From assembly GCF_900155685.1 (NCBI RefSeq), contig NZ_LT732547.1, positions 70,478 to 134,477 on the forward strand: a stretch of 64,000 nucleotides of DNA. The letters are read 5' to 3'. The position numbers and the translations under genes were made by a program. Each line of letters opens with the position of its first letter. Position 1 is the first letter of the stretch. The notes under the pieces were generated by a model. It was given only the letters and a program-made list of their open reading frames with translations. It was not told where the DNA came from and made no database searches. Below, one piece after another: positions 1-64,000 of the stretch. The stretch comes from Paenibacillus bouchesdurhonensis (GTDB taxonomy: Bacteria; Bacillota; Bacilli; Paenibacillales; Paenibacillaceae).

Positions 1-1370
<1,370 letters not shown>

Positions 1371-1454
1371 ATTCCCTATATGAAGTAGGGCTAACACGCA
1401 AATGGTTGTTTCGTATCCAGTTTTCAGGGATTAACATCCTTGGATTTATGGCTT

Positions 1455-1548
<94 letters not shown>

Positions 1549-1567
1549 TGTACAACCTTATATGTTT

Positions 1568-1644
1568 GGCGGCGTAGCTCAGCTGGCTAGAGCGTACGGT
1601 TCATACCCGTGAGGTCGGGGGTTCGATCCCCTCCGCCGCTACCA
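1568..1644 (+). tRNA. tRNA-Met (CAT), elongator type
   Basis: Anticodon CAT at 1602-1604 in the loop TTCATAC. The seven acceptor pairs close fully (including a G-U at 1-72), so it lacks the 1-72 mismatch of initiator tRNA; the anticodon stem also lacks the three G-C pairs of an initiator. CCA is encoded. Confidence 0.93.
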
Positions 1645-1652
1645 TAATTTTC

Positions 1653-1728
1653 GGAGGCTTAGCTCAGCTGGGAGAGCATCTGCCTTACAAGCAGAGGGTC
1701 AGCGGTTCGATCCCGTTAGCCTCCACCA
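1653..1728 (+). tRNA. tRNA-Val (TAC)
   Basis: Anticodon TAC at 1686-1688 in the loop CTTACAA with a five-pair stem TCTGC/GCAGA. Acceptor GGAGGCT/AGCCTCC, CCA encoded. Confidence 0.95.
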
Positions 1729-1745
1729 TACTTATCTATTTTTTT

Positions 1746-1821
<76 letters not shown>

Positions 1822-1844
1822 GTTTTTCTTGGAGCTTTTATTGC

Positions 1845-1921
1845 GGAGCCGTGGTGTAGAGGCCTAACATGCCTGCCTGTCACGCAGGAGACCGCGGGTT
1901 CGAATCCCGTCGGCTCCGCCA
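1845..1921 (+). tRNA. tRNA-Asp (GTC)
   Basis: Anticodon GTC at 1879-1881 in the loop CTGTCAC, stem CCTGC/GCAGG. Acceptor GGAGCCG/CGGCTCC with discriminator G, which is the Asp identity base, and CCA encoded. The start was set at 1845 because the acceptor stem closes only from there. Confidence 0.93.
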
Positions 1922-2055
1922 TTAACTTCCTCGAATAAGGGATGAGAACCTATAAGGGTTCGTTGAAGTGTCTGAAGTATCCATATAAAGTGTTTCCACA
2001 AGAAGTGGGAAAGTTATAAACTTAACCGCTTTATTTTTTTGACCAAATTTAATAT

Positions 2056-2128
<73 letters not shown>

Positions 2129-2171
2129 CTTTTATGCTCTCAGGCAACGCCCTGATCTAGCATGAAACCTT

Positions 2172-2257
2172 GGAGGCTTAGCGAAGTGGCCAAACGCAGC
2201 AGACTGTAAATCTGTTCTCGTACGAGTTCGGTGGTTCGAATCCATCAGCCTCCACCA
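2172..2257 (+). tRNA. tRNA-Tyr (GTA)
   Basis: Class II tRNA with long variable arm, anticodon GTA at 2206-2208 in the loop CTGTAAA, acceptor GGAGGCT/AGCCTCC, CCA encoded. Confidence 0.94.
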
Positions 2258-2261
2258 GTAA

Positions 2262-2334
2262 GAGCCATTAGCTCAGTTGGTAGAGCACCTGACTTTTAAT
2301 CAGGGTGTCGAAGGTTCGAGTCCTTCATGGCTCA
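2262..2334 (+). tRNA. tRNA-Lys (TTT), no encoded CCA
   Basis: Anticodon TTT at 2295-2297, stem CCTGA/TCAGG, acceptor GAGCCAT/ATGGCTC, discriminator A followed by TCT, so CCA is not encoded. It is the last tRNA of the array and is followed within ten bases by an intrinsic terminator. Confidence 0.94.
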
Positions 2335-2340
2335 TCTCAA

Positions 2341-2376
2341 AAGTCGTCAATCTTGAATTGGCGGCTTTTTTGTTTT
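2341..2376 (+). terminator. Intrinsic terminator of the rRNA/tRNA transcript
   Basis: Ten-pair stem AAGTCGTCAA / TTGGCGGCTT (two wobbles) with a seven-base loop and a run of six T, directly after tRNA-Lys. Confidence 0.75.
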
Positions 2377-2481
2377 ATAAAAATTGTACGCGCGAAGCAA
2401 ATTTTAATTTTTTCTAAGGATCATGATACAATACTGACTATAGTCAATAAAAAAACAGGGTGCTCCAGAAAGGCATTTTTT

Positions 2482-3594
2482 ATGGAAATCAACTTACTCA
2501 AGAAGCAACTGGAACTCATTATTAAGGCTCCCGTCCATATGTTAAATATGGAGCTGCAGGAGTGGCAAGATTTGACGGAAATTGCGAACTCAGAAGAATC
2601 GACATTAGCTCGATCCGCTGTGCTGAAGGATCGTTCTCTCTGGTTGTGTGGAATTCATAATCATAAGGTTCAAGTGCTTGAAGCGAATACGTCTGGCTTG
2701 GCCGAGACGGAAGTGAAACTGATCGAGCTTTTAATGGCTGCGTTTGATGGAGAGCGGTCGCTGCCGCTTGCTGGTGGGAAAAAAGATGATGAGTACCGCA
2801 GTCAGCAGCTGGGCGCATGGATTCAGGAACAGCTTGAGCAGGGGAATTACCAGACGGTCATACCAGAACCGTTAGCTTGGAAAACGAAGATACAGGGGAT
2901 GATGCTTCCATTCCTGCTTGGTTGGGAGAACCACTCGGCCATGGATATTTCGCATGTTAAGCTAAATAAGCTGCTGCGCAGTTATTTTGGCGGTGACATC
3001 GTGCTGCTGCCCTTAAAGGAGGAGTGGTACGTTCTTGTCGGTGAGAAGCTGCTGACTGAAATTCGTGACGAGAGTGAAGAGGGCTTGGATACAGAACGGG
3101 ACATGCTCAGCGCACTAAGCCAGGGGATGTACGAATTGATTACAAATGAATGGGTTGGGGGAGGCTTTCACCTGGCTGTAGGTGATCCGATTGATCCGGG
3201 GAAGGCACTGGTGTCGACGGCTTTCTTACTTCGTGAGACGCTGGCTATTGGCCGTATTTTTCATGTGACAGAGCAAATTCATTTGCCGTGGGAGCTGCGT
3301 CTCGAACGCCTCATTTACAGCATCCCTGATGCTCAGCGGCAAAGATTTGTAGAGGATACAGGGAATCCGATCGGTATGTTGAACGATGAAGAGACATTGA
3401 CGACGCTGGATACCTTTTTTCAATTGGATTGTAATGTGAGCGAAACCGCTAAACGGTTATATATTCACCGAAACACGCTGCTGTATAGACTCGATAAGTT
3501 TAAACAGGAGACAGGCCTTGATGTACGAAGCTTCCATGATGCGGTTATAGTCAAGCTGGGGATGCTATTGTATAAAGTGACAAATAGGGAATAG
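2482..3594 (+). CDS. PucR/CdaR-type transcriptional regulator
   Basis: Predicted 370-residue regulator with a C-terminal PucR-family helix-turn-helix (about residues 320-346, ETAKRLYIHRNTLLYRLDK), the recognition-helix pattern of the PucR/CdaR group. The upstream 300 residues match no domain I can name with certainty. The ATG at 2482 is preferred because AGAAAGG lies eight bases upstream, whereas the reading frame otherwise runs back into the tRNA-Lys gene. It stands alone between the tRNA terminator and the MsmX-type ATPase gene and could regulate the latter, but no operator was recognised. The ligand cannot be deduced. Confidence 0.8.
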   Translation: MEINLLKKQLELIIKAPVHMLNMELQEWQDLTEIANSEESTLARSAVLKDRSLWLCGIHNHKVQVLEANTSGLAETEVKLIELLMAAFDGERSLPLAGGKKDDEYRSQQLGAWIQEQLEQGNYQTVIPEPLAWKTKIQGMMLPFLLGWENHSAMDISHVKLNKLLRSYFGGDIVLLPLKEEWYVLVGEKLLTEIRDESEEGLDTERDMLSALSQGMYELITNEWVGGGFHLAVGDPIDPGKALVSTAFLLRETLAIGRIFHVTEQIHLPWELRLERLIYSIPDAQRQRFVEDTGNPIGMLNDEETLTTLDTFFQLDCNVSETAKRLYIHRNTLLYRLDKFKQETGLDVRSFHDAVIVKLGMLLYKVTNRE

Positions 3595-3717
3595 GTTTTT
3601 TGTGCAGTTTGTGGATAGCGCATTATTGCCCTGGTGGGTTAATATAAAGATACGAAATGAATCCGATTACATTTGGATGAATCTTTAATACTAAATTTAT
3701 TCTAGGAGGCAGAACTC

Positions 3718-4836
3718 ATGGCAGGCGTACGCTTAGAACACATTTATAAAAAATACCCAGGTGCTGACAAAGCAACCGTTATCGACGTTAACTTAGATAT
3801 TGCAGATAAAGAATTCCTCGTATTGGTTGGACCATCCGGTTGTGGTAAATCTACAACTCTTCGTATGATCGCTGGTCTTGAAGAAATTACTGAAGGTAAA
3901 TTGTACATTGGCGACCGCGTCGTTAACGACGTTGCTCCTAAAGATCGCGACATTGCGATGGTTTTCCAATCCTACGCTTTGTATCCGCATATGAACGTGT
4001 ATCAAAACATGGCATTTGGTCTGAAACTTCGTAAAGTGAAAAAAGAAGAAATCGACCAGCGTGTACGTGAAGCTGCAAGAATTCTTGATATCGAGCACTT
4101 GCTTGATCGTAAACCGAAGGCACTTTCCGGTGGTCAGCGTCAACGGGTTGCCTTGGGACGCGCGATTGTCCGCGATCCACAAGTCTTCCTCATGGACGAA
4201 CCGCTTTCCAACTTGGATGCTAAACTCCGTGGTCAAATGCGTGCGGAAATCACAAAGCTGGTTAAACGTCTCGAAACCACTTGTATCTATGTAACGCATG
4301 ACCAAACAGAGGCTATGACGATGGGTGACCGTATCGTTGTTATGCAAGACGGTATCATTCAGCAAGCTGCTTCTCCGGAAGAGCTGTACAACCAACCAAC
4401 GAATATTTTCGTTGCTGGATTTATCGGTTCCCCTACAATGAACTTTATCAATGGTACAATTGTAGAGCAAAACGGCGCTGTATACTTCCAATCCGATACG
4501 CTTAAAGTTGAAGTACCTCAGGGTAAAGCTGTTACTCTGAAGGAAAAAGGATACGTAGGCGGCAAGGAAGTAATCATGGGCGTACGTCCTGAAGATATTC
4601 ATGAAGAGCCAATCTTCTTGGAAGGATCCCCGAATACGATCTTCACGGCAAGTGTAGACGTAACAGAGAACCTGGGTCATGAAATGCTCTTGTACTTGAG
4701 CAGCACATCCTCGCTGATCGCTCGTGTGGACGGACGTTCCAATACTCGTGAAGGCGACAATGTGAAGCTTGCAATCGATATGAACAAAATTCATATCTTC
4801 GATAAAGAAACTGAGCAAAACATATTCTTCGGTTAA
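3718..4836 (+). CDS. msmX: Sugar ABC transporter ATPase, MsmX/UgpC type (orphan)
   Basis: 372-residue CUT1-type ATPase. Walker A GPSGCGKST is at residues 38-46, Q-loop near 84, signature LSGGQ at 136-140, Walker B FLMDEP near 157-162, H-loop in VTHDQTEAMT, and a C-terminal TOBE/regulatory part of about 135 residues typical of the MalK/MsmX group. RBS AGGAGGC is eight bases upstream. No permease or binding-protein gene is adjacent, which is characteristic of MsmX, a shared ATPase energising several sugar importers in Bacillus. The two importers at 41.8-54.8 kb lack an ATPase and are plausible clients (inference). Codon use is strongly biased like that of gapA, suggesting high expression. A terminator follows directly. 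Confidence 0.9.
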   Translation: MAGVRLEHIYKKYPGADKATVIDVNLDIADKEFLVLVGPSGCGKSTTLRMIAGLEEITEGKLYIGDRVVNDVAPKDRDIAMVFQSYALYPHMNVYQNMAFGLKLRKVKKEEIDQRVREAARILDIEHLLDRKPKALSGGQRQRVALGRAIVRDPQVFLMDEPLSNLDAKLRGQMRAEITKLVKRLETTCIYVTHDQTEAMTMGDRIVVMQDGIIQQAASPEELYNQPTNIFVAGFIGSPTMNFINGTIVEQNGAVYFQSDTLKVEVPQGKAVTLKEKGYVGGKEVIMGVRPEDIHEEPIFLEGSPNTIFTASVDVTENLGHEMLLYLSSTSSLIARVDGRSNTREGDNVKLAIDMNKIHIFDKETEQNIFFG

Positions 4837-4853
4837 TTATAACTGATGATCAG

Positions 4854-4878
4854 AACCGCCCTTCGGGGCGGTTTTTTT
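4854..4878 (+). terminator. Intrinsic terminator after msmX
   Basis: Perfect stem ACCGCCC / GGGCGGT with short loop TTCG and a seven-T tail, 18 bases after the stop codon. It isolates msmX as a single-gene transcript. Confidence 0.9.
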
Positions 4879-5037
4879 ATTGTAAACCGGGCTGGTAATT
4901 GATTTACGTCGTATTTTCCTTTACGATGAATACAATGAAATAAATGCAGATGTGACTGGATTGTATTTACATATTTGCAGGGCGCTAACCGTAAAAATTG
5001 AGTTTCCGAGGCTAGCGGCTTGGAGAAGGAGAACATC

Positions 5038-5979
5038 ATGGCAAAAAAAGTGAAAGTATCAGAATTGGTTAACCAGTTCGGGCTTGAGGTTGTATCTGGA
5101 GAGCAAGGGTTAAAACGAGTGATTACAGTGGATGATTTATATCGCCCTGGTTTAGAAATGGCCGGTTATTTCGAGTATCATCCGCCTGAGCGTGTACAAA
5201 TTCTAGGGAAGACGGAGCTGGCTTTTTATGAAATGCTGCCAGCTGAGGAGCGGCGTGATCGTATGGAGCGCCTGTGCTCCAGTGATGAGACGCCTTGCAT
5301 CATCGTGACAAGATCCTGGGAAGTGCCGCAGGAGCTGACGGAAATCAGCTCGGTCAAGAATATTCCCGTCCTGCGCAGCAATATGGCAACAACGATTCTA
5401 TCCAGCCGGATTACCAGCTTCTTGGAGAAGAAGCTCGCCCCTACGGCTACGATTCATGGCGTACTTGTCGATGTGTATGGGGTAGGTATGCTCATTACGG
5501 GCACTAGCGGCATTGGTAAAAGTGAGACTGCTCTGGAATTGGTTAAACGAGGCCACCGCCTGATTGCCGATGATGCTGTAGAAATTCGTCAGACCTCCGA
5601 CAATCAACTCCATGGGACTGCACCAGAGTTAATTCGGCATTTGCTTGAGATTCGGGGCGTCGGTATCATTAACGTTATGACTCTGTTTGGTGCAGGGGCC
5701 ATTCGGAACAATAAACGGATTTCGCTCGTCGTGAGGCTTGAGGCTTGGCAGCAGGAGAAGCAGTATGACAGACTGGGGCTGGACGAGGAGACTACGCGGA
5801 TTATCGATACCGATGTGCCGCTTGCAACGATCCCGGTGCGGCCTGGTCGGAACTTGGCTGTTATTATTGAAGTGGCGGCAATGAACTTCCGTCTTAAACG
5901 AATGGGATATAATGCGGCATTGCAATTTACGACCAAACTCACTGAGACCATTGCGGAAGATATCGACGATTTGGATTAG
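5038..5979 (+). CDS. hprK: HPr kinase/phosphorylase
   Basis: 313 residues, the normal HprK length. The bifunctional enzyme phosphorylates and dephosphorylates Ser46 of HPr/Crh and so controls CcpA-dependent catabolite repression. Seen: N-terminal HprK domain, catalytic His in ATIHGVLVD (about residue 138), P-loop GTSGIGKSE (from about residue 155), the following ADDAVEI, and the family signature [11 protein letters not shown]. Start chosen at ATG 5038, seven bases after GAGAAGGAG, rather than an in-frame ATG 18 bases upstream. First gene of an operon with lgt, ppaX and yvoF, the same order as in Bacillus subtilis. Its likely substrate, an HPr-like protein, is encoded at 34023. Confidence 0.95.
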
Positions 5980-5987
5980 GAGCGTGA

Positions 5988-7022
5988 ATGATGGGCACTT
6001 TGTTATTGGATCCAATAGCCTTTTCTATTGGAAGTATCGCCGTACGCTGGTATGGATTAATTCTTGGAACCGGCGCTTTGGTCGGCTTGCTTCTGGCTAT
6101 TCGAGAGGGGAAGCGCTTCGGCATTCCGCAGGAGTTTTTCATGGATTTGCTGCTGCTGGGGGTTCCATCAGCTATTATTGGGGCTAGAATTTACTTTGTT
6201 GCTTTTACGTGGGAGCAATATAAGGATAATTTTTGGGATGTCTTTAAGATCTGGGAAGGTGGCATAGCCATATACGGCGCGCTTATAGGCGCAATTATAT
6301 GTGCAGTGATTCTGGTGCGTAGACGCGGCTATAATTTCTGGCGGATCGCGGATATTTGTGCGCCTTCCCTGATTGTAGGTCAAATGATCGGCCGCTGGGG
6401 GAACTTTGTGAACCAGGAAGCCTATGGCGGGCCGACAACGGAAGCTTTTTTAAGTGATTATTTACATCTGCCAGCCTTTATTGTCAATCAGATGAACGTT
6501 GAGGGAATATTCCGTCATCCCACCTTTTTGTATGAATCGGTGTGGAACCTGGTCGGCCTGCTCCTGCTCTTCGTTCTAAGAAGACAGAAGTTTCTGCGGT
6601 CAGGAGAGCTATTCTTCTCCTATTTCATTTGGTATTCCATCGGCCGTTTCTTTATAGAGGCGCTGCGGATTGATAGCTTGGCCTTTAAAGGGCCGCAGTG
6701 GCTGGCTTCTTTTGTAGACGGGCTATGGTCTCCAATGTTATGGCTAGGTTTCGAGCACGGATATTTAGATCCCAATTATGGGAATGTTCGAATATCTCAA
6801 CTGTTGGCTCTGGTTATTATTGTTATTGCTATCATCTTCATCATCGTTCGTCGTAGAACGGTATCTGATTTGCCACGGTACAGCGATCCGATCGTTTCTA
6901 CGAAGAATCAGGAGATCGAGAATGTATCCAGTACTACCGCTCTGAACAAGAAAGTACTGGACGCCAAAGAGAATGATACAGATATCTCCAAGACGGAAGA
7001 TGAGGAACAGAAAAAGGAGTAG
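5988..7022 (+). CDS. lgt: Prolipoprotein diacylglyceryl transferase
   Basis: Integral membrane enzyme that transfers diacylglycerol from phosphatidylglycerol to the lipobox cysteine of prolipoproteins. Seen: seven hydrophobic segments, the Lgt signature GRWGNFVNQE near residue 134, and HPTFLYES further on. An RBS (TAGGAGCG) overlaps the hprK stop codon, eight bases before the start. At 344 residues it is longer than typical (about 270); the excess includes a charged hydrophilic C-terminal tail of roughly 55 residues after the last membrane segment. Lipoprotein substrates in this window include PotD (38230) and the solute-binding protein at 41839. Confidence 0.95.
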   Translation: MMGTLLLDPIAFSIGSIAVRWYGLILGTGALVGLLLAIREGKRFGIPQEFFMDLLLLGVPSAIIGARIYFVAFTWEQYKDNFWDVFKIWEGGIAIYGALIGAIICAVILVRRRGYNFWRIADICAPSLIVGQMIGRWGNFVNQEAYGGPTTEAFLSDYLHLPAFIVNQMNVEGIFRHPTFLYESVWNLVGLLLLFVLRRQKFLRSGELFFSYFIWYSIGRFFIEALRIDSLAFKGPQWLASFVDGLWSPMLWLGFEHGYLDPNYGNVRISQLLALVIIVIAIIFIIVRRRTVSDLPRYSDPIVSTKNQEIENVSSTTALNKKVLDAKENDTDISKTEDEEQKKE

Positions 7023-7028
7023 CTTAAT

Positions 7029-7682
7029 TTGAAGATAGATACGGTGTTATTTGATCTAGACGGAACGATTGTCGATACGAACGAGCTGATTATTGCATCA
7101 TTTCAGCATGTATTGGACAAGCATAAGCAGCCGCGTACCCGGGAGCAGATTATCCCTTACATGGGGATGACCTTGGAACAGCAGTTTCAGGCCTTCTCGG
7201 GCTGGCAGGATGTCGCGGAGCTGGTTACCGATTATCGCTCATATAACACAATACACCACGATACGATGGTCAAGGGATTCCCCCATGTAGACGAAGTGAT
7301 CTCCGCTTTGAAAGATAAAGGAATTAAGCTGGGAATCGTTACGACCAAGATTAGACCGTCAACGATGCGTGTATTGGAGCTGTTCGGGTTGCTGAAATAT
7401 ATGGATGCAATTGTTACAGTACAGGATGTGACGCATCCCAAGCCGCATCCAGAGCCGGTTCTGAAGGCTATAGAGCAGCTAAATGCTGATCCAAAGCGCA
7501 CGATAATGGTGGGGGATAGTCCTGCAGATATTAAGTCGGCTCAAGCCGCCGGAGCTCTCTCGGCTGCCGTAGCCTGGTCGCTTAAAGGGGCGGAGGAGCT
7601 GAAGAAGTACAATCCGGATTATATTCTGGAGGACATGCTCGATCTATACGGAATATTAGGATGGGAGCTACAGAAGAAGTGA
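7029..7682 (+). CDS. ppaX: Pyrophosphatase PpaX (HAD superfamily)
   Basis: 217-residue HAD phosphatase. Motif I is DLDGTIVDT near the N-terminus, motif II VTTK, motif III KPHPEP and motif IV MVGDSPADI. In B. subtilis PpaX hydrolyses the pyrophosphate made when HprK dephosphorylates Ser-P-HPr, so its place two genes after hprK supports the assignment. Start is TTG 7029, with AAGGAG ten bases upstream and only six bases after the lgt stop. Alternative: a phosphoglycolate phosphatase-like HAD enzyme, less likely in this context. Confidence 0.9.
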   Translation: MKIDTVLFDLDGTIVDTNELIIASFQHVLDKHKQPRTREQIIPYMGMTLEQQFQAFSGWQDVAELVTDYRSYNTIHHDTMVKGFPHVDEVISALKDKGIKLGIVTTKIRPSTMRVLELFGLLKYMDAIVTVQDVTHPKPHPEPVLKAIEQLNADPKRTIMVGDSPADIKSAQAAGALSAAVAWSLKGAEELKKYNPDYILEDMLDLYGILGWELQKK

Positions 7683-8221
7683 GGAGAGTGCAGCGTTATC
7701 CAGTAGAAGGGCCAAATGCACTGTGGCAGCTTTACCGTACGGTAAGTCCGTGGAAGGGTGTTAAAAATTTTATTTTCATCCAACTGGCTAGATATTGTCC
7801 GGTGCTGCCGCTAAAGAACTGGATTTATCGCCGCATTCTGGGCATGAAGGTGGGTGAACATACCGCATTCGGCCTCATGGTTATGGTTGACGTATTTTTC
7901 CCAGAGCTGATTACGATTGGGCGCAATTCTGTGATTGGCTATAATACGACCATCCTGGCTCATGAATATTTAATTAAGGAATATCGGCTGGGCAAGGTTC
8001 GTATTGGGGACGAAGTTATGATTGGTGCCAACACGACGATATTGCCTGGTGTCACGATTGGGGATGGGGCGGTCGTCGCTGCCGGATCGATCGTACATAA
8101 AGATGTTGCACCGGGAGCGTTTGTAGGCGGCAATCCGCTTCGTGTGATTGAGCGTAAGTCGCCAGGAGAAGCAGCAGCTTCGGAGGCTGTTGTAATGGCA
8201 CAAGAAGAAACGGAAAGATAA
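7679..8221 (+). CDS. yvoF: Hexapeptide-repeat acyltransferase, YvoF-like
   Basis: About 180-residue left-handed beta-helix acetyl/acyltransferase. The C-terminal two thirds carries hexapeptide-type repeats (IGDEVMIGANTTILPGVTIG, then a final VGGNPLRVI turn). GTG 7679 is preferred because it makes a 4-base overlap with the ppaX stop and gives an N-terminus (VRRVQRYPVEG) resembling my recollection of B. subtilis YvoF; an in-frame ATG at 7661 is the alternative. It is the last gene of the hprK operon. The acceptor substrate is unknown. Confidence 0.85.
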   Translation: MRRVQRYPVEGPNALWQLYRTVSPWKGVKNFIFIQLARYCPVLPLKNWIYRRILGMKVGEHTAFGLMVMVDVFFPELITIGRNSVIGYNTTILAHEYLIKEYRLGKVRIGDEVMIGANTTILPGVTIGDGAVVAAGSIVHKDVAPGAFVGGNPLRVIERKSPGEAAASEAVVMAQEETER

Positions 8222-8248
8222 AGGATCGCCCGAGGGCGATCCTTTATT
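8220..8248 (+). terminator. Intrinsic terminator after yvoF
   Basis: Stem AAAGGATCGCCC / GGCGATCCTTT with a tight loop and a short T-rich tail, directly at the yvoF stop. It lies between convergent genes and could also stop the minus-strand DUF4179 transcript. Confidence 0.85.
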
Positions 8249-8301
8249 GTTATTGGTAAGATGTTTTGTTACACAGGTGGAGGGGAGCGGGAGCGCAGTT
8301 C

Positions 8302-9720
8302 CTACTTCTTTGAATTGTTCTCGGAGAGAAGAGGAACTTCAAAAGTCTGGTAAATGTCGGTTCCGGGATAGGAGAGCAGTTTAAAGGTTAACGGTTGGGC
8401 GTAAGCGCCGGGCTTCATTTTATAGTTAATTGTTTGGAAGGTGTCCTGGCCTCTTCGGGAGCTAGAGCTGCCCATAATAAAAGAGTGTTCACCCCCGTCT
8501 CCGTCAGTAAACTCATTGTCCAGGTTGAATTGGGGAGATCTTTGATCGGAAACAAAATCAAGCTCAAAATAAAGATCAATAAACTCTTCGCTTGGAACTA
8601 TGCGATCAAGCCGAATGGAATCGTTCGGAGAAGAAATCAGTTCCTGTTTCTCCGTATCAAGTACAAGTTCTAAATCCTCCCCTAACGCTTCTTCCATTCC
8701 AGAGGCACCAAATGAAAGCTGTTGCCAATCGGAATAATACAGGCTGTCAAATTGGATGAGAAGTTGGTCTGAATCTACATTTGTCGTAGACATTTGCATA
8801 GGAATGGACTTTCGTGCGCCCCCCTGAGTTATCCATAAAACCGGGTCGATCAGACCTTGGTATAGATTCTCCTCGGCGGATTCAATATGAACGTAGACTC
8901 TTGTCGTTAATGGGTTCAACAACGCTCTTGTAACGGTAAACGTATATGGCCCAATCGTCTCCGTGCGGTTGACCTCAACTTTTTGTTCCAACCCAGCATA
9001 TTTACTGGAATCAAGCCGAATCGGGAAATTGATGAGTTCATGGGCGTTGTCAGACGCTTGCGGATGTCCCCATTTTGCGGAGAAGTTGAATTGATTCGGT
9101 ATATCCTTTTTAGAAAAAGAAAGTGTAAATTCACCATGATGCACATTGGTCGCAGTTCCGGTATCGTTTTCCGTTGGAAGGTATTCGATCATAGCCTCTA
9201 TATTTTTCCCCCCGGCGTCCATGAATTGAGGCTCACGCGGAAAAATGGGCGTATTCCCCGGCAAATTAACCGATGTATAGAACAGAACCATCTCTGTACG
9301 ATCAGCAAGGACTCCGTGTACAGTCACCTGGTAATCGCCCTGCGTGACCGTCTCGTTGATAGGCTGATACAGTCCATGGCGTGCTGCCTCTTTAAGCTTT
9401 GGCGTCATTCTGTCGTATACGAAGCTCGGGATATCCATGCGAGAAGCATGAAATGCGGGATGATCTTTCTTTCCCAGTTCCCATGCCTGCCAGCCGCCGA
9501 AAAGGATCAAACAGCAAGCAAGTACTGCACCTGCAAGCTTCCAAGGATAGGAATGAGCGAGATGCTTGTGCCGGGAATTTCCTGCTGCAATTCCTGCGAG
9601 AAGCGCACTTTCTAATTTCTCTTCATCGATCTGGGTGGCAGCAGTGCTGTGGGACTTATAATAATCTATCAGTAGCTTTTCTACCTGATTATATTCCGGA
9701 TCAAAATGATGGTTTCTCAT
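8302..9720 (-). CDS. DUF4179 domain membrane protein, likely anti-sigma factor
   Basis: 472 residues with a cytoplasmic N-terminal part of about 60 residues, one membrane helix (about 61-80, WKLAGAVLACCLILFGGW) and a large extracytoplasmic part whose first section matches the DUF4179 pattern (FVYDRMTPKLKEAARHGLYQ, then beta-rich sequence). Such proteins are commonly encoded with ECF sigma factors and hold them inactive at the membrane. The start overlaps the end of the sigma gene by 20 bases, consistent with translational coupling. The signal sensed by the outer domain is unknown. The anti-sigma role is inferred from topology and neighbour. Confidence 0.8.
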   Translation of the reverse strand: MRNHHFDPEYNQVEKLLIDYYKSHSTAATQIDEEKLESALLAGIAAGNSRHKHLAHSYPWKLAGAVLACCLILFGGWQAWELGKKDHPAFHASRMDIPSFVYDRMTPKLKEAARHGLYQPINETVTQGDYQVTVHGVLADRTEMVLFYTSVNLPGNTPIFPREPQFMDAGGKNIEAMIEYLPTENDTGTATNVHHGEFTLSFSKKDIPNQFNFSAKWGHPQASDNAHELINFPIRLDSSKYAGLEQKVEVNRTETIGPYTFTVTRALLNPLTTRVYVHIESAEENLYQGLIDPVLWITQGGARKSIPMQMSTTNVDSDQLLIQFDSLYYSDWQQLSFGASGMEEALGEDLELVLDTEKQELISSPNDSIRLDRIVPSEEFIDLYFELDFVSDQRSPQFNLDNEFTDGDGGEHSFIMGSSSSRRGQDTFQTINYKMKPGAYAQPLTFKLLSYPGTDIYQTFEVPLLSENNSKK

Positions 9721-10237
9721 CGTATCCTTCGCCTCTCCTTCCTATATGTCCTCGTATTTGCTTTAATCCTTGATGCAGCCAGGTTTTCACGGTGCCTTCA
9801 GGCCGACCCAGAATAAGGGCGATTTCAGTTAACGTCATATCCTGATAATACTTGAGCATGAGTACATCACGATATTTAGGCTTTAGGCGATCAAGCGCCT
9901 GTTCGAGATCCAGTCTGTAAACACTGATCATTTCTACTTTCTCCTGTGATGCTTCGGTATATTGAGGCAAAGTTCTTTTACGGTACTTTAGCTCATCGTG
10001 ACAACAGTTAATTAGGATACGGATAAGCCATGGTACGAAGGCTGCCGGATCACGCAGCTGTCGGCATTTGACCCAGGCGCGGCAAATAGCCTCTTGGACG
10101 GCATCCAAGGCATCGGCCTCATTTTCCAGATAGCTATGGGCAATGCCGAACAGTTTTCTTGTTTGGGAAGATACCAGCTTGTAGAAGGCGTCTTCATCCC
10201 CAAGACATGCTGCGGCAGCCCATTCTTTTTCTTGCAC
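9701..10237 (-). CDS. ECF-type RNA polymerase sigma factor
   Basis: 178 residues with region 2 (RKLFGIAHSYLENEADALDA, then VQEAICRAWVKC) and region 4 (RDVLMLKYYQDMTLTEIALI followed by GRPEGTVKTWLHQGLKQIR). GTG 10237 is chosen as start because AAAGGAG lies eight bases upstream, whereas an in-frame ATG 57 bases further upstream has none. The gene is co-transcribed with the DUF4179 gene. Upstream lies an ECF-like promoter (10306-10332), which suggests autoregulation. Related to the SigX/SigV/SigW-like group; the exact subgroup cannot be decided by eye. Confidence 0.9.
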   Translation of the reverse strand: MQEKEWAAAACLGDEDAFYKLVSSQTRKLFGIAHSYLENEADALDAVQEAICRAWVKCRQLRDPAAFVPWLIRILINCCHDELKYRKRTLPQYTEASQEKVEMISVYRLDLEQALDRLKPKYRDVLMLKYYQDMTLTEIALILGRPEGTVKTWLHQGLKQIRGHIGRRGEGYDEKPSF

Positions 10238-10305
10238 GTTCTTGCTCCTTTCTGTATATATCTCCATGCTATAAATTCGGGGGATAATTTGCATCTATAT
10301 GTTAA

Positions 10306-10332
10306 GACGTGGGAGGGCTACAAACGGTTTTA
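10306..10332 (-). promoter_or_regulatory. Candidate ECF-sigma autoregulated promoter
   Basis: On the minus strand TAAAAC (10332-10327) and CGTC (10309-10306) are separated by 17 bases, matching the B. subtilis ECF pattern (TGAAAC or TGTAAC, 16-17 bases, CGTA/CGTC). It lies about 70 bases before the sigma gene start. Confidence 0.5.
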
Positions 10333-10417
10333 TCCGATTCTCTTAAAAATAGGCGAAGGTATGTTAAAGTTGTAATAGATACATACCGTCTTCCAAATGC
10401 ATCCAAAGCTTCGTGCA

Positions 10418-10447
10418 TTGACGATTCGGAAGCAAGTATGATAAAAT
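10418..10447 (+). promoter_or_regulatory. Candidate sigma-A promoter of the his operon
   Basis: TTGACG (10418-10423), 18-base spacer, TAAAAT (10442-10447). The transcript would start near 10454, leaving a leader of about 90 bases before hisZ that contains the palindrome at 10481-10498. Confidence 0.5.
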
Positions 10448-10480
10448 ATGCCATACCCTTTAATTTGGTAGTATGGTAGC

Positions 10481-10498
10481 ACTTTAATATGATAAAGT
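10481..10498 (+). promoter_or_regulatory. Perfect palindrome in the his leader, possible operator
   Basis: ACTTTA-ATATGA-TAAAGT is a perfect 6-6-6 inverted repeat 47 bases before the hisZ start and downstream of the candidate promoter. No T-box specifier/antiterminator sequence is seen here, so a protein operator is one explanation; the cognate regulator is unknown. Confidence 0.35.
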
Positions 10499-10544
10499 AA
10501 TTTATACTTTGAATATAGTTTATATGACAGAAGAGGTGAAAGTC

Positions 10545-11747
10545 TTGTCTAAACCGAAAGGATTTGAAAAACCGGCTGGTGTGCGCGATTATTTGCCTTT
10601 TGCGGTAGAGAAGCTGCGGGCAATAGAGCGCAGTGTATTGGACTGCATGACCAGCTGGGGATATCGTCAAATAATGACACCGACAATGGAATATTACGAC
10701 ACGGTTGGCGTGGCTAGCTCAACATCGGATCAGAAGCTGTTCAAGCTGCTCAATAATCGGGGAACCACAATGGTGCTTCGTTCAGACATGCCTGCTCCAA
10801 TCGCGCGTGTTGTCTCCTCATTATTAAGGGATGAGCCTCTGCCGCTTAGGTTGTCGTACCATGCGAACGTATTTCGGGCCATTGAAGAGGAAGCGGGGAA
10901 GGAAGCAGAGTTCTTCCAGACAGGCGTGGAGCTTGTCGGCGATGATTCTGCAGAGGCCGATGCCGAAGTCGTGGCCTTGGCTGTATCCTCACTTCAGGCA
11001 GCGGGGGTTACGACCTTCAAGATTGCTCTGGGTCACGTCGGCTTTCTGAACGGATTGCTTGAGGATGCCATTCCTGATCGGGAGGAAGCTAGGGAGACAT
11101 TGAAGGAAGTGCTGATGCACCGCGATTACGTCGGGTACCGCGAGACGCTGGCGAGCCTGTCTCTGACCGAGGAACAGAGAAGTGAACTGGAAGGCGTGCT
11201 TAAGCTGCGCGGCGGGAAGGAAGTATGCCATCAAGCCTTGGAGCTTAGCGGTAATTCCCTGGCACAGTCCTCGATCGAGCATCTTGCTCAAGTATGGGAT
11301 GCGCTTGAGGATTACGGGGTCGCGCAGCATGTCATGATCGACTTAACGATGATCGGGGACTTCTCGTATTACACGGGAATGACCTTTGAAGGATATGCGG
11401 CTGAGCTTGGTTTTCCGGTGTGCAGCGGCGGACGTTATGACAATTTGCTACAGCAATTTGGCCGTCCGGCACCGGCAACAGGCTTCTCGCTCAAGACAAA
11501 TCGGATTCTGGACGGGGTGGGCGGCATTCAGGCCGAGCGGGAGCTGCCGATATTGCTGCAATATGATGCGGCGAATCGCAAATTGGCTTTTGCTGAAGCG
11601 GCTCGTCTGCGGAGTGAAGGACGAAGCGTACTCATGAAGCATACCGACAAACCGGAGGATTTATTGTCCGAGACGATAGTACAAAATGTGCGCAGCGGTC
11701 CATTAGGACCAGCTTATGGTGAGATACGCAGCTTTGTAAGTTTCTAA
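10545..11747 (+). CDS. hisZ: ATP phosphoribosyltransferase regulatory subunit
   Basis: 400-residue HisRS-like protein without aminoacylation function. It pairs with short-form HisG to give the active hetero-octamer for the first step of histidine synthesis. Seen: class II synthetase-like core (GVRDYLPFAVEKLRAIE at the N-terminus, YYTGMTFEGYA, and CSGGRYDNLL toward the C-terminus). TTG 10545 is chosen because GAGGTG lies six bases upstream and it gives the N-terminus MSKPKGFEKP expected for the family; upstream in-frame ATGs lack a good RBS. First gene of the his operon. Confidence 0.93.
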   Translation: MSKPKGFEKPAGVRDYLPFAVEKLRAIERSVLDCMTSWGYRQIMTPTMEYYDTVGVASSTSDQKLFKLLNNRGTTMVLRSDMPAPIARVVSSLLRDEPLPLRLSYHANVFRAIEEEAGKEAEFFQTGVELVGDDSAEADAEVVALAVSSLQAAGVTTFKIALGHVGFLNGLLEDAIPDREEARETLKEVLMHRDYVGYRETLASLSLTEEQRSELEGVLKLRGGKEVCHQALELSGNSLAQSSIEHLAQVWDALEDYGVAQHVMIDLTMIGDFSYYTGMTFEGYAAELGFPVCSGGRYDNLLQQFGRPAPATGFSLKTNRILDGVGGIQAERELPILLQYDAANRKLAFAEAARLRSEGRSVLMKHTDKPEDLLSETIVQNVRSGPLGPAYGEIRSFVSF

Positions 11748-11779
11748 CCTACATATGGCAAGAAGGGAGGACTTAAGCT

Positions 11780-12421
11780 TTGGGAGAAATTATTAAGGTG
11801 GCTATGCCCAAAGGGCGCATATATAAACAAGCAGCGGCATTATTTCGTGAAGCGGGGCTATCTATTCCTAGCGATGTGGATGAGTCGCGCAGGCTGGTTA
11901 TTCCTTTGCCGGAGATCGGCATGGAGTTTATTATGGCGAAGCCCGTGGACGTGCCGACTTATGTGGAGTACGGGGTGGCGGATATCGGCATCGTTGGCAA
12001 AGACGTGCTGATGGAAGAGAACCGGGACGTATATGAATTGCTGGATTTAGGCATTGCCCGTTGTCGGATGTCGGTTATTGCGCTGCCGGACTGGAAGCCC
12101 GGTATTCACCAACGGGTAGCGACCAAGTATCCGAATGTAGCCTCGAAATATTTTCGGGAACAGGGTCAGCAGGTGGAGGTTATTAAACTAAACGGTTCTA
12201 TTGAGCTGGCACCGCTGATCGGCCTTGCTGACCGCATCGTTGATATGGTCGAAACTGGCCGAACGCTAAAGGAAAATGGCCTTGTAGAAATGGAGAGCAT
12301 ATTTGAAATTACGAGCCGCTTAGTCGCGAACCGAGTGAGCTATCGGATGAAGAACGGTGAAATTCAGGCGGTATGCGACGCTTTGAACCGGGTTATTCAA
12401 GGTACGGGGATCGAAAGTTAG
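11780..12421 (+). CDS. hisG: ATP phosphoribosyltransferase catalytic subunit, short form
   Basis: 213 residues: the short HisG form without the C-terminal regulatory domain, which therefore requires HisZ, encoded directly upstream. It condenses ATP and PRPP to phosphoribosyl-ATP. Seen: [12 protein letters not shown] at the N-terminus, the PRPP-site stretch DIVETGRTL-like ([14 protein letters not shown]), and [11 protein letters not shown] 11780 is the start, with GGGAGG nine bases upstream. Confidence 0.95.
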
Positions 12422-12532
12422 ATCGGCATAAAATATTAGATGAAGGATTTACAGGTTGCGGAAACGCGTAAGACCGGGAGGAAATACCGCAATATGGAAT
12501 CGATGAGAGCAAATGATAGGGGGCAAACAGGG

Positions 12533-13831
12533 ATGAGAATCGTATCGGCGGGACAATTTCAGTTGAAGCGGGAGGTGGACTACGGTTCACCGGAGCAGAA
12601 CGAAATCGTCAAAGCCATCGTTAGCGCTGTAAAAAATGAAGGGGAGGCCGCTCTTCTGAAGTACACAGAGCAACTGGACGGGATGAGGCTGACACCTGAA
12701 GGGCTGCGAGTGACGCAGGGGGAATTGCAGGCGGCCTATGACCAAGTAGAGCCCTCCTTTGTGTCTGCGATATCGGCGGCAGCCGAGAATATTCGTGCTT
12801 ATCATTCCAGGCAGAAGCGCAACTCCTGGATGGATTTGCAAACTGACGGCAGCATTCTAGGTCAGATCATTCGCCCGCTCAAGCGAGTTGGTGTTTACGT
12901 GCCTGGCGGCAAGGCCTCTTATCCTTCTTCGGTGCTGATGAACGTCATTCCCGCACAAGTAGCCGGTGTGCCAGAAATCGTCATGGTAACTCCTCCGGCG
13001 ACCAGCGGCAAGGCTGGTATCGACCCGTATATTCTGGTTGCCGCTGCGGAAGCAGGCGTGAATGAAATTTACCGGGTGGGTGGAGCGCAGGCGATAGCTG
13101 CCCTTGCCTACGGTACAGAGAGCATCGCACCTGTTGATAAAATTTGCGGGCCTGGCAATATTTACGTCGCACTTGCGAAACGCGAAGTATACGGCGCCGT
13201 GGATATCGATAGCATTGCGGGCCCTAGTGAAATTGCCGTGTTGGCTGACGACAGTGCCAATCCGGCCTATGTAGCGGCCGATTTGTTATCGCAAGCCGAG
13301 CATGACGAGATGGCCTCTGCCGTACTGGTAACAACCTCGGAAGCCTTTGCCAAGGCTTGTCAGGAAGAGGTTCAGCGTCAACTGGCAGAGCTGCCCCGGA
13401 AAGAGATCGCCGCAGCCTCGATTGATAAATATGGCGTCATTCTTCTAGTAGATTCGATTGAGGAAGGCATTGACGTTATTAATCAGATGGCTCCGGAGCA
13501 TTTCGAACTGATGGTGGAGGATCCGATGAGGTATCTTGGGCTGGTGGAAAACGCGGGTGCCATTTTCCTGGGGCCGTATAGTTCGGAGCCAGTCGGGGAT
13601 TATTTCGCCGGGCCGAATCATATTATTCCGACGAATGGAACCGCTCGTTATTCCTCTCCGGTGGATGTGGATGATTTTATTAAGAAATCCAGCTTGATCT
13701 ACTATAGTAAAGAAGCTTTGCTGACGAACGGTGAGACTATTATGGAGCTGGCACGCCGCGAGGGTCTGGAGGGCCATGCGCGGGCGATTGAAATTCGAAT
13801 GCGTAAAGAGGGAAAGGCAGGGAATGAATAA
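12533..13831 (+). CDS. hisD: Histidinol dehydrogenase
   Basis: 432 residues, the normal length. It oxidises L-histidinol to L-histidine in two NAD-dependent steps at a zinc site. Seen: [18 protein letters not shown], the [17 protein letters not shown] and [10 protein letters not shown] blocks, the HisD signature QAEHDE, and APEHFEL. ATG 12533 with AGGGGG nine bases upstream is preferred over an in-frame ATG 93 bases earlier, which would add an unusual N-terminal extension. Its stop codon overlaps the hisB start by one base. Confidence 0.95.
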
Positions 13832-14442
13832 TGACAACCAATCATGAACAGACAAGAGAGCGGAGCGCAAGCGTTAGCCGCAAGACGAATGAGACGGATA
13901 TTAAATTAAGTTTCTCGATAGATGGCAGCGGGCAAGCCAACCTGCAAACCGATGTGCCGTTTCTGGATCATATGCTTGATCTGTTTACGAAGCATGGCCA
14001 GTTCGATCTGAAGGTTGATGCGCATGGCGATATTGAAATTGATGATCATCATACGGTGGAGGATATCGGGATTTGCCTCGGGCAGTGTCTGCGGGAAGCG
14101 CTGGGCGACAAAAAGGGCATCAAACGCTATGCAAGCGTATTTGTTCCGATGGATGAAGCGCTGGCCCAGGTTGTGATCGATTGCAGCAACCGGCCGCACT
14201 TCGAATACCGCGCGGAGTATCCGTCCGGCCGGGTAGGCAGCTTTGATGTGGAGCTCGTTCACGAGTTCTTGTGGAAGCTGGCGCTTGAGGCACGGGTGAC
14301 GCTCCATGTCATCGTCCATTACGGACAGAACACGCACCACATGATCGAAGCCGTGTTCAAGGCACTTGGACGTGCCATCGATGAAGCTACAAGCATTGAT
14401 CCGCGTGTGAGCGGCGTTCCGTCAACGAAGGGAGTGCTCTAA
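13831..14442 (+). CDS. hisB: Imidazoleglycerol-phosphate dehydratase
   Basis: 203 residues, the monofunctional form without a phosphatase domain. It dehydrates imidazole glycerol phosphate to imidazole acetol phosphate. Seen: PFLDHMLDLFTKHG, the manganese-binding histidine clusters DDHHTVEDIGI and HHMIEAVFKALGRA. It has a slightly longer hydrophilic N-terminus (about eight residues) than usual. Translationally coupled to hisD by TAATG. Confidence 0.95.
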   Translation: MTTNHEQTRERSASVSRKTNETDIKLSFSIDGSGQANLQTDVPFLDHMLDLFTKHGQFDLKVDAHGDIEIDDHHTVEDIGICLGQCLREALGDKKGIKRYASVFVPMDEALAQVVIDCSNRPHFEYRAEYPSGRVGSFDVELVHEFLWKLALEARVTLHVIVHYGQNTHHMIEAVFKALGRAIDEATSIDPRVSGVPSTKGVL

Positions 14443-14444
14443 CT

Positions 14445-15065
14445 TTGGCCATTGCCATCGTTGATTACGGAATGGGCAACCTGCACAGCGTCAGCAAAGC
14501 GGTCGAGCGCCTCGGCTACGAGGGGCTCGTCACAAGCGACGCTGCGGCGATTCTCGGTGCCGACGGCGTGCTGCTGCCTGGCGTAGGCGCCTTCGGCGAC
14601 GCCATGGCGCATCTGCGCGGCACCGGGCTGGACGCCGTTGTGCGGCAGGCTGCCGCAAACGGCTCACCGCTGCTCGGCATTTGCCTCGGCATGCAGCTGC
14701 TCTTCGGCGAGAGCGAAGAGCATGGGCGCAACGAGGGCCTCGGCTTATTGCCGGGCAGGGCGGTGCGCTTTGCGGGCGGCAACTACAAGGTGCCGCACAT
14801 GGGCTGGAACCGGCTGGAGTTCCTGCAGCCGGAGAGCTCGCTGCTTGCGGGGCTGGATGAAGGATACGTGTACTTCGTCCACTCCTACCATGTCGAGCCG
14901 CAAGCTGCGAGCGATTTGATCGCCGTAACCGACTACGGTCACCCGGTAACGGCAATTGTAGGCCGTGACAACGTATACGGCATGCAGTTCCACCCCGAGA
15001 AGAGCGGGGAGCTGGGTATGGCGCTTTTACGGAATTTTCTAGCCTTGGCCCAGCAAAAGGCTTAA
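14445..15065 (+). CDS. hisH: Imidazole glycerol phosphate synthase, glutaminase subunit
   Basis: 206-residue class I glutamine amidotransferase that delivers ammonia to HisF. Seen: DYGMGNLHSV at the N-terminus, nucleophile Cys in GICLGMQLLFG (about residue 80), and the His-Glu pair in QFHPEKSGELG (about residue 183). Start is TTG 14445, two bases after the hisB stop, with AAGGGAG ten bases upstream. The first 400 bases are clearly more GC-rich than neighbouring genes. Confidence 0.95.
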   Translation: MAIAIVDYGMGNLHSVSKAVERLGYEGLVTSDAAAILGADGVLLPGVGAFGDAMAHLRGTGLDAVVRQAAANGSPLLGICLGMQLLFGESEEHGRNEGLGLLPGRAVRFAGGNYKVPHMGWNRLEFLQPESSLLAGLDEGYVYFVHSYHVEPQAASDLIAVTDYGHPVTAIVGRDNVYGMQFHPEKSGELGMALLRNFLALAQQKA

Positions 15066-15158
15066 ATCGGCAAACGGGCGGCGCTAACAGGTTAAATGTA
15101 TTGATGGATTTAGAGCAAGAGGAAATGTATAAATGCAAAGAGCGGAGGAACATAATCT

Positions 15159-15893
15159 ATGTCTTCATTTATCATCTACCCGGCGATTGATATTCGGGGA
15201 GGCAAGTGTGTCCGCCTGGTTCAGGGCGATTATGGACGTGAAACAGTATATAACGACAATCCGGTGGAGGTAGCTAAGTCTTGGGAAGCTCAGGGCGGTA
15301 CGTTCATCCATCTGGTTGATCTGGACGGTGCGAAGGCAGGGCAACCCGTGAACGACGAACTGATCGGGGAAATCGCCCGCAGCGTGCAGGTTCCCGTTCA
15401 AGTCGGCGGCGGTCTGCGTACGCTGGATGATGTGAAGCGCCTGCTGTCGCTTGGCGTAAGCCGGGTCATCCTCGGCACAGCAGCGATTGAGGATCGTCAA
15501 TTCACGGAATCCGTGCTAGGAACTTACGGCGATAAGGTCGCCATTGGCATCGATGCCCGCAACGGCTTCGTGGCTACGCGCGGCTGGCTGGAAACCTCAG
15601 AGGTTCAAGCGGAGGTACTGGCTAAGGAGCTAGCCGCTAAAGGAGCGGAAACCTTCATTTTTACAGATATTTCCCGCGATGGGATGATGCAAGGGCCTAA
15701 TGTGGAAGCCATTGTTGCTTTAGCCAAGTCCTCGGGACGTACCGTGATCGCCTCTGGCGGCGTAACGGTTCAGGATGACCTGGTTCGTCTTGCGGCTCAT
15801 GCCCAGGAGGGCGTGGGCGGTGCGATTGTTGGCAAGGCATTGTACACTGGCAGCATCGATCTAACCGCTGCGATTCAAGCCATTAAGAGCTAA
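15159..15893 (+). CDS. hisA: ProFAR isomerase (1-(5-phosphoribosyl)-5-[(5-phosphoribosylamino)methylideneamino]imidazole-4-carboxamide isomerase)
   Basis: 244-residue TIM barrel. Seen: PAIDIRGGKCVRLVQGDYG with the catalytic Asp near the N-terminus, the phosphate-binding VGGGLRTLDDV and SGGVTVQDD turns, and TDISRDGMMQGPN carrying the second catalytic Asp. RBS GGAGGA lies upstream of ATG 15159. A 93-base spacer separates it from hisH. Confidence 0.95.
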   Translation: MSSFIIYPAIDIRGGKCVRLVQGDYGRETVYNDNPVEVAKSWEAQGGTFIHLVDLDGAKAGQPVNDELIGEIARSVQVPVQVGGGLRTLDDVKRLLSLGVSRVILGTAAIEDRQFTESVLGTYGDKVAIGIDARNGFVATRGWLETSEVQAEVLAKELAAKGAETFIFTDISRDGMMQGPNVEAIVALAKSSGRTVIASGGVTVQDDLVRLAAHAQEGVGGAIVGKALYTGSIDLTAAIQAIKS

Positions 15894-16022
15894 TTCGTCT
15901 CATTGGGAAGAACGGCTCGCAGAAGGCAGAAGCGAATGAGCTTGCAACCAACTAGATGAATTTATAAATCGTATGAACTGATATCGTAAACTGAGATACT
16001 ATTTGGGGAGGAATGATCCATC

Positions 16023-16781
16023 ATGCTCGCAAAGCGAATTATACCCTGCCTTGACGTGAAGGACGGGCGGGTCGTGAAAGGTGTAAATTTTGTGAATCTG
16101 CGGGATGCGGGAGATCCGGTGGAACTGGCTGCGCTGTATGACCGGGAAGGCGCGGATGAGCTTGTTTTCCTGGACATATCCGCTTCGAATGAAGGAAGAG
16201 CGACGATGGTAGAGGTCGTGAAGCAAACCGCTGGAGAGATCTCCATTCCGTTCACGGTAGGCGGGGGCATTTCCCAGGTAGAGGATATGAAACGAATTTT
16301 GCGAGCGGGTGCGGATAAAATCGGCATTAATACGGCGGCCGTACTGAATCCGGATCTGATCTCCGAGGGCGCCCGGCGCTTTGGTTCCCAGTGCATCGTT
16401 GTCGCGGTCGACGCGAGGTACAATGAGGAGCTGAAAGACTGGGAGGTCTATACCCATGGCGGGCAGAAGGCAACGGGGATAAGCGCGATAAAGTGGGTGC
16501 AGGATGCCGAGTCAAGAGGCGCGGGGGAAATTCTGCTCACGAGCATGGATGCGGATGGCACGAAAGATGGATTTGATCTATCTTTAACGAAGGCGATCAG
16601 CCGTGCCGTGGGTATTCCTGTCATTGCCTCCGGCGGCGCGGGCCAAGTGTCTCATTTCTATGATGTGTTGACGGAAGGAGAGGCGGATGCTGCCCTGGCA
16701 GCAACGATTTTTCATTATAAAGAGATTGCGATCCCGGATTTGAAAAAGGATCTGATAACCAGAGGAGTGGAAATACGATGA
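16023..16781 (+). CDS. hisF: Imidazole glycerol phosphate synthase, cyclase subunit
   Basis: 252-residue TIM barrel paralogous to HisA. With HisH it forms imidazole glycerol phosphate and AICAR. Seen: [18 protein letters not shown] with catalytic Asp11, [26 protein letters not shown] with the second catalytic Asp, and [19 protein letters not shown] precedes the ATG. A 129-base spacer separates it from hisA. It overlaps hisI by four bases (ATGA). Confidence 0.96.
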
Positions 16782-17482
16782 GTCAGCAACTTAAGCAGCA
16801 GCTTCCGCTGAACCAACTGGAAGAGAGCATTCAATGGGGCGAGAGCGGCCTTGTTCCGGCGATCGTGCAGGACACAGCTTCAAAGGAAGTGCTGATGTTG
16901 GCCTACATGAACCGGGAATCCTTGAAGAAGTCGCTGGAGACCGGACAGACTTGGTTTTGGAGCCGCTCGCGCTCCGAGCTGTGGAATAAGGGAGCCACCT
17001 CAGGCAACACGCAGCAGATCGTATCTCTTCGTTACGATTGCGATGGCGATACATTGCTTGTGGAGGTTCAGCGACAAGGGCCGGCTTGCCATACCGGCGA
17101 AGACAGCTGCTTCTATCGCGTAGCTGCAGCGGCCGGGGATCAAGCAGCTGGTGCAGGCTCTGCGGCGAATCGTGGGGAAGATGGCCGATTTGCCGTTTTG
17201 GGCGAGCTGGAGCAGTTGATTGCAGAGCGGTATCAGGAGCGTCCGGAAGGAGCATATACAACCTACTTGTTCGATAAAGGGATCGATAAAATCCTCAAAA
17301 AAGTAGGCGAAGAAACCGCAGAATCGATTATCGCTGCTAAAAACGGGGATAATGACGAGTTGCGTTATGAAGTCAGCGATTTAATCTATCACCTGCTCGT
17401 TCTGCTTCGTGAGCGGAAATTGCCGCTCGACGACATTATGCAAGAGCTGGAGCGCCGTCATGAACGGCCACGTCGCGATTAA
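16778..17482 (+). CDS. hisIE: Bifunctional PR-AMP cyclohydrolase / PR-ATP pyrophosphatase
   Basis: 234-residue fusion. The N-terminal HisI domain (about 1-120) shows [22 protein letters not shown] and [13 protein letters not shown] with the zinc/magnesium ligands. The C-terminal HisE domain (about 145-234) has the MazG-like [18 protein letters not shown] helix. The two are joined by an Ala/Gly-rich linker (about residues 122-147), which looks tolerant to change. Starts by ATGA overlap with hisF. Confidence 0.95.
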
Positions 17483-17508
17483 CGAATGAACGGAGTTAGA
17501 AGGAATTT

Positions 17509-18378
17509 ATGAGCTGGAGCGAGGGATCGTTTATGGCTAGAAAGAGCAATTATTGGATCGACTATCATACGCATCATGCCCGGTGTGGTCATGCTGTCGG
17601 CAGCCTGGAGGAATACGTAACCCGAGGGATTGAGATCGGTTTATCCGAGATCGGTCTATCGGATCATATGCCGTTGCTGCATGTGAACCCGAAGACGTAT
17701 TATCCCGAGATGGCCATGGCGATAGACGAGCTGCCGCGTTATGTGGAGGAGGCCTTCGCCCTTAAAGAGAAGTACAGCGGCCAGATCGACGTGAAGGTAG
17801 GTCTGGAAGGCGACTATATCGAGGGTTGGGAAGCAGAGATTGAGAAAATCATCCTAAGCTATCCATGGGATTATGTCATCGGCTCGGTGCATTTTCTGGG
17901 CGAATGGGATATTTCCGATTTCCGGCAGGTTCATAACTGGGATGGTCAGGATGTCTTTGCGGTATATGAACGTTATTATAAAGCAGTAGGTCAAGCAGCA
18001 AAAACGGGATTATATGATTTTATCGGACATTTCGACGTCATCAAGCGCTTCGGCTATTCCCCGGCTATGGGTCGGGAGGAGGAGACAAGAGCGTTGGAGC
18101 ACGCCGCATTATCAGCTATAGCGGAATCCGGTGTAGCGATGGAATTAAATGCTTCAGGCTTGTCTAAGCCATGTGCCGAAATGTTTCCGAGCAATCGCAT
18201 TTTAGAGTCCGCCATTAAGCTGGGGATTCCCTTAACGGTAGGCTCAGACGCCCATGATCCGTTAAAGCTGAGCGAGCATTTGGATATCGCGCGGGCTACG
18301 CTGTACGAGCTGGGAGTACGGGAACTGGCTACGTTCACGAAGCGGGAGCGCAGGATGATTCGATTGGAGCAGGACTAA
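17509..18378 (+). CDS. hisJ: Histidinol-phosphatase, PHP family
   Basis: 289-residue PHP-domain phosphatase that makes histidinol from histidinol phosphate. Metal-binding motifs are visible: DYHTHHARCGH near residue 20, GLSDHMP, EGDYIEGW, HFDVIKRFG and VGSDAHDP. ATG 17509 follows AAGGAA; an in-frame ATG at 17533 is an alternative. It supplies the phosphatase step missing from the monofunctional HisB. The aminotransferase hisC is absent from this operon. Confidence 0.92.
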   Translation: MSWSEGSFMARKSNYWIDYHTHHARCGHAVGSLEEYVTRGIEIGLSEIGLSDHMPLLHVNPKTYYPEMAMAIDELPRYVEEAFALKEKYSGQIDVKVGLEGDYIEGWEAEIEKIILSYPWDYVIGSVHFLGEWDISDFRQVHNWDGQDVFAVYERYYKAVGQAAKTGLYDFIGHFDVIKRFGYSPAMGREEETRALEHAALSAIAESGVAMELNASGLSKPCAEMFPSNRILESAIKLGIPLTVGSDAHDPLKLSEHLDIARATLYELGVRELATFTKRERRMIRLEQD

Positions 18379-18452
18379 TTCATGGGCTGGCTATCCGAGC
18401 TCACTGAGCTCCTACATAAAATGATTACTACAAAATGATCCAGGAGGATGTT

Positions 18453-19400
18453 ATGGAATCCAGGCTTAGAATTTTTTCGGGTTCATCTAATCCAAGGTTA
18501 ACGGCGCAAATTTGTGAGCGGCTCGGTGTGGAGCCTGGCAAAGTCAAGCTGTCCCGATTCAAAAGCGGAGAGATCTACGTTCATTATGAAGAGAGTATTC
18601 GCAACTCCGATGTGTTTCTGGTGCAGTCCCTCTCTCATCCGATCAATGAGCTGTTCGTCGAGCTGCTGGTGATGATTGATGCAGCCAAGCGGGCTTCGGC
18701 GCGGACGGTCAACATTATTATGCCGTATTATGGTTATGCGCGGCAGGAGCGCAAGTCGGCCCCTCGGGAGCCAATTTCCGCGAAGCTGCTGGCTGATGTG
18801 CTGACTACCGCTGGGGCTAGCCGGGTTGCAACAATCGATCTGCACGCGCCGGCCATCCAAGGATTTTTTAACATTCCTGTCGATCATTTGACGGCGTTGG
18901 ACTTGATGACCGAATATTTGAAGGCGCAGAATATTTCTAATCCGGTCGTGGTATCTCCTGATGCCGGACGGGCATCCATGGCAGAGAAGCTGGCTAGCGG
19001 GCTGGATTCACCCTTTGCGATTATGATCAAGAAGCGGCCGACCCATAATGAGTCGGTCATTACGCATGTAATTGGCGATGTCGCGGGCTATACGCCAATC
19101 ATTATTGAGGATCTCATTGATACCGGATCTACGATTGTTAATGTCGTGGAGGGTCTGAGGGAGCGCGGCGCCAATGACGCCTATGTCTGTGCAACGCATG
19201 GGCTGTTCTCAGATCAAGCGGTGGAGCGCCTTCATCATAAGAATATTCGAGAGGTCATTGTGACGGATTCGATCGAGCTGCCCGAGCCGCCACCAACCCA
19301 TTTTAAGGTGCTATCCGTAGCGCCGATGCTATCCCAGGCAATTCAGTTTATTGTGGAGGGCGGGTCCATTGCCGCCTTGTTCAGAGATCGAGGAATTTAA
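18453..19400 (+). CDS. prs: Ribose-phosphate pyrophosphokinase (PRPP synthetase)
   Basis: 315 residues, class I PRPP synthetase. Seen: FSGSSNPRLTAQICE, the ATP-binding PYYGYARQERKS, the catalytic flexible-loop and Mg-binding region DLHAPAIQGFF, and the PRPP-binding loop IIEDLIDTGSTI. ATG 18453 has AGGAGG six bases upstream. PRPP is the substrate of HisG, so its position as last gene of the his operon gives a substrate-supply logic. It may be a second prs copy, since the housekeeping one usually sits beside glmU (inference). A terminator follows. Confidence 0.93.
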   Translation: MESRLRIFSGSSNPRLTAQICERLGVEPGKVKLSRFKSGEIYVHYEESIRNSDVFLVQSLSHPINELFVELLVMIDAAKRASARTVNIIMPYYGYARQERKSAPREPISAKLLADVLTTAGASRVATIDLHAPAIQGFFNIPVDHLTALDLMTEYLKAQNISNPVVVSPDAGRASMAEKLASGLDSPFAIMIKKRPTHNESVITHVIGDVAGYTPIIIEDLIDTGSTIVNVVEGLRERGANDAYVCATHGLFSDQAVERLHHKNIREVIVTDSIELPEPPPTHFKVLSVAPMLSQAIQFIVEGGSIAALFRDRGI

Positions 19401-19421
19401 GAGCTGAATGACCGGATGACT

Positions 19422-19466
19422 AAAAGAGCCGGAATCTTCTTTACTGAGGATTTCTGGCTCTTTCTA
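19422..19466 (+). terminator. Intrinsic terminator of the his operon
   Basis: Arms AAAGAGCC...AATC and GATT...GGCTCTTT form a long stem followed by T-rich sequence, about 20 bases after the prs stop. The distal arm abuts the end of the convergent small ORF. Confidence 0.8.
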
Positions 19467-19586
19467 ATTATTAGGCTTGCGCCGATTTCTGCCTAAAATC
19501 AGCCACACAACCAACCCGCCGATTAATAGTAGTGGAACTAGAAAGAACAATAAAGTTATTATGATATTTTCCCATATAATCGTCAC
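19464..19586 (-). CDS. Small single-helix membrane protein (40 residues), unknown
   Basis: Minus-strand reading frame of 40 codons starting at GTG 19586, with AGGGGTGAG about seven bases upstream and stop TAG at 19466-19464. The product begins MTIIWENIII, has one strongly hydrophobic helix (residues 7-32, with LLFFLVPLLLIGGLVVWLIL) and a positively charged tail GRNRRKPNN, a classic N-out/C-in small membrane protein. A TATAAT-like -10 occurs about 60 bases upstream. Function unknown; protein nature is supported by RBS, composition and charge pattern only. Confidence 0.5.
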   Translation of the reverse strand: MTIIWENIIITLLFFLVPLLLIGGLVVWLILGRNRRKPNN

Positions 19587-19760
19587 TGAATCTCACCCCT
19601 ATTTTAAAATTTTGTATCTATATTATACTTCAGAATTAACGGTTTTTTTCCTCTAGAATTAGAAATAATCCGTATTTTACCTTCCCGATTCCCCGTGGGA
19701 GGAGGGCTTCCACTATGGTATACTGTGTGGGAGAGATAGGGATAGAAGGAGGTGCCTTGA

Positions 19761-21491
19761 GTGAAGGAGAACAAAGTCCAAATAGAAGGCATGCAGGCGA
19801 ATGTGCTGCCGCTTTCTATGGATGCGAACTTTTTCTTTGAGAGAGCTGTCTCCTCATTAGACCGCAATCGCTATGACAAGGCATTGAAATATTTTCGTAA
19901 AGCGGTGGAATATGAACCGGGCAATCCGGTGAATCATTGCAATATGGCGGGTATCCTCTCCGAAATGGGCGATTATGAGGCATCAAATGCTGTGTTGTCC
20001 GCCATTTTACAGGACATTGACCCGTCCATGACGGAATGTTATTTCTATATGGCTAATAATTATGCGAATATGGAGCAGTTTGAAGCGGCAGAAGAGGCAT
20101 TAATTTCGTATTTAGAAGAAGATGAAGGCGGACAATTCCTGGCAGAGGCAGAAGAGATGATGGATTTGCTGCAGTATGAGCTGCAGCGTCCGACGAAGCT
20201 AAAGAGCGTCAAATCGCGCGAAGGTATGATTGAGCACGACTTGGCTCGCGAATTGCTGGAAGAAGGAAAGTTTGTCCAAGCAGTAAAGCTCCTGGAGGAC
20301 ATTGTCGCTAAGCATCCGGATTTTCTGGCGGCTCGCAATAATTTGGCGCTAGGCTATTATTATCAGGGTTTATTTCCGGAGGCGATGGACGCGATCCACG
20401 GAGTGTTGGAGCAGGATGCATCTAATTTGCATGGTCTATGCAACCTGTCCGTATTTTTACAGCGTGAAGGAAATGTGGAGGAATTGGACAAGCTGAGGAA
20501 GCTGTTGCGAATCGTCGTTCCATTCCATCAGGAGCATTTGTTTAAGCTGGCGACGACGATGGGGATTTTGGGTGAGCATGAGGCGGCTTATACGCACTTC
20601 AGGCGGCTTCTTAAAGATCAAGAGGCGAACGGCGATCATACGTTATATCATTATGCAGCGGTGGCGGCATACAATACCGGGCGCTGCTCGGTCGCACGAG
20701 CGCTCTGGCAGCAGCTGAAGAGGCTTGATCCCGGATCGGGGATATCTTCTTTTTATCTAAACAGAATGGATGATTATGAGCTGCATGGGCAGTATCCTCC
20801 AATTAGCTATCATTATAACCTTCCTTTTGAAGAACAGCTTAGACACCCGGAAAAGTGGGAGAATGGCTTCCCACCGGAAATTAGGGATAATCCTCTCATA
20901 CGTTCTTCCTTCTTCTGGGCGCTGCGTCATGGCGATCATCATACGAAACTGCAAGTGATTCAGGCGCTCCGCCTGATTGCGGATCGTGAGGTCGAGGAAG
21001 CGCTTTTGGCATTTTTATTAGTTCCTGAGGAAGATGTCTATTTAAAGGACATGGCTGTATTGGTGTTAAGGTCACTTGGCGTAAAAGGCCCGGTACCCGT
21101 ATGGAAGGACGGGACAACCACTTTGGTTGATCCCAGCCAAATAGGTTCCAGTTTACCGGTATGGCGCAGCGAATGGCAGGCGGTAATCGATTTGGCCGTC
21201 AAGCGGATAGGGAAAATTTCGGATCTACAATTACAGCATGATATCGAAACGCTGTGGGTAGACTTTTTGACTCGTCTATATCCGGATATTCCAGCGATGG
21301 CTCATATTGAAGGCTGGGCAGCAGCATTGGACTACTTGACGGCCAAGAAGCATTGCAAAGCGATCACCTACGAAGAGGTAGCCAAACGATACGGAATATC
21401 TGCATCTACGGCCAGTAAGTACGCTCGTCGGGTGAACCAGGTATGCAATAGCGAGGAGAGCACGAATCGTACATTCCCCTTCGTACAATAA
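19761..21491 (+). CDS. TPR-repeat protein with C-terminal helix-turn-helix
   Basis: 576 residues. The N-terminal 300 residues hold TPR units (for example YDKALKYFRKAVEYEPGNP, then NNLALGYYYQGLFPEAMDAI), and the C-terminus has an HTH-like stretch (ITYEEVAKRYGISASTASKY). GTG 19761 has AGGAGGTG six bases upstream. It sits between the his operon and trxB, the position of B. subtilis yvcD, another TPR protein. No enzymatic motif seen; probably a scaffold or regulator. Confidence 0.85.
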   Translation: MKENKVQIEGMQANVLPLSMDANFFFERAVSSLDRNRYDKALKYFRKAVEYEPGNPVNHCNMAGILSEMGDYEASNAVLSAILQDIDPSMTECYFYMANNYANMEQFEAAEEALISYLEEDEGGQFLAEAEEMMDLLQYELQRPTKLKSVKSREGMIEHDLARELLEEGKFVQAVKLLEDIVAKHPDFLAARNNLALGYYYQGLFPEAMDAIHGVLEQDASNLHGLCNLSVFLQREGNVEELDKLRKLLRIVVPFHQEHLFKLATTMGILGEHEAAYTHFRRLLKDQEANGDHTLYHYAAVAAYNTGRCSVARALWQQLKRLDPGSGISSFYLNRMDDYELHGQYPPISYHYNLPFEEQLRHPEKWENGFPPEIRDNPLIRSSFFWALRHGDHHTKLQVIQALRLIADREVEEALLAFLLVPEEDVYLKDMAVLVLRSLGVKGPVPVWKDGTTTLVDPSQIGSSLPVWRSEWQAVIDLAVKRIGKISDLQLQHDIETLWVDFLTRLYPDIPAMAHIEGWAAALDYLTAKKHCKAITYEEVAKRYGISASTASKYARRVNQVCNSEESTNRTFPFVQ

Positions 21492-21640
21492 GTAGGCAGA
21501 GTATTTTGGCGCCTTATTGCCAGCGAGCGGGTAAAGCAGGCCTGTCTTGGGTAAAACTTGTGTATAGGATCAATTACATAATAGATTACAGGTCATTATG
21601 AATTGATTTGATAACCAGAGATACCAGGGAGGTTGGGTTA

Positions 21641-22609
21641 ATGTACAAAACGATTGTAATTGGAACCGGGCCAGCGGGGCTAACGGCAGCGATTTACTTG
21701 GCCCGCGCCAACTTGAGTCCGCTTGTGATCGAGGGGATGGAACCAGGGGGGCAGTTGACGACGACAACGGAGGTGGAGAACTTCCCTGGATTCCCGCAGG
21801 GCATTTTGGGGCCAGAATTGATGGATCAGATGCGGAAGCAGGCTGAACGCTTTGGCGCGAAATTCAGAAGCGGATGGGTGGAAGAGGTGGAGTTCGGCAA
21901 ACGGCCGTTCAAACTGACCGTTGAAGGTGGGGAAGTTCTAGAGGCAGAGACGCTTATCATTTCCACCGGGGCTTCCGCCAAATATCTCGGCATTCCGGGA
22001 GAGAAGGAAAACGTCGGCCGCGGAGTAAGCACGTGTGCGACTTGTGATGGATTTTTCTTCCGTAATAAAAAAATCATCGTCATTGGCGGTGGCGATTCAG
22101 CCATGGAGGAAGCGAGTTTCTTGACTCGCTTTGCCACCAGCGTGACGGTTGTGCATCGGCGCGACGAGCTGCGCGCTTCAAAAATTATGCAGGATCGCGC
22201 CAGGAATAATGAAAAGGTCGAGTGGGCGCTGAATCGTACGCCAATAGAGGTATCAACGGACGAGCTGGGCACGGTCATCGGCCTCAGGGTTCGAAACAAC
22301 GCAACGAATGAGGAGGAGTTGATTCCGGCGGACGGTATTTTTGTTGCGATTGGCCATACGCCGAACACGAAGTTCCTTGGTGGCCAGATCGAGACGGACG
22401 AACACGGCTATATTGTCGTGAAGCCGGGAACGACGATAACGAACATCGAAGGCGTGTTCGCCTGCGGAGACGTACAGGATACCCGCTATCGCCAGGCGAT
22501 TACGGCTGCAGGCTCCGGCTGCATGGCGGCGATGGATTGCGAGAAGCTGCTGGAGGGCGCTATGGTGCGCGATTGGAGTGAGACGCTGAATCCATGGTAT
22601 GAGGAATAA
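21641..22609 (+). CDS. trxB: Thioredoxin reductase
   Basis: 322-residue low-molecular-weight thioredoxin reductase. Seen: FAD motif GTGPAGLTAAIYLARA at the N-terminus, redox-active CATC (about residues 132-135), NADPH motif GGGDSAMEEASFLTRF, and the C-terminal FAD motif GVFACGDVQDTRYRQAITAA. ATG 21641 with GGGAGG about ten bases upstream is chosen over an in-frame ATG 33 bases earlier. Ends just before a strong terminator. Confidence 0.96.
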   Translation: MYKTIVIGTGPAGLTAAIYLARANLSPLVIEGMEPGGQLTTTTEVENFPGFPQGILGPELMDQMRKQAERFGAKFRSGWVEEVEFGKRPFKLTVEGGEVLEAETLIISTGASAKYLGIPGEKENVGRGVSTCATCDGFFFRNKKIIVIGGGDSAMEEASFLTRFATSVTVVHRRDELRASKIMQDRARNNEKVEWALNRTPIEVSTDELGTVIGLRVRNNATNEEELIPADGIFVAIGHTPNTKFLGGQIETDEHGYIVVKPGTTITNIEGVFACGDVQDTRYRQAITAAGSGCMAAMDCEKLLEGAMVRDWSETLNPWYEE

Positions 22610-22611
22610 GA

Positions 22612-22659
22612 GGCTGCCCCAAGTCATAATGAAGATAATGACTTGGGGCAGCCTTTATT
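22612..22659 (+). terminator. Strong terminator after trxB
   Basis: Perfect 16-pair inverted repeat GGCTGCCCCAAGTCAT / ATGACTTGGGGCAGCC with a ten-base loop and TTTATTT after it. It separates trxB from the convergent minus-strand cluster. Confidence 0.92.
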
Positions 22660-22900
22660 TGCTGGCTTCCAATCGCTCGATCGTTACCCGGCAGTATGCG
22701 GCTTGGCTGTGCTTCACGACATTCGTTACCGCTCCTTTGATGCAGATGCTGATGATGTTCTGGGTCAAGTCGGGGATATCCTGCAGGCTGGCGTCGCCGT
22801 AATCTCCAGCTTGATCCCGGCGATGCGGAGAATCTCTCCGGCTTCGGTCAGCTCCCCTGCTACAGTGATTGTCCGCATGTCCGAGTCAGCTCTTAGTTTT
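22655..22900 (-). pseudogene. Remnant of a DesK-type sensor histidine kinase
   Basis: Minus-strand translation gives, in one frame, a piece ending EAGEILRIAGIKLEI and, in the next frame, GDYGDASLQDIPDLTQNIIS followed by ICIKGAVTNVVKHSQAAYC. Read across the frame change this matches the region leading into the ATPase N-box of DesK-type kinases (LTQNI-SLCLKEAVTNVVKHS). Both the N-terminal sensor half and the rest of the ATPase domain are absent, and a frameshift lies near 22800. It overlaps the end of the ABC permease gene and stops at the trxB terminator, so it is a decayed fragment. Confidence 0.65.
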
Positions 22901-23633
22901 AAATTTCCTTCCGGCGAAAGTAGGTGAGTCCGGCCAGAAAGAATAGCAGAAAGCTGCCCAGCACGGTGATTAGCAAGCTTTGGAACGGCAGGTTAAAGGC
23001 GCCGAATTCGGCTTCACCGTTCGGCATCATAGCGAGCAGTGGCTGTGCCCAAGGGTAGAACGGGCCGTAGGTGGCCGAGTTGACGATGAGCATATTCGGA
23101 ATCGTCAGCGATACGTTCAGGGCGAGCGGTGCCGCAAAGCTCGCCCAGTTCAGCGATACACCGAGCTGCAGCGCGACGAGCGGCAGGCAGGCGATCCAGC
23201 CGCCTAGAATGCTCTGTAGGAACAGCCCCCACGGCATAGCTCCAGGGAAGGCATGAAATTTTGCTGCACCAATTAGGGCCAGGAGAAAGAAGAACTGGCT
23301 AAGCGCAAGCAGACCGGCAACAACGGCAAATTTGGCGAAATATACGCCTGTACGCGATACGGGCAGGACAAGCAGCTGCTTCCAGCCGCCGCCGGTATGC
23401 TCGTAGCGGCAGACGAAGGCCGCGAATAGTCCGGCCATAATAGGCAGGAACAGCATGCCGTGCAGCATGACCATGGCACCGAGCATGATCGGCCAAGGGT
23501 CAGCCCCCGCAGGCACCGATACTAATGCCCCGACTAATAGGGAAAGGAGTGGACTGGCCAGAATAATCAGCCAAATGCCGGATCTAGACATTTTCAACGA
23601 TTCCGCAGATAAAATTCGCAAGAAATTCCGCAT
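22899..23633 (-). CDS. ABC-2 type permease, lantibiotic/bacitracin-resistance type (subunit 2)
   Basis: 244 residues with six hydrophobic segments and the N-terminal pattern NFLRILSAESLKMSRSGIWL shared by LanE/LanG-type and BcrB-like subunits, which expel or detach membrane-acting peptides. About 28% visual similarity to the next permease in layout (start with charged 'L-AD-LK-RR-GIW' helix, 'WKQLLALP-SR'), suggesting duplication. Starts two bases after the upstream permease gene ends. The substrate is not deducible. Confidence 0.8.
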   Translation of the reverse strand: MRNFLRILSAESLKMSRSGIWLIILASPLLSLLVGALVSVPAGADPWPIMLGAMVMLHGMLFLPIMAGLFAAFVCRYEHTGGGWKQLLVLPVSRTGVYFAKFAVVAGLLALSQFFFLLALIGAAKFHAFPGAMPWGLFLQSILGGWIACLPLVALQLGVSLNWASFAAPLALNVSLTIPNMLIVNSATYGPFYPWAQPLLAMMPNGEAEFGAFNLPFQSLLITVLGSFLLFFLAGLTYFRRKEI

Positions 23634-23635
23634 GG

Positions 23636-24352
23636 TTAGTCCACATCCTTCCGGTTAAAATGCAACAGGCTGATAAGCATAATGAAGAGGCCCAGTACAA
23701 TGCCGCCAATCATGAAGGGCAGCGGGCTCGTGTCCCCTAAGGCCAACGTGGGCCAATTGAGCGGCATCCAAGCAGACAGATCCAGCGTAAACGGCGAGAG
23801 AATCGCTGCGGCTACGCCAATCGATACCGGAAGCGCCTGATTGCGAAACGTTAGCGACAGCCAGAGCTGAAGAGCTAATAGCGGCCATGCGGCTAAGTAA
23901 GGATAGAAGCCCATAGAAAGCAGCTCTTTGATCGGTAGAGCAGGCTCAAAGCCCAGGAGAAGTCCCAGCCCTACAGTACAAAGCGGCAGCAACAGGCAAG
24001 AAGCAGTCAACAGAAGGACGCAAAGTGCAAATTTGGACAGAAATACGGCACTTCGTGAAATCGGCAAGGCGAGCAACTGCTTCCATGAGCTCATCTGATG
24101 CTCTACATTGGCGACCAAGGAGCTAATCAAGGTGCAGCCAAGGAAGAGGGACATCGGGACGAATAATTCGATATTGTAAATTAATCCTCCCCAAAGGTTA
24201 TCCTTGTATATGTTGGATAAATAGTCGTAGCGCAGCCCGAAGTTCAGTCCCTGCATCGCGACTAGACCGAGTGGAGCCAGGAAGATTAGGAACCAGATCC
24301 CTTTGCGGCGTATCTTCAGGAAATCTGCGCGAAGCGAGCGCAGCACCATCAT
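23636..24352 (-). CDS. ABC-2 type permease, lantibiotic/bacitracin-resistance type (subunit 1)
   Basis: 238 residues, six membrane segments, N-terminus LRSLRADFLKIRRKGIWFLI and the cytoplasmic-loop motif SSWKQLLALPISRSAVFLSK, which is nearly repeated in the neighbouring permease. Overlaps the ATPase gene by four bases (ATGA). With the ATPase it forms an ABC exporter of the LanFEG/BcrAB kind. Confidence 0.82.
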   Translation of the reverse strand: MMVLRSLRADFLKIRRKGIWFLIFLAPLGLVAMQGLNFGLRYDYLSNIYKDNLWGGLIYNIELFVPMSLFLGCTLISSLVANVEHQMSSWKQLLALPISRSAVFLSKFALCVLLLTASCLLLPLCTVGLGLLLGFEPALPIKELLSMGFYPYLAAWPLLALQLWLSLTFRNQALPVSIGVAAAILSPFTLDLSAWMPLNWPTLALGDTSPLPFMIGGIVLGLFIMLISLLHFNRKDVD

Positions 24353-25260
24353 AGCGCTCCCTCCCCGATCACTTGCATGAAGATGTCCTCCAGGGATTTC
24401 TTCTTCTGCTCAACTCTGTAGACGGCGTGGCCGTTCTCGACGAGCCGCTTGACCAGATGGGCGACCTGAGGGTCTTTCATGCCTGGGAAGGTCAGAACTC
24501 CGCTTTGAAGGGTGCCTGTCTGGCCCATGTCCCGGGCAATCCAGATGGCCGAATCAGGCTCGGATACGACCAGTTCGATGTCGTGCCGGGCTTGAAGGCG
24601 GAGGTTATCGATCGTATCCTGATATACCATTCGTCCTTCGCGAATGATGCCGACCCTATGAGCCATTTGCTCCATTTCGCCGAGCAGATGGCTGGAGACA
24701 AGCACGGTAATGCCATACTGCTGCGGCATGTTCTTAATCAGCTCGCGAATTTCATGGATTCCTGATGGATCGAGTCCGTTGGTCGGCTCATCGAGAATCA
24801 GGAGCTCGGGATTGCCGAGCAATGAGGCCGCAATGCCCAGCCGCTGCTTCATGCCAAGGGAGAATCCCTTTACTGGACGCCTAGCTTCCTTGGTTAGGGA
24901 TACGATCTCCAGCACCTCATCGATCCGTGATTTCGGCACATCCAGAATGCGACGGATCGCTTCTAAATTGTCCGTAGCGCTTAAGTGGCCGTAATAGGAA
25001 GGATACTCTACGAGCGAGCCGATCCGCCGCAGAATATTCAGCTTGTTCTTTCTAAGCTCCTGCCCGAAAATTGAAATCGATCCGCTTGTCGGCTGGATCA
25101 AACCGAGCAGCATGCGGATCGTCGTTGTCTTACCGGCCCCGTTTGGTCCAAGAAAACCGTAAATATCCCCTTTCGAGATTTCCAAGTTCAACTGATCGAC
25201 TGCAGCGCGTCCGCGGTATTTTTTCGTTAATCCACTGGTTTGGATAATCATTTCGTTCAC
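24349..25260 (-). CDS. ABC transporter ATPase, lantibiotic/bacitracin-resistance type
   Basis: 303-residue BcrA/LanF-like ATPase. Walker A GPNGAGKTTTIRMLLGLIQP, signature FSLGMKQRLGIA, Walker B ELLILDEPTNGLDPSGI, H-loop SSHLLGEMEQ. GTG 25260 is the start, with GAGGTGA about six bases upstream. First gene of the exporter operon; the adjacent two-component system and the direct repeats at 25296-25346 suggest inducible expression by a membrane-active compound. Confidence 0.9.
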   Translation of the reverse strand: MNEMIIQTSGLTKKYRGRAAVDQLNLEISKGDIYGFLGPNGAGKTTTIRMLLGLIQPTSGSISIFGQELRKNKLNILRRIGSLVEYPSYYGHLSATDNLEAIRRILDVPKSRIDEVLEIVSLTKEARRPVKGFSLGMKQRLGIAASLLGNPELLILDEPTNGLDPSGIHEIRELIKNMPQQYGITVLVSSHLLGEMEQMAHRVGIIREGRMVYQDTIDNLRLQARHDIELVVSEPDSAIWIARDMGQTGTLQSGVLTFPGMKDPQVAHLVKRLVENGHAVYRVEQKKKSLEDIFMQVIGEGAL

Positions 25261-25280
25261 GATATATCACCTCGGAAACC

Positions 25281-25346
25281 ATCATATCCTCCGAAGTTTA
25301 AGTGCAGTGACTGGTGAAGTTTAAGTTTTGGTTAAGAGGTTGTTAA
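25281..25346 (-). promoter_or_regulatory. Phased direct repeats, candidate response-regulator operator of the exporter operon
   Basis: On the minus strand the hexamer TTAA(C/A)(A/C) recurs as TTAACA, TTAACC, TTAAAC and TTAAAC; the plus-strand positions of the units start at 25341, 25330, 25319 and 25296, i.e. spaced 11, 11 and 23 bases, whole helical turns. Two of them extend to the identical ACTTAAACTTC. A TATGAT hexamer (25286-25281) with no good -35 follows, which fits an activator-dependent promoter for the ABC genes. OmpR-family regulators typically bind such tandem repeats. Confidence 0.5.
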
Positions 25347-25417
25347 TAAGCTGAAAGTCTGACCCTTTTTGAAATGGCATGTGGTTCATCACGGTCATGC
25401 GGCGCTGAATTTGTGCT

Positions 25418-26812
25418 TTATGCAGTGGGATAGATGATGAACCGAGTACCTTCAACGGAGGATTCCGTATCGAGCTGGAGACCCATTTCCCGCAGCAGCA
25501 AATCTACGATGGCGAGTCCTAGGCCCGCGCCTTTGGCGTCTGAGGCAGTGCCGAGACCAGGGCCGCGATCTGTAATGGCGAGAGCGGCTTTTCCCTTCCA
25601 GTTTATCGTATGGATGCCTACATATTTGCCTGATCCGGCATGGCGAACGACATTCTGGAACAGGTTATCCAGTACGCGGCGGAAGCCTTGCGTGTCAATA
25701 GCCCATTTTAAAGGTTCCTCGGGCAGCTCGATATCGACGTCCATTTCAGCCTTCTCCCAGATCGGGTACCATGCGGCTGCGCTTTCTCTGACGAGGCGGT
25801 GCATGTCCTGTCTCTCCAAGGACAGCGCGTACCTGCCGCTTGTCAGTAAATTGTAGGACAGCAGATGGTCGATTAAGTGATCGAGGTCATCCAGCTTCGT
25901 CTCCATCAGGGATAAGGACTCGCGCGCCTGCGCGGATAAAGGCTCCTTTCCAATCGAGTAGAGATGACTGCCCAGCACCGTGAGGGGCGTGCGCAGGTCG
26001 TGGGACAGGTTGGCGATAAGGTTCTTCCGCAAATCTTCTTCCTCGCGTTCTCTTCGGCGCCCTTCCTCCAATTGATCCACCATATGATTAAAGGCTTTCT
26101 CCAGTCTGCCAATTTCGTCGGGCCGTCCTTCAGCTGTGGGCGCAGGCAGTCCATTATCCCCTGCATGTGTCATAGCGGCCTCCAGCCGGAGAAGGCGCTT
26201 GCGAATGTCACGGAAGAATAAGTAGGACAGCAGGATGAAGATGCCAAAGATGAGGGCCATAAACATGCCATAGAACCGAGTGTCGCTGGGTCGTCCTTGA
26301 GGCGTCAGGTAGGAGCGCGGCAGTTCGAAAACCATGAAGCCCTGCTTAAGCTCCTCTTTGCCTCCGATCAAGGCAACGATTGTATAGGGATCGGCATTGA
26401 TTCCTGCTTTCATAAAGGAAATCGTATTCTCTGCAGACCATTGCTTGGGAAGCGATGCCTGCACGGGCAGTTGAAGGCGGGTGGAACCCTCTCCATCGAC
26501 CCAGAAAAGCGTGGCATCAGGATACTCCTTCTTTAACGCAGCCAGCTTGGCGTTGATCCCCTCAGGCGAGGCTCCGGCCAGCGCTTTGGCCTGCTTATGC
26601 CACATTTGTTCCAGCTCATATGCAGAGCCGTAGGGCAGCTGAAAGGCATCCTGCCCGCCTAGATTAAGCATTCGGTTCACAGCCCAGGATGCCGCAAAGC
26701 TGGCTGGAATGAGCACAGGAATAAATACAAGGGCCGTCACAATGATCAGTACGTATCGGGAGAGCAGGGAGGTGCGAAGGCGCTGCAATGGGCTTTGCTT
26801 CATCAATCTCAT
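25418..26812 (-). CDS. Sensor histidine kinase (HAMP, HisKA, HATPase)
   Basis: 464 residues: membrane helix at about 20-42, extracytoplasmic domain of about 140 residues, second helix near 182-202, HAMP, then H-box NLSHDLRTPLTVLGSHLYSI, N-box DNLFQNVVRHAG, G1 ITDRGPGLG and G2 GAGLGLAIVDLLLREMG. The large outer domain distinguishes it from the small intramembrane BceS-type sensors. Overlaps the response regulator gene by four bases. Function inferred: senses a signal that induces the adjacent exporter. Confidence 0.9.
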   Translation of the reverse strand: MRLMKQSPLQRLRTSLLSRYVLIIVTALVFIPVLIPASFAASWAVNRMLNLGGQDAFQLPYGSAYELEQMWHKQAKALAGASPEGINAKLAALKKEYPDATLFWVDGEGSTRLQLPVQASLPKQWSAENTISFMKAGINADPYTIVALIGGKEELKQGFMVFELPRSYLTPQGRPSDTRFYGMFMALIFGIFILLSYLFFRDIRKRLLRLEAAMTHAGDNGLPAPTAEGRPDEIGRLEKAFNHMVDQLEEGRRREREEEDLRKNLIANLSHDLRTPLTVLGSHLYSIGKEPLSAQARESLSLMETKLDDLDHLIDHLLSYNLLTSGRYALSLERQDMHRLVRESAAAWYPIWEKAEMDVDIELPEEPLKWAIDTQGFRRVLDNLFQNVVRHAGSGKYVGIHTINWKGKAALAITDRGPGLGTASDAKGAGLGLAIVDLLLREMGLQLDTESSVEGTRFIIYPTA

Positions 26813-27486
26813 GATCTCACCCGGTAGCCGATTCCCCGGATCGTCTCGATAATTTCGGGCGATGCGGGATCGCGTTCTATTTTTTCGCGTAAATGCCGGA
26901 TATGTACCATCAGAGACTTATCGCCTTCCAGATAGGGTTCGCCCCATACGGCTTCATAGATTTGCTCCTTCGTCATAATTTGGCCGAGGTGGCGCAGCAG
27001 GTATTTGAATATATGAAACTGCTTTCCGGTAAGGATGACCTCTTCTCCGTTATCCTGGTTGATTATAAGGTTCTCGCGCTCATGGATGAGCAGATGCCGA
27101 AGCTTTAGCGGCTCCGAGGAAGTACTGCCACTGCGGCGGAGCAGCACTTCAATCCGGGCGACCAGCTCATCCGGATGAAACGGCTTCGTCAAATAATCGT
27201 CCGCGAACTCCAGGCCCTGCAGCTTATCGTCGATCGATGTTCTGGCCGACAGCATTAAAATGGGCAGATCGGGATACTGCTTCTTTAGCCGCTGTCCGAT
27301 CGTGAAGCCGTCCAGACCCGGCAGCATGACATCGAGAATGACGAGCCGACAGGCATCCGCTTGTTCCAAGGCGCCTTCTCCGCTGGTCAGCCAAGTTACG
27401 CGGTAGCCACGATCCTGCAGATTCCCGCTGACCCATTCTCCAATCTCCGTATCGTCTTCAATATACAGCAAATGAATTTGATTCAT
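26809..27486 (-). CDS. Response regulator, OmpR/PhoB family
   Basis: 225 residues. Receiver domain with acidic pair YIEDD, phosphoacceptor Asp in VILDVMLPGLDGF (about residue 51), conserved Lys in DDYLTKPFHPDEL, then a winged-helix domain ending IRHLREKIERDPASPEIIET, then IRGIGYRV. AGGAGG precedes the ATG. First gene of the kinase operon. The repeats in front of the exporter operon are its probable target. Confidence 0.92.
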   Translation of the reverse strand: MNQIHLLYIEDDTEIGEWVSGNLQDRGYRVTWLTSGEGALEQADACRLVILDVMLPGLDGFTIGQRLKKQYPDLPILMLSARTSIDDKLQGLEFADDYLTKPFHPDELVARIEVLLRRSGSTSSEPLKLRHLLIHERENLIINQDNGEEVILTGKQFHIFKYLLRHLGQIMTKEQIYEAVWGEPYLEGDKSLMVHIRHLREKIERDPASPEIIETIRGIGYRVRS

Positions 27487-27561
27487 AATTAGGCCTCCTT
27501 AATACTCCTATTGTGACAAATCTGCATAAAAAAATAAACCACACTGACAAGTAAAACTAGC

Positions 27562-27581
27562 CTTGTGATTGTAATCACAAG
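27562..27581 (+). promoter_or_regulatory. Candidate FNR-type operator
   Basis: Perfect 20-base palindrome CTTGTGATTGTAATCACAAG, matching the Bacillus FNR/CRP-type consensus TGTGA-N6-TCACA. Its centre (27571.5) lies about 41 bases before a start point placed by a TAATTT -10 at 27601-27606, the class II activator position, upstream of the DUF1858 and DUF438 genes. Confidence 0.65.
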
Positions 27582-27611
27582 TCGCTGCCGCAGCCTGTGC
27601 TAATTTTGATA

Positions 27612-27626
27612 TGAGAATGGTTTTCA
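27612..27626 (+). promoter_or_regulatory. Weak Fur-like 7-1-7 repeat
   Basis: TGAGAAT-G-GTTTTCA matches the 7-1-7 Fur box TGATAAT-N-ATTATCA at 11 of 14 positions. It lies around the expected transcription start of the DUF1858 gene. Could be chance. Confidence 0.2.
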
Positions 27627-27656
27627 ATCAAATTTGAAGAAATGCGGTGAGAGTTC

Positions 27657-27884
27657 ATGGGGAAATTGATCGATTTGCGTAAAACGGTGTACGAGTTATG
27701 TACGGCCGATCCTGAAATCACCGCTATTATGGTAGGCCTGGGCTTTGAGCAGCTTGCCAAGCCGGGCATGCTACAGAGCGCGGGGCGTTTTATGACGATC
27801 CCCCAAGGGGCCAGGCTGCGCAAGGTGGAGCTGGATAAAATTAAGGATGCATTTCTCGCAAAGGGTTATGAAATCAAGGAATGA
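27657..27884 (+). CDS. DUF1858 domain protein
   Basis: 75-residue protein consisting of a single DUF1858 domain (LIDLRKTVYELCTADPEITA, then IMVGLGFEQL). Such domains commonly occur with DUF438/hemerythrin proteins and hybrid-cluster or nitrite/NO-related genes in anaerobic metabolism, and here too a DUF438 gene follows 90 bases downstream. The FNR-type palindrome 75-95 bases upstream supports expression without oxygen. Biochemical role not established. Confidence 0.8.
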   Translation: MGKLIDLRKTVYELCTADPEITAIMVGLGFEQLAKPGMLQSAGRFMTIPQGARLRKVELDKIKDAFLAKGYEIKE

Positions 27885-27974
27885 GTCCAACACGATGAAC
27901 TGTCCGAGGCTTTGGTCTTTAGGATATTTAGAATATGAAAATAACAGGTTTGAATTATAAAGGAGGATACAGCA

Positions 27975-29243
27975 ATGAGCGAAATGATTAACAACCGCGA
28001 GCATACAGTACCAGAACAGGGACGTCGGCAGCAACTGCTGAAGGAGATCATTAAGGAGCTGCATGAAGGAAAGAGCGTTGATGAGGTTAAGGCGCGGTTC
28101 GAGGAAGCGGTAGGGGATGTAACGGTGGCGGAGATATCCGCCATGGAGCATGCATTAATGGAGGAGGAAGGTATTCCCGTCTCCGAAGTACAGCGCTTGT
28201 GCTCTGTGCATACAGCAATTTTTAAAGGCTCAATTGAGGAAATCCACCGCTCGTCCAAGCCAGAAGAGCAGCCGGGGCACCCTGTTCACACCTTTAAGCT
28301 TGAGAATCGTGAAATTGAGCGGCATGTCAATTTCAAGCTGGAACTGCATAAGGATAAATTTCAACGGGAAGACAGCACGGAAATCGTGTATAAGCTGGTA
28401 GAGGATTTAAATCTATTACTGGATCTCGATAAGCACTATAGCCGTAAGGAAAATTTGCTCTTTCCCTACTTGGAGAAATACGGGATCTATGGCCCTACCA
28501 AGGTAATGTGGGGCGTGGATGATGCTATTCGTGCGATGATCAAGGAAGTGAAGGAGAAGCTGATGAGCTACAACAGCGACGGTCCTGCGGATAAGGACAT
28601 GCTCATCATCGATCTGGAGCGCGTGATCACTGAGGTCAACGAGATGATTTTCAAGGAAGAGAATATTTTGCTGCCGATGGCTTTGGAGAAGCTCACGGAG
28701 GATGAATGGGTTAAGATTGCCGCAGAGAGTGATGAGATCGGCTATTGTCTGACTGCTCCGGAGGAGAAGTGGATTCCCGAACGTGTACCGCTTCCGTTCG
28801 ACGAGGCTAAAGAGGGGGCAGAGGATGGCCATCTGCCTGAGGGGCTGATCCGATTCGATACAGGGATCGTGTCAGTAGCGCAGATGGAAGCGATTATGAA
28901 TCATTTGCCCGTTGATCTTACGTTTATCGATGAGCACGATGTCGTAAGGTATTTCTCCCACGGGAAGGAACGGATCTTCGCCCGGACGAAGGCCGTCATT
29001 GGCCGCACGGTGCAGAACTGTCACCCTCCGCAAAGCGTGCATGTGGTGGATGAATTGCTGGCGGATTTCAAGGCTGGGCGGAAGGACACTGAGGATTTTT
29101 GGATTCCGTTCAAGGATAAGTTCGTCTATATTCGTTATTTTGCCATTCGCGACGATGATGGGAAATACATGGGAACCTTGGAGTTTACACAGAATATCGC
29201 TGGGATCCAGGCTCTGGAGGGACAGAAGCGAATATTGTCTTAA
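27975..29243 (+). CDS. DUF438 - hemerythrin-like - PAS domain protein
   Basis: 422 residues: N-terminal DUF438 domain (about 18-85, LLKEIIKELHEGKSVDEVKA), a hemerythrin/HHE-like four-helix section (about 100-245) with candidate di-iron ligands in HPVHTF, DKHYSRKENLLFPYL, and FKEENILLPM, and a C-terminal PAS-like domain (about 305-420, DLTFIDEHDVVRYFSHGKER). Expected to bind a di-iron centre and sense or scavenge O2 or NO. AAAGGAGG precedes ATG 27975. Likely co-transcribed with the DUF1858 gene under the FNR-type site. Confidence 0.85.
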   Translation: MSEMINNREHTVPEQGRRQQLLKEIIKELHEGKSVDEVKARFEEAVGDVTVAEISAMEHALMEEEGIPVSEVQRLCSVHTAIFKGSIEEIHRSSKPEEQPGHPVHTFKLENREIERHVNFKLELHKDKFQREDSTEIVYKLVEDLNLLLDLDKHYSRKENLLFPYLEKYGIYGPTKVMWGVDDAIRAMIKEVKEKLMSYNSDGPADKDMLIIDLERVITEVNEMIFKEENILLPMALEKLTEDEWVKIAAESDEIGYCLTAPEEKWIPERVPLPFDEAKEGAEDGHLPEGLIRFDTGIVSVAQMEAIMNHLPVDLTFIDEHDVVRYFSHGKERIFARTKAVIGRTVQNCHPPQSVHVVDELLADFKAGRKDTEDFWIPFKDKFVYIRYFAIRDDDGKYMGTLEFTQNIAGIQALEGQKRILS

Positions 29244-29267
29244 CTTCAAGCTGACGTCGAAGTAAAT

Positions 29268-29305
29268 ATAGAGCAGCTCTTGTCCGTTGGACAGAGCTGC
29301 TCTAT
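29268..29305 (+). terminator. Inverted repeat, probable terminator
   Basis: ATAGAGCAGCTCT and GAGCTGCTCTAT with an inner TGTCC/GGACA form a nearly continuous 17-pair stem 25 bases after the DUF438 stop. The T-tail is poor (TCGTGTTTA). Confidence 0.6.
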
Positions 29306-29364
29306 TCGTGTTTATAGATGATTTTAAATGCTCCTGCTATAATATTGAAGGTGCCTGATAGTGA

Positions 29365-29781
29365 CAGGGTCATGGGATATTCGAAGTATTAAGTAACTCA
29401 ACTCTAGTTCCAGGCAGTGAGAGAACAGTCCCTAATATTAATATTGGTAATTACCGCGCCATCAATGCTAAGACGAAGTATCCAGAGGAAGCAAAGAAAT
29501 TTGTTGCTTTCATGAATGGCAAAGCAGATCAGAGAAGGCTTGCTGAGGGAGCTTTGGCTGTTCCGTCCATTGTAGGGACTCATGTCAGCCATCCGTTTGT
29601 AGAGAAGATTTCCGAAATTCTAATGTTACCGGATGCGACGGTATATTGGCCGCACACGGTTTCTACAGAATCTCTACAGGTCAAAATCCTGGAAGGTGTA
29701 AACAAGTATTTGGCTGGCAGCTCCAGTTTGGAAGAGACTTTAATTGAAATACAACAGGCGGTGGATCAAGCGTGGGATTAA
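29365..29781 (+). pseudogene. C-terminal remnant of a sugar ABC solute-binding protein
   Basis: An open frame of 138 codons without a plausible start or RBS encodes a typical binding-protein C-terminus: PNINIGNYRAINAKTKYPEE, AKKFVAFMNGKADQRRLAEG, and a final helix LIEIQQAVDQAWD. The N-terminal two thirds of a normal 400-450 residue protein and the signal peptide are absent, and no permease genes flank it. It is best read as the tail of a deleted importer locus. Confidence 0.7.
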
Positions 29782-29869
29782 TGATTTTAAGCATGCAAAC
29801 ACCCCTTGTGAATTTCATCATTTGCGCTGAAAGCCTTGTATTTACTGGATTTTCTGCAGCTCGCTTCTC

Positions 29870-29898
29870 TTGACCGAACGGTGTGGTTCGCTTATAGT
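29870..29898 (+). promoter_or_regulatory. Candidate sigma-A promoter of glcK
   Basis: TTGACC (29870-29875), 17-base spacer, TATAGT (29893-29898), 50 bases before the glcK start. Confidence 0.6.
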
Positions 29899-29947
29899 TG
29901 GTACGTAGGATAAACTATTTTATTTGAAGAAAAAGGTGGCTTGTACA

Positions 29948-30898
29948 ATGTCTGAAAAAATCTACATTGGTGTTGACCTTGGCGGTACTGCGATCAAAGT
30001 CGGCATCTGTAATGATGAAGGGCAGCTTCTTCATACCTATGAAGGGCCAACCGAGGCTGATAAAGGTGCCGATACCGTTGTGAGCAATATTGAGCAGTAT
30101 GTCCGTCATATTGTGGAGCAATCTCCCTTTGAATGGGAACAGGTAGCAGGTATCGGGGCTGGAGTTGCCGGATTTACGGACGTACGCGAAGGGATCATCA
30201 TTCTGGCACCGAATGTAGGTTTGAGGGATCTTCCGATTCGAGAGATTCTGGAGGCACGTCTGGGCAAGCCTGTCAAAATAGACAATGATGCTAACGTTGC
30301 GGCACTAGGAGAAGCATGGGGCGGCGCTGGTAAAGGCATTGACCATTGCGTCTGCGCAACGCTGGGTACAGGAGTCGGTGCGGGCATTATTATTCATGGT
30401 AAAATTTATCAGGGCTTTGCCGGATTTGCGGGCGAGCTGGGCCATATGTCTGTCGTTCCCGACCTGGAAGCGATTCAGTGCGGATGCGGCGAGACCGGCT
30501 GTCTGGAGACTGTCTCCTCGGCAACCGGTATTATTCGGATGGCGAACGATGCTGTGGCCAGAGGCGAGCGTACTACGCTAGCGCAGGTGGAGAAGATTAT
30601 GGCGAAGGACGTATTTGATGCGGCCAAAGAGGGAGACGAGGTGGCGATTCGGATCGTCAACCGTGCCGCGTTCTATTTAGGTAAAGCGCTGGCTGCTGTT
30701 GCCGTCGTTCTTAATCCGGAAGTGTTCATTATTGGCGGCGGTGTATCCAAGGCCGGGGACATTCTATTCAATGAAGTGCGCAGCGTGTTCCAGAAGCTGA
30801 CGCCGGAAGTAGCGGCAAGAGGGGTAAGCATCGTTCCCGCAACGCTGGGTAATGATGCCGGAATGGTTGGTGCGGCTGGCTTGTTCACCCGTTCTTAA
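29948..30898 (+). CDS. glcK: ROK-family glucokinase
   Basis: 316 residues. Phosphate-binding GVDLGGTAIKVGI at the N-terminus, catalytic NDANVAALGEAWGGAG, and the ROK zinc-site motif CGCGETGCLET. It phosphorylates glucose with ATP, feeding non-PTS sugars into glycolysis; the carbohydrate importers in this window would need such a kinase. ATG 29948 follows AAAGGTGG; an in-frame TTG 24 bases upstream is less likely. Preceded by its own promoter. Confidence 0.9.
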   Translation: MSEKIYIGVDLGGTAIKVGICNDEGQLLHTYEGPTEADKGADTVVSNIEQYVRHIVEQSPFEWEQVAGIGAGVAGFTDVREGIIILAPNVGLRDLPIREILEARLGKPVKIDNDANVAALGEAWGGAGKGIDHCVCATLGTGVGAGIIIHGKIYQGFAGFAGELGHMSVVPDLEAIQCGCGETGCLETVSSATGIIRMANDAVARGERTTLAQVEKIMAKDVFDAAKEGDEVAIRIVNRAAFYLGKALAAVAVVLNPEVFIIGGGVSKAGDILFNEVRSVFQKLTPEVAARGVSIVPATLGNDAGMVGAAGLFTRS

Positions 30899-31078
30899 GT
30901 TCGCTAGTTTATCAATTGCGTATTTTGTTGCTGCAAACTTGTCATTGTAATTTGTAGGCTCGAAGCTCAAAGGCAAGTCGGGGGTCTGTCATCATTTTCT
31001 GTCGATATATGCTGTCGATATTATTTAGATATATAATATAGATAGAAGAACAGGAGAACTACACGAGGAGGGAAATGC

Positions 31079-31969
31079 ATGTCAGACAAAGAGAAAGCAT
31101 CAGTTGCTAATTTGATTATCATTACAGGCATGTCGGGCGCAGGGAAATCCCTCGCCGTAAGGAGTCTGGAAGATCTAGGATTTTTCTGCGTGGACAATTT
31201 GCCTCCGGTACTTATCCCCAAATTCGCTGAGCTCATCGAGCAATCGAATGGCAAAATCGCCAAGGTGGCGCTAGTTATCGACCTGCGCGGCCGAGAGTTT
31301 TTTACGGCGTTATCCGAATCGCTGGGCTATGTAAAGGATCATTTCACAATTAATTGTGAAATTCTGTTCCTTGATGCCACTGATTCCGTATTGGTGCAGC
31401 GCTACAAGGAGAGCCGCCGCCGTCACCCGCTTGCTCCGGACGGTATGCCGCTGGACGGTATCCGGCTTGAGCGTAAAATGCTGGAGGAATTGAAAATCTC
31501 CGCGACCCAGGTGATCGACACGAGCAATATTAAACCAGCTCAGCTTAAAGAGAAGATCATCTCCCGCTTCTCTCATCTCGAGAGCAATCATTTATCCGTT
31601 AATATCACATCCTTCGGTTTTAAATACGGCATACCGATCGACGCCGATCTGGTCTTTGACGTCCGGTTCCTGCCGAACCCTCACTATATTGAGCAGCTTC
31701 GTCCACACACCGGACAAGACAGCGATGTATATGATTATGTTATGAAGTGGCCTGAGACGCAGTCGTTTCTGACCAAGCTGCTAGACATGCTGCACTTCCT
31801 GCTGCCTCAATATCATAAAGAGGGGAAAAGCCAGGTCATCATCGCCATTGGCTGTACCGGAGGAAAGCACCGTTCGGTGGCCATTTCTGAATATTTGGGC
31901 CGGATGCTCGGAACTAGTGAAACGGAGACAGTTCGCGTAAGCCATAGGGATGAGGGCCGAGACCGGTAA
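31079..31969 (+). CDS. rapZ: RNase adapter / nucleotide-binding protein RapZ (YvcJ)
   Basis: 296 residues. P-loop GMSGAGKS at residues 17-24, DNLPP, and the conserved C-terminal signature [16 protein letters not shown]. RapZ family members bind nucleotides and, in enterobacteria, the GlmZ RNA; in Firmicutes the role is less clear (YvcJ affects competence). AGGAGGG is eight bases before ATG 31079. First gene of the conserved rapZ-yvcK-whiA-HPr group. A -10-like TATAAT lies about 45 bases upstream. Confidence 0.93.
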
Positions 31970-31990
31970 TTAAGAGGGTGAATCAAGACG

Positions 31991-32977
31991 ATGAATCGAG
32001 CTAACGAAACGAAAGTGCCGCGAATTGTAGTGATGGGCGGTGGAACCGGCCTATCGGTCATGCTTCGCGGATTGAAAGAGAAACCGCTCGATATCACGGC
32101 CATTGTTACCGTCGCCGATGATGGAGGAAGCTCCGGAATACTTCGGAATGAGCTGCATATGCCTCCTCCCGGCGACATCCGTAACGTATTGACCGCGCTG
32201 GCGGACGTGGAACCATTGCTGTCGAATATGCTAAGTTACCGCTTTTCTAACGGTTCGGGACTAGCAGGGCATAGTTTGGGCAATTTAATATTAGCGGCCA
32301 TTACAGATATATCCGGTGATTTCGTCACGGCTGTCCGCGAATTGAGCCGCGTGTTTGCAGTACGCGGCCGCGTACTGCCCGCCGCCGACCAAGCGGTAGT
32401 GCTGCATGCGGAAATGGAGGATGGCACGATTGTCACCGGGGAATCGAAGATTCCCGAGGCCCGCGGGAGGATCAAACGGATCTTCCTAGAGCCGGAGGAG
32501 GTGGAGCCGCTGCCGGAGGCTTGTGAAGCAATTCGCGAAGCCGATGCCATTCTAATTGGCCCGGGCAGTCTTTATACGAGTATTATCCCGAATCTGCTCG
32601 TGCCGAAGCTGACAGAGTCGATTTTGGCTAACAAGAACGCGATCAAGATTTTTGTGTGCAATGTTATGACTCAGCCTGGAGAGACGGATAATTATACGGT
32701 GAGCGATCATCTGCAGGCCGTTTATGATCATGTTGGTCATCATTTATTCGATTATGTCATCGTCAATGACGGCGAAATACCGACTCAAGTGCAGGATTTC
32801 TACGCAGAGCAAGGTGCCAAGCCTGTTGAGGTCGATTGGGATGTTGTGACAGGCAGAGGTTATAAAGTTATTGCGGACACGCTCGTGTTGTTCCGTCGAT
32901 ATTTGCGCCACGATGCTGACAAATTAAGTCAGCATATTTATCAATTGGTGCAGAGCTGGAATTTGCGAAAGAGGTGA
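31991..32977 (+). CDS. yvcK: Gluconeogenesis factor YvcK (GlmR)
   Basis: 328-residue CofD-like protein. Seen: [31 protein letters not shown], the [10 protein letters not shown] motif, and [16 protein letters not shown]. In B. subtilis YvcK/GlmR binds UDP-GlcNAc and stimulates GlmS, directing carbon to the cell wall during growth on gluconeogenic sources. GAGGGTG precedes ATG 31991. Overlaps the whiA region at its stop. Confidence 0.94.
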
Positions 32978-32982
32978 GAGTC

Positions 32983-33921
32983 TTGTCGTTTGCGGCGCGA
33001 ACCAAAAAGGAACTAACGATGGTCGAGGCCGAGCCTTGCTGCGAGCAGGCCGAGCTGTCCGCGCTGATTCGGATGAACGGCTCGGTGCAGGTTTCGAACA
33101 AAAAGGTTGTTCTGGACATCTCCACGGAAAACGCCGCGATTGCAAGGCGAATTTATTCTTTATTGAAGAAGCACTTTCAGGTTCACACCGAACTGCTTGT
33201 ACGCAAGAAAATGCGGCTAAAGAAAAATAACGTCTATATCGTACGAATTCCGACCAGGGTTCAGGAAATACTAAAGACGTTAAAGATTGTGTCTGAAGGC
33301 TTTATTTTTACGCAGGGGATTAATCCGGACTTGACCCGGAAAAATTGTTGTAAACGGGCCTATTTACGCGGCGCATTTATGGCGGGAGGCTCGGTAAACA
33401 ACCCGGAGGGCTCTTCATATCATCTCGAGATTGCTTCCATGTACGAGGAGCATTGCAAGGCCTTGGTGGATCTTGCTAATGAGTTTCACCTGAATGCACG
33501 ATGCATTGAGCGCAAGAAAGGCTTTATTTTCTACATTAAGGAAGGCGAGAAAATCATCGAACTGTTGAACATTATCGGCGCTCATCAAGCCTTATTCAAA
33601 TTTGAAGACGTGCGGATCATGCGCGATATGCGTAACTCCGTTAACCGGATCGTCAACTGTGAAACGGCGAATTTGAATAAGACGATTGGCGCAGCTGTTA
33701 GGCAGATCGAGAATATCAGGCTGCTTGAGAAAGAAGTAGGACTTGAGAACCTCCCGGAGAAGCTCAGAGAGGTGGCCGAAGTGCGTTTAGCTCACCCCGA
33801 TATGAACCTTAAAGAGGTCGGAGAACTGTTAAAAGGCAAGGTCAGCAAGTCGGGCGTGAACCACAGGCTTCGGAAGATTGACGAGCTGGCGGAAAAAATT
33901 CGCGGGGGTACAAGTGTATAG
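32983..33921 (+). CDS. whiA: DNA-binding regulator WhiA
   Basis: 312 residues: N-terminal LAGLIDADG-like domain ([31 protein letters not shown]) and C-terminal HTH ([36 protein letters not shown]). TTG 32983 is preferred over GTG 32974 because it gives the family N-terminus [12 protein letters not shown] and has GAGGTG seven bases upstream. WhiA influences cell division and chromosome segregation in Bacillus. Confidence 0.94.
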
Positions 33922-34022
33922 CTAGTCTGTTATAGTCGGTATATGATATAATGATATAAATTTACCATGATCACATAGTTCTACAATATGCTGATTGAAT
34001 TCGTAATAGGGGGTAAGGTTTC

Positions 34023-34292
34023 ATGATCAAACACCCGGTAACTGTTCGATTGAAAACGGGTCTACACGCTCGGCCGGCAGCGCTTTTCGTTCAGGAAGCG
34101 AATAAATACTCATCTGAAATATTTGTTGAGAAAGACGATAAAAAAGTAAATGCTAAAAGTATCATGGGTATTATGAGCCTTGCCATTAGCACCGGAACGG
34201 AAATTTACATCAGTGCAGATGGCGCCGACGCGGAGCAAGCCGCAAACGCTTTAATTAATCTTGTTAGCAAAGAGGAACTGGAGAACCAATAA
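34023..34292 (+). CDS. HPr-family phosphocarrier at the crh locus, with His15 and Ser46
   Basis: 89-residue HPr-fold protein. The sequence shows RLKTGLHARPAALFV with His15, the PTS phosphorylation site, and VNAKSIMGIMSL with Ser46, the HprK site. The locus after rapZ-yvcK-whiA is that of crh in B. subtilis, and the rest resembles Crh (VQEANKYSSEIF, EKDDKKVNAKS), but Crh carries Gln15. This protein therefore could act both in PTS transfer and as CcpA corepressor. Symbol left open because ptsH or crh cannot be decided. A TATAAT-like -10 lies near 33948; a terminator follows. Confidence 0.9.
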   Translation: MIKHPVTVRLKTGLHARPAALFVQEANKYSSEIFVEKDDKKVNAKSIMGIMSLAISTGTEIYISADGADAEQAANALINLVSKEELENQ

Positions 34293-34316
34293 CGGGTTGC
34301 CGCCAGTGTTCAAGAA

Positions 34317-34356
34317 GGGACGATTTCGTGGCTCGATCACGAAATCGTCCTTTTTT
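34317..34356 (+). terminator. Intrinsic terminator of the rapZ-yvcK-whiA-HPr operon
   Basis: Perfect 13-pair stem GGACGATTTCGTG / CACGAAATCGTCC, seven-base loop, six T. Confidence 0.93.
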
Positions 34357-34472
34357 ACTTTTGAAATTTTGTCGAAGGAAAAATTTTCAGAGGAATTGAT
34401 GCCTAGGTGCAACATTTGTCCGCAACCTGCCGTTTAGTAGTTAAACTCACCCTATAATGGAGGTCATTTCTA

Positions 34473-35228
34473 ATGAAAAATTGGTTAAAGCCCGTTGGAG
34501 CAGTGCTGATTGCAGGAGTATTGGTTGCTGGAGGTTCATTGATTAGCGGGGGGCTAGACTCGGCGCAGTCTGTATACGCTGACAACGAGGTGCAGCGCAA
34601 TGTAATTAACGTTACGGGCAGCGGGGAAATTCTGATTAAGCCGGATATAGCTTATATTTCCGTAGGGGTAGAGACACAAGCGGATACAGCGAAAGAAGCA
34701 CAAAGCCAAAATGCCGCCAAGATGGCGAAGGTGAACGCATTGCTGAAGGATACGTGGAAGCTGGATGCAAAGGATATGAAGACAGGACAATTCTCGGTTC
34801 AGCCGAACTATACGTATTCGGAGAAAGAAGGCCAGAAGGTAAAGGGATATTCCGCTTACCATACTTTGTCGATTACTTACCGCGACTTAGAGAAGGTTGG
34901 CCAGCTTCTTGATGAGCTTACGAAGGCAGGAGCGAACCGGATCGATAATGTCCGCTTCTCGACTGAAAATCTGGATCAATATCAGGAGCAGGTCATTCAG
35001 AAGGCAATGGCGAATGCGGACATGAAGGCCGCTGCGATTGCCAAGGCTGCCAAGCGTCAGGTTGGCGTCGTGCTGAGCGTGACCCAAGGTGGCGGCAATG
35101 ATTACGCGCCTTATATGAACATGAGCTTTGCCGTAGCAGAGAAGGCTTCCATGGATCAAGCAACCTCAATCGAGCCAGGGGAAATTACTGTCAAGACCAC
35201 ACTTTCCGTGATGTATGAAATGAAATAA
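34473..35228 (+). CDS. SIMPL-domain (DUF541) secreted protein
   Basis: 251 residues with signal peptide (KNWLKPVGAVLIAGVLVAGG, cleavage probably after SVYA near residue 36) and a full SIMPL/DUF541 domain beginning NVINVTGSGEILIKPDIAYI. Family members are periplasmic or surface proteins of uncertain role. AATGGAGG precedes ATG 34473. It lies between terminator and the pot leader, so it seems monocistronic. Confidence 0.85.
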   Translation: MKNWLKPVGAVLIAGVLVAGGSLISGGLDSAQSVYADNEVQRNVINVTGSGEILIKPDIAYISVGVETQADTAKEAQSQNAAKMAKVNALLKDTWKLDAKDMKTGQFSVQPNYTYSEKEGQKVKGYSAYHTLSITYRDLEKVGQLLDELTKAGANRIDNVRFSTENLDQYQEQVIQKAMANADMKAAAIAKAAKRQVGVVLSVTQGGGNDYAPYMNMSFAVAEKASMDQATSIEPGEITVKTTLSVMYEMK

Positions 35229-35371
35229 ACCGCTGAATAGTCGTCAATATTTGGAAGGTTCTAATGCGTTGTAACTATTGCGGGGATGCTAAGCTGAGCG
35301 CACTACCGCCCCTAGAGCCTATCAATCTTCACAAAACCTCCTTCAGTTCTGCCAAATGGCCTAGAAAAGTG

Positions 35372-35400
35372 TTGTAACTGAGAACAAAACAAGGTATAGT
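35372..35400 (+). promoter_or_regulatory. Candidate promoter of potABCD
   Basis: TTGTAA (35372-35377), 17-base spacer, TATAGT (35395-35400). The transcript would start near 35407 and meet an intrinsic terminator hairpin before potA. Confidence 0.5.
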
Positions 35401-35433
35401 GAATATGCAAAAAATGAATCGACTGACCTGTTA

Positions 35434-35463
35434 AAGCCATACCAATGGATATGGCTTTTTTTT
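35434..35463 (+). terminator. Intrinsic terminator in the potA leader
   Basis: Stem AAGCCAT / ATGGCTT, ten-base loop, eight T, 30 bases upstream of the potA start and about 30 bases downstream of the candidate promoter. It may be a leader attenuator or simply the end of a transcript from upstream. Confidence 0.7.
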
Positions 35464-35493
35464 CTTAGTAGACCTGAAGGAGTTGGTGCATAC

Positions 35494-36462
35494 ATGATTG
35501 AACTGTCCGAAGTTGAAAAAAGCTTTGCAGGACAAGTCGTTGTGCATCCGCTATCGCTCACCATACAAGAAGGGGAGTTCTTAACCCTGCTGGGCCCGAG
35601 CGGCTGCGGCAAGACGACAATATTACGCATGATCGCCGGGTTCGAGCAACCGACAAGCGGCAAAATTATGCTGGACGGCAAGGATTTGACCCACCTGCCT
35701 CCGAATCGCCGGGATTTGAACCTGGTGTTTCAGCACTATGCATTATTCCCGCATATGACTGTTGAAGATAACATCGCATTTGGATTGAAGATGAAGAAAA
35801 TGCCGTCCAAGGAAATGCGGCAGCGCGTAGAGGAAGCGGTAACGATGACTCAGTTGACTCCGCTGATTAAGCGCTATCCGCACCAGCTGTCCGGCGGGCA
35901 GCAGCAGCGCGTGGCTATCGCGCGGGCAATTGCGAACAAGCCGAAGGTCCTCCTGCTCGATGAGCCGCTGGGTGCGCTTGATTTGCAGCTTCGGAAGAAT
36001 TTGCAATCCGAGCTGAAGCAGCTGCAGCGAAGCCTGGGTATTACGTTTGTATATGTAACCCATGATCAGGAGGAAGCGATGATGCTGTCCGACCGGATCG
36101 TGATTATGAATAATGGACAAGTAGAACAAATAGGCACGCCTCGCGAAATATACGCGACACCAACCACCCTGTTCTCCGCCACCTTTGTAGGAGAGAATAA
36201 CATTTTCTCCAGCGACGGGCGGCTATTTGCTGTGCGTCCGGAGAAATTGCGGGCGAGCAGGCAAGTTGAAGGTTCCAAACGAAGCGGAGAGGTTATGGAT
36301 GTCCTCTATCTGGGCAGCATTCATAAGCTGATCGTTCAGCTCGACAACGAGCCGATGACCGTGTCGATCGTATTTGACTTTACGGATGATCGTCCTTGGA
36401 ATATCGGCGAAAAGGTCGGTGTGGATTGGAACGCGGAGGATGAGGTGATTATCGGGCCATGA
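35494..36462 (+). CDS. potA: Spermidine/putrescine ABC transporter ATPase
   Basis: 322 residues. Walker [10 protein letters not shown], signature [15 protein letters not shown], Walker [18 protein letters not shown]-loop [10 protein letters not shown], then a TOBE-like C-terminal domain ([11 protein letters not shown]). Slightly shorter than enterobacterial PotA (about 370). AAGGAG precedes ATG 35494. Overlaps potB by four bases. Substrate assignment rests on the complete potABCD set and PotD. Confidence 0.92.
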
Positions 36463-37307
36463 GGAAATCGAGCCTGTCTGTACTGCCGGTACTGCTGTGG
36501 CTGGGTATTTTTCTAGTCATTCCGATGCTGATCGTCGTCGGTATGTCGTTCATGGGTCGAGACGCGACAGGCGGAGTTGTCGCGGGGTTTAGCCTGTCTT
36601 CCTATGCTCGCTTTTTCGATCCGCTGTATTTGGGGATTTATTGGGATACGATCGTGCTGTCTGTGCTAACGACGGTAATTTGTCTTCTGCTTAGCTATCC
36701 GCTGGCTTATTATATTGCGAATTCCGGCCCGAAGAAGCAGACATGGGGGCTTATTCTTGTTACAATACCGTTCTGGATTAATTTTCTCATTCGCACATAC
36801 GCATGGGTCTTATTACTCCGGACGCAGGGGATCGTCAACAATCTACTGATCGATATCGGCTTGATCCAGGAGCCGCTGCAGATGCTGTATACAAGAGGCG
36901 CCGTCTTGCTTGGGATGGTGTATACGTTTATTCCCTTTATGGTGCTGCCGATCTATGTGGCACTGGAGCAAATGGATAAGAAGCTGCTAGAGGCTGCGAG
37001 CGACCTCGGAGCATCGCCTTGGAAGGCATTTTGGCACATTACGCTGCCGCAGACGAAATCGGGGATTATGACGGGCTCCGTACTTGTCTATGTCTCGACA
37101 ACGGGGATGTTTGTCGTGACTGATATCTTGGGCGGAGCAAAATCGGCGATGATCAGCAATGTCATCCAAGCGCAATTTTCTGGAGCCAGAGACTGGCCGT
37201 TTGGCTCGGCGCTGTCGATCATCTTCGTAATCACATCTTTAATTATGATCGCCTTGTTTAACAAAGCGATGACTTCCAGGCACTTAAAAGTGAAGGAGGG
37301 TCGCTGA
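36459..37307 (+). CDS. potB: Spermidine/putrescine ABC transporter permease PotB
   Basis: 282 residues, six membrane helices and the EAA loop [20 protein letters not shown] that contacts the ATPase. Overlaps potA (ATGA) and potC (one base). Confidence 0.92.
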
Positions 37308-38113
37308 TGAAGACCAAGTCGCATCCGCTTCTCGGATTCCATTCGCTGCTGATGATGGTGTTTATATACGTACCGATCGCTTTTATTATTGCTTATTCGT
37401 TTAATAGTTCACGTCTAGCTGCGGATTGGAGCGGCTTCACGCTGGACTGGTACGTCTCTTTATTCAAAAATCGGCGGGTCATTGAGGCGCTGAGCAACAG
37501 CCTGATCGTTGCGGGGGTATCTACCGTAGTGTCCACAATTTTGGGGACGATGGCGGCTTTGTCGATGAAAACGCTGAACCGCAAGATGCGGGCCGGCATG
37601 GGCGGACTGCTCTACTTGCCAATTATTATTCCGGATATTATTATGGGTTTATCTTTGCTAGTCCTGTTTACTCAATTTCACATTCCGATGGGGAAGTTGA
37701 CGATTATATTAGCTCATATTACGTTTAGTATGTCTTATGTGTATGTCGTGGTCAGCACGCGGCTGGCCGGCATGGGCAAGCAGCTGGAGGAAGCCGCGAA
37801 TGACCTGGGGGCGAGCGCATGGCAGACGTTCCGTTATGTCACATTTCCGCAAATCATGCCGGGCATCGTGGCTGGAGCGCTTATTGCCTTTACACTATCT
37901 TTAGATGACTTCATGGTAAGCTTCTTTGTAAGCGGGCCAAGCTCGACGACGCTGCCTATTTATATATATGGGCAAGTAAAACGCGGTATTTCCCCGGAAA
38001 TTAATGCACTTTGTACAATTTTGATCGTAGTAAGCATAACGCTGATTTTGCTTGCGCAATATATTTTGAATCGGGGCAAAGGGCAGAAGAAACAATCCAT
38101 CCTCCCATTCTAA
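37307..38113 (+). CDS. potC: Spermidine/putrescine ABC transporter permease PotC
   Basis: 268 residues, six membrane helices, EAA loop EEAANDLGASAWQTFRYVTF and the characteristic FTLSLDDFMVSFFVSGP segment of PotC. Coupled to potB (TGATG). Confidence 0.92.
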   Translation: MKTKSHPLLGFHSLLMMVFIYVPIAFIIAYSFNSSRLAADWSGFTLDWYVSLFKNRRVIEALSNSLIVAGVSTVVSTILGTMAALSMKTLNRKMRAGMGGLLYLPIIIPDIIMGLSLLVLFTQFHIPMGKLTIILAHITFSMSYVYVVVSTRLAGMGKQLEEAANDLGASAWQTFRYVTFPQIMPGIVAGALIAFTLSLDDFMVSFFVSGPSSTTLPIYIYGQVKRGISPEINALCTILIVVSITLILLAQYILNRGKGQKKQSILPF

Positions 38114-38129
38114 TGTGAGGTAGTTAAAG

Positions 38130-38146
38130 CGTTTTGAAAAAACGCA
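38130..38146 (+). repeat. Perfect small inverted repeat between potC and potD
   Basis: GCGTTTT-GAA-AAAACGC, 17 bases after the potC stop. No T-run follows, so it is more likely an mRNA hairpin or protein site than a terminator; a stabilising hairpin before the binding-protein gene would fit (inference). Confidence 0.4.
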
Positions 38147-38229
38147 CATCGGAAGGCTGAGCTTCGGTGCTGAAAAGTTGACTTTTTGAACGTGGTTTAA
38201 CTAGGTGATTAAAGAGAGGAGACCAAGAG

Positions 38230-39276
38230 TTGAAAAGAATGAGATGGGCCGGCGTGCTGCTGGCGAGTATGTTAGTAATATCCCTACTGTCCGGATGCGG
38301 ATCATCTGGGAAGCAGACGCTGAATATATACAGCTGGGCCGATAACTTTGATGTGGATGTATTGGCCGATTTTGAAAAGCAATATGATGTAAAAATTGTG
38401 TATGATGTATTTGCCAACAATGAGGATTTGCTTGCGAAGATCAAAACGGGCGGCAGCGGCTATGATCTGATTCAACCATCCGATTACATGGTAGACACTA
38501 TGATTAAGGAGGACTTGCTCGCGCCGTTGAATATGGAGAATATTCCGAATTTCGAGAATATCGATCCTGCGTTTAAGGATCCGGTGTTTGATCCGGGCAA
38601 CAAGTACTCCATCGTGTATATGACCGGTGTAACAGGAATTGCATACAACAAGAAATACATCAAGGATGAAATCGATAGCTGGGAAGACCTCTGGAACCCG
38701 GCGTATAAGGGGAAAGTGCTCCTGCTCGACGATAACCGGGAAGTGATCGGGATGTCGCTGAAAAAGGCTGGCAAATCGAACAGCTCCATGGATGAAGCGG
38801 AAATTACCGCCGCGGTGGATGATTTGAAGCAGCTGCTGCCGAGCGTGCTTGCTTTTGATACCGATAATATCAAGAATAAAATGATTCAGGAAGAAGGCTG
38901 GATCGGCACGGTGTGGTCTGGCGATGCATCTCTGATTGCCAAGGACAACCCGGACGTGGCGTATGTCGTGCCTAAAGAAGGCGGAACGATCTTCGCGGAT
39001 AACTATGCTATTCCGAAGGACGCGAAGAATCAGGAGCTGGCGGAGAAATTCATCAACTATATGTTGGAGCCTGAGGTTAGCGCGAAAAATTACGAATCGA
39101 TTGGATATAGCGATCCGAATATTAAGGCAAAGGAATTCCACAGCGAAGAATATAATGCCGATACGATGATCAACCTTTCTGTGGACGAGCTGTCCCGCAC
39201 GGAGTGGCTCGGCGACGTTCAGGATAAGCTGCAGCTTTATGACCATTTCTGGACGGAGCTGAAGAGCGGCCGCTAG
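38230..39276 (+). CDS. potD: Spermidine/putrescine-binding lipoprotein PotD
   Basis: 348 residues. Lipoprotein signal with lipobox LLSGC, lipidated Cys at residue 23, then LNIYSWADNFDVDVLADFEK as in PotD/PotF, and YDLIQPSDYMVDTMI. TTG 38230 is the start, nine bases after GAGGAGA. Separated from potC by 116 bases. A terminator follows at 39318. Confidence 0.92.
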   Translation: MKRMRWAGVLLASMLVISLLSGCGSSGKQTLNIYSWADNFDVDVLADFEKQYDVKIVYDVFANNEDLLAKIKTGGSGYDLIQPSDYMVDTMIKEDLLAPLNMENIPNFENIDPAFKDPVFDPGNKYSIVYMTGVTGIAYNKKYIKDEIDSWEDLWNPAYKGKVLLLDDNREVIGMSLKKAGKSNSSMDEAEITAAVDDLKQLLPSVLAFDTDNIKNKMIQEEGWIGTVWSGDASLIAKDNPDVAYVVPKEGGTIFADNYAIPKDAKNQELAEKFINYMLEPEVSAKNYESIGYSDPNIKAKEFHSEEYNADTMINLSVDELSRTEWLGDVQDKLQLYDHFWTELKSGR

Positions 39277-39317
39277 TAATATGATAATCCGATTATAATA
39301 AATCTGTAGTTATTTAG

Positions 39318-39351
39318 AACAGTGAGGCGTATCAGCGCTTCACTGTTTTTT
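39318..39351 (+). terminator. Intrinsic terminator of potABCD
   Basis: AACAGTGA / TCACTGTT stem extended by GCG/CGC pairs, followed by six T. Confidence 0.88.
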
Positions 39352-39440
39352 GCTGTTTGCATCTTCTGTGGATTCTAGAAGCATGATTTAACCAGAGTCG
39401 GGACATAATTCGACTATCCTAGGAAAGAGGTGAGGCACAG

Positions 39441-40232
39441 ATGATCATGTCCAAGAAGATACAAATTCGACTATGCCTGCTAGCTGCCCTGCTGTTGCCG
39501 ACAGGAATGCTTCTGGAGGGGAGAGTTAGCGAAGCTGCGGCCTCCGAGAGACTTCATGCAAGCCAGGCGCAATTCACGGTGATTGCCCCAGGAACTACGG
39601 CAGCTCCGAACCAAGGGGTTCAAGTGGAGACACGCACAATAACGAAGTCTTTACCCGGGGCTTCGATTAAAGCGGAGTATCCGCATGTTAGCGGCTTGAA
39701 GAGCAAATCTGTCCAACGGAGACTCAATTCTTTTTTCAAGGCTCGGGCAGAAGCGTTCGTGAAGAAATCGGTTCAAGAAATGAAGCAAAGCGGGCCTTCT
39801 CCCAGCGGCCATGAGTATGAATTTTTGGGCAACTACAATGTCACGTATAACAAGAATGGCATCTTGAGTCTCTATGAGCAAACCTATGCTTATACGGGAG
39901 GGGCTCATGGGAACAGCTATCGGGAGGGAATGACCTTCCGACTGGAGGACGGGAAGCTGCTTACACTTGATGAGCTGCTGCGTGCAAATCCGAATTATCG
40001 CCAAATCGTTGACCCGGCGATTGCTCAGCAGTTGCAGCAAACACAGGGGTATTTCGGTAATTTCAAAACAATTGGCCCGAATCCATCGTATTACGTCAAG
40101 GATGAGGGAGTCGTTATCTTTTTCCCGGTCTACGAGTATTTGCCTTATGTGAACGGGTTCCCGGAGTTCTATTTTCCCTTCTCACAGCTGCTTCCGGCGG
40201 GTACGAATCCGTTTGATTTCACAAGACGCTAA
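39441..40232 (+). CDS. Secreted DUF4163/DUF3298 domain protein
   Basis: 263 residues. A hydrophobic N-terminal signal (IQIRLCLLAALLLPTGMLLE, probable cleavage near SEAA) is followed by a DUF4163-like part (KAEYPHVSGLKSKSVQRRLN) and a C-terminal DUF3298 part (TYAYTGGAHGNSYREGMTFR, EGVVIFFPVYEYLPYVNGFP). This two-domain layout is found in RsiV and PdaC-type surface proteins; no catalytic domain is attached here. GAGGTGAGG precedes ATG 39441; ATG 39447 is also possible. Confidence 0.82.
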   Translation: MIMSKKIQIRLCLLAALLLPTGMLLEGRVSEAAASERLHASQAQFTVIAPGTTAAPNQGVQVETRTITKSLPGASIKAEYPHVSGLKSKSVQRRLNSFFKARAEAFVKKSVQEMKQSGPSPSGHEYEFLGNYNVTYNKNGILSLYEQTYAYTGGAHGNSYREGMTFRLEDGKLLTLDELLRANPNYRQIVDPAIAQQLQQTQGYFGNFKTIGPNPSYYVKDEGVVIFFPVYEYLPYVNGFPEFYFPFSQLLPAGTNPFDFTRR

Positions 40233-40243
40233 TAGCTTGTTTC

Positions 40244-40289
40244 GAGGCTTTCCACGGGGCGCTGACTCCATGTGGAAAGCCTCTTTTTT
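40244..40289 (+). terminator. Intrinsic terminator after the DUF3298 gene
   Basis: Perfect 12-pair stem GAGGCTTTCCAC / GTGGAAAGCCTC with a 16-base loop and six T. Confidence 0.9.
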
Positions 40290-40320
40290 GCAACAGAAAA
40301 GTAATCAACGGCCGGTTGTT

Positions 40321-40349
40321 TTGTTACTGTTATTTCGCTATGCTAATAT
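40321..40349 (+). promoter_or_regulatory. Candidate promoter of the LacI-type gene
   Basis: TTGTTA (40321-40326), 17-base spacer, TAATAT (40344-40349), about 47 bases before the GTG start and just downstream of the preceding terminator. Confidence 0.5.
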
Positions 40350-40395
40350 AAGTCGTCGAGATGAGTCGCTCTTAATTTACTGGGGAGAGTTATTT

Positions 40396-41412
40396 GTGCG
40401 AAGGAAGGTCACAATGCAGCAAATTGCCGACATGGCAGGAGTGTCAAAATTTGCTGTATCCAGGGCGCTTTCCGGTAAAACGGGAGTAAGCGAGCAAACG
40501 AGAGCATATATTGTCAAGGTCGCAGGCGAGCTGGGGTTCTTTGAAGCATCAAAGCAAACGGCAATTCGGCCCGGCTACCATTTGAGAGATGCCGAAACTT
40601 CAGGCACGGTACTTGTATTATTTCCTAATATTCGTTATCAGAACGTGGAGAATAAATACTGGGGATTCATTTATGATGGGATATCCCAAAAGCTGCAGGA
40701 TAACGGTTTGGATATGATTACATTAACCCAGCCCTTCCGCGATAGTGTCACGAAGTTGTTCAATCCGAAGATGATTCTGGGAGTCATTTGTGTGGGAACG
40801 GTGTCTACCCAGGTGCTGCTTGAACTGCAAAGCATGGAGCTACCGATGGTCATGATCGACCATATTGATCCAGCCATACAATGCGACGGCGTGTTTGTAG
40901 ATAACTACTTTATGATGAGAAAGTTAATGGCCATGTTGATTAGCAAAGGGTATCAGCGATTTCAATTTGTGGGGAAGGTTTCTTATGCCTTTAGCTTTGA
41001 AGAGCGTTGGAGAGCATTTCGGGATTCTCTTTCCGAGTATGGTATCGTACACAACCAGCTTCCTCAGCTTATGGCGTCCGAAAATCTAAATGAATATGAG
41101 GGCGTGATGTCTATTCCGCAAGAAGAGCTTCCGCAAATTTTTGTATGTGCCAATGACTGCGTAGCCTTGAGCGTGTACGATGCATTGAACGAGCGAGGTA
41201 TTAAAATTCCTACCGAGTGTGGAGTTGCGGGGTTTGACAATACGGAGGATGCTCAGCAATTGGTTCCGAAGTTAACATCAGTCCATGTTCCCAAGGAAGC
41301 GATGGGAGCCAGGGCGGTCGATCGTCTGTTGCAGCGGGTCAGAAATAGGGATGAATGTTATGAGAAAACGTTGCTGCTGGGCGATGTAGTGCTCAAGCAT
41401 TCAACGATTTAA
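40396..41412 (+). CDS. LacI-family transcriptional regulator
   Basis: 338 residues: N-terminal LacI HTH (VTMQQIADMAGVSKFAVSRA, LSGKTGVSEQTR) and a periplasmic-binding-like sensor domain (FVCANDCVALSVYDALNERG, VAGFDNTEDAQQLVPKLTSV). GTG 40396 is chosen because GGGGAG is nine bases upstream; earlier in-frame codons lie inside the preceding terminator. Its position directly before the carbohydrate cluster suggests it controls that cluster, with candidate operators at 41482-41530 or 41717-41730. The effector sugar is unknown. Confidence 0.9.
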   Translation: MRRKVTMQQIADMAGVSKFAVSRALSGKTGVSEQTRAYIVKVAGELGFFEASKQTAIRPGYHLRDAETSGTVLVLFPNIRYQNVENKYWGFIYDGISQKLQDNGLDMITLTQPFRDSVTKLFNPKMILGVICVGTVSTQVLLELQSMELPMVMIDHIDPAIQCDGVFVDNYFMMRKLMAMLISKGYQRFQFVGKVSYAFSFEERWRAFRDSLSEYGIVHNQLPQLMASENLNEYEGVMSIPQEELPQIFVCANDCVALSVYDALNERGIKIPTECGVAGFDNTEDAQQLVPKLTSVHVPKEAMGARAVDRLLQRVRNRDECYEKTLLLGDVVLKHSTI

Positions 41413-41429
41413 TATAGCTCAGGGTAAAG

Positions 41430-41454
41430 AAGAGGCGAATGCGCCTCTTTTTTT
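41430..41454 (+). terminator. Intrinsic terminator after the LacI-type gene
   Basis: AGAGGCG / CGCCTCT stem with tight loop and seven T. It separates the regulator from the carbohydrate operon, which needs its own promoter. Confidence 0.9.
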
Positions 41455-41481
41455 GTTGAATAAACATCGCTTAGGGCGCAT

Positions 41482-41530
41482 ATAACAAATAATAAATTAT
41501 ATTTAATTTGTTATTTGTTTTTGTTATTTG
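41482..41530 (+). promoter_or_regulatory. AT-rich inverted and direct repeats upstream of the carbohydrate operon promoter
   Basis: ATAACAAAT (41482-41490) and ATTTGTTAT (41506-41514) form a perfect 9-base inverted repeat with 15 bases between; TTGTTATTTG is repeated directly at 41508-41517 and 41521-41530, 13 bases apart. They lie 24-72 bases upstream of the candidate -35, a usual activator or repressor position. Confidence 0.35.
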
Positions 41531-41553
41531 ATTCGTTTAATATAATTAATATA

Positions 41554-41581
41554 TTGACATTTTGTTTTGCAAATGTATGAT
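41554..41581 (+). promoter_or_regulatory. Candidate sigma-A promoter of the carbohydrate operon
   Basis: Consensus TTGACA (41554-41559), 16-base spacer, TATGAT (41576-41581). The leader to the first gene would be about 250 bases long, including a G-rich part (41646-41685) and a candidate cre site. Confidence 0.6.
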
Positions 41582-41716
41582 TATGTTAGTTGTAATAATA
41601 TAGTCATCTGAGAATGAGGAAATAGGGGTATATCCCGGTATATAAGGGTTTTGGGAAGGTTTGGGGGAAGGTTATAGAGAGGGGGAACGCAAAGAGGAGT
41701 TTTGAGGGACATGTTT

Positions 41717-41730
41717 TGTATGCGTTTACA
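41717..41730 (+). promoter_or_regulatory. Candidate cre (CcpA) site in the operon leader
   Basis: TGTATGCGTTTACA matches the cre consensus TGWNANCGNTNWCA at every defined position except one. It is downstream of the candidate promoter, so repression would be by roadblock. A LacI-type operator for the neighbouring regulator is an alternative, as both share a central CG. Confidence 0.5.
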
Positions 41731-41838
41731 ATTTGCTAACTGTTAGTTTTTTTGGTTTATTGTTATGGTTGTTATGTTTGTTTGCTTCACCGTTCAGGGT
41801 TTTTATTTCAATGTATAGAAGAGAATGGGAGGGTTTCT

Positions 41839-43206
41839 ATGTTAAACAAAAAAATTAAACCGCTTACATTTGGTCTATTTATACTGATAATTCTTTTCGT
41901 AGGCGCTTGCTCAAGCTCCGGATCTAGCAACGGCAACTCCAGTGAGTCTGAAGGGAATAAGCCGGCCGCGACGGTTGAGAACCAATCTTCCCCTCAAGAA
42001 GAGGAAGAAGTTCCTGATCTCGGGGGGCGGGTCATTCGATTATCTGCCTGGTGGGACTTGACTCCGAATGGCGAATCGGCCAGCAGCAAAGCTGAGCTTG
42101 AACAGATCGCTGCAGTTGAAGAAAAATACAACGTAAACATTGAATTCGTGAATGTTCCTTTTGACAACTACGTAGATAAATTCACCACCACAACGCTGGC
42201 CGGAGAGCCTTTTGCCGATATTGTCATGCTCGAGAATAAAGCTGCGCTGCCAGCCATCTTAAAGGGACAGATTCTTCCTATTGATGAATTTACCGACGGT
42301 TCCAGCAATATTAATAACGAGCAAAACCTGATTAAGAAGAATGAGCCGTTGGGTGGAGGCAATTACGGATTTGGCCGTCCAGGGAATTCAGGAGTTTCAT
42401 TGATGTATAATCGTGAAATTTTTAAGCAATTAGGTTTGCCGGATCTCCAGGAGTTATATGCCAAAGGGGAGTGGAATTGGAGCAAGTTTGAGGAAATTGC
42501 GAAGCTGGCTACCAAGGACACGAATAACGACGGCAAGAACGATTATTGGGGCTTCTCTGGATGGGGACTCGATATCGCGCGTCACTTTGCCGCTGTGAAC
42601 GGAGCCAAAGCTGTCGATGATGCCGTCGGCAAAGAAGGGATCAGCGATCCGAAGATGGTCGAAGCTCTGGAGTTCATCAACAAACTATACAACGTGGATA
42701 AGGTTGTTAAGGTGAAAACCGGCAACCGCATGGAATGGACGGAGATGGAAACCTTTAAGGATGGGGACGTAGCCATGTTTATCGCTGCGGAATGGATGGT
42801 AGGAGATCTGCAATTTGATTTCAGCATCGTACCGATTCCAAACGGGCCTCAGGGCTCTGACAAATATGTATTTGCAGACTCTGCCGGTCAAGGCTTCTTC
42901 ATCCCTAAGGGCGTAAAGGATCCCCAGCTTGTTTATAAAATCTACGAAGAAATGGTGGATATTCCTCCGCTTGAGGATTTCCCGGGACAAACGTGGCTTG
43001 AGGGGATCTACAAGCATCAGGAAGACATTGATATGGTTGTCCAGCATATTTCGGGTCGAGGGATGCCGGCTCTGGAAGATGCTTACCCGGACTTCCCGCT
43101 TTCTAGTGTAGTGGAGGATATTATATCCAAGAATGCTTCTGTCACTTCAACCATAGATAAATACAAGCAGCAGGCTCAGGCGGCTGTCGATGCATTAGGC
43201 AAGTAA
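41839..43206 (+). CDS. Sugar ABC solute-binding lipoprotein (family 1)
   Basis: 455 residues with signal PLTFGLFILIILFVGAC (lipidated Cys 24), a Ser/Asn/Glu-rich linker, and a CUT1-type binding domain (LTPNGESASSKAELEQIAAV, FADIVMLENKAALPAI, SLMYNREIFKQLGLP). ATG 41839 is chosen, with GGGAGGG just upstream, giving a correct lipoprotein signal. First gene of the 13-kb operon. A hairpin follows at 43221. The substrate is unknown; permeases at 46304 and 47275 are probable partners. Confidence 0.9.
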   Translation: MLNKKIKPLTFGLFILIILFVGACSSSGSSNGNSSESEGNKPAATVENQSSPQEEEEVPDLGGRVIRLSAWWDLTPNGESASSKAELEQIAAVEEKYNVNIEFVNVPFDNYVDKFTTTTLAGEPFADIVMLENKAALPAILKGQILPIDEFTDGSSNINNEQNLIKKNEPLGGGNYGFGRPGNSGVSLMYNREIFKQLGLPDLQELYAKGEWNWSKFEEIAKLATKDTNNDGKNDYWGFSGWGLDIARHFAAVNGAKAVDDAVGKEGISDPKMVEALEFINKLYNVDKVVKVKTGNRMEWTEMETFKDGDVAMFIAAEWMVGDLQFDFSIVPIPNGPQGSDKYVFADSAGQGFFIPKGVKDPQLVYKIYEEMVDIPPLEDFPGQTWLEGIYKHQEDIDMVVQHISGRGMPALEDAYPDFPLSSVVEDIISKNASVTSTIDKYKQQAQAAVDALGK

Positions 43207-43220
43207 GCTGTTCGCTTATG

Positions 43221-43254
43221 AGGAACCTCGTCTGGAAATACAGGTGAGGTTCCT
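43221..43254 (+). other. Intercistronic hairpin after the first binding-protein gene
   Basis: AGGAACCTC / GAGGTTCCT with a 16-base loop and no T-run. Such hairpins after binding-protein genes often stabilise the 5' transcript and cause unequal expression (inference). Confidence 0.5.
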
Positions 43255-43338
43255 TCCAGCTATGCATAATTCTCATCCCTGGAGTATTAGAGCAAGGGAT
43301 GGCGTGAGTCATGTTTTGTAATGACTGGGGGACTGACA

Positions 43339-46290
43339 TTGAAGAAGTTAGCCAGACAACTAGGCATAGCCATGCTGCTCGCAGCTATGGTGATCGCTCC
43401 ATTTCCTTCGATCTATGCGGCTTCGGTTCAGCCGGCAGAGGGGGATATTCAGGATGGAAATGAGGGCTTGAATAGCGTGGAGCAAATTTTGAAAGTGAAT
43501 TCCGGATATAGCGAACGTACTTTATATTCGGAGTACGTGAAAGAGTATGAAGACGCATCCACCCCGCATACGGAAATCGTGATCGAAGCCGGCAATTACT
43601 CCTTGTCCGCAGGAATGACGCCTGTTGTCGAAGAGAATTTCGAGGGAATGCCCGGAAAATCTTTGCGTACGGGAGAGGAAGGGCAAGTTTCCTGGGAGAT
43701 TCATGTCGCCGAAGGAGGATTGTACCATTTATCCGTGCAGTACTATCCCGTGGAAGGAAAAAGCACGGATATTCAGCGTTCCTTACTCATTGATGGACAA
43801 TTGCCTTATTTTGAAGCCGCTTTCTTGAAGTTCCCCCGTGTATGGGGCAACCGTTACGAGGAAGTGAAGGTGGATAACCAAGGGAACGAAATTCGGCCTC
43901 AGCAAATCGAGACTCCTCTTTGGCGCAGCATGACCGTTCAGGATACGGACGGAAAATATTCGAAGCCGTATCAATTTTATTTGTCTGCTGGACATCACGA
44001 GATCACTTTGATCTCGCAGCGGGAGCCAATGATGATCAGAGAGCTTAAATTTTATCAGGAGCCGGAAGCTCCGTCTTATAAGGAGGCGCTTGCCGCTTGG
44101 CAGGCTCAAGGGGCAACTCCGGCAGTGAAGCAAAGAATCGAGCTTCAGGCGGAGAATGCGAGCCATAAATCCTCGCCCACTTTATATCCGCTGACGGATC
44201 GCTCCAGCCCTGCTGTATATCCGTACAGCCCGTCGGTGGTGAAAATGAATACGATTGGCGGAAATAATTGGCGTCTGTCGGGACAGTGGATTTCTTGGAG
44301 AGTAGAGGTGCCGGAGAACGGGCTTTACCATATTGGGATGAATGCCAAGCAAAACTTTGTGCGAGGGACGTATTCGGCCCGAAAGCTGCAAATCGATGGC
44401 ATAATACCGTTTCAAGAGGTGGAGGAAATTAAGTTCAAATACAAGGATTCCTGGCGGCTGGAGGTGCTGGGCGAGGTGGAGGAGCCTTATCTATTCTACC
44501 TGACCAAGGGGACGCACGAGTTGTCTTTGGAGGTGAACCTCCAGAGCATGGCGCCGCTGATTCATGAAGTGGAGCAGAGCCTGCTTAATATCAATGCTTT
44601 ATATCGCAAAATTCTGATGATTACCAGCTCCAGCCCTGACGCCTTCCGGGATTATCAGTTGGACAAGAAGATTCCCGGGTTGAAGGAGAGTCTTGAGACC
44701 GAGCGAGATCGGCTTGATCAGGTCATTCTCGGACTTAAATCGATGGCCGGGCAGCGGGGCGACCAGGAGGCTTTGCTGCTCACGATGCGCGATCAACTGG
44801 AGGATATGCTTGATCGGCCGGATAGAATACCGCGGCAGCTTACGTCATTAAAGACCAATGCGGGAGGCTTAGGCACCTGGATGTTGAAGGCCAGGGAGCA
44901 GCCACTGCAATTGGATGCCCTATATATTCTGTCGCCGGATGAGAAGTTTCCTGATACGGGCCGCTCCTGGGCCGCTAAGGCTGTCCATGAACTATCTACG
45001 TTTTTCAGCTCCTTCTTCATCGATTACAACAAGATTGGCGATGTCACCGTCGGCAAAGATGCGCGTTCGATCACCGTCTGGATGGGAGCAGGGCGTGATC
45101 AGGCCAATACGCTAAAGGCGATGATTGATGAATTGTTTACTCCGGAATCCGGGATTCAGGTCAATGTTGAGCTGGTTCCTATGCATACGCTGCTTCAGGC
45201 GACTCTAGCGGGTCAAGGGCCGGATATTGCGATGGGTGTCAGCAATGACATTCCTGTCAACTATGCGATGCGCAATGCAGTCAAGGATCTCACGCAATTC
45301 GGTGATTTCAAGCAGACAGCAGAGCGATTCCGAGCCAGCGCGATGCTCCCCTATCAGTATGAGCAGGGCGTATATGCCCTGCCGGAGCAGCAGACCTTCA
45401 GCATGCTGTTCTATCGCAAGGACATTATGGAGGAATTGAAGCTTGCGGTACCGCAGACATGGGATGAGGTCTACAGCATGCTGTCGGTTCTTAGCAAGGG
45501 GCATATGCAATTCGGGCTGCCGCTTACGCTGCAGCCGCAATACGCGGGCCAGAACATTCCGCCCAATCCGGTCTATGGCTCTCTGTTGTTCCAGAATGGC
45601 GGTGAATTCTATCGCTATGGCGGGGCGGAATCCGATCTGGATTCCAAGATCGGTATTGAAGCCTTCAAGACTTGGACGGAGTTTTACAGCGATTACAAAC
45701 TGGATAAGGAGTTCGACTTCGCGAACAGATTCCGTACCGGGGAAATGCCGATCGGCATTGCTGACTACACCATGTATAACCAGCTGTCTGTATTTGCGCC
45801 TGAAATCAATGGATTGTGGGAGTTCACGACGATCCCCGGCGTGTTGGGGGAGGACGGGGTCGTTCACCGGGATACACCCGCTAGCGGCACGGGCCTGATC
45901 ATGCTCAAAGGGATCAGGGATGATGAAGCGGGTTGGGAATTCATGAAATGGTGGACCAGCGAGGAGATCCAGACTCGCTTTGGGCGCGAGATGGAAGGAC
46001 TTATGGGGGCCGCGGCACGTTATCCGACGGCGAATATGGCCGCGCTGGAGCAGCTTCCTTGGCCGATTCAGGACTACCGGAGCTTGTCGGCCCAGCTGGA
46101 TTTTGTGCGAGGCGTACCCGAGGTGCCGGGGGGATACTTTACGGGAAGGCATTTGGTGAACGCCTTCTATCAGGCGGTCAATGAGGATACGCCTGCCCGT
46201 GAAGCCATTATGGATTATGTGGAATACATTCAGGATGAGATTGCCTTGAAGCGCAAGGAATTCGGGCTGTCTAATTCCCGGGATAGATAA
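43339..46290 (+). CDS. Secreted two-CBM-like plus solute-binding fusion protein (983 residues)
   Basis: Signal peptide (KKLARQLGIAMLLAAMVIAP, cleavage near IYAAS) without a lipobox Cys. Two tandem beta-sandwich modules of carbohydrate-binding type follow: about 70-245 (VSWEIHVAEGGLYHLSVQYY) and about 265-420 (ISWRVEVPENGLYHIGMNAK), each with the 'W-V-EGGLYHL' signature. A helical segment (about 420-560) leads to a family 1 solute-binding domain (about 570-960; ITVWMGAGRDQANTLKAMID, LAGQGPDIAMGVSNDIPV, YALPEQQTFSMLFYRKDIM). TTG 43339 is preferred, seven bases after GGGGG. Binding proteins are usually 400-450 residues, so this is an unusual fusion. Confidence 0.85.
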   Translation: MKKLARQLGIAMLLAAMVIAPFPSIYAASVQPAEGDIQDGNEGLNSVEQILKVNSGYSERTLYSEYVKEYEDASTPHTEIVIEAGNYSLSAGMTPVVEENFEGMPGKSLRTGEEGQVSWEIHVAEGGLYHLSVQYYPVEGKSTDIQRSLLIDGQLPYFEAAFLKFPRVWGNRYEEVKVDNQGNEIRPQQIETPLWRSMTVQDTDGKYSKPYQFYLSAGHHEITLISQREPMMIRELKFYQEPEAPSYKEALAAWQAQGATPAVKQRIELQAENASHKSSPTLYPLTDRSSPAVYPYSPSVVKMNTIGGNNWRLSGQWISWRVEVPENGLYHIGMNAKQNFVRGTYSARKLQIDGIIPFQEVEEIKFKYKDSWRLEVLGEVEEPYLFYLTKGTHELSLEVNLQSMAPLIHEVEQSLLNINALYRKILMITSSSPDAFRDYQLDKKIPGLKESLETERDRLDQVILGLKSMAGQRGDQEALLLTMRDQLEDMLDRPDRIPRQLTSLKTNAGGLGTWMLKAREQPLQLDALYILSPDEKFPDTGRSWAAKAVHELSTFFSSFFIDYNKIGDVTVGKDARSITVWMGAGRDQANTLKAMIDELFTPESGIQVNVELVPMHTLLQATLAGQGPDIAMGVSNDIPVNYAMRNAVKDLTQFGDFKQTAERFRASAMLPYQYEQGVYALPEQQTFSMLFYRKDIMEELKLAVPQTWDEVYSMLSVLSKGHMQFGLPLTLQPQYAGQNIPPNPVYGSLLFQNGGEFYRYGGAESDLDSKIGIEAFKTWTEFYSDYKLDKEFDFANRFRTGEMPIGIADYTMYNQLSVFAPEINGLWEFTTIPGVLGEDGVVHRDTPASGTGLIMLKGIRDDEAGWEFMKWWTSEEIQTRFGREMEGLMGAAARYPTANMAALEQLPWPIQDYRSLSAQLDFVRGVPEVPGGYFTGRHLVNAFYQAVNEDTPAREAIMDYVEYIQDEIALKRKEFGLSNSRDR

Positions 46291-46303
46291 TGGGGGGATA
46301 TCT

Positions 46304-47272
46304 GTGGCACATTCACCGCAATTGAATCGGCCCGAAGGAGAGCTTCGCCATTCTTCCAAAGAGCCTCAGGCCAGCCTTGGCTTCAGATTCAAACGTGCGC
46401 TCGTCATGCATCGCCATTCGTATATTTTAATTGCGCCCTATGCGATTTTATTTACCTTATTCACCGTACTGCCGGTGATCATGTCCATTCTGATCAGCTT
46501 TACACACTTTAATATGCTGGAGTTTCCGCGGTTCATCGGCTGGCAAAATTACACCCGCCTATTTCTGGAGGACGACATTTTCTTGATCGCCGTGAAAAAT
46601 ACGCTCCTATTGGCGACAATTACCGGGCCTGTCAGCTACATTGCTTGTTTTCTGTTCGCCTGGCTGATTAACGAGCTGTCTCCCAAGGTGCGGGCGTTTA
46701 TGACACTGGTGTTCTATGCGCCGTCTATTTCCGGGAACATCTTCTTCATATGGCAAATTATGTTCTCGGGTGATCGCTACGGAATCATTAATGGCTTGTT
46801 GATGAAATTAGGCGTTATCATCGAGCCTATTCTATGGCTGAAGACGGAAGCTTACATCATGCCGATTATTATCATCGTACAGTTGTGGCTGAGTCTTGGG
46901 ACAGGATTTCTTGCTTTTATCGCGGGTTTGCAAACGGTAGACAAGACTTTGTTCGAGGCGGGGGCCGTAGATGGCATCCGCAACCGCTGGCAGGAGCTGT
47001 GGTTCATTACCTTGCCTTCCATGCGCCCACAGTTGATGTTCGGTGCGGTCATTCAACTGACAACGGCTTTCGCTGTTTCGGACGTATCGATTCACCTGGC
47101 GGGATTCCCTAGCGTGAATTATGCCGGGGAGACCGTGGTTACCCACTTGATCGATTTCGGTACGATCCGGTTTGAGATGGGCTTTGCCTCGGCGATCGCA
47201 ACCGTCCTATTTATCATGATGCTTGGTACGAATCTGGGCGTGCAGAAATTGCTGCGGAAGGTGGGTGAATAG
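46304..47272 (+). CDS. Sugar ABC permease, MalF/UgpA-like
   Basis: 322 residues. N-terminal hydrophilic segment of about 40, then six membrane helices (ILIAPYAILFTLFTVLPVIM first) and the EAA loop EAGAVDGIRNRWQELWFITL. GTG 46304 follows GGGGGGAT and lies 13 bases after the fusion-protein gene. Pairs with the next permease. No ATPase gene nearby. Confidence 0.9.
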   Translation: MAHSPQLNRPEGELRHSSKEPQASLGFRFKRALVMHRHSYILIAPYAILFTLFTVLPVIMSILISFTHFNMLEFPRFIGWQNYTRLFLEDDIFLIAVKNTLLLATITGPVSYIACFLFAWLINELSPKVRAFMTLVFYAPSISGNIFFIWQIMFSGDRYGIINGLLMKLGVIIEPILWLKTEAYIMPIIIIVQLWLSLGTGFLAFIAGLQTVDKTLFEAGAVDGIRNRWQELWFITLPSMRPQLMFGAVIQLTTAFAVSDVSIHLAGFPSVNYAGETVVTHLIDFGTIRFEMGFASAIATVLFIMMLGTNLGVQKLLRKVGE

Positions 47273-47274
47273 AC

Positions 47275-48153
47275 ATGGAACTGCCAGTCAAGCTCAGGCT
47301 GCCGCAACGTAAGAGGCGGATTAACCGTTCTTGGGGCGGAAATATGGCGTTGTTCGGCTTCCTTGCCTTGGTAGGTGCATTTATGGCCCTGCCCTTGGTG
47401 TATGCCATTAATAATGCATTTAAGCCGCTTGATGAAATCTTTCTTTTTCCGCCAAGGCTATTTGTGCGGAATCCAACGATGGATAACTTCTCGGATCTCT
47501 TTCACTTACTGGGGGATTCATGGGTTCCGTTCAGCAGATATATTTTTAATACCGTGTTCGTGACTGGGATGGGGATCATCGGGCATGTGCTGCTGGCTTC
47601 GGCGGCTGCTTATCCGCTCGCCAAACATAAATTTCCCGGCAGAGGCCCCATGTTCCATATTGTCGTCTTATCGCTGATGTTTACGCCTGCGGTTACGGCA
47701 ATTCCCAACTATATGATCATGTCTTGGTTGGGGCTGGTTAACACGTATTGGGCGATTATTATCCCTGCCTTTGCCTATTCGCTCGGGCTGTATTTGATGA
47801 AGCAATTTATGGAGCAAATTCCCGATGCGCTGCTAGAGGCTGCCAAGATCGATGGAGCTAGCGAATACCGGATTTTCTGGTCGATTGTTATGCCTAATGT
47901 CAAGCCGGCTTGGATGACATTGATTATTCTGCTGTTTCAGATGTTGTGGGGAGCTGATACAAGCGGGTTCATCTACAGCGAGCAGCTGAAGTCGCTGAAT
48001 TATGCGGCAAATCAAATTGTGCTGGGCGGTATCGCCCGGGCCGGCGTGGGAGCTGCTGTGGCTTTATTGCTGATGAGCGTGCCGATCACGGTATTCGTTT
48101 TTTCGCAAAGCCAGATTCTTGAGACGATGGCTACGTCAGGAATGAAGGAGTAG
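47275..48153 (+). CDS. Sugar ABC permease, MalG/UgpE-like
   Basis: 292 residues, six membrane helices, EAA loop EAAKIDGASEYRIFWSIVMP. Starts two bases after the previous permease stop, so the two are translated together. Confidence 0.9.
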   Translation: MELPVKLRLPQRKRRINRSWGGNMALFGFLALVGAFMALPLVYAINNAFKPLDEIFLFPPRLFVRNPTMDNFSDLFHLLGDSWVPFSRYIFNTVFVTGMGIIGHVLLASAAAYPLAKHKFPGRGPMFHIVVLSLMFTPAVTAIPNYMIMSWLGLVNTYWAIIIPAFAYSLGLYLMKQFMEQIPDALLEAAKIDGASEYRIFWSIVMPNVKPAWMTLIILLFQMLWGADTSGFIYSEQLKSLNYAANQIVLGGIARAGVGAAVALLLMSVPITVFVFSQSQILETMATSGMKE

Positions 48154-48157
48154 GCGA

Positions 48158-49624
48158 ATGAAGTCTATACATGTAAAAATAACGACAATCGTGCTGCTGG
48201 CCACTGTTCTGCTTGGCATATCTGCGATCCCGGTGTCGGCGTATGCGCCTTATGATAGCTATAACTATAACTACTGGGAGGAGCCTACCCCTTCTCCTGC
48301 CGCTTATTTACCGGAGGACATCCTATCTGGCCGCAGTCTAGGTATTGGCGATTTCAAGGAGCCGAGCGATTTGTACGTCGATTCGTCCGGGGCCGTCTAC
48401 GTGCTGGATAGCGGAAATAATCGGCTTGTGATCCTCGACCATACAGGCGAAGTTTCCCGGGTGATTTCTTCCTTCCAGCATGATGGAGCGGAGGATCATT
48501 TCAACAAGCCCGAGGGATTGTATGTTACCGATGATGGATTTATCTATGTGGCCGATACGGAAAATAAACGGATAGTTGTCTTGTCGCCGCAAGGCGAGCT
48601 GAAGCAGATTATTCGTGATCCCGAGTCAGATCTATTCGCTTCGAACTTCACCTTTTATCCTACCAAGCTGGCCGTGGACAAAGCCGACCGGGTATATGTC
48701 GTTGCCCGGGGCGTCTATGAAGGGATCGTCCAATTTGACGATCAGGGCGGCTTTATTGGTTATATCGGCACCATCAAGGTGAACCCCAGCGCTGCGGATT
48801 ATATCTGGAAGCTGATTTCGACCCAAGCTCAGCGGGAGCAGATGGCCTTGTTTGTGCCCACCGAATTTTCGAATCTAGATATAGATAGCCAAGGCTTTCT
48901 ATATGCAACCAATATCGATGTCGACTCCAAGGAACCGATCAAGCGGCTCAGTCCGTCGGGGCATGATGTATTGAAGCGTTACGGGTACTTTGATGTGAAG
49001 GGCGATATTAACTTTTTTCGATTAGCAGGCGCAGGTATTGAAAGCGGGCCTTCCAAAATCGTGGATGTTAAGATCCGAGAGGGCGGCAAGTTCAGTATGA
49101 TTGATTCTTTGCGGGGACGGGTGTTCACCTATGATGCCGAGGGCAATTTACTATACATTTTTGGCGGAAAAGGAAGCCAGGTTGGAACATTCAAATCTGT
49201 GGCGGCGATTGAGGAATGGAAGGATCGGTTGTTGGTTCTGGATCGGGGAACTGGTCGAATCACGATATTCCGCCCTACTGAATTTGGGGCCAAGGTGAAC
49301 CAGGCTGTGGCGTTCCATGCGGCGGGTGAAGAACAGCAAGCTGTAGCGGTTTGGAAAGAGGTGCTGCGGCTTAACAGCAACTATGACACGGCGTATATCG
49401 GGATCGGCAAGGCTCTGCTGGTGAATAGGCAGAACAAGGAAGCGATGAATTTCTTCAAGCTGGGGATGGATCACCAGTACTACTCCGTAGCTTTCAAACG
49501 ATACCGGAAAGAGGTTATGCAAGGCTCCTTTAGCACGGTTATGACCATAGCTTTAGCACTAGCGGTAGCGGGGATAGGCTGGTCGATCTATCGAAAAAGA
49601 AAATCAAGGGGGATTCAAGCGTGA
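48158..49624 (+). CDS. Membrane-anchored NHL beta-propeller protein
   Basis: 488 residues: signal peptide (IVLLATVLLGISAIPVSAYA), a Tyr/Pro-rich stretch, an NHL-type propeller (about 60-375) with repeats such as PSDLYVDSSGAVYVLDSGNN and PEGLYVTDDGFIYVADTENK, a short TPR-like helical pair (about 385-445), and a C-terminal membrane helix (TVMTIALALAVAGIGWSIYR) with a basic tail. Expected at the outer face of the membrane. Placed between two permease pairs, it could organise transporter components or bind glycan; enzymatic residues were not identified. Confidence 0.8.
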   Translation: MKSIHVKITTIVLLATVLLGISAIPVSAYAPYDSYNYNYWEEPTPSPAAYLPEDILSGRSLGIGDFKEPSDLYVDSSGAVYVLDSGNNRLVILDHTGEVSRVISSFQHDGAEDHFNKPEGLYVTDDGFIYVADTENKRIVVLSPQGELKQIIRDPESDLFASNFTFYPTKLAVDKADRVYVVARGVYEGIVQFDDQGGFIGYIGTIKVNPSAADYIWKLISTQAQREQMALFVPTEFSNLDIDSQGFLYATNIDVDSKEPIKRLSPSGHDVLKRYGYFDVKGDINFFRLAGAGIESGPSKIVDVKIREGGKFSMIDSLRGRVFTYDAEGNLLYIFGGKGSQVGTFKSVAAIEEWKDRLLVLDRGTGRITIFRPTEFGAKVNQAVAFHAAGEEQQAVAVWKEVLRLNSNYDTAYIGIGKALLVNRQNKEAMNFFKLGMDHQYYSVAFKRYRKEVMQGSFSTVMTIALALAVAGIGWSIYRKRKSRGIQA

Positions 49625-50241
49625 AAAAGGAGGATTTCTCTTTTCCCCTGCATGTCATAGTGCATCCGTTTGACGGCTTCTGGGATATGAAATATGAGCA
49701 AAGAGGCAAGCTGAGAATGGTTGCCCTGATTCTGATCCTGGTCATCGGAGCGCTCATTTTTCAGAAGCAATATGCGGGATTCCTGGTCAACCGGATTGAT
49801 CCGCGGACGCTGAACAGCCTGGATGACGTCATCCAAATTCTGTTTGCGTTTTTCCTATGGAGCATTTCCAACTGGGCGGTATGTACTTTAATGGATGGGG
49901 AAGGTCGATTCAAGGATATTATGATGGCTACGGCCTATTCGTTGGTACCTCTCATTCTGATCTACTACCCGACTACATTCATTAGTAATTTCCTTACGCA
50001 GGAAGAGGCAGCTTTCTATTATTTACTGAACACGATGGCTTTGATATGGTGCGCGGGTCTGCTTATTGCGGGAACGATGACCGTGCATCAATTTACGATG
50101 GGCAAAACGCTGGTGACCATGCTGCTGACCCTCATTATGGCGGCCATTGTCATCTTCCTCATGCTGCTGCTGTACTCCTTGTTCCAGCAAATGATTGATT
50201 TTGTGTACAGCATTTATACCGAGTTGATCTTCCGGAAGTAG
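49621..50241 (+). CDS. Yip1-family integral membrane protein
   Basis: 206 residues with about five membrane helices, the N-terminal HPFDGFWDMKYE motif typical of bacterial Yip1/YIP1 proteins, and SNWAVCTLMDGEGRFKDIMM. GTG 49621 overlaps the NHL gene stop by four bases, with AGGGGG upstream. Function unknown; tight coupling suggests a shared complex with the NHL protein. Confidence 0.82.
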   Translation: MKKEDFSFPLHVIVHPFDGFWDMKYEQRGKLRMVALILILVIGALIFQKQYAGFLVNRIDPRTLNSLDDVIQILFAFFLWSISNWAVCTLMDGEGRFKDIMMATAYSLVPLILIYYPTTFISNFLTQEEAAFYYLLNTMALIWCAGLLIAGTMTVHQFTMGKTLVTMLLTLIMAAIVIFLMLLLYSLFQQMIDFVYSIYTELIFRK

Positions 50242-50256
50242 AAGGAGTGAGCCAGA

Positions 50257-52863
50257 ATGAAGAACAAGAAAGTGTTATGGAGCCTAGCCATGGCAATTCT
50301 GCTTGGCGTCGTGATCGTCGTCTTGACGCTGACGTATTCCGGAGCCCCTGTCTCTCCGGTGCTGGCGGAGGGTGCACAGGAGCAAGCTGAATTTGAAGAG
50401 GGGAGGGAACTCGTTTTCTTGCAGGACAGCGGGGCGCCTGTAGAAGGTATGAAGCTTGTCGCCCAACAAGGCGAATACTCTCTTTACTACAATCCTGAGA
50501 CCGCTGAGGTGGCGGTAAACGATACGGGGAGCGGTCACAGCTGGTATTCCAACCCGGTGGACGCTTCGGAGGATGCCTTGGCTTCGCCCTATGAGAAGGA
50601 GTCTCTGGCTTCCCAGTTCAGCCTGGAATTCCGGGACGAGAAAACCAATTTGCTCAAATTCCGCAGTTATCCGGATAGCGTACAGCGGGGGCAGTTTGCA
50701 GCCGAAGGGCTCAAAGATGGACTGAGGGTCATTTATACCTTGGGGGACAATTCCAAAGGAATTGATTTGCTCCCTAAATATATTTCGGCAGACCGCTTGG
50801 AGGAGGCCGTGCTGAGCAAGCTGGATGAGGCTACAGCCAAGTATGTCGCATTGCGGTATTACAAGGTGAAGGATCGTCCTGGCCTGCTGGAGAGGCTGGA
50901 TGATCAGGTAGGCAAGGAGCTGGTGCTCAAGAAGATGCTTACGGCTTTCGAGCAGGCCGGGTACGATGAGAGCCAACTGGCCATCGACAATGAAGCGAAC
51001 GGTGTAAGCGGAAGCTCCGTGACGGAGAAGCCGCAATTTGTCGTACCTCTGGAATACCGTTTAACTCCGGAGGGGTTGAAGGTCACTATCCCGATGAGCC
51101 AAGTAGAGGAAAATCCGAATTACCCGCTGCACAAAATTGAATTCATGGAATATTTCGGAGCGGCGGGAGCCGATGCCGAAGGATATATGTTTGTTCCTGA
51201 CGGATCGGGGGCACTTATCCATCTCAACAACGGCAAAATCAACGATGACCGGTATTCTCAGGAGCTCTATGGAGGCGATAAAAATCAGAGCAGCCGCAAT
51301 CGCCTTCAGGTGACGCAAAGCGCAAGGCTGCCTGTATTCGGGTTAAAAGAAGGAACACGCGCTTGGTATGCCATGATCACGGAGGGCGATGGGATTGCTA
51401 GTGTGAATGCCGACGTAGGCGGCAAGCTGAACAATTACAACCATGTCTATGCCAGCTTTGTGATTCGCAGTGAAGATGAGCTGTTCATGATGTCCGGGAA
51501 CAAATTAAGCGAAGTGCGCTTAACGACAAAACCGGGCTACAAGGGCGCAATTGGCGTCGAATATAGCTTTCTGCAGGGGGAGTCTGCCAATTATGCCGGT
51601 ATGGCCCGGAGTTATCAGCAGAAGCTCGTGAAGGACGGCCGGCTGGGTGCGGCTTCGCGGGAATCTTCTGGGTCAGTTGATGATGATGCGAATCCGAATC
51701 TTCCGTTTCATGTAGATGTTTTTGGGGCGATTACGAAGCAGACCGCATTTCTGGGTGTGCCCTACAACGCCATCACAGCTTTGACTACGCTGGAGGAAGC
51801 CGGTCAGATGGGCCAGGATATGCAGGAGGCAGGGATCTCTAATATTCAAATGCGTCTGGTTGGCTGGTCGAAGGGCGGAGTGAATCATAAACTAGCATCC
51901 GCCGCGACCCAGGGCAGAGTGGGAAGCAACAAGCAACTGGCGAATCTGTCCGCCTGGCTTGAGGAGCAAGGAGGCGCATTATATCCCGATGTTGCCTTCC
52001 AGCAGGTACATCATGACACGATGAATTTCTCTCCCTCTCAGGATGCCGCAAGATTTATAACCCGAGAGGTTTCCAGCCAGTCTCCCTATCGGAGCGATCT
52101 CAATCGGATGAGTCATAGCCTGTACGGGAGTTATTATTTGTTGTCTCCAGCCAAGCTGAGCCACTACGTTGATGATTTTATCAAGGGTTATCAAAAGTTA
52201 GGTGTTCCAGACGTATCCCTTCGTGATTTGGGCGATGTGTTATATGGGGATTATCGTGCGAGCCGTGTTGTCCATCGGCAGCAGGCTAAAGATGTTGTGG
52301 AAGCCGAGCTTGCCAAGCTGAATGAAAAGCAGGGGAAGATGCTGATCGTCGGCGGCAATGGATATGCGCTCGCTTATGCGGATTATGTCATTGATGCGCC
52401 GAATAGCTCCAGCCGCTTTAATATCGTGGATATAGAGGTGCCGTTCTATCAAATGGTGCTGCATGGATACGTCGGCTATGCCGGTGAAGCCGTGAATTTG
52501 TCGCCGGATCAAGATCTGGAGCGAGCGCTACTGAAGATGATTGAATATGGCGCTGCTCCCCATTTTGCCTTCACGAATTCCTCCTCCTCCGAGGTAAAGT
52601 TTACGAACTTTGATGCTCTGTACTCCACCTACTATATGGATTGGCTGCAGGAAGCTGCCGATTTGTATGCCAAGGCGAATACGGTGCTGGGGCCGCTGCA
52701 TAAGGTGCGAATGACGGATCACCGGCTGGTTCAAGAGGGGGTGTATGAGACTGTGTATGAGAATGGGGTTCGTACCTGGGTGAATTATACGGCTCAAGCC
52801 GTCTTGGTTGAAGGGCATAAGGTGGAGTCTATGGGCTATGCGATTGGAGGGGGAGCGCGGTGA
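50257..52863 (+). CDS. Large DUF5696 surface protein, possible TIM-barrel glycan-active protein
   Basis: 868 residues with an N-terminal signal/anchor (LWSLAMAILLGVVIVVLTLT). The N-terminal half is beta-rich (WYSNPVDASEDALASPYEKE, FQVPLEYRLTPEGLKVTIPM-like), and the C-terminal half alternates strands and helices (ALYPDVAFQQVHHDT, PDVSLRDLGDVLYGDY, MLIVGGNGYALAYADYVID), which resembles a TIM-barrel hydrolase of the GH101/GH13-like architecture. I assign DUF5696 from memory of similar Paenibacillus proteins; catalytic activity is inference. Overlaps the next permease by four bases. Confidence 0.75.
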   Translation: MKNKKVLWSLAMAILLGVVIVVLTLTYSGAPVSPVLAEGAQEQAEFEEGRELVFLQDSGAPVEGMKLVAQQGEYSLYYNPETAEVAVNDTGSGHSWYSNPVDASEDALASPYEKESLASQFSLEFRDEKTNLLKFRSYPDSVQRGQFAAEGLKDGLRVIYTLGDNSKGIDLLPKYISADRLEEAVLSKLDEATAKYVALRYYKVKDRPGLLERLDDQVGKELVLKKMLTAFEQAGYDESQLAIDNEANGVSGSSVTEKPQFVVPLEYRLTPEGLKVTIPMSQVEENPNYPLHKIEFMEYFGAAGADAEGYMFVPDGSGALIHLNNGKINDDRYSQELYGGDKNQSSRNRLQVTQSARLPVFGLKEGTRAWYAMITEGDGIASVNADVGGKLNNYNHVYASFVIRSEDELFMMSGNKLSEVRLTTKPGYKGAIGVEYSFLQGESANYAGMARSYQQKLVKDGRLGAASRESSGSVDDDANPNLPFHVDVFGAITKQTAFLGVPYNAITALTTLEEAGQMGQDMQEAGISNIQMRLVGWSKGGVNHKLASAATQGRVGSNKQLANLSAWLEEQGGALYPDVAFQQVHHDTMNFSPSQDAARFITREVSSQSPYRSDLNRMSHSLYGSYYLLSPAKLSHYVDDFIKGYQKLGVPDVSLRDLGDVLYGDYRASRVVHRQQAKDVVEAELAKLNEKQGKMLIVGGNGYALAYADYVIDAPNSSSRFNIVDIEVPFYQMVLHGYVGYAGEAVNLSPDQDLERALLKMIEYGAAPHFAFTNSSSSEVKFTNFDALYSTYYMDWLQEAADLYAKANTVLGPLHKVRMTDHRLVQEGVYETVYENGVRTWVNYTAQAVLVEGHKVESMGYAIGGGAR

Positions 52864-53759
52864 GGTTTCAGTGGACGTTGACTAGGCGGCGAGCACTGCT
52901 GGGCATTGCTTTTATCTCGCCGTGGCTGCTCGGCTTTGTGTTCTTGTTTCTCATCCCGTTGATCCAGTCCGTCTCATTCAGCTTTCACAAGTTGACCATT
53001 GTTGAAGGCGGTTATGAGCTGACGGCAGTGGGTTTGAATAATTTCAAGGATGCTCTGCTGGTGAATCCGACTTTTAATCGGATCCTGACGGAATCCGTGA
53101 TAGATATGATCATTAATGTGCCGCTAATTTTATTCTTCAGCTTGTTTACGGCTACGCTGTTGAATCAGAAGTTCCGGGGGAGGACGGCGGCGCGGGCGAT
53201 CTTCTTCCTTCCGGTGATTCTGGCTTCCAGTGCTATTACGGCAGCCGAAGCCTCGGGCCTGATTAATTTGATCGGAGATGCCAATGCCATCAATGAGTTG
53301 GGCGGCGCGGCCTCCAGTTTTAACGGTGACTACATGATTATGATGCTGCTTGATCTCGGGATTCCAGGCGTGTTCGTTGAATATCTGATGGAGGCCATTC
53401 TGCGCATTTACGATATTGTGAGCAGCTCTGGAGTTCAGATTATTATTTTCCTAGCGGCGCTGCAGAGCATACCGGGCTCTATGTACGAGGTTGCCAAAAT
53501 CGAGGGAGCCACGAGCTATGAGACGTTCTGGAAGATTACCTTTCCCATGGTCAGTCCGCTCATTCTTACTAATGTGATCTATACGATTATCGACTCGTTC
53601 TCGAACAGCACGATTACTAGGACTATATATACTACAGCCTTTCAGTCGCTTAATTTTGGACTTAGTGCCGCCATGGCCTGGTTATATACGCTGGTCATCG
53701 GCATCATCCTGATCGTGATCGGAGTGAGCGTATCGCGCCGGGTCTTCTACTATGATTAG
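52860..53759 (+). CDS. Second sugar ABC permease, MalF-like
   Basis: 299 residues, membrane helices beginning ALLGIAFISPWLLGFVFLFL, with an EAA-like loop YEVAKIEGATSYETFWKITF. Longer periplasmic loop (about 120-185) than usual. GTG 52860 overlaps the DUF5696 stop (GTGA). Forms a second permease pair with 53786. Confidence 0.88.
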   Translation: MRFQWTLTRRRALLGIAFISPWLLGFVFLFLIPLIQSVSFSFHKLTIVEGGYELTAVGLNNFKDALLVNPTFNRILTESVIDMIINVPLILFFSLFTATLLNQKFRGRTAARAIFFLPVILASSAITAAEASGLINLIGDANAINELGGAASSFNGDYMIMMLLDLGIPGVFVEYLMEAILRIYDIVSSSGVQIIIFLAALQSIPGSMYEVAKIEGATSYETFWKITFPMVSPLILTNVIYTIIDSFSNSTITRTIYTTAFQSLNFGLSAAMAWLYTLVIGIILIVIGVSVSRRVFYYD

Positions 53760-53785
53760 GACAAAGCTTAAGGGAGGTTAGCAGT

Positions 53786-54796
53786 ATGGAACTGCAAAAG
53801 GCGACCGCGCGCACCAAGCGTGCGTGGCTGGGCAATGGGGGACATCGGCTGAGAAGCAAAGCGCAGAACGCCCTGTGGACTTTGTTTCGGTACGGCATCA
53901 TATCGGGGATTTGCTTTGTCATTATTTATCCGATCATACGGAAGATAGCGGTAGCGATCATGGATAAGCAGGATATATACAACCCGACGATTTTCCTTAT
54001 TCCGCAAAATTTCACTTTGGATAATATCAAGACAGCGATGAAGGTGCTGAATTATTTCCCTACGCTCGGCAACACGCTTGTATTCGTGACGATCACGATG
54101 CTATTTACGACGATATCCTGCGCTTTGGCGGGATATGGGTTTGCCAGGTTTCACTTTCCAGGAAAAAACATTTTGTTCGGCCTGGCGATCCTAACGATTC
54201 TGATCCCTGCCAATACGTTGATGGTACCGATGTACCTGCACTTTCGCAGCTTCGATTTTCTTGGCATCATTCATTTGCTGACAGGCAATGAGGGGATTAA
54301 TCTCATCAATACGTATTGGCCTACCACGATTTCTGCTCTTACAGCCAATGGATTGAAGGCGGGGTTGTTCATCTACATTTTTCGCCAGTTTTTCCGGGGG
54401 CTTCCGAAGGAGATTGAAGAATCCGCTTTAATCGATGGAGCGGGGGGCTTTAAGACGTTTTTTCGTATTATGCTGCCGAATGCGGTACCGCCGCTTATTA
54501 CCGTGCTGCTGTTCTCCTTTGTGTGGCAATACAATGACTCGTTCTATACCTCGTTATATATGAGTGAAATGAATCTGATGCCGACGATGGTTGCCTCGAT
54601 CGCAGCCAATGCCAATACGGTTGCCCAATCCATGCTCCCGGGCGGGTATGACCCGAATGTGAAGATCGACCCCAACTATATTGCAATGATTGTCGATACC
54701 GGAATATTGTTAGTCATTGTTCCGCTGCTCGTGCTGTATTTGTTCGTTCAGCGATATTTCGTGGAGAGTGTGGAGCGAAGCGGTATAGTCGGATGA
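53786..54796 (+). CDS. Second sugar ABC permease, MalG-like
   Basis: 336 residues: about 45 hydrophilic N-terminal residues, six membrane helices, EAA loop EESALIDGAGGFKTFFRIML. Pairs with 52860. Again no ATPase follows. Confidence 0.88.
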   Translation: MELQKATARTKRAWLGNGGHRLRSKAQNALWTLFRYGIISGICFVIIYPIIRKIAVAIMDKQDIYNPTIFLIPQNFTLDNIKTAMKVLNYFPTLGNTLVFVTITMLFTTISCALAGYGFARFHFPGKNILFGLAILTILIPANTLMVPMYLHFRSFDFLGIIHLLTGNEGINLINTYWPTTISALTANGLKAGLFIYIFRQFFRGLPKEIEESALIDGAGGFKTFFRIMLPNAVPPLITVLLFSFVWQYNDSFYTSLYMSEMNLMPTMVASIAANANTVAQSMLPGGYDPNVKIDPNYIAMIVDTGILLVIVPLLVLYLFVQRYFVESVERSGIVG

Positions 54797-54845
54797 GATG
54801 GGAGAAGGAAACGGTGCTATCGGATAGGACTGAGAAGGAAGCGGG

Positions 54846-55067
54846 GTGTCGCTAATGCTAAGAAGAATGACGGCACGCCGGCGCAAATTCATGATCGGCC
54901 TTGGAATTGGCCTAGGCGGCATGCTCATGGTTGTTGGAATGATTATGGGCGCGTTAGTGATGTTGGGAAATATGGGGGAGGATGGCCATCTAATACTGCA
55001 AGTTCCGGCTGATTATAAACATCAGGACATTGCCTTTGTGCTGACGAAACTTCTGAAGGAAGGGTAA
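54846..55067 (+). CDS. Small membrane protein (73 residues), unknown
   Basis: Basic N-terminus (RRMTARRRKF), a Gly/Met-rich membrane helix (MIGLGIGLGGMLMVVGMIMG) and a short outer tail (EDGHLILQVPADYKHQDIAF). GTG 54846 follows AAGGAAG; ATG 54855 is also possible. Last gene of the carbohydrate operon, 50 bases after the final permease. Function unknown. Confidence 0.6.
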   Translation: MSLMLRRMTARRRKFMIGLGIGLGGMLMVVGMIMGALVMLGNMGEDGHLILQVPADYKHQDIAFVLTKLLKEG

Positions 55068-55068
55068 G

Positions 55069-55360
55069 GGAATCAGAGAATATGGAATCATTGAAGAGGT
55101 CGAGTCTACGGCTAGTTTGCTGGAGCCGCTAACCCCTGATCATTGGGGGCAGCAGAGCTCCTGTCCTTGGTGTCGATCCAGACGCGGGGCCCTTGGATAT
55201 CGAGGAGCGTGAGCGCCCTGAATGGCTGGGAATGACGGGTGGTACCGACTTAGCTGTCTTGCTTGGCAATTGTGCGACGACCTTCTTCATATCGGGCTGG
55301 AAGTCGTTCACGGGGATCGACCCGGGTGTGCAGGCACGAATTTTTGGCTCGGCCCAGTAG
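55069..55360 (+). pseudogene. Unidentified decayed coding remnant
   Basis: One frame reads EYGIIEEVESTASLLEPLTP from 55069 and the next frame reads, from 55133 to the stop at 55360, IIGGSRAPVLGVDPDAGPLD, then MTGGTDLAVLLGNCATTFFI and GWKSFTGIDPGVQARIFG. The protein-like composition shifts frame near 55135, and no start or RBS is seen. It looks like the frameshifted end of a former gene. The family was not recognised. Confidence 0.35.
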
Positions 55361-55389
55361 GCATAATTCAATAATCATATAAAAAGCGG

Positions 55390-55450
55390 AAAAAAGCTCC
55401 CCTCTCCGCAGCAGATTTTTACATTCATCTGTTGGCAATAAGGGGAGCAT
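55390..55450 (-). terminator. Intrinsic terminator after the DsbA-like gene
   Basis: On the minus strand GCTCCCCTT and AGGGGAGC pair across a 35-base loop and are followed by TTTTTT. It lies 43 bases after the stop codon. Confidence 0.65.
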
Positions 55451-55492
55451 TTCGTTTTGTAGGAAACCTGTTATTCTTGCTATGGCACAATA

Positions 55493-56227
55493 TTAAACGG
55501 AACAGGAGCCGTCGGAGCAGGATGGATCTGAGCTTGACCCGGTACCCGAGTTGCCGCTTGTTTTGTTGGTGATGACTTGTAATGGCTGCTGCTGGTCTTC
55601 CTGCCATACCTGCTGCAGCACCTCCAGGAATGCCTCGCTCGGCTGTGCGCCGGATACGGCATATTTATTGTTGAACACGAAGAACGGTACTCCGCTGATT
55701 CCGAGGCGTGCGCCTTCCTGAAGCTCTTCCGTGACCGTTTGGTCTAAGGAGGCCTCTTCAAGGGCTTTGAGCGCCTCTTGCTCGTTCAGGCCGATCTCAG
55801 CGGCTAACCTGGCTAGTGTAGTGTGATCTCCCAGATCGAGCCCTTCGGTGAAATAGGCCTTGAACAGCCTTTCCGCCAGCTCGTTGGCTTTGCCATGCTG
55901 CTTGGCGAATTGCGTCAACTGGTGCGCATCATGGGTATTCGTTGGAATGACGCTGTCCATATGGTATGCCAGTCCAACTTCCGCGGCCTGCAAGGTGACT
56001 TGGTCGTTCATTTGCTTGGCTTGTTCGTAGGGCATGCCATACTTCTCGGCCAAAATCGTATTCATGTCTTTGCCGGTGTTCTTCTGCGCATCGGGAGCGA
56101 GCTCGAAGCTGCGGAAGCCGACCTCAACTTGATCCCGGTGAGCGAATTGCTCCAAAGCTGCTTCGAATTTTCGTTTGCCGATATAGCAGAACGGACAAGC
56201 GAAATCTGACCATATATCTACTTTCAT
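55493..56227 (-). CDS. DsbA-family (FrnE-like) thiol oxidoreductase
   Basis: 244 residues of the DsbA/2-hydroxychromene isomerase fold. Active site CPFC at residues 11-14 (SDFACPFCYIGKRKFEAAL), cis-Pro loop ISGVPFFVFNNKYAVSGAQ. No signal peptide, so cytoplasmic. Unusual C-terminus: a Gly/Ser/Thr-rich tail ending CSDGSCSV adds a second Cys pair. RBS AGGAGG seven bases before ATG. FrnE homologues protect against disulfide and metal stress in Deinococcus. Confidence 0.88.
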   Translation of the reverse strand: MKVDIWSDFACPFCYIGKRKFEAALEQFAHRDQVEVGFRSFELAPDAQKNTGKDMNTILAEKYGMPYEQAKQMNDQVTLQAAEVGLAYHMDSVIPTNTHDAHQLTQFAKQHGKANELAERLFKAYFTEGLDLGDHTTLARLAAEIGLNEQEALKALEEASLDQTVTEELQEGARLGISGVPFFVFNNKYAVSGAQPSEAFLEVLQQVWQEDQQQPLQVITNKTSGNSGTGSSSDPSCSDGSCSV

Positions 56228-56304
56228 GACGTACCTCCTAGGGATTTGGTATTTATAATAATGCCTTCTGGATGCACTGATGCTCTGTCGCTGCTTTACA
56301 CGAT

Positions 56305-58104
56305 CTACTCTTCGATAAGTTCCACAGGAATCAGCTTGAACTCGGTCACATCGACCAGACCGCGGTTCGAAATCCGGATGTCGGGAATGACGGGCAACGC
56401 AATCAGCGAGAAGGTCATGAACGGTGCATTCAGCGGACAGCCAAGCTGCTTCCAGGCAGCAGCCAGTTGCTTCACTTCTTGAGTTACAGTCTCCAACGGC
56501 TGATCCGACATTAGGCCAGCGATAACCATCGGTACCGAAGCGAGGATTTGACCATCACAGACCGCGATCATGCCTCCGCCAAGCTTGGCCAGCTCATTGG
56601 CAGCGAGGGCCATATCATCTGCATTTGTGCCCATGACAAGCAAATTATGGCTGTCATGAGCTACCGTAGACGCGACGGCTCCTCTTTTCAAATGGAAGCC
56701 CTGGGCAAAGGCCAGAGAGATTTGCCCTGTTCCGTGATGGCGCTCAATGCACGCCAGTTGAACGATATCCTGTTCCGGATCGGGCTGAATCATGCCCTTG
56801 GCTACGTGCAATGTGGCCGTGGCTTTGGCTGTGCGGGCGCTATTCTCTATCACATGAATTAAGTTTACTTTAGTTTTTGCGTCCTGGCTTCGGCTCGGAA
56901 GAAGGAAATCGGCTGCGGTCAGCGGTCTGGCTAAATGAACCGATTGACGAATCTTCTCCGGGTAGACATAGCTTGGGAACTGGGCTAACAGCTTACCTTC
57001 ATTATAAACTAGCTCTCCGTTCGTAATAACGGCAGAGGGCTCCATTTGACGTAAATCGTCGATAAGCAGCAGGTCAGCGCATTTCCCCGGGGCGATTCCG
57101 CCGATATCTCCATCCAGTTTAAAATAGCGAGCCGTGTTGATCGTCCCCATCTGAATGGCAGTGACCGGGTCAACGCCTTCCTCGATAGCTCGGCGGATGA
57201 CATGATTGAGATGCCCTTTATCGACGAGCGTCTCCGGGTAGACATCGTCGGTAACGAGCATAATGTTATCGGTTCTTACCTGATCCTCGGTAACGACTTT
57301 AATGACTTCCTTGACATCATGCCAGGCTGAGCCTTCGCGAATCATCAGGTGCATGCCAAGTCTTAGCTTGGCTAGACCTTGCTCTCGCGTGACGGTCTCA
57401 TGACAGGAAGTGACTCCTGCGGCGATATAGGCTTGAAGCTGCTGCTCGTCATCGCTTGGGAAATGGCCTGTTACGGCTTTGCCAGCCTGCATGGTAGCTT
57501 TGATTTCCCCTGTCATTTTGGGTTCGCCATGAACCACACCGGGAAAGTTCATCACTTCGCCGAGACCGGCAACGCCGTCCCAGCTCATGCCTTCGGCGAT
57601 ATCGGCAACATGAAGCTCGGCACCCGCATCCTCCAAATCAGTTGTGGACGGAACGCAGGAAGGGAATGTGGTGTACACTTTAAGCGGCAAGCCGCGGCCT
57701 TCTTCATGCATGAGGCGGACGCCTTCCGTTCCAAATACATTGGCAATTTCATGTGGATCCATAAATATCGCCGTAGTTCCTTTGGCGAGTGCTGCCTTGG
57801 AAAATTCGGTCACGGACAGCATCGTGCTCTCTACGTGCATATGGCCATCCAGCAGTCCCGGAGAAATGTATCGTCCCGCGGCATCAATGACTTGCGTATT
57901 TTCTCCAATCGTATGGGAAGCTTGGCCTACGTAAGCAATCCGGCCATCCCTAACAGCTACATCCGTGTTTGCCAACAGCTCGCCCGTGTATACGTTAACT
58001 AGTGTTCCGTTAGTAATGACCAAATCAGCAGGTTGTGCGCCAATAGCTACCTGACCGAGATTATGGCTGATGTCATATTGTTTGTTCAAATGGTAATTGC
58101 TCAT
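56305..58104 (-). CDS. ade: Adenine deaminase
   Basis: 599 residues, the normal family length. It hydrolyses adenine to hypoxanthine and ammonia at a binuclear metal site of the amidohydrolase fold. Seen: SPGLLDGHMHVESTM with metal-binding His residues, FMDPHEIANVFG, GHFPSDDEQQLQAYI, and HDSHNLLVMGTN. ATG 58104 follows AAGGAG by ten bases and gives the N-terminus MSNYHLNKQY; an in-frame ATG 39 bases upstream overlaps the clpP terminator. It has its own short upstream region of about 40 bases after the clpP terminator. Confidence 0.93.
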   Translation of the reverse strand: MSNYHLNKQYDISHNLGQVAIGAQPADLVITNGTLVNVYTGELLANTDVAVRDGRIAYVGQASHTIGENTQVIDAAGRYISPGLLDGHMHVESTMLSVTEFSKAALAKGTTAIFMDPHEIANVFGTEGVRLMHEEGRGLPLKVYTTFPSCVPSTTDLEDAGAELHVADIAEGMSWDGVAGLGEVMNFPGVVHGEPKMTGEIKATMQAGKAVTGHFPSDDEQQLQAYIAAGVTSCHETVTREQGLAKLRLGMHLMIREGSAWHDVKEVIKVVTEDQVRTDNIMLVTDDVYPETLVDKGHLNHVIRRAIEEGVDPVTAIQMGTINTARYFKLDGDIGGIAPGKCADLLLIDDLRQMEPSAVITNGELVYNEGKLLAQFPSYVYPEKIRQSVHLARPLTAADFLLPSRSQDAKTKVNLIHVIENSARTAKATATLHVAKGMIQPDPEQDIVQLACIERHHGTGQISLAFAQGFHLKRGAVASTVAHDSHNLLVMGTNADDMALAANELAKLGGGMIAVCDGQILASVPMVIAGLMSDQPLETVTQEVKQLAAAWKQLGCPLNAPFMTFSLIALPVIPDIRISNRGLVDVTEFKLIPVELIEE

Positions 58105-58145
58105 TCCATTGTCGCTCCTTTGCTTATAGCACCCTAACTGCAAGA

Positions 58146-58182
58146 AAGACTGTCCTCCAAGCTATACTTGGAGGACAGTCTT
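58146..58182 (-). terminator. Terminator between clpP and ade
   Basis: Perfect 16-pair inverted repeat AAGACTGTCCTCCAAG / CTTGGAGGACAGTCTT with a four-base loop, 14 bases after the clpP stop. On the minus strand it continues TCTTGC; T-tail is weak. Confidence 0.8.
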
Positions 58183-58195
58183 ATATAAGTAGTAG

Positions 58196-58792
58196 TTACA
58201 CTCCTTCAGGAGTCACTCTCTCGATGACTTTGTCTACGAGGCCGTATTCCATAGCTTCAGCAGCGCTCATGAAGTAATCGCGATCCGTGTCCTTCTCGAT
58301 CCGCTCCAGCGGCTGGCCAGTACGTTCAGCCAGAATGTGATTCAATTTATCACGCATTTTGAGGATGCGGCGAGCGCGAATCTCGATATCGGTGGCTTGT
58401 CCTTCAGCACCGCCAAGCGGCTGATGAATCATGATTTCGCTGTTAGGCAGCGCATAGCGCTTGCCCTTGGTACCGGCATTCAATAGGAATGCGCCCATGG
58501 AAGCGGCAAGTCCCACGCAAATTGTCGAGACGTCCGATTTGATAAATTGCATCGTATCATAAATGGCCATGCCTGCCGTAATCGAACCGCCGGGGCTATT
58601 AATGTACAAATGAATATCTTTGCCTGGGTCTTCTGCGTCCAGGAACAGCATTTGAGCGATGATGGAGTTGGCAACGACGTCATTCACTCCGCTACCAAGG
58701 AAGATAATACGGTCTTTCAGCAGTCTGGAATAAATGTCGTATGCCCGCTCTCCGCGGTTGCTTTGTTCAACGACCATTGGAATATAACTCAC
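58196..58792 (-). CDS. clpP: ATP-dependent Clp protease proteolytic subunit
   Basis: 198 residues, canonical ClpP. Catalytic Ser in [19 protein letters not shown] (about residue 98), His in [13 protein letters not shown], Asp in [14 protein letters not shown] 58792 has AAGGAGG eight bases upstream and gives [16 protein letters not shown], the family N-terminus; upstream in-frame ATGs would add a long unnatural extension. The promoter at 58951-58979 carries a CtsR box. Confidence 0.96.
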
Positions 58793-58950
58793 CGATAAAA
58801 CCTCCTTAGATTGGTTCAAGCTATTACATGCATCCCTTGCGTAAAGGTTGGACCGATCGCGAAGTAAGCAGTATAGCTTCCATTGTAATATAAATTTTGG
58901 TATCGATTCAATCAATCTCATAATTGACAAAATCGAGAAATATTAACCTC

Positions 58951-58990
58951 ATCATAAACAATTTCAAACAGAAAGTCAAAGATGGTCAAA
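58951..58990 (-). promoter_or_regulatory. clpP promoter with CtsR operator
   Basis: Minus-strand TTGACT (58979-58974), 17-base spacer, TATGAT (58956-58951). The plus strand at 58974-58990 reads AGTCAAA-GAT-GGTCAAA, an exact match to the CtsR heptad repeat RGTCAAA-NAN-RGTCAAA, covering the -35 element. Class III heat-shock control of clpP by CtsR follows. The leader to the GTG start is about 150 bases. Confidence 0.85.
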
Positions 58991-58995
58991 CTGTA

Positions 58996-59027
58996 GAAAA
59001 AACAAAAGCACCCAAGGGTGCCTTTTG
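58996..59027 (-). terminator. Second terminator downstream of tRNA-Arg
   Basis: Minus-strand AAAAGGCACCC / GGGTGCTTTT hairpin followed by GTTTTTT. Lies between tRNA-Arg and the clpP promoter, in tandem with the next terminator. Confidence 0.75.
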
Positions 59028-59054
59028 AGAAAAGCAAAGAATGTTATGTGAAAT

Positions 59055-59081
59055 AAAAAAAGCCTTCTGTAGAAGGCTTTG
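59055..59081 (-). terminator. First terminator downstream of tRNA-Arg
   Basis: Minus-strand AAAGCCTTCT / AGAAGGCTTT hairpin with a tight loop and seven T, 25 bases after the tRNA 3' end. Confidence 0.88.
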
Positions 59082-59105
59082 TGCGTCAGAGGCTGTAAAT
59101 TAAGA

Positions 59106-59180
59106 TGGCGCGCCCGCGAGGAATCGAACCTCGATCTCAGGCTCCGGAGGCCTACGTCATATCCATTGGACCACGGGCGC
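59106..59180 (-). tRNA. tRNA-Arg (CCG)
   Basis: Minus-strand cloverleaf: acceptor GCGCCCG/CGGGCGC with discriminator G and encoded CCA, T-loop GGTTCGATTCC, anticodon stem TAGGC/GCCTG around the loop CTCCGGA, anticodon CCG. Reads CGG codons. Confidence 0.94.
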
Positions 59181-59368
59181 AAATTTAGCGTAACAAAAAT
59201 GATTATATGGTATTAGAGAATAAAATTCAAGTGGGAATTTTATGTGCGCCTCGGCCCTAAAGGACATTATATTTGTCAAAATCAAACCACTTCATAATTG
59301 AAATACAACGCTTCGCTATAAAAGATTGGAGACAGCGCATAGTAGCTGCCATCCTGTCTGACAGAGCT
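59181..59368. other. Intergenic stretch without a recognised gene
   Basis: AT-rich sequence between tRNA-Arg and the T-box-like fossil. It should hold the tRNA-Arg promoter on the minus strand near 59190-59230. No coding pattern was seen. Confidence 0.4.
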
Positions 59369-59402
59369 AAGTGGAGTGGTAACAACGGGTGACAGCCCGC
59401 CA
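59369..59402 (+). ncRNA. T-box antiterminator-like fossil
   Basis: TAAGTGGAGTGGTAACAACG, then GGTGACAGCCCGCC, resembles the conserved T-box 3' part TAAGTGGGGTGGTACCGCGGGTGACAGCCCGTCC, but the invariant TGG-ACCGC core is altered to TGGTAACAAC. The CGGG/CCCG hairpin is preserved. No T-run and no aminoacyl-tRNA-synthetase or amino-acid gene follows, so it is at best a relic. Confidence 0.35.
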
Positions 59403-59509
59403 GTGTTTGCTAAAGATCCAGTAACAGTGGAGCAATTTGTCTCTATTTACCTTGTTCTATTGCTGCTTTATATTGATCCATTCCGTTTATATAAATTACA
59501 TCCGCTTCC

Positions 59510-59845
59510 CTAGTTCATGCTATTATCCTCTCCGTCCATATTTTCCGGAATGACATGTAAGCCTGATATGGGGATGGGACTGTTCAAACGCATAACCGTA
59601 CATGACATAAAACTGCTGTGGAGACGGACAACTAATTTTAAAGTGTGATGGATTTTGTCTCGAAATAAATTTGGCACCCCGAGAGTGTATATATGGATAC
59701 ATGAATCAGCAATAATAGAATGAATTTTTATTTTATTGTCGCAAACAGGGCCTCTAATCCCTATGCTCACATTTCCCCAATACCAATATGCCTCCCCAAT
59801 GCCTGCTTGTAAATTTGGATGATGGATTTCTATTCCGTTTGAGAT
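59510..59845 (-). pseudogene. Unidentified coding-like remnant
   Basis: Minus-strand frame open for 111 codons, protein-like throughout: GIEIHHPNLQAGIGEAYWYW, GNVSIGIRGPVCDNKIKIHS, HTLKLVVRLHSSFMSC, and a final SGLHVIPENMDGEDN. There is no start codon with a good RBS (GTG 59770 has only GGGG). I do not recognise the family. Likely the C-terminal end of a decayed gene in a degenerate intergenic region. Confidence 0.35.
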
Positions 59846-59949
59846 TTATGGGAAGATGGATTATACCGCCTTTTTTCGCTGTTTGTAGAAGTTCCTCGAA
59901 TGTTGTTGTATAAGTGGTGCAAAGATAGAGAATTATAGGGACATATCAC

Positions 59950-59978
59950 TTGCAACAGGAACCAAAATTGGTTAAAAT
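59950..59978 (+). promoter_or_regulatory. Promoter of cggR-gapA-pgk-tpiA
   Basis: TTGCAA (59950-59955), 17-base spacer, TAAAAT (59973-59978). The start point near 59985 falls at the beginning of the CggR operator, which argues against translation starting upstream of 60064. Confidence 0.7.
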
Positions 59979-59983
59979 ATCAG

Positions 59984-60019
59984 TGGGACTTAAAAAGTTA
60001 ACCCGGGACGTTTTAAGAC
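59984..60019 (+). promoter_or_regulatory. CggR operator
   Basis: TGGGAC-N6-AGTT-N4-CGGGAC-N6-AGAC reproduces the spacing of the B. subtilis CggR operator (CGGGAC-N6-TGTC-N4-CGGGAC-N6-TGTC), with both GGGAC half-sites intact. It lies directly downstream of the promoter, as in B. subtilis, so CggR blocks transcription until fructose-1,6-bisphosphate relieves it. Confidence 0.82.
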
Positions 60020-60063
60020 CAGAGGAGAAGGAGAGAAAGACGAAGCTTGCAGGAGTGGAAAGC

Positions 60064-61125
60064 ATGCGGAATATTTTAGAAATGCAAAAGCAGCTTCTTC
60101 CAGATCTCATGGAAATTCTCAAGAAAAGGCATACCATACTTCACCAGATCATGTTATCGGATGTGATTGGTCGCAGAACCTTGGCGCTCTCGCTAAACAT
60201 GACGGAACGTGTACTGCGTGCCGAAACAGATCTCTTGAAGGCTCAAGGCCTGATTGAAATCGAGAATATAGGCATGAGGATTAGCGATTCGGGCAGGAAG
60301 CTGCTGGAAGATATGGAGCCGATCGTAAAGGAAATATTCGGCCTCGCTAATTTGGAGGAGAAGATTCGTAAGGCTTTTGGATTGCGTAAAGTCGTGGTCA
60401 TCCCTGGAGACTGGGAAACCTCTCCGCTAACGAAGCGGGAGCTCGGTCTGGCAGGGGCTAAGGCGCTGCTCGGAGCCATGCGCGGCGGGGACGTCGTAGC
60501 GGTCACAGGCGGCACAACGATGGCTGAAATCGCGGAGCAATTGAATCCGCCGGCGAATGCGGCGTTCAAGCAGAACTGGTTCGTGCCAGCGCGCGGAGGG
60601 CTCGGAGAGAGCCTGGAGATTCAGGCGAACACGATTGCTTCCGGCATGGCAAAGCGGGTTGGAGCAGGATACCGCCTGCTGCATGTACCTGATTTGCTCG
60701 GCAAAGAAGCGTATCAGTCACTGGTAAACGATCCGAACATTCAGGATATCGTGAGCACGATCCGTCAGGCGCGGATTGTTATACACGGTATCGGGGATGC
60801 GATGGAAATGGCCCGCCGCCGCAAACTGGATCCCTCGATGATTGAGGAGTTGCAGAAGGAAGGCGCGGTCGCAGAGTCGTTTGGTTATTATTTCGATAAA
60901 GAAGGCGTAGTTGTTCACAAAATGCTGACCTTGGGACTCCGTCTGGAAGACATCAGGAAGACGGACACGGTGATCGGAATCGCGGGCGGCAAAAGCAAGG
61001 CCAAATCTATATACGCGGTGCTGCAGTTCGGACATGAAGACATACTCGTCACGGACGAAGCCGCGGCAATGGACATCGTGAGCGAACTGGAGCAAAAAGA
61101 AAAACAGCAGAACAGCGCAATTTGA
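60064..61125 (+). CDS. cggR: Central glycolytic genes regulator
   Basis: 353 residues of the SorC/DeoR type. N-terminal helix-turn-helix (RNILEMQKQLLPDLMEILKK, IGRRTLALSLNMTERVLRAE) and C-terminal sugar-phosphate binding domain (VVAVTGGTTMAEIAEQLNPP, RGGLGESLEIQANTIASGMA). ATG 60064 has AGGAG nine bases upstream; the frame is open further upstream but that stretch contains the promoter and operator. First gene of the glycolytic operon. Confidence 0.94.
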   Translation: MRNILEMQKQLLPDLMEILKKRHTILHQIMLSDVIGRRTLALSLNMTERVLRAETDLLKAQGLIEIENIGMRISDSGRKLLEDMEPIVKEIFGLANLEEKIRKAFGLRKVVVIPGDWETSPLTKRELGLAGAKALLGAMRGGDVVAVTGGTTMAEIAEQLNPPANAAFKQNWFVPARGGLGESLEIQANTIASGMAKRVGAGYRLLHVPDLLGKEAYQSLVNDPNIQDIVSTIRQARIVIHGIGDAMEMARRRKLDPSMIEELQKEGAVAESFGYYFDKEGVVVHKMLTLGLRLEDIRKTDTVIGIAGGKSKAKSIYAVLQFGHEDILVTDEAAAMDIVSELEQKEKQQNSAI

Positions 61126-61208
61126 TCGTTTAACTTATATTTACTCATGACTGTCTTATCAGGATGGTCTTGAATAATAAAAAAAACAAACACTGGGAGG
61201 ATCTATCA

Positions 61209-62219
61209 ATGAGTGTAAAAGTAGGTATTAACGGTTTTGGACGTATTGGACGTCTTGCTTTCCGTCGTATTCAAGACGTGGAAGGTATCGAAGTAGTAGC
61301 AATTAATGACTTGACCGACGCTAAAATGTTGGCTCATTTGTTGAAATATGATACAACTCAAGGCAAATTCGATGGCGAAGTAGAAGTTCATGACGGCTTC
61401 TTCAAAGTCAACGGCAAAGAAGTTAAGGTTATGGCTAACCGCAACCCTGAAGAGCTTCCTTGGGGCGAGCTTGGCGTTGATATCGTTCTTGAGTGCACAG
61501 GCTTCTTCACAACGAAAGAAAAAGCTGAGCTTCACTTGAAAGGCGGCGCGAAGAAGGTTGTTATCTCCGCTCCAGCTACAGGCGACATGAAAACTGTTGT
61601 TTACAACGTTAACCATGAGATCCTTGATGGTTCCGAGACAGTTATCTCCGGTGCTTCCTGTACGACAAACTGCTTGGCTCCAATGGCTAAAGTTCTTCAA
61701 GACAAATTTGGTATCATTGAAGGCTTGATGACTACAATTCACGCTTACACAGGCGACCAAAACACACTTGACGCTCCTCACGCGAAAGGCGATTTCCGCC
61801 GTGCTCGTGCAGCAGCTGAGAACATCATCCCTAACACGACTGGCGCAGCTAAAGCAATCGGTCTTGTTATTCCTGAATTGCAAGGCAAGCTTGACGGCGC
61901 AGCACAACGCGTTCCTGTAGCTACAGGTTCCTTGACTGAGCTGGTAACTGTTCTTGAGAAACAAGTAACTGCTGATGAAGTCAACGCAGCCATGAAAGCT
62001 GCTTCCGATCCAGAAACTTACGGATATACTGAAGATGAAATCGTATCTTCCGATATCAAAGGAATCACTTTCGGTTCCTTGTTCGATGCTACACAAACTA
62101 AAGTTCTTACAGTTGGCGACAAGCAATTGGTTAAAACTGTGGCTTGGTATGACAACGAAATGTCCTACACTGCACAACTTGTTCGCACACTGGAGTACTT
62201 TGCTAAGAAAGCTCAGTAA
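61209..62219 (+). CDS. gapA: Glyceraldehyde-3-phosphate dehydrogenase (NAD, glycolytic)
   Basis: 336 residues. NAD-binding [20 protein letters not shown], catalytic Cys in [39 protein letters not shown], and [22 protein letters not shown] 61209 follows GGAGG by seven bases. Codon use is extremely biased (T/A-ending favoured sets), indicating very high expression. In B. subtilis the cggR-gapA transcript is processed between the two genes; the 83-base spacer here could serve the same purpose. Confidence 0.97.
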
Positions 62220-62243
62220 TTCCTTAAATAACATCTATACATC

Positions 62244-62277
62244 AAAGAGGAGCGACCTGACCGCAGGACTCCTCTTT
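62244..62277 (+). terminator. Hairpin between gapA and pgk, partial terminator
   Basis: AAAGAGGAG / CTCCTCTTT with a 16-base loop and only three T in the tail. Probably lets some transcription pass to pgk while raising gapA relative to it. The 190-base spacer that follows also has a weak promoter-like pair (TTGACG 62307, TTTATG 62330). Confidence 0.55.
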
Positions 62278-62466
62278 GGTTCATGATTGAAACCAGAAAA
62301 CAACGCTTGACGAGTTTCTGGAGATGCTCTTTATGAAGTTATAGAATCGACATTCACACACACAAATATAGAGATAGAAGCACCGCTTAGGAGAGAAATC
62401 AATCAAGAGAACCAGGCGTTTAAATGGCGTAAAGCCATAGCCGCAAACCTTAGGAGGAACGTGGAG

Positions 62467-64000
<1,534 letters not shown>

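Follow-up and report, generated by a model that had tools for sequence, protein, structure and literature searches.

A solute-binding protein with two predicted CBM6/35-like modules, encoded in a conserved eight-gene block of Paenibacillus bouchesdurhonensis

The window, by which we mean the whole stretch of 64,000 nucleotides analysed here, carries ten genes on one strand that run from a LacI-type gene, the probable local regulator, to the permease gene Perm4 (Table 1). Two of them encode solute-binding proteins, SBP1 and SBP2, with SBP1 located directly upstream of SBP2. An inverted repeat with a run of T (41426-41453) lies between the LacI-type gene and SBP1. A promoter-like site was also found upstream of SBP1, and this site is weak as judged by the number of such sites in the region (11 observed, compared to 19.1 in shuffled sequences). 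Elsewhere in the window (35494-39276) lies what looks by eye like a spermidine/putrescine importer, consisting of an ABC ATPase, a pair of permeases and a lipobox-bearing binding protein; it falls outside the finding described here.

Table 1. Positions of the genes and features of the locus in the window (residue numbers refer to the 983-aa form of SBP2)
Feature	Residues	Position	Strand	Basis
LacI-type regulator		40213..41412	+	Pfam
Promoter-like site TTGACA-16-TATGAT upstream of SBP1		41554..41581	+	11/12 matches; weak
SBP1, ordinary lipoprotein SBP (ATG 41839, MLNKK...LFVGACSSS)		41752..43206	+	SBP_bac_1; lipobox read directly
SBP2, solute-binding protein of 983 aa with two CBM6/35-like modules		43339..46290	+	Open frame; SBP_bac_1; AlphaFold2
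SBP2 signal sequence, without lipobox	1-27	43339..43419	+	Sequence read directly
SBP2 module 1, beta-sandwich	80-242	43576..44064	+	VIA-align 2cdp, 3zm8; profile A3 against PDB
SBP2 module 2, beta-sandwich with helical insert	265-534	44131..44940	+	VIA-align 4qb2; profile A4
Helical insert in module 2 (116 residues)	404-519	44548..44895	+	DSSP on models; VIA-align span
SBP2 family-1 solute-binding domain	575-975	45061..46263	+	SBP_bac_1 profile; Foldseek
Perm1, BPD_transp_1		46304..47272	+	Pfam
Perm2, BPD_transp_1		47275..48153	+	Pfam
NHL propeller + TPR + C-terminal TM helix		48158..49624	+	Domain matches; sequence
Yip1-domain membrane protein		49621..50241	+	PF04893, E 3.9e-16
DUF5696 protein, N-terminal TM		50257..52863	+	Pfam; distant glycosidase similarity
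Perm3, BPD_transp_1		52860..53759	+	Pfam
Perm4, BPD_transp_1		53786..54796	+	Pfam
5' remnant of a membrane-anchored DUF5060 enzyme-like gene, about the first 39 codons		54855..54986	+	85% identity to L038 residues 1-39

SBP2 is a single open frame that starts with TTG, six bases downstream of a Shine-Dalgarno-like GGGGGA (43327-43332), and an alternative in-frame ATG at 43321 would extend the protein by 6 residues to a 989-aa form. An earlier note, made from the sequence alone, had described the product as a cleavable signal peptide followed by two repeated beta-sandwich modules, helices and a family-1 binding domain, without a lipobox, and this description was confirmed from the frame, the profiles and the models. 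The C-terminal domain matched PF01547 (SBP_bac_1) over residues 595-884, as numbered in the 989-aa form, with E 5.1e-20 and 73.1 bits (cut-off 26), and has the fold of solute-binding proteins, with Foldseek matches to 5ysb_A and 3uor_B (TMt 0.83 for both). It resembles oligosaccharide-binding proteins, among which the mannotriose-bound CpMnBP1 appeared at rank 23. Assignment to GanS (NF053763) was rejected, the score being 29 bits against an equivalog cut-off of 700 bits. AlphaFold2 gave a pLDDT of 84.1 and a pTM of 0.81 for the full-length protein (37 sequences); when only the N-terminal half was modelled, from residue 76 to 545 and with 36 sequences, the values were 90.9 and 0.86.

The two modules share the repeated pattern 'VSWEIHVAEGGLYHLSVQYY' and 'ISWRVEVPENGLYHIGMNAK', and their profiles are homologous to each other (hhalign, 99.5%, E 8.5e-23). 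Since solute-binding proteins fill the Foldseek list of the whole model, which was uninformative for the modules, the N-terminal half was compared with 996 chains using VIA-align. Both predicted modules have the CBM35/CBM6 beta-sandwich fold: the best match of module 1 was the CBM6 2cdp (Z 16.1, 119 residues, 1.7 Å), with a further match to 3zm8, a CBM35 from a GH26 mannanase (Z 14.8, 123 residues, 2.2 Å), and module 2 matched the CBM35 4qb2 (Z 13.6, 125 residues, 2.0 Å) and the CITase 3wnp (Z 13.9, 127 residues, 2.1 Å). The sequence profiles agree, with a weak match of module 1 (profile A3) to a CBM35 protein in the PDB (2vzp, E 6.8e-4) and a good one of module 2 (profile A4; 5x7g, E 3e-9), so that the CBM-like nature proposed for the modules has held up in both fold and profile. 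Among 36 members of the SBP2 family scanned with Pfam, CBM_35 was found in 18 (best 3.8e-9) and Golvesin_C in 28. No Pfam family was reached at E 0.01 by the N-terminal half of the window protein, a CBM35/CBM6 family profile included, and the modules are therefore named CBM6/35-like rather than filed as CBM35. Insecticidal toxins are also among the structural matches, a likeness that is one of shared fold only.

With regard to the helices, the earlier note had placed them as a spacer between the second sandwich and the binding domain. This had to be corrected: the alignment to 4qb2 comprises only 125 residues over model residues 190-458 and thus bridges the helices, and the last strand of module 2 (model 448-456, protein 523-531, as assigned by DSSP) lies beyond them. 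From the aligned span and length we conclude that, in the predicted structure, the helices form an insert within module 2, before its last strand. In an alignment of 37 SBP2 sequences the similarity extends through both modules and the insert.

The N-terminus was judged by eye and with simple scripts. Residues 1-27 of SBP2 appear as a cleavable Sec-like signal, with a Lys/Arg start, a hydrophobic run and PFPSIYA followed by ASV. No Cys is found at the lipobox position after the hydrophobic run, so that SBP2, as had been claimed, lacks the hallmark of a Gram-positive lipoprotein SBP; a lipobox overlooked through a wrong start was rejected because neither start yields one. The same question was put to 90 non-redundant SBP2 sequences, of which 89 have an N-terminus (L067 lacks it; L numbers are our locus labels). 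A lipobox-like pattern occurs in 5/89, every such Cys being located within the hydrophobic run. A very hydrophobic stretch, by our own threshold of a mean hydropathy of at least 2.5 over the best 20 residues, was seen in 24/89: 17 clostridial sequences, 3 from Bacilli/Acholeplasmataceae bins and 4 from the family of the window (L072, L081, L114 and L117). By eye these resemble uncleaved anchors, for instance IIIAVAVVVVIIAILVLLSL followed by RPVKNY, with the sole exception of L081, which looks cleavable. In other Paenibacillaceae the segments are mostly weaker and many look cleavable; the window protein itself looks cleaved and reaches a mean of 1.95. A retained N-terminal anchor, named beforehand as evidence against tethering by the modules, is thus suggested for relatives and not for the window protein. 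Judged from their sequences, a number of homologues, clostridial ones for the most part, appear to retain a membrane anchor at the N-terminus, indicating that tethering to wall glycan is not generally needed. If SBP2 is cleaved in the window organism, its retention would call for partners, glycan or incomplete cleavage.

The window genome contains one full-length SBP2, the nine other matches being to the SBP domain (22-45% identity). Within the family, 184/295 sampled genomes gave a match with an E value of at most 1e-40, and a contig scan yielded 41 loci, distributed over Paenibacillus, Lachnospiraceae and other clostridia, Treponema, Acholeplasmataceae, two Bacilli bins and Anaerolinea/Chloroflexota bins. 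The possibility of an isolated fusion was dismissed since many genomes hold homologues of the same architecture. Of 76 non-redundant loci, 8 were too short and were dropped, the requirement being at least 11.5 kb downstream of SBP2; all 68 remaining loci, which come from Bacillota, Spirochaetota and Chloroflexota (and include L048, L052, L054, L062 and L075, from which search seeds were also taken), have the order SBP2-Perm1-Perm2-NHL-Yip1-DUF5696-Perm3-Perm4. The order of the block is thus fixed. The portrayal of SBP2 as an unusual form was too narrow, as its architecture is old, fixed and embedded in a conserved gene block. SBP1 precedes SBP2 in the Paenibacillaceae loci, whereas in clostridia and Treponema it follows Perm4 in those loci where it was seen.

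NHL and Yip1 form one reading frame in 8/69 other loci, which suggests, on sequence grounds, that the propeller and the membrane protein work together. Such single NHL-TPR/Yip1 frames are located, for example, at 14674-16773 in L052, 8961-11030 in L075 and 14572-16638 in L072. The DUF5696 profile (A5) gave distant matches to the 3,6-anhydrogalactosidase 5opq (1.8e-15) and the alpha-N-acetylgalactosaminidase 5wzn (1.2e-6), both GH129-like glycosidases, and DUF5696 may accordingly represent an unrecognised glycosidase family. As no ATPase gene is found among the ten genes from LacI to Perm4, the importers presumably share an MsmX-type ATPase.

A quick tree, which comes with a warning of long branches, groups the window with 26 other rows (27 in all, SH-aLRT 99) in what is hereafter called the mannan clade, next to a sister clade of 19 rows (support 93). 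The two clades differ in the enzyme genes that adjoin the block. GH26/GH113 genes were found in 17/26 other loci of the mannan clade compared to 0/19 of the sister clade (Fisher 4e-6), and GH30_2 in 0/26 compared to 12/19 (Fisher 2e-6), both values overstating the significance because the loci are related; GH35 adjoins the block in 5/19 sister-clade loci. These tallies were made by BLAST with seeds from the same loci and over unequal flanks (only 5.6 kb in L045), so that other subfamilies can escape them. Pfam tallies of the flanks cover 99 of the 136 unassigned ORFs, namely those of at least 220 aa, and list 25 families out of 49 in one case and 25 out of 46 in the other; in the L038-L078 flanks 21 of 175 ORFs were scanned one by one. 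By the known specificities of these enzyme families, the neighbours point to beta-mannan for the clade of the window, and the polymer of the sister clade is probably of galactan type. Further block copies (L099-L118), with an SBP2 about 50% identical, occur across many Paenibacillaceae and likely serve another polysaccharide than those of the mannan clade. In three of the four Treponema loci (L052, L056 and L077) a GDSL esterase-like gene accompanies GH130 and GH36, the fourth (L058) having only about 3 kb upstream. No mannanase was seen in the scanned clostridial flanks, which instead contain housekeeping genes such as those for DAHP synthase and pyruvate:ferredoxin oxidoreductase, or GH94 (L051 and L074); a GH94 or GH94-like gene is present in the flanks of the two Lachnospiraceae loci L051 and L074 and in those of L075. 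In eight Lachnospiraceae loci (L055, L057, L059, L061, L063, L064, L065 and L073) the block is preceded by a DAHP synthase gene of the same orientation.

No intact mannan-active enzyme gene adjoins the block in the window, only the DUF5060 remnant. A full DUF5060 gene of at least 486 codons occupies this place in P. fonticola (L038); its remaining part was not found in the window genome, where the only other match (33%, residues 63-189) belongs to a different gene. The other three members of the window subclade (L038, L079 and L080; support 94) likewise have the DUF5060 enzyme and not GH26/GH113, and this enzyme is also present in L097, within the GH26-rich part of the mannan clade. The window genome has in addition a separate mannan locus of the ordinary kind (L119, G000:C7:2057001-2077000) with the genes LacI, GH130, GH113, LacI, lipobox SBP, two permeases, GH130 and GH26. 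GH113 matches were obtained in 174/295 family genomes, 173 of them over the cut-off, compared to a single match, below the cut-off, in 14 control genomes, and GH113 is present in genomes of the same genus without SBP2, e.g. G032, G044 and G055. The block is thus not needed for mannan use, and a beta-mannan-like polymer is still the likeliest candidate substrate for the window.

To what extent the individual proteins follow this change of enzymes is seen from mean identities within the two clades and between them, calculated from 26 mannan-clade and 19 sister-clade sequences. SBP1 was the most divergent (0.57 and 0.52 within the clades, 0.30 between them), SBP2 considerably less so (0.65, 0.67; 0.52), and Perm1 (0.80, 0.78; 0.70) and Perm2 (0.83, 0.79; 0.71) the least; the values for Yip1 were 0.64, 0.67 and 0.53, and those for NHL 0.58, 0.59 and 0.45. 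Perm3 (0.68, 0.70; 0.52), Perm4 (0.68, 0.67; 0.49) and DUF5696 (0.55, 0.52; 0.37) lie between SBP1 and SBP2, and 'constant' is therefore a matter of degree. SBP1 is the protein that changes most with the enzymes, SBP2 together with Perm1 and Perm2 being nearer to a constant core. The faster divergence of SBP1, whose position differs in clostridia and Treponema, might reflect gene exchange. Comparison of the window with P. fonticola gave a dN/dS of 0.07 for SBP2, which speaks against a decaying gene, 0.01-0.11 for the eight others from SBP1 to Perm4 and 0.22 for LacI; the block genes are under purifying selection.

These differences bear on the idea that substrate specificity resides in SBP2, which would then act as the receptor for long beta-mannan chains, its modules binding the polymer and its SBP domain taking the chain end. 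The GH26/GH113 neighbours in the clade and the structural matches to a mannanase module (the CBM35 found in a GH26 enzyme) and to mannan-binding SBPs would fit such a role. However, SBP2 retains a mean identity of 52% between clades whose enzymes differ, and SBP1 only 30%, and in a set of 67 rows (mannan clade, sister clade, clostridial and Treponema) 76/401 SBP-domain positions and 23/139 module 2 positions before the insert are near-invariant (at least 97%), where more variation would be expected of a specific receptor. We therefore do not take SBP2 as a specific mannan receptor, a role that appears unlikely.

The modules and the SBP domain of SBP2 have changed to a similar extent, the helical insert being somewhat more variable between clades (ratio 0.71 compared to 0.81-0.82). 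Both modules have residues that are near-invariant across clades whose enzymes differ, which could also mean that the modules dock SBP2 to a block partner (the NHL propeller, Yip1 or a permease) or to a wall polymer, and serve as tether or structure rather than in glycan capture. The helical insert, the lack of a convincing lipobox in the family and the same partners in all 68 loci are consistent with this, but part of the family already has an apparent membrane anchor and the invariant residues may be core residues, and we regard docking as rather unlikely. That SBP2, Perm1 and Perm2 have changed less than SBP1 would also suit a sensor, in which these three, together with NHL-Yip1, report extracellular glycan to the cell; we know of no import part played by NHL-TPR-Yip1 proteins. 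EAA-like loops are, however, readable by eye in all four permeases, and neither a kinase nor a response regulator is found among the ten genes, which makes a sensor highly improbable.

From these observations we infer uptake, polymer capture, a scaffold role and the substrate of the block. The eight genes probably serve to take plant polysaccharides into the cell, as suggested by their sequences and neighbours. In the reading that we favour, and to which we give an even chance, SBP2 is the putative constant, surface-exposed glycan receptor of a polysaccharide-uptake machine with two importers, in which SBP1 sets the specificity. The neighbouring glycoside hydrolases would trim the polymer or a long oligosaccharide outside the cell; SBP2 would hold the glycan near the membrane via its two sandwiches and hand the saccharide to Perm1/Perm2, and the lipoprotein SBP1 with Perm3/Perm4 would import the substrate-specific fragment. 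Yip1 and the NHL-TPR propeller attached to it would form a membrane scaffold, and DUF5696 an anchored, glycosidase-like part. More tentatively, and with some doubt, the block may be a Sus-like counterpart shared by monoderm and diderm bacteria, i.e. a membrane complex of SBP2 as a modular receptor without a lipid anchor, the Yip1-anchored propeller and the anchored glycosidase-like protein that feeds two permease pairs, with SBP1 and the enzymes exchangeable and conferring specificity for different polysaccharides.

A strictly ordered eight-gene block in Paenibacillaceae, clostridia, Treponema and Chloroflexota bins has no description among the literature searched. This search covered titles and the beginnings of abstracts, with most subscription journals outside its coverage, and found no description of DUF5696 or of the block among the papers listed; passages of PMC10318527 bear on neither. 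If the proposed reading is true, both DUF5696 and the NHL-Yip1 proteins of bacteria would gain a function, and it would become apparent how bacteria with the block handle long plant glycans.

Among known systems, the Sphingomonas alginate ABC importer and the SusCD system of Bacteroidota would, if our reading is right, be alike in surface capture of a polymer and import of long saccharides; we know of no components that they have in common with the block except the ABC importer type. The SBP domain of SBP2 shares its fold with the mannan-oligosaccharide-binding protein CpMnBP1 (4r9f and 4r9g), although identity is only 17% and 16% and the CpMnBP1 chains, of 402 and 394 residues, have no such modules. 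With CUT1-type sugar ABC importers the locus shares a family-1 SBP, two BPD_transp_1 permeases, a LacI-type regulator and the lack of an ATPase among the ten genes. In contrast to these, the block goes with two SBPs and two permease pairs and includes NHL/TPR, Yip1 and DUF5696 in 68/68 loci, and SBP2 differs from the usual lipoprotein SBP in its double size, the missing lipobox and the two CBM-like modules. These modules have the predicted beta-sandwich fold of CBM35/CBM6 modules (5x7g, 3zm8, 4qb2, 2vzp and 2cdp; Z 13.6-16.1), whereas they belong to the SBP of a transporter rather than to an enzyme, and module 2 carries a helical insert of 116 residues.
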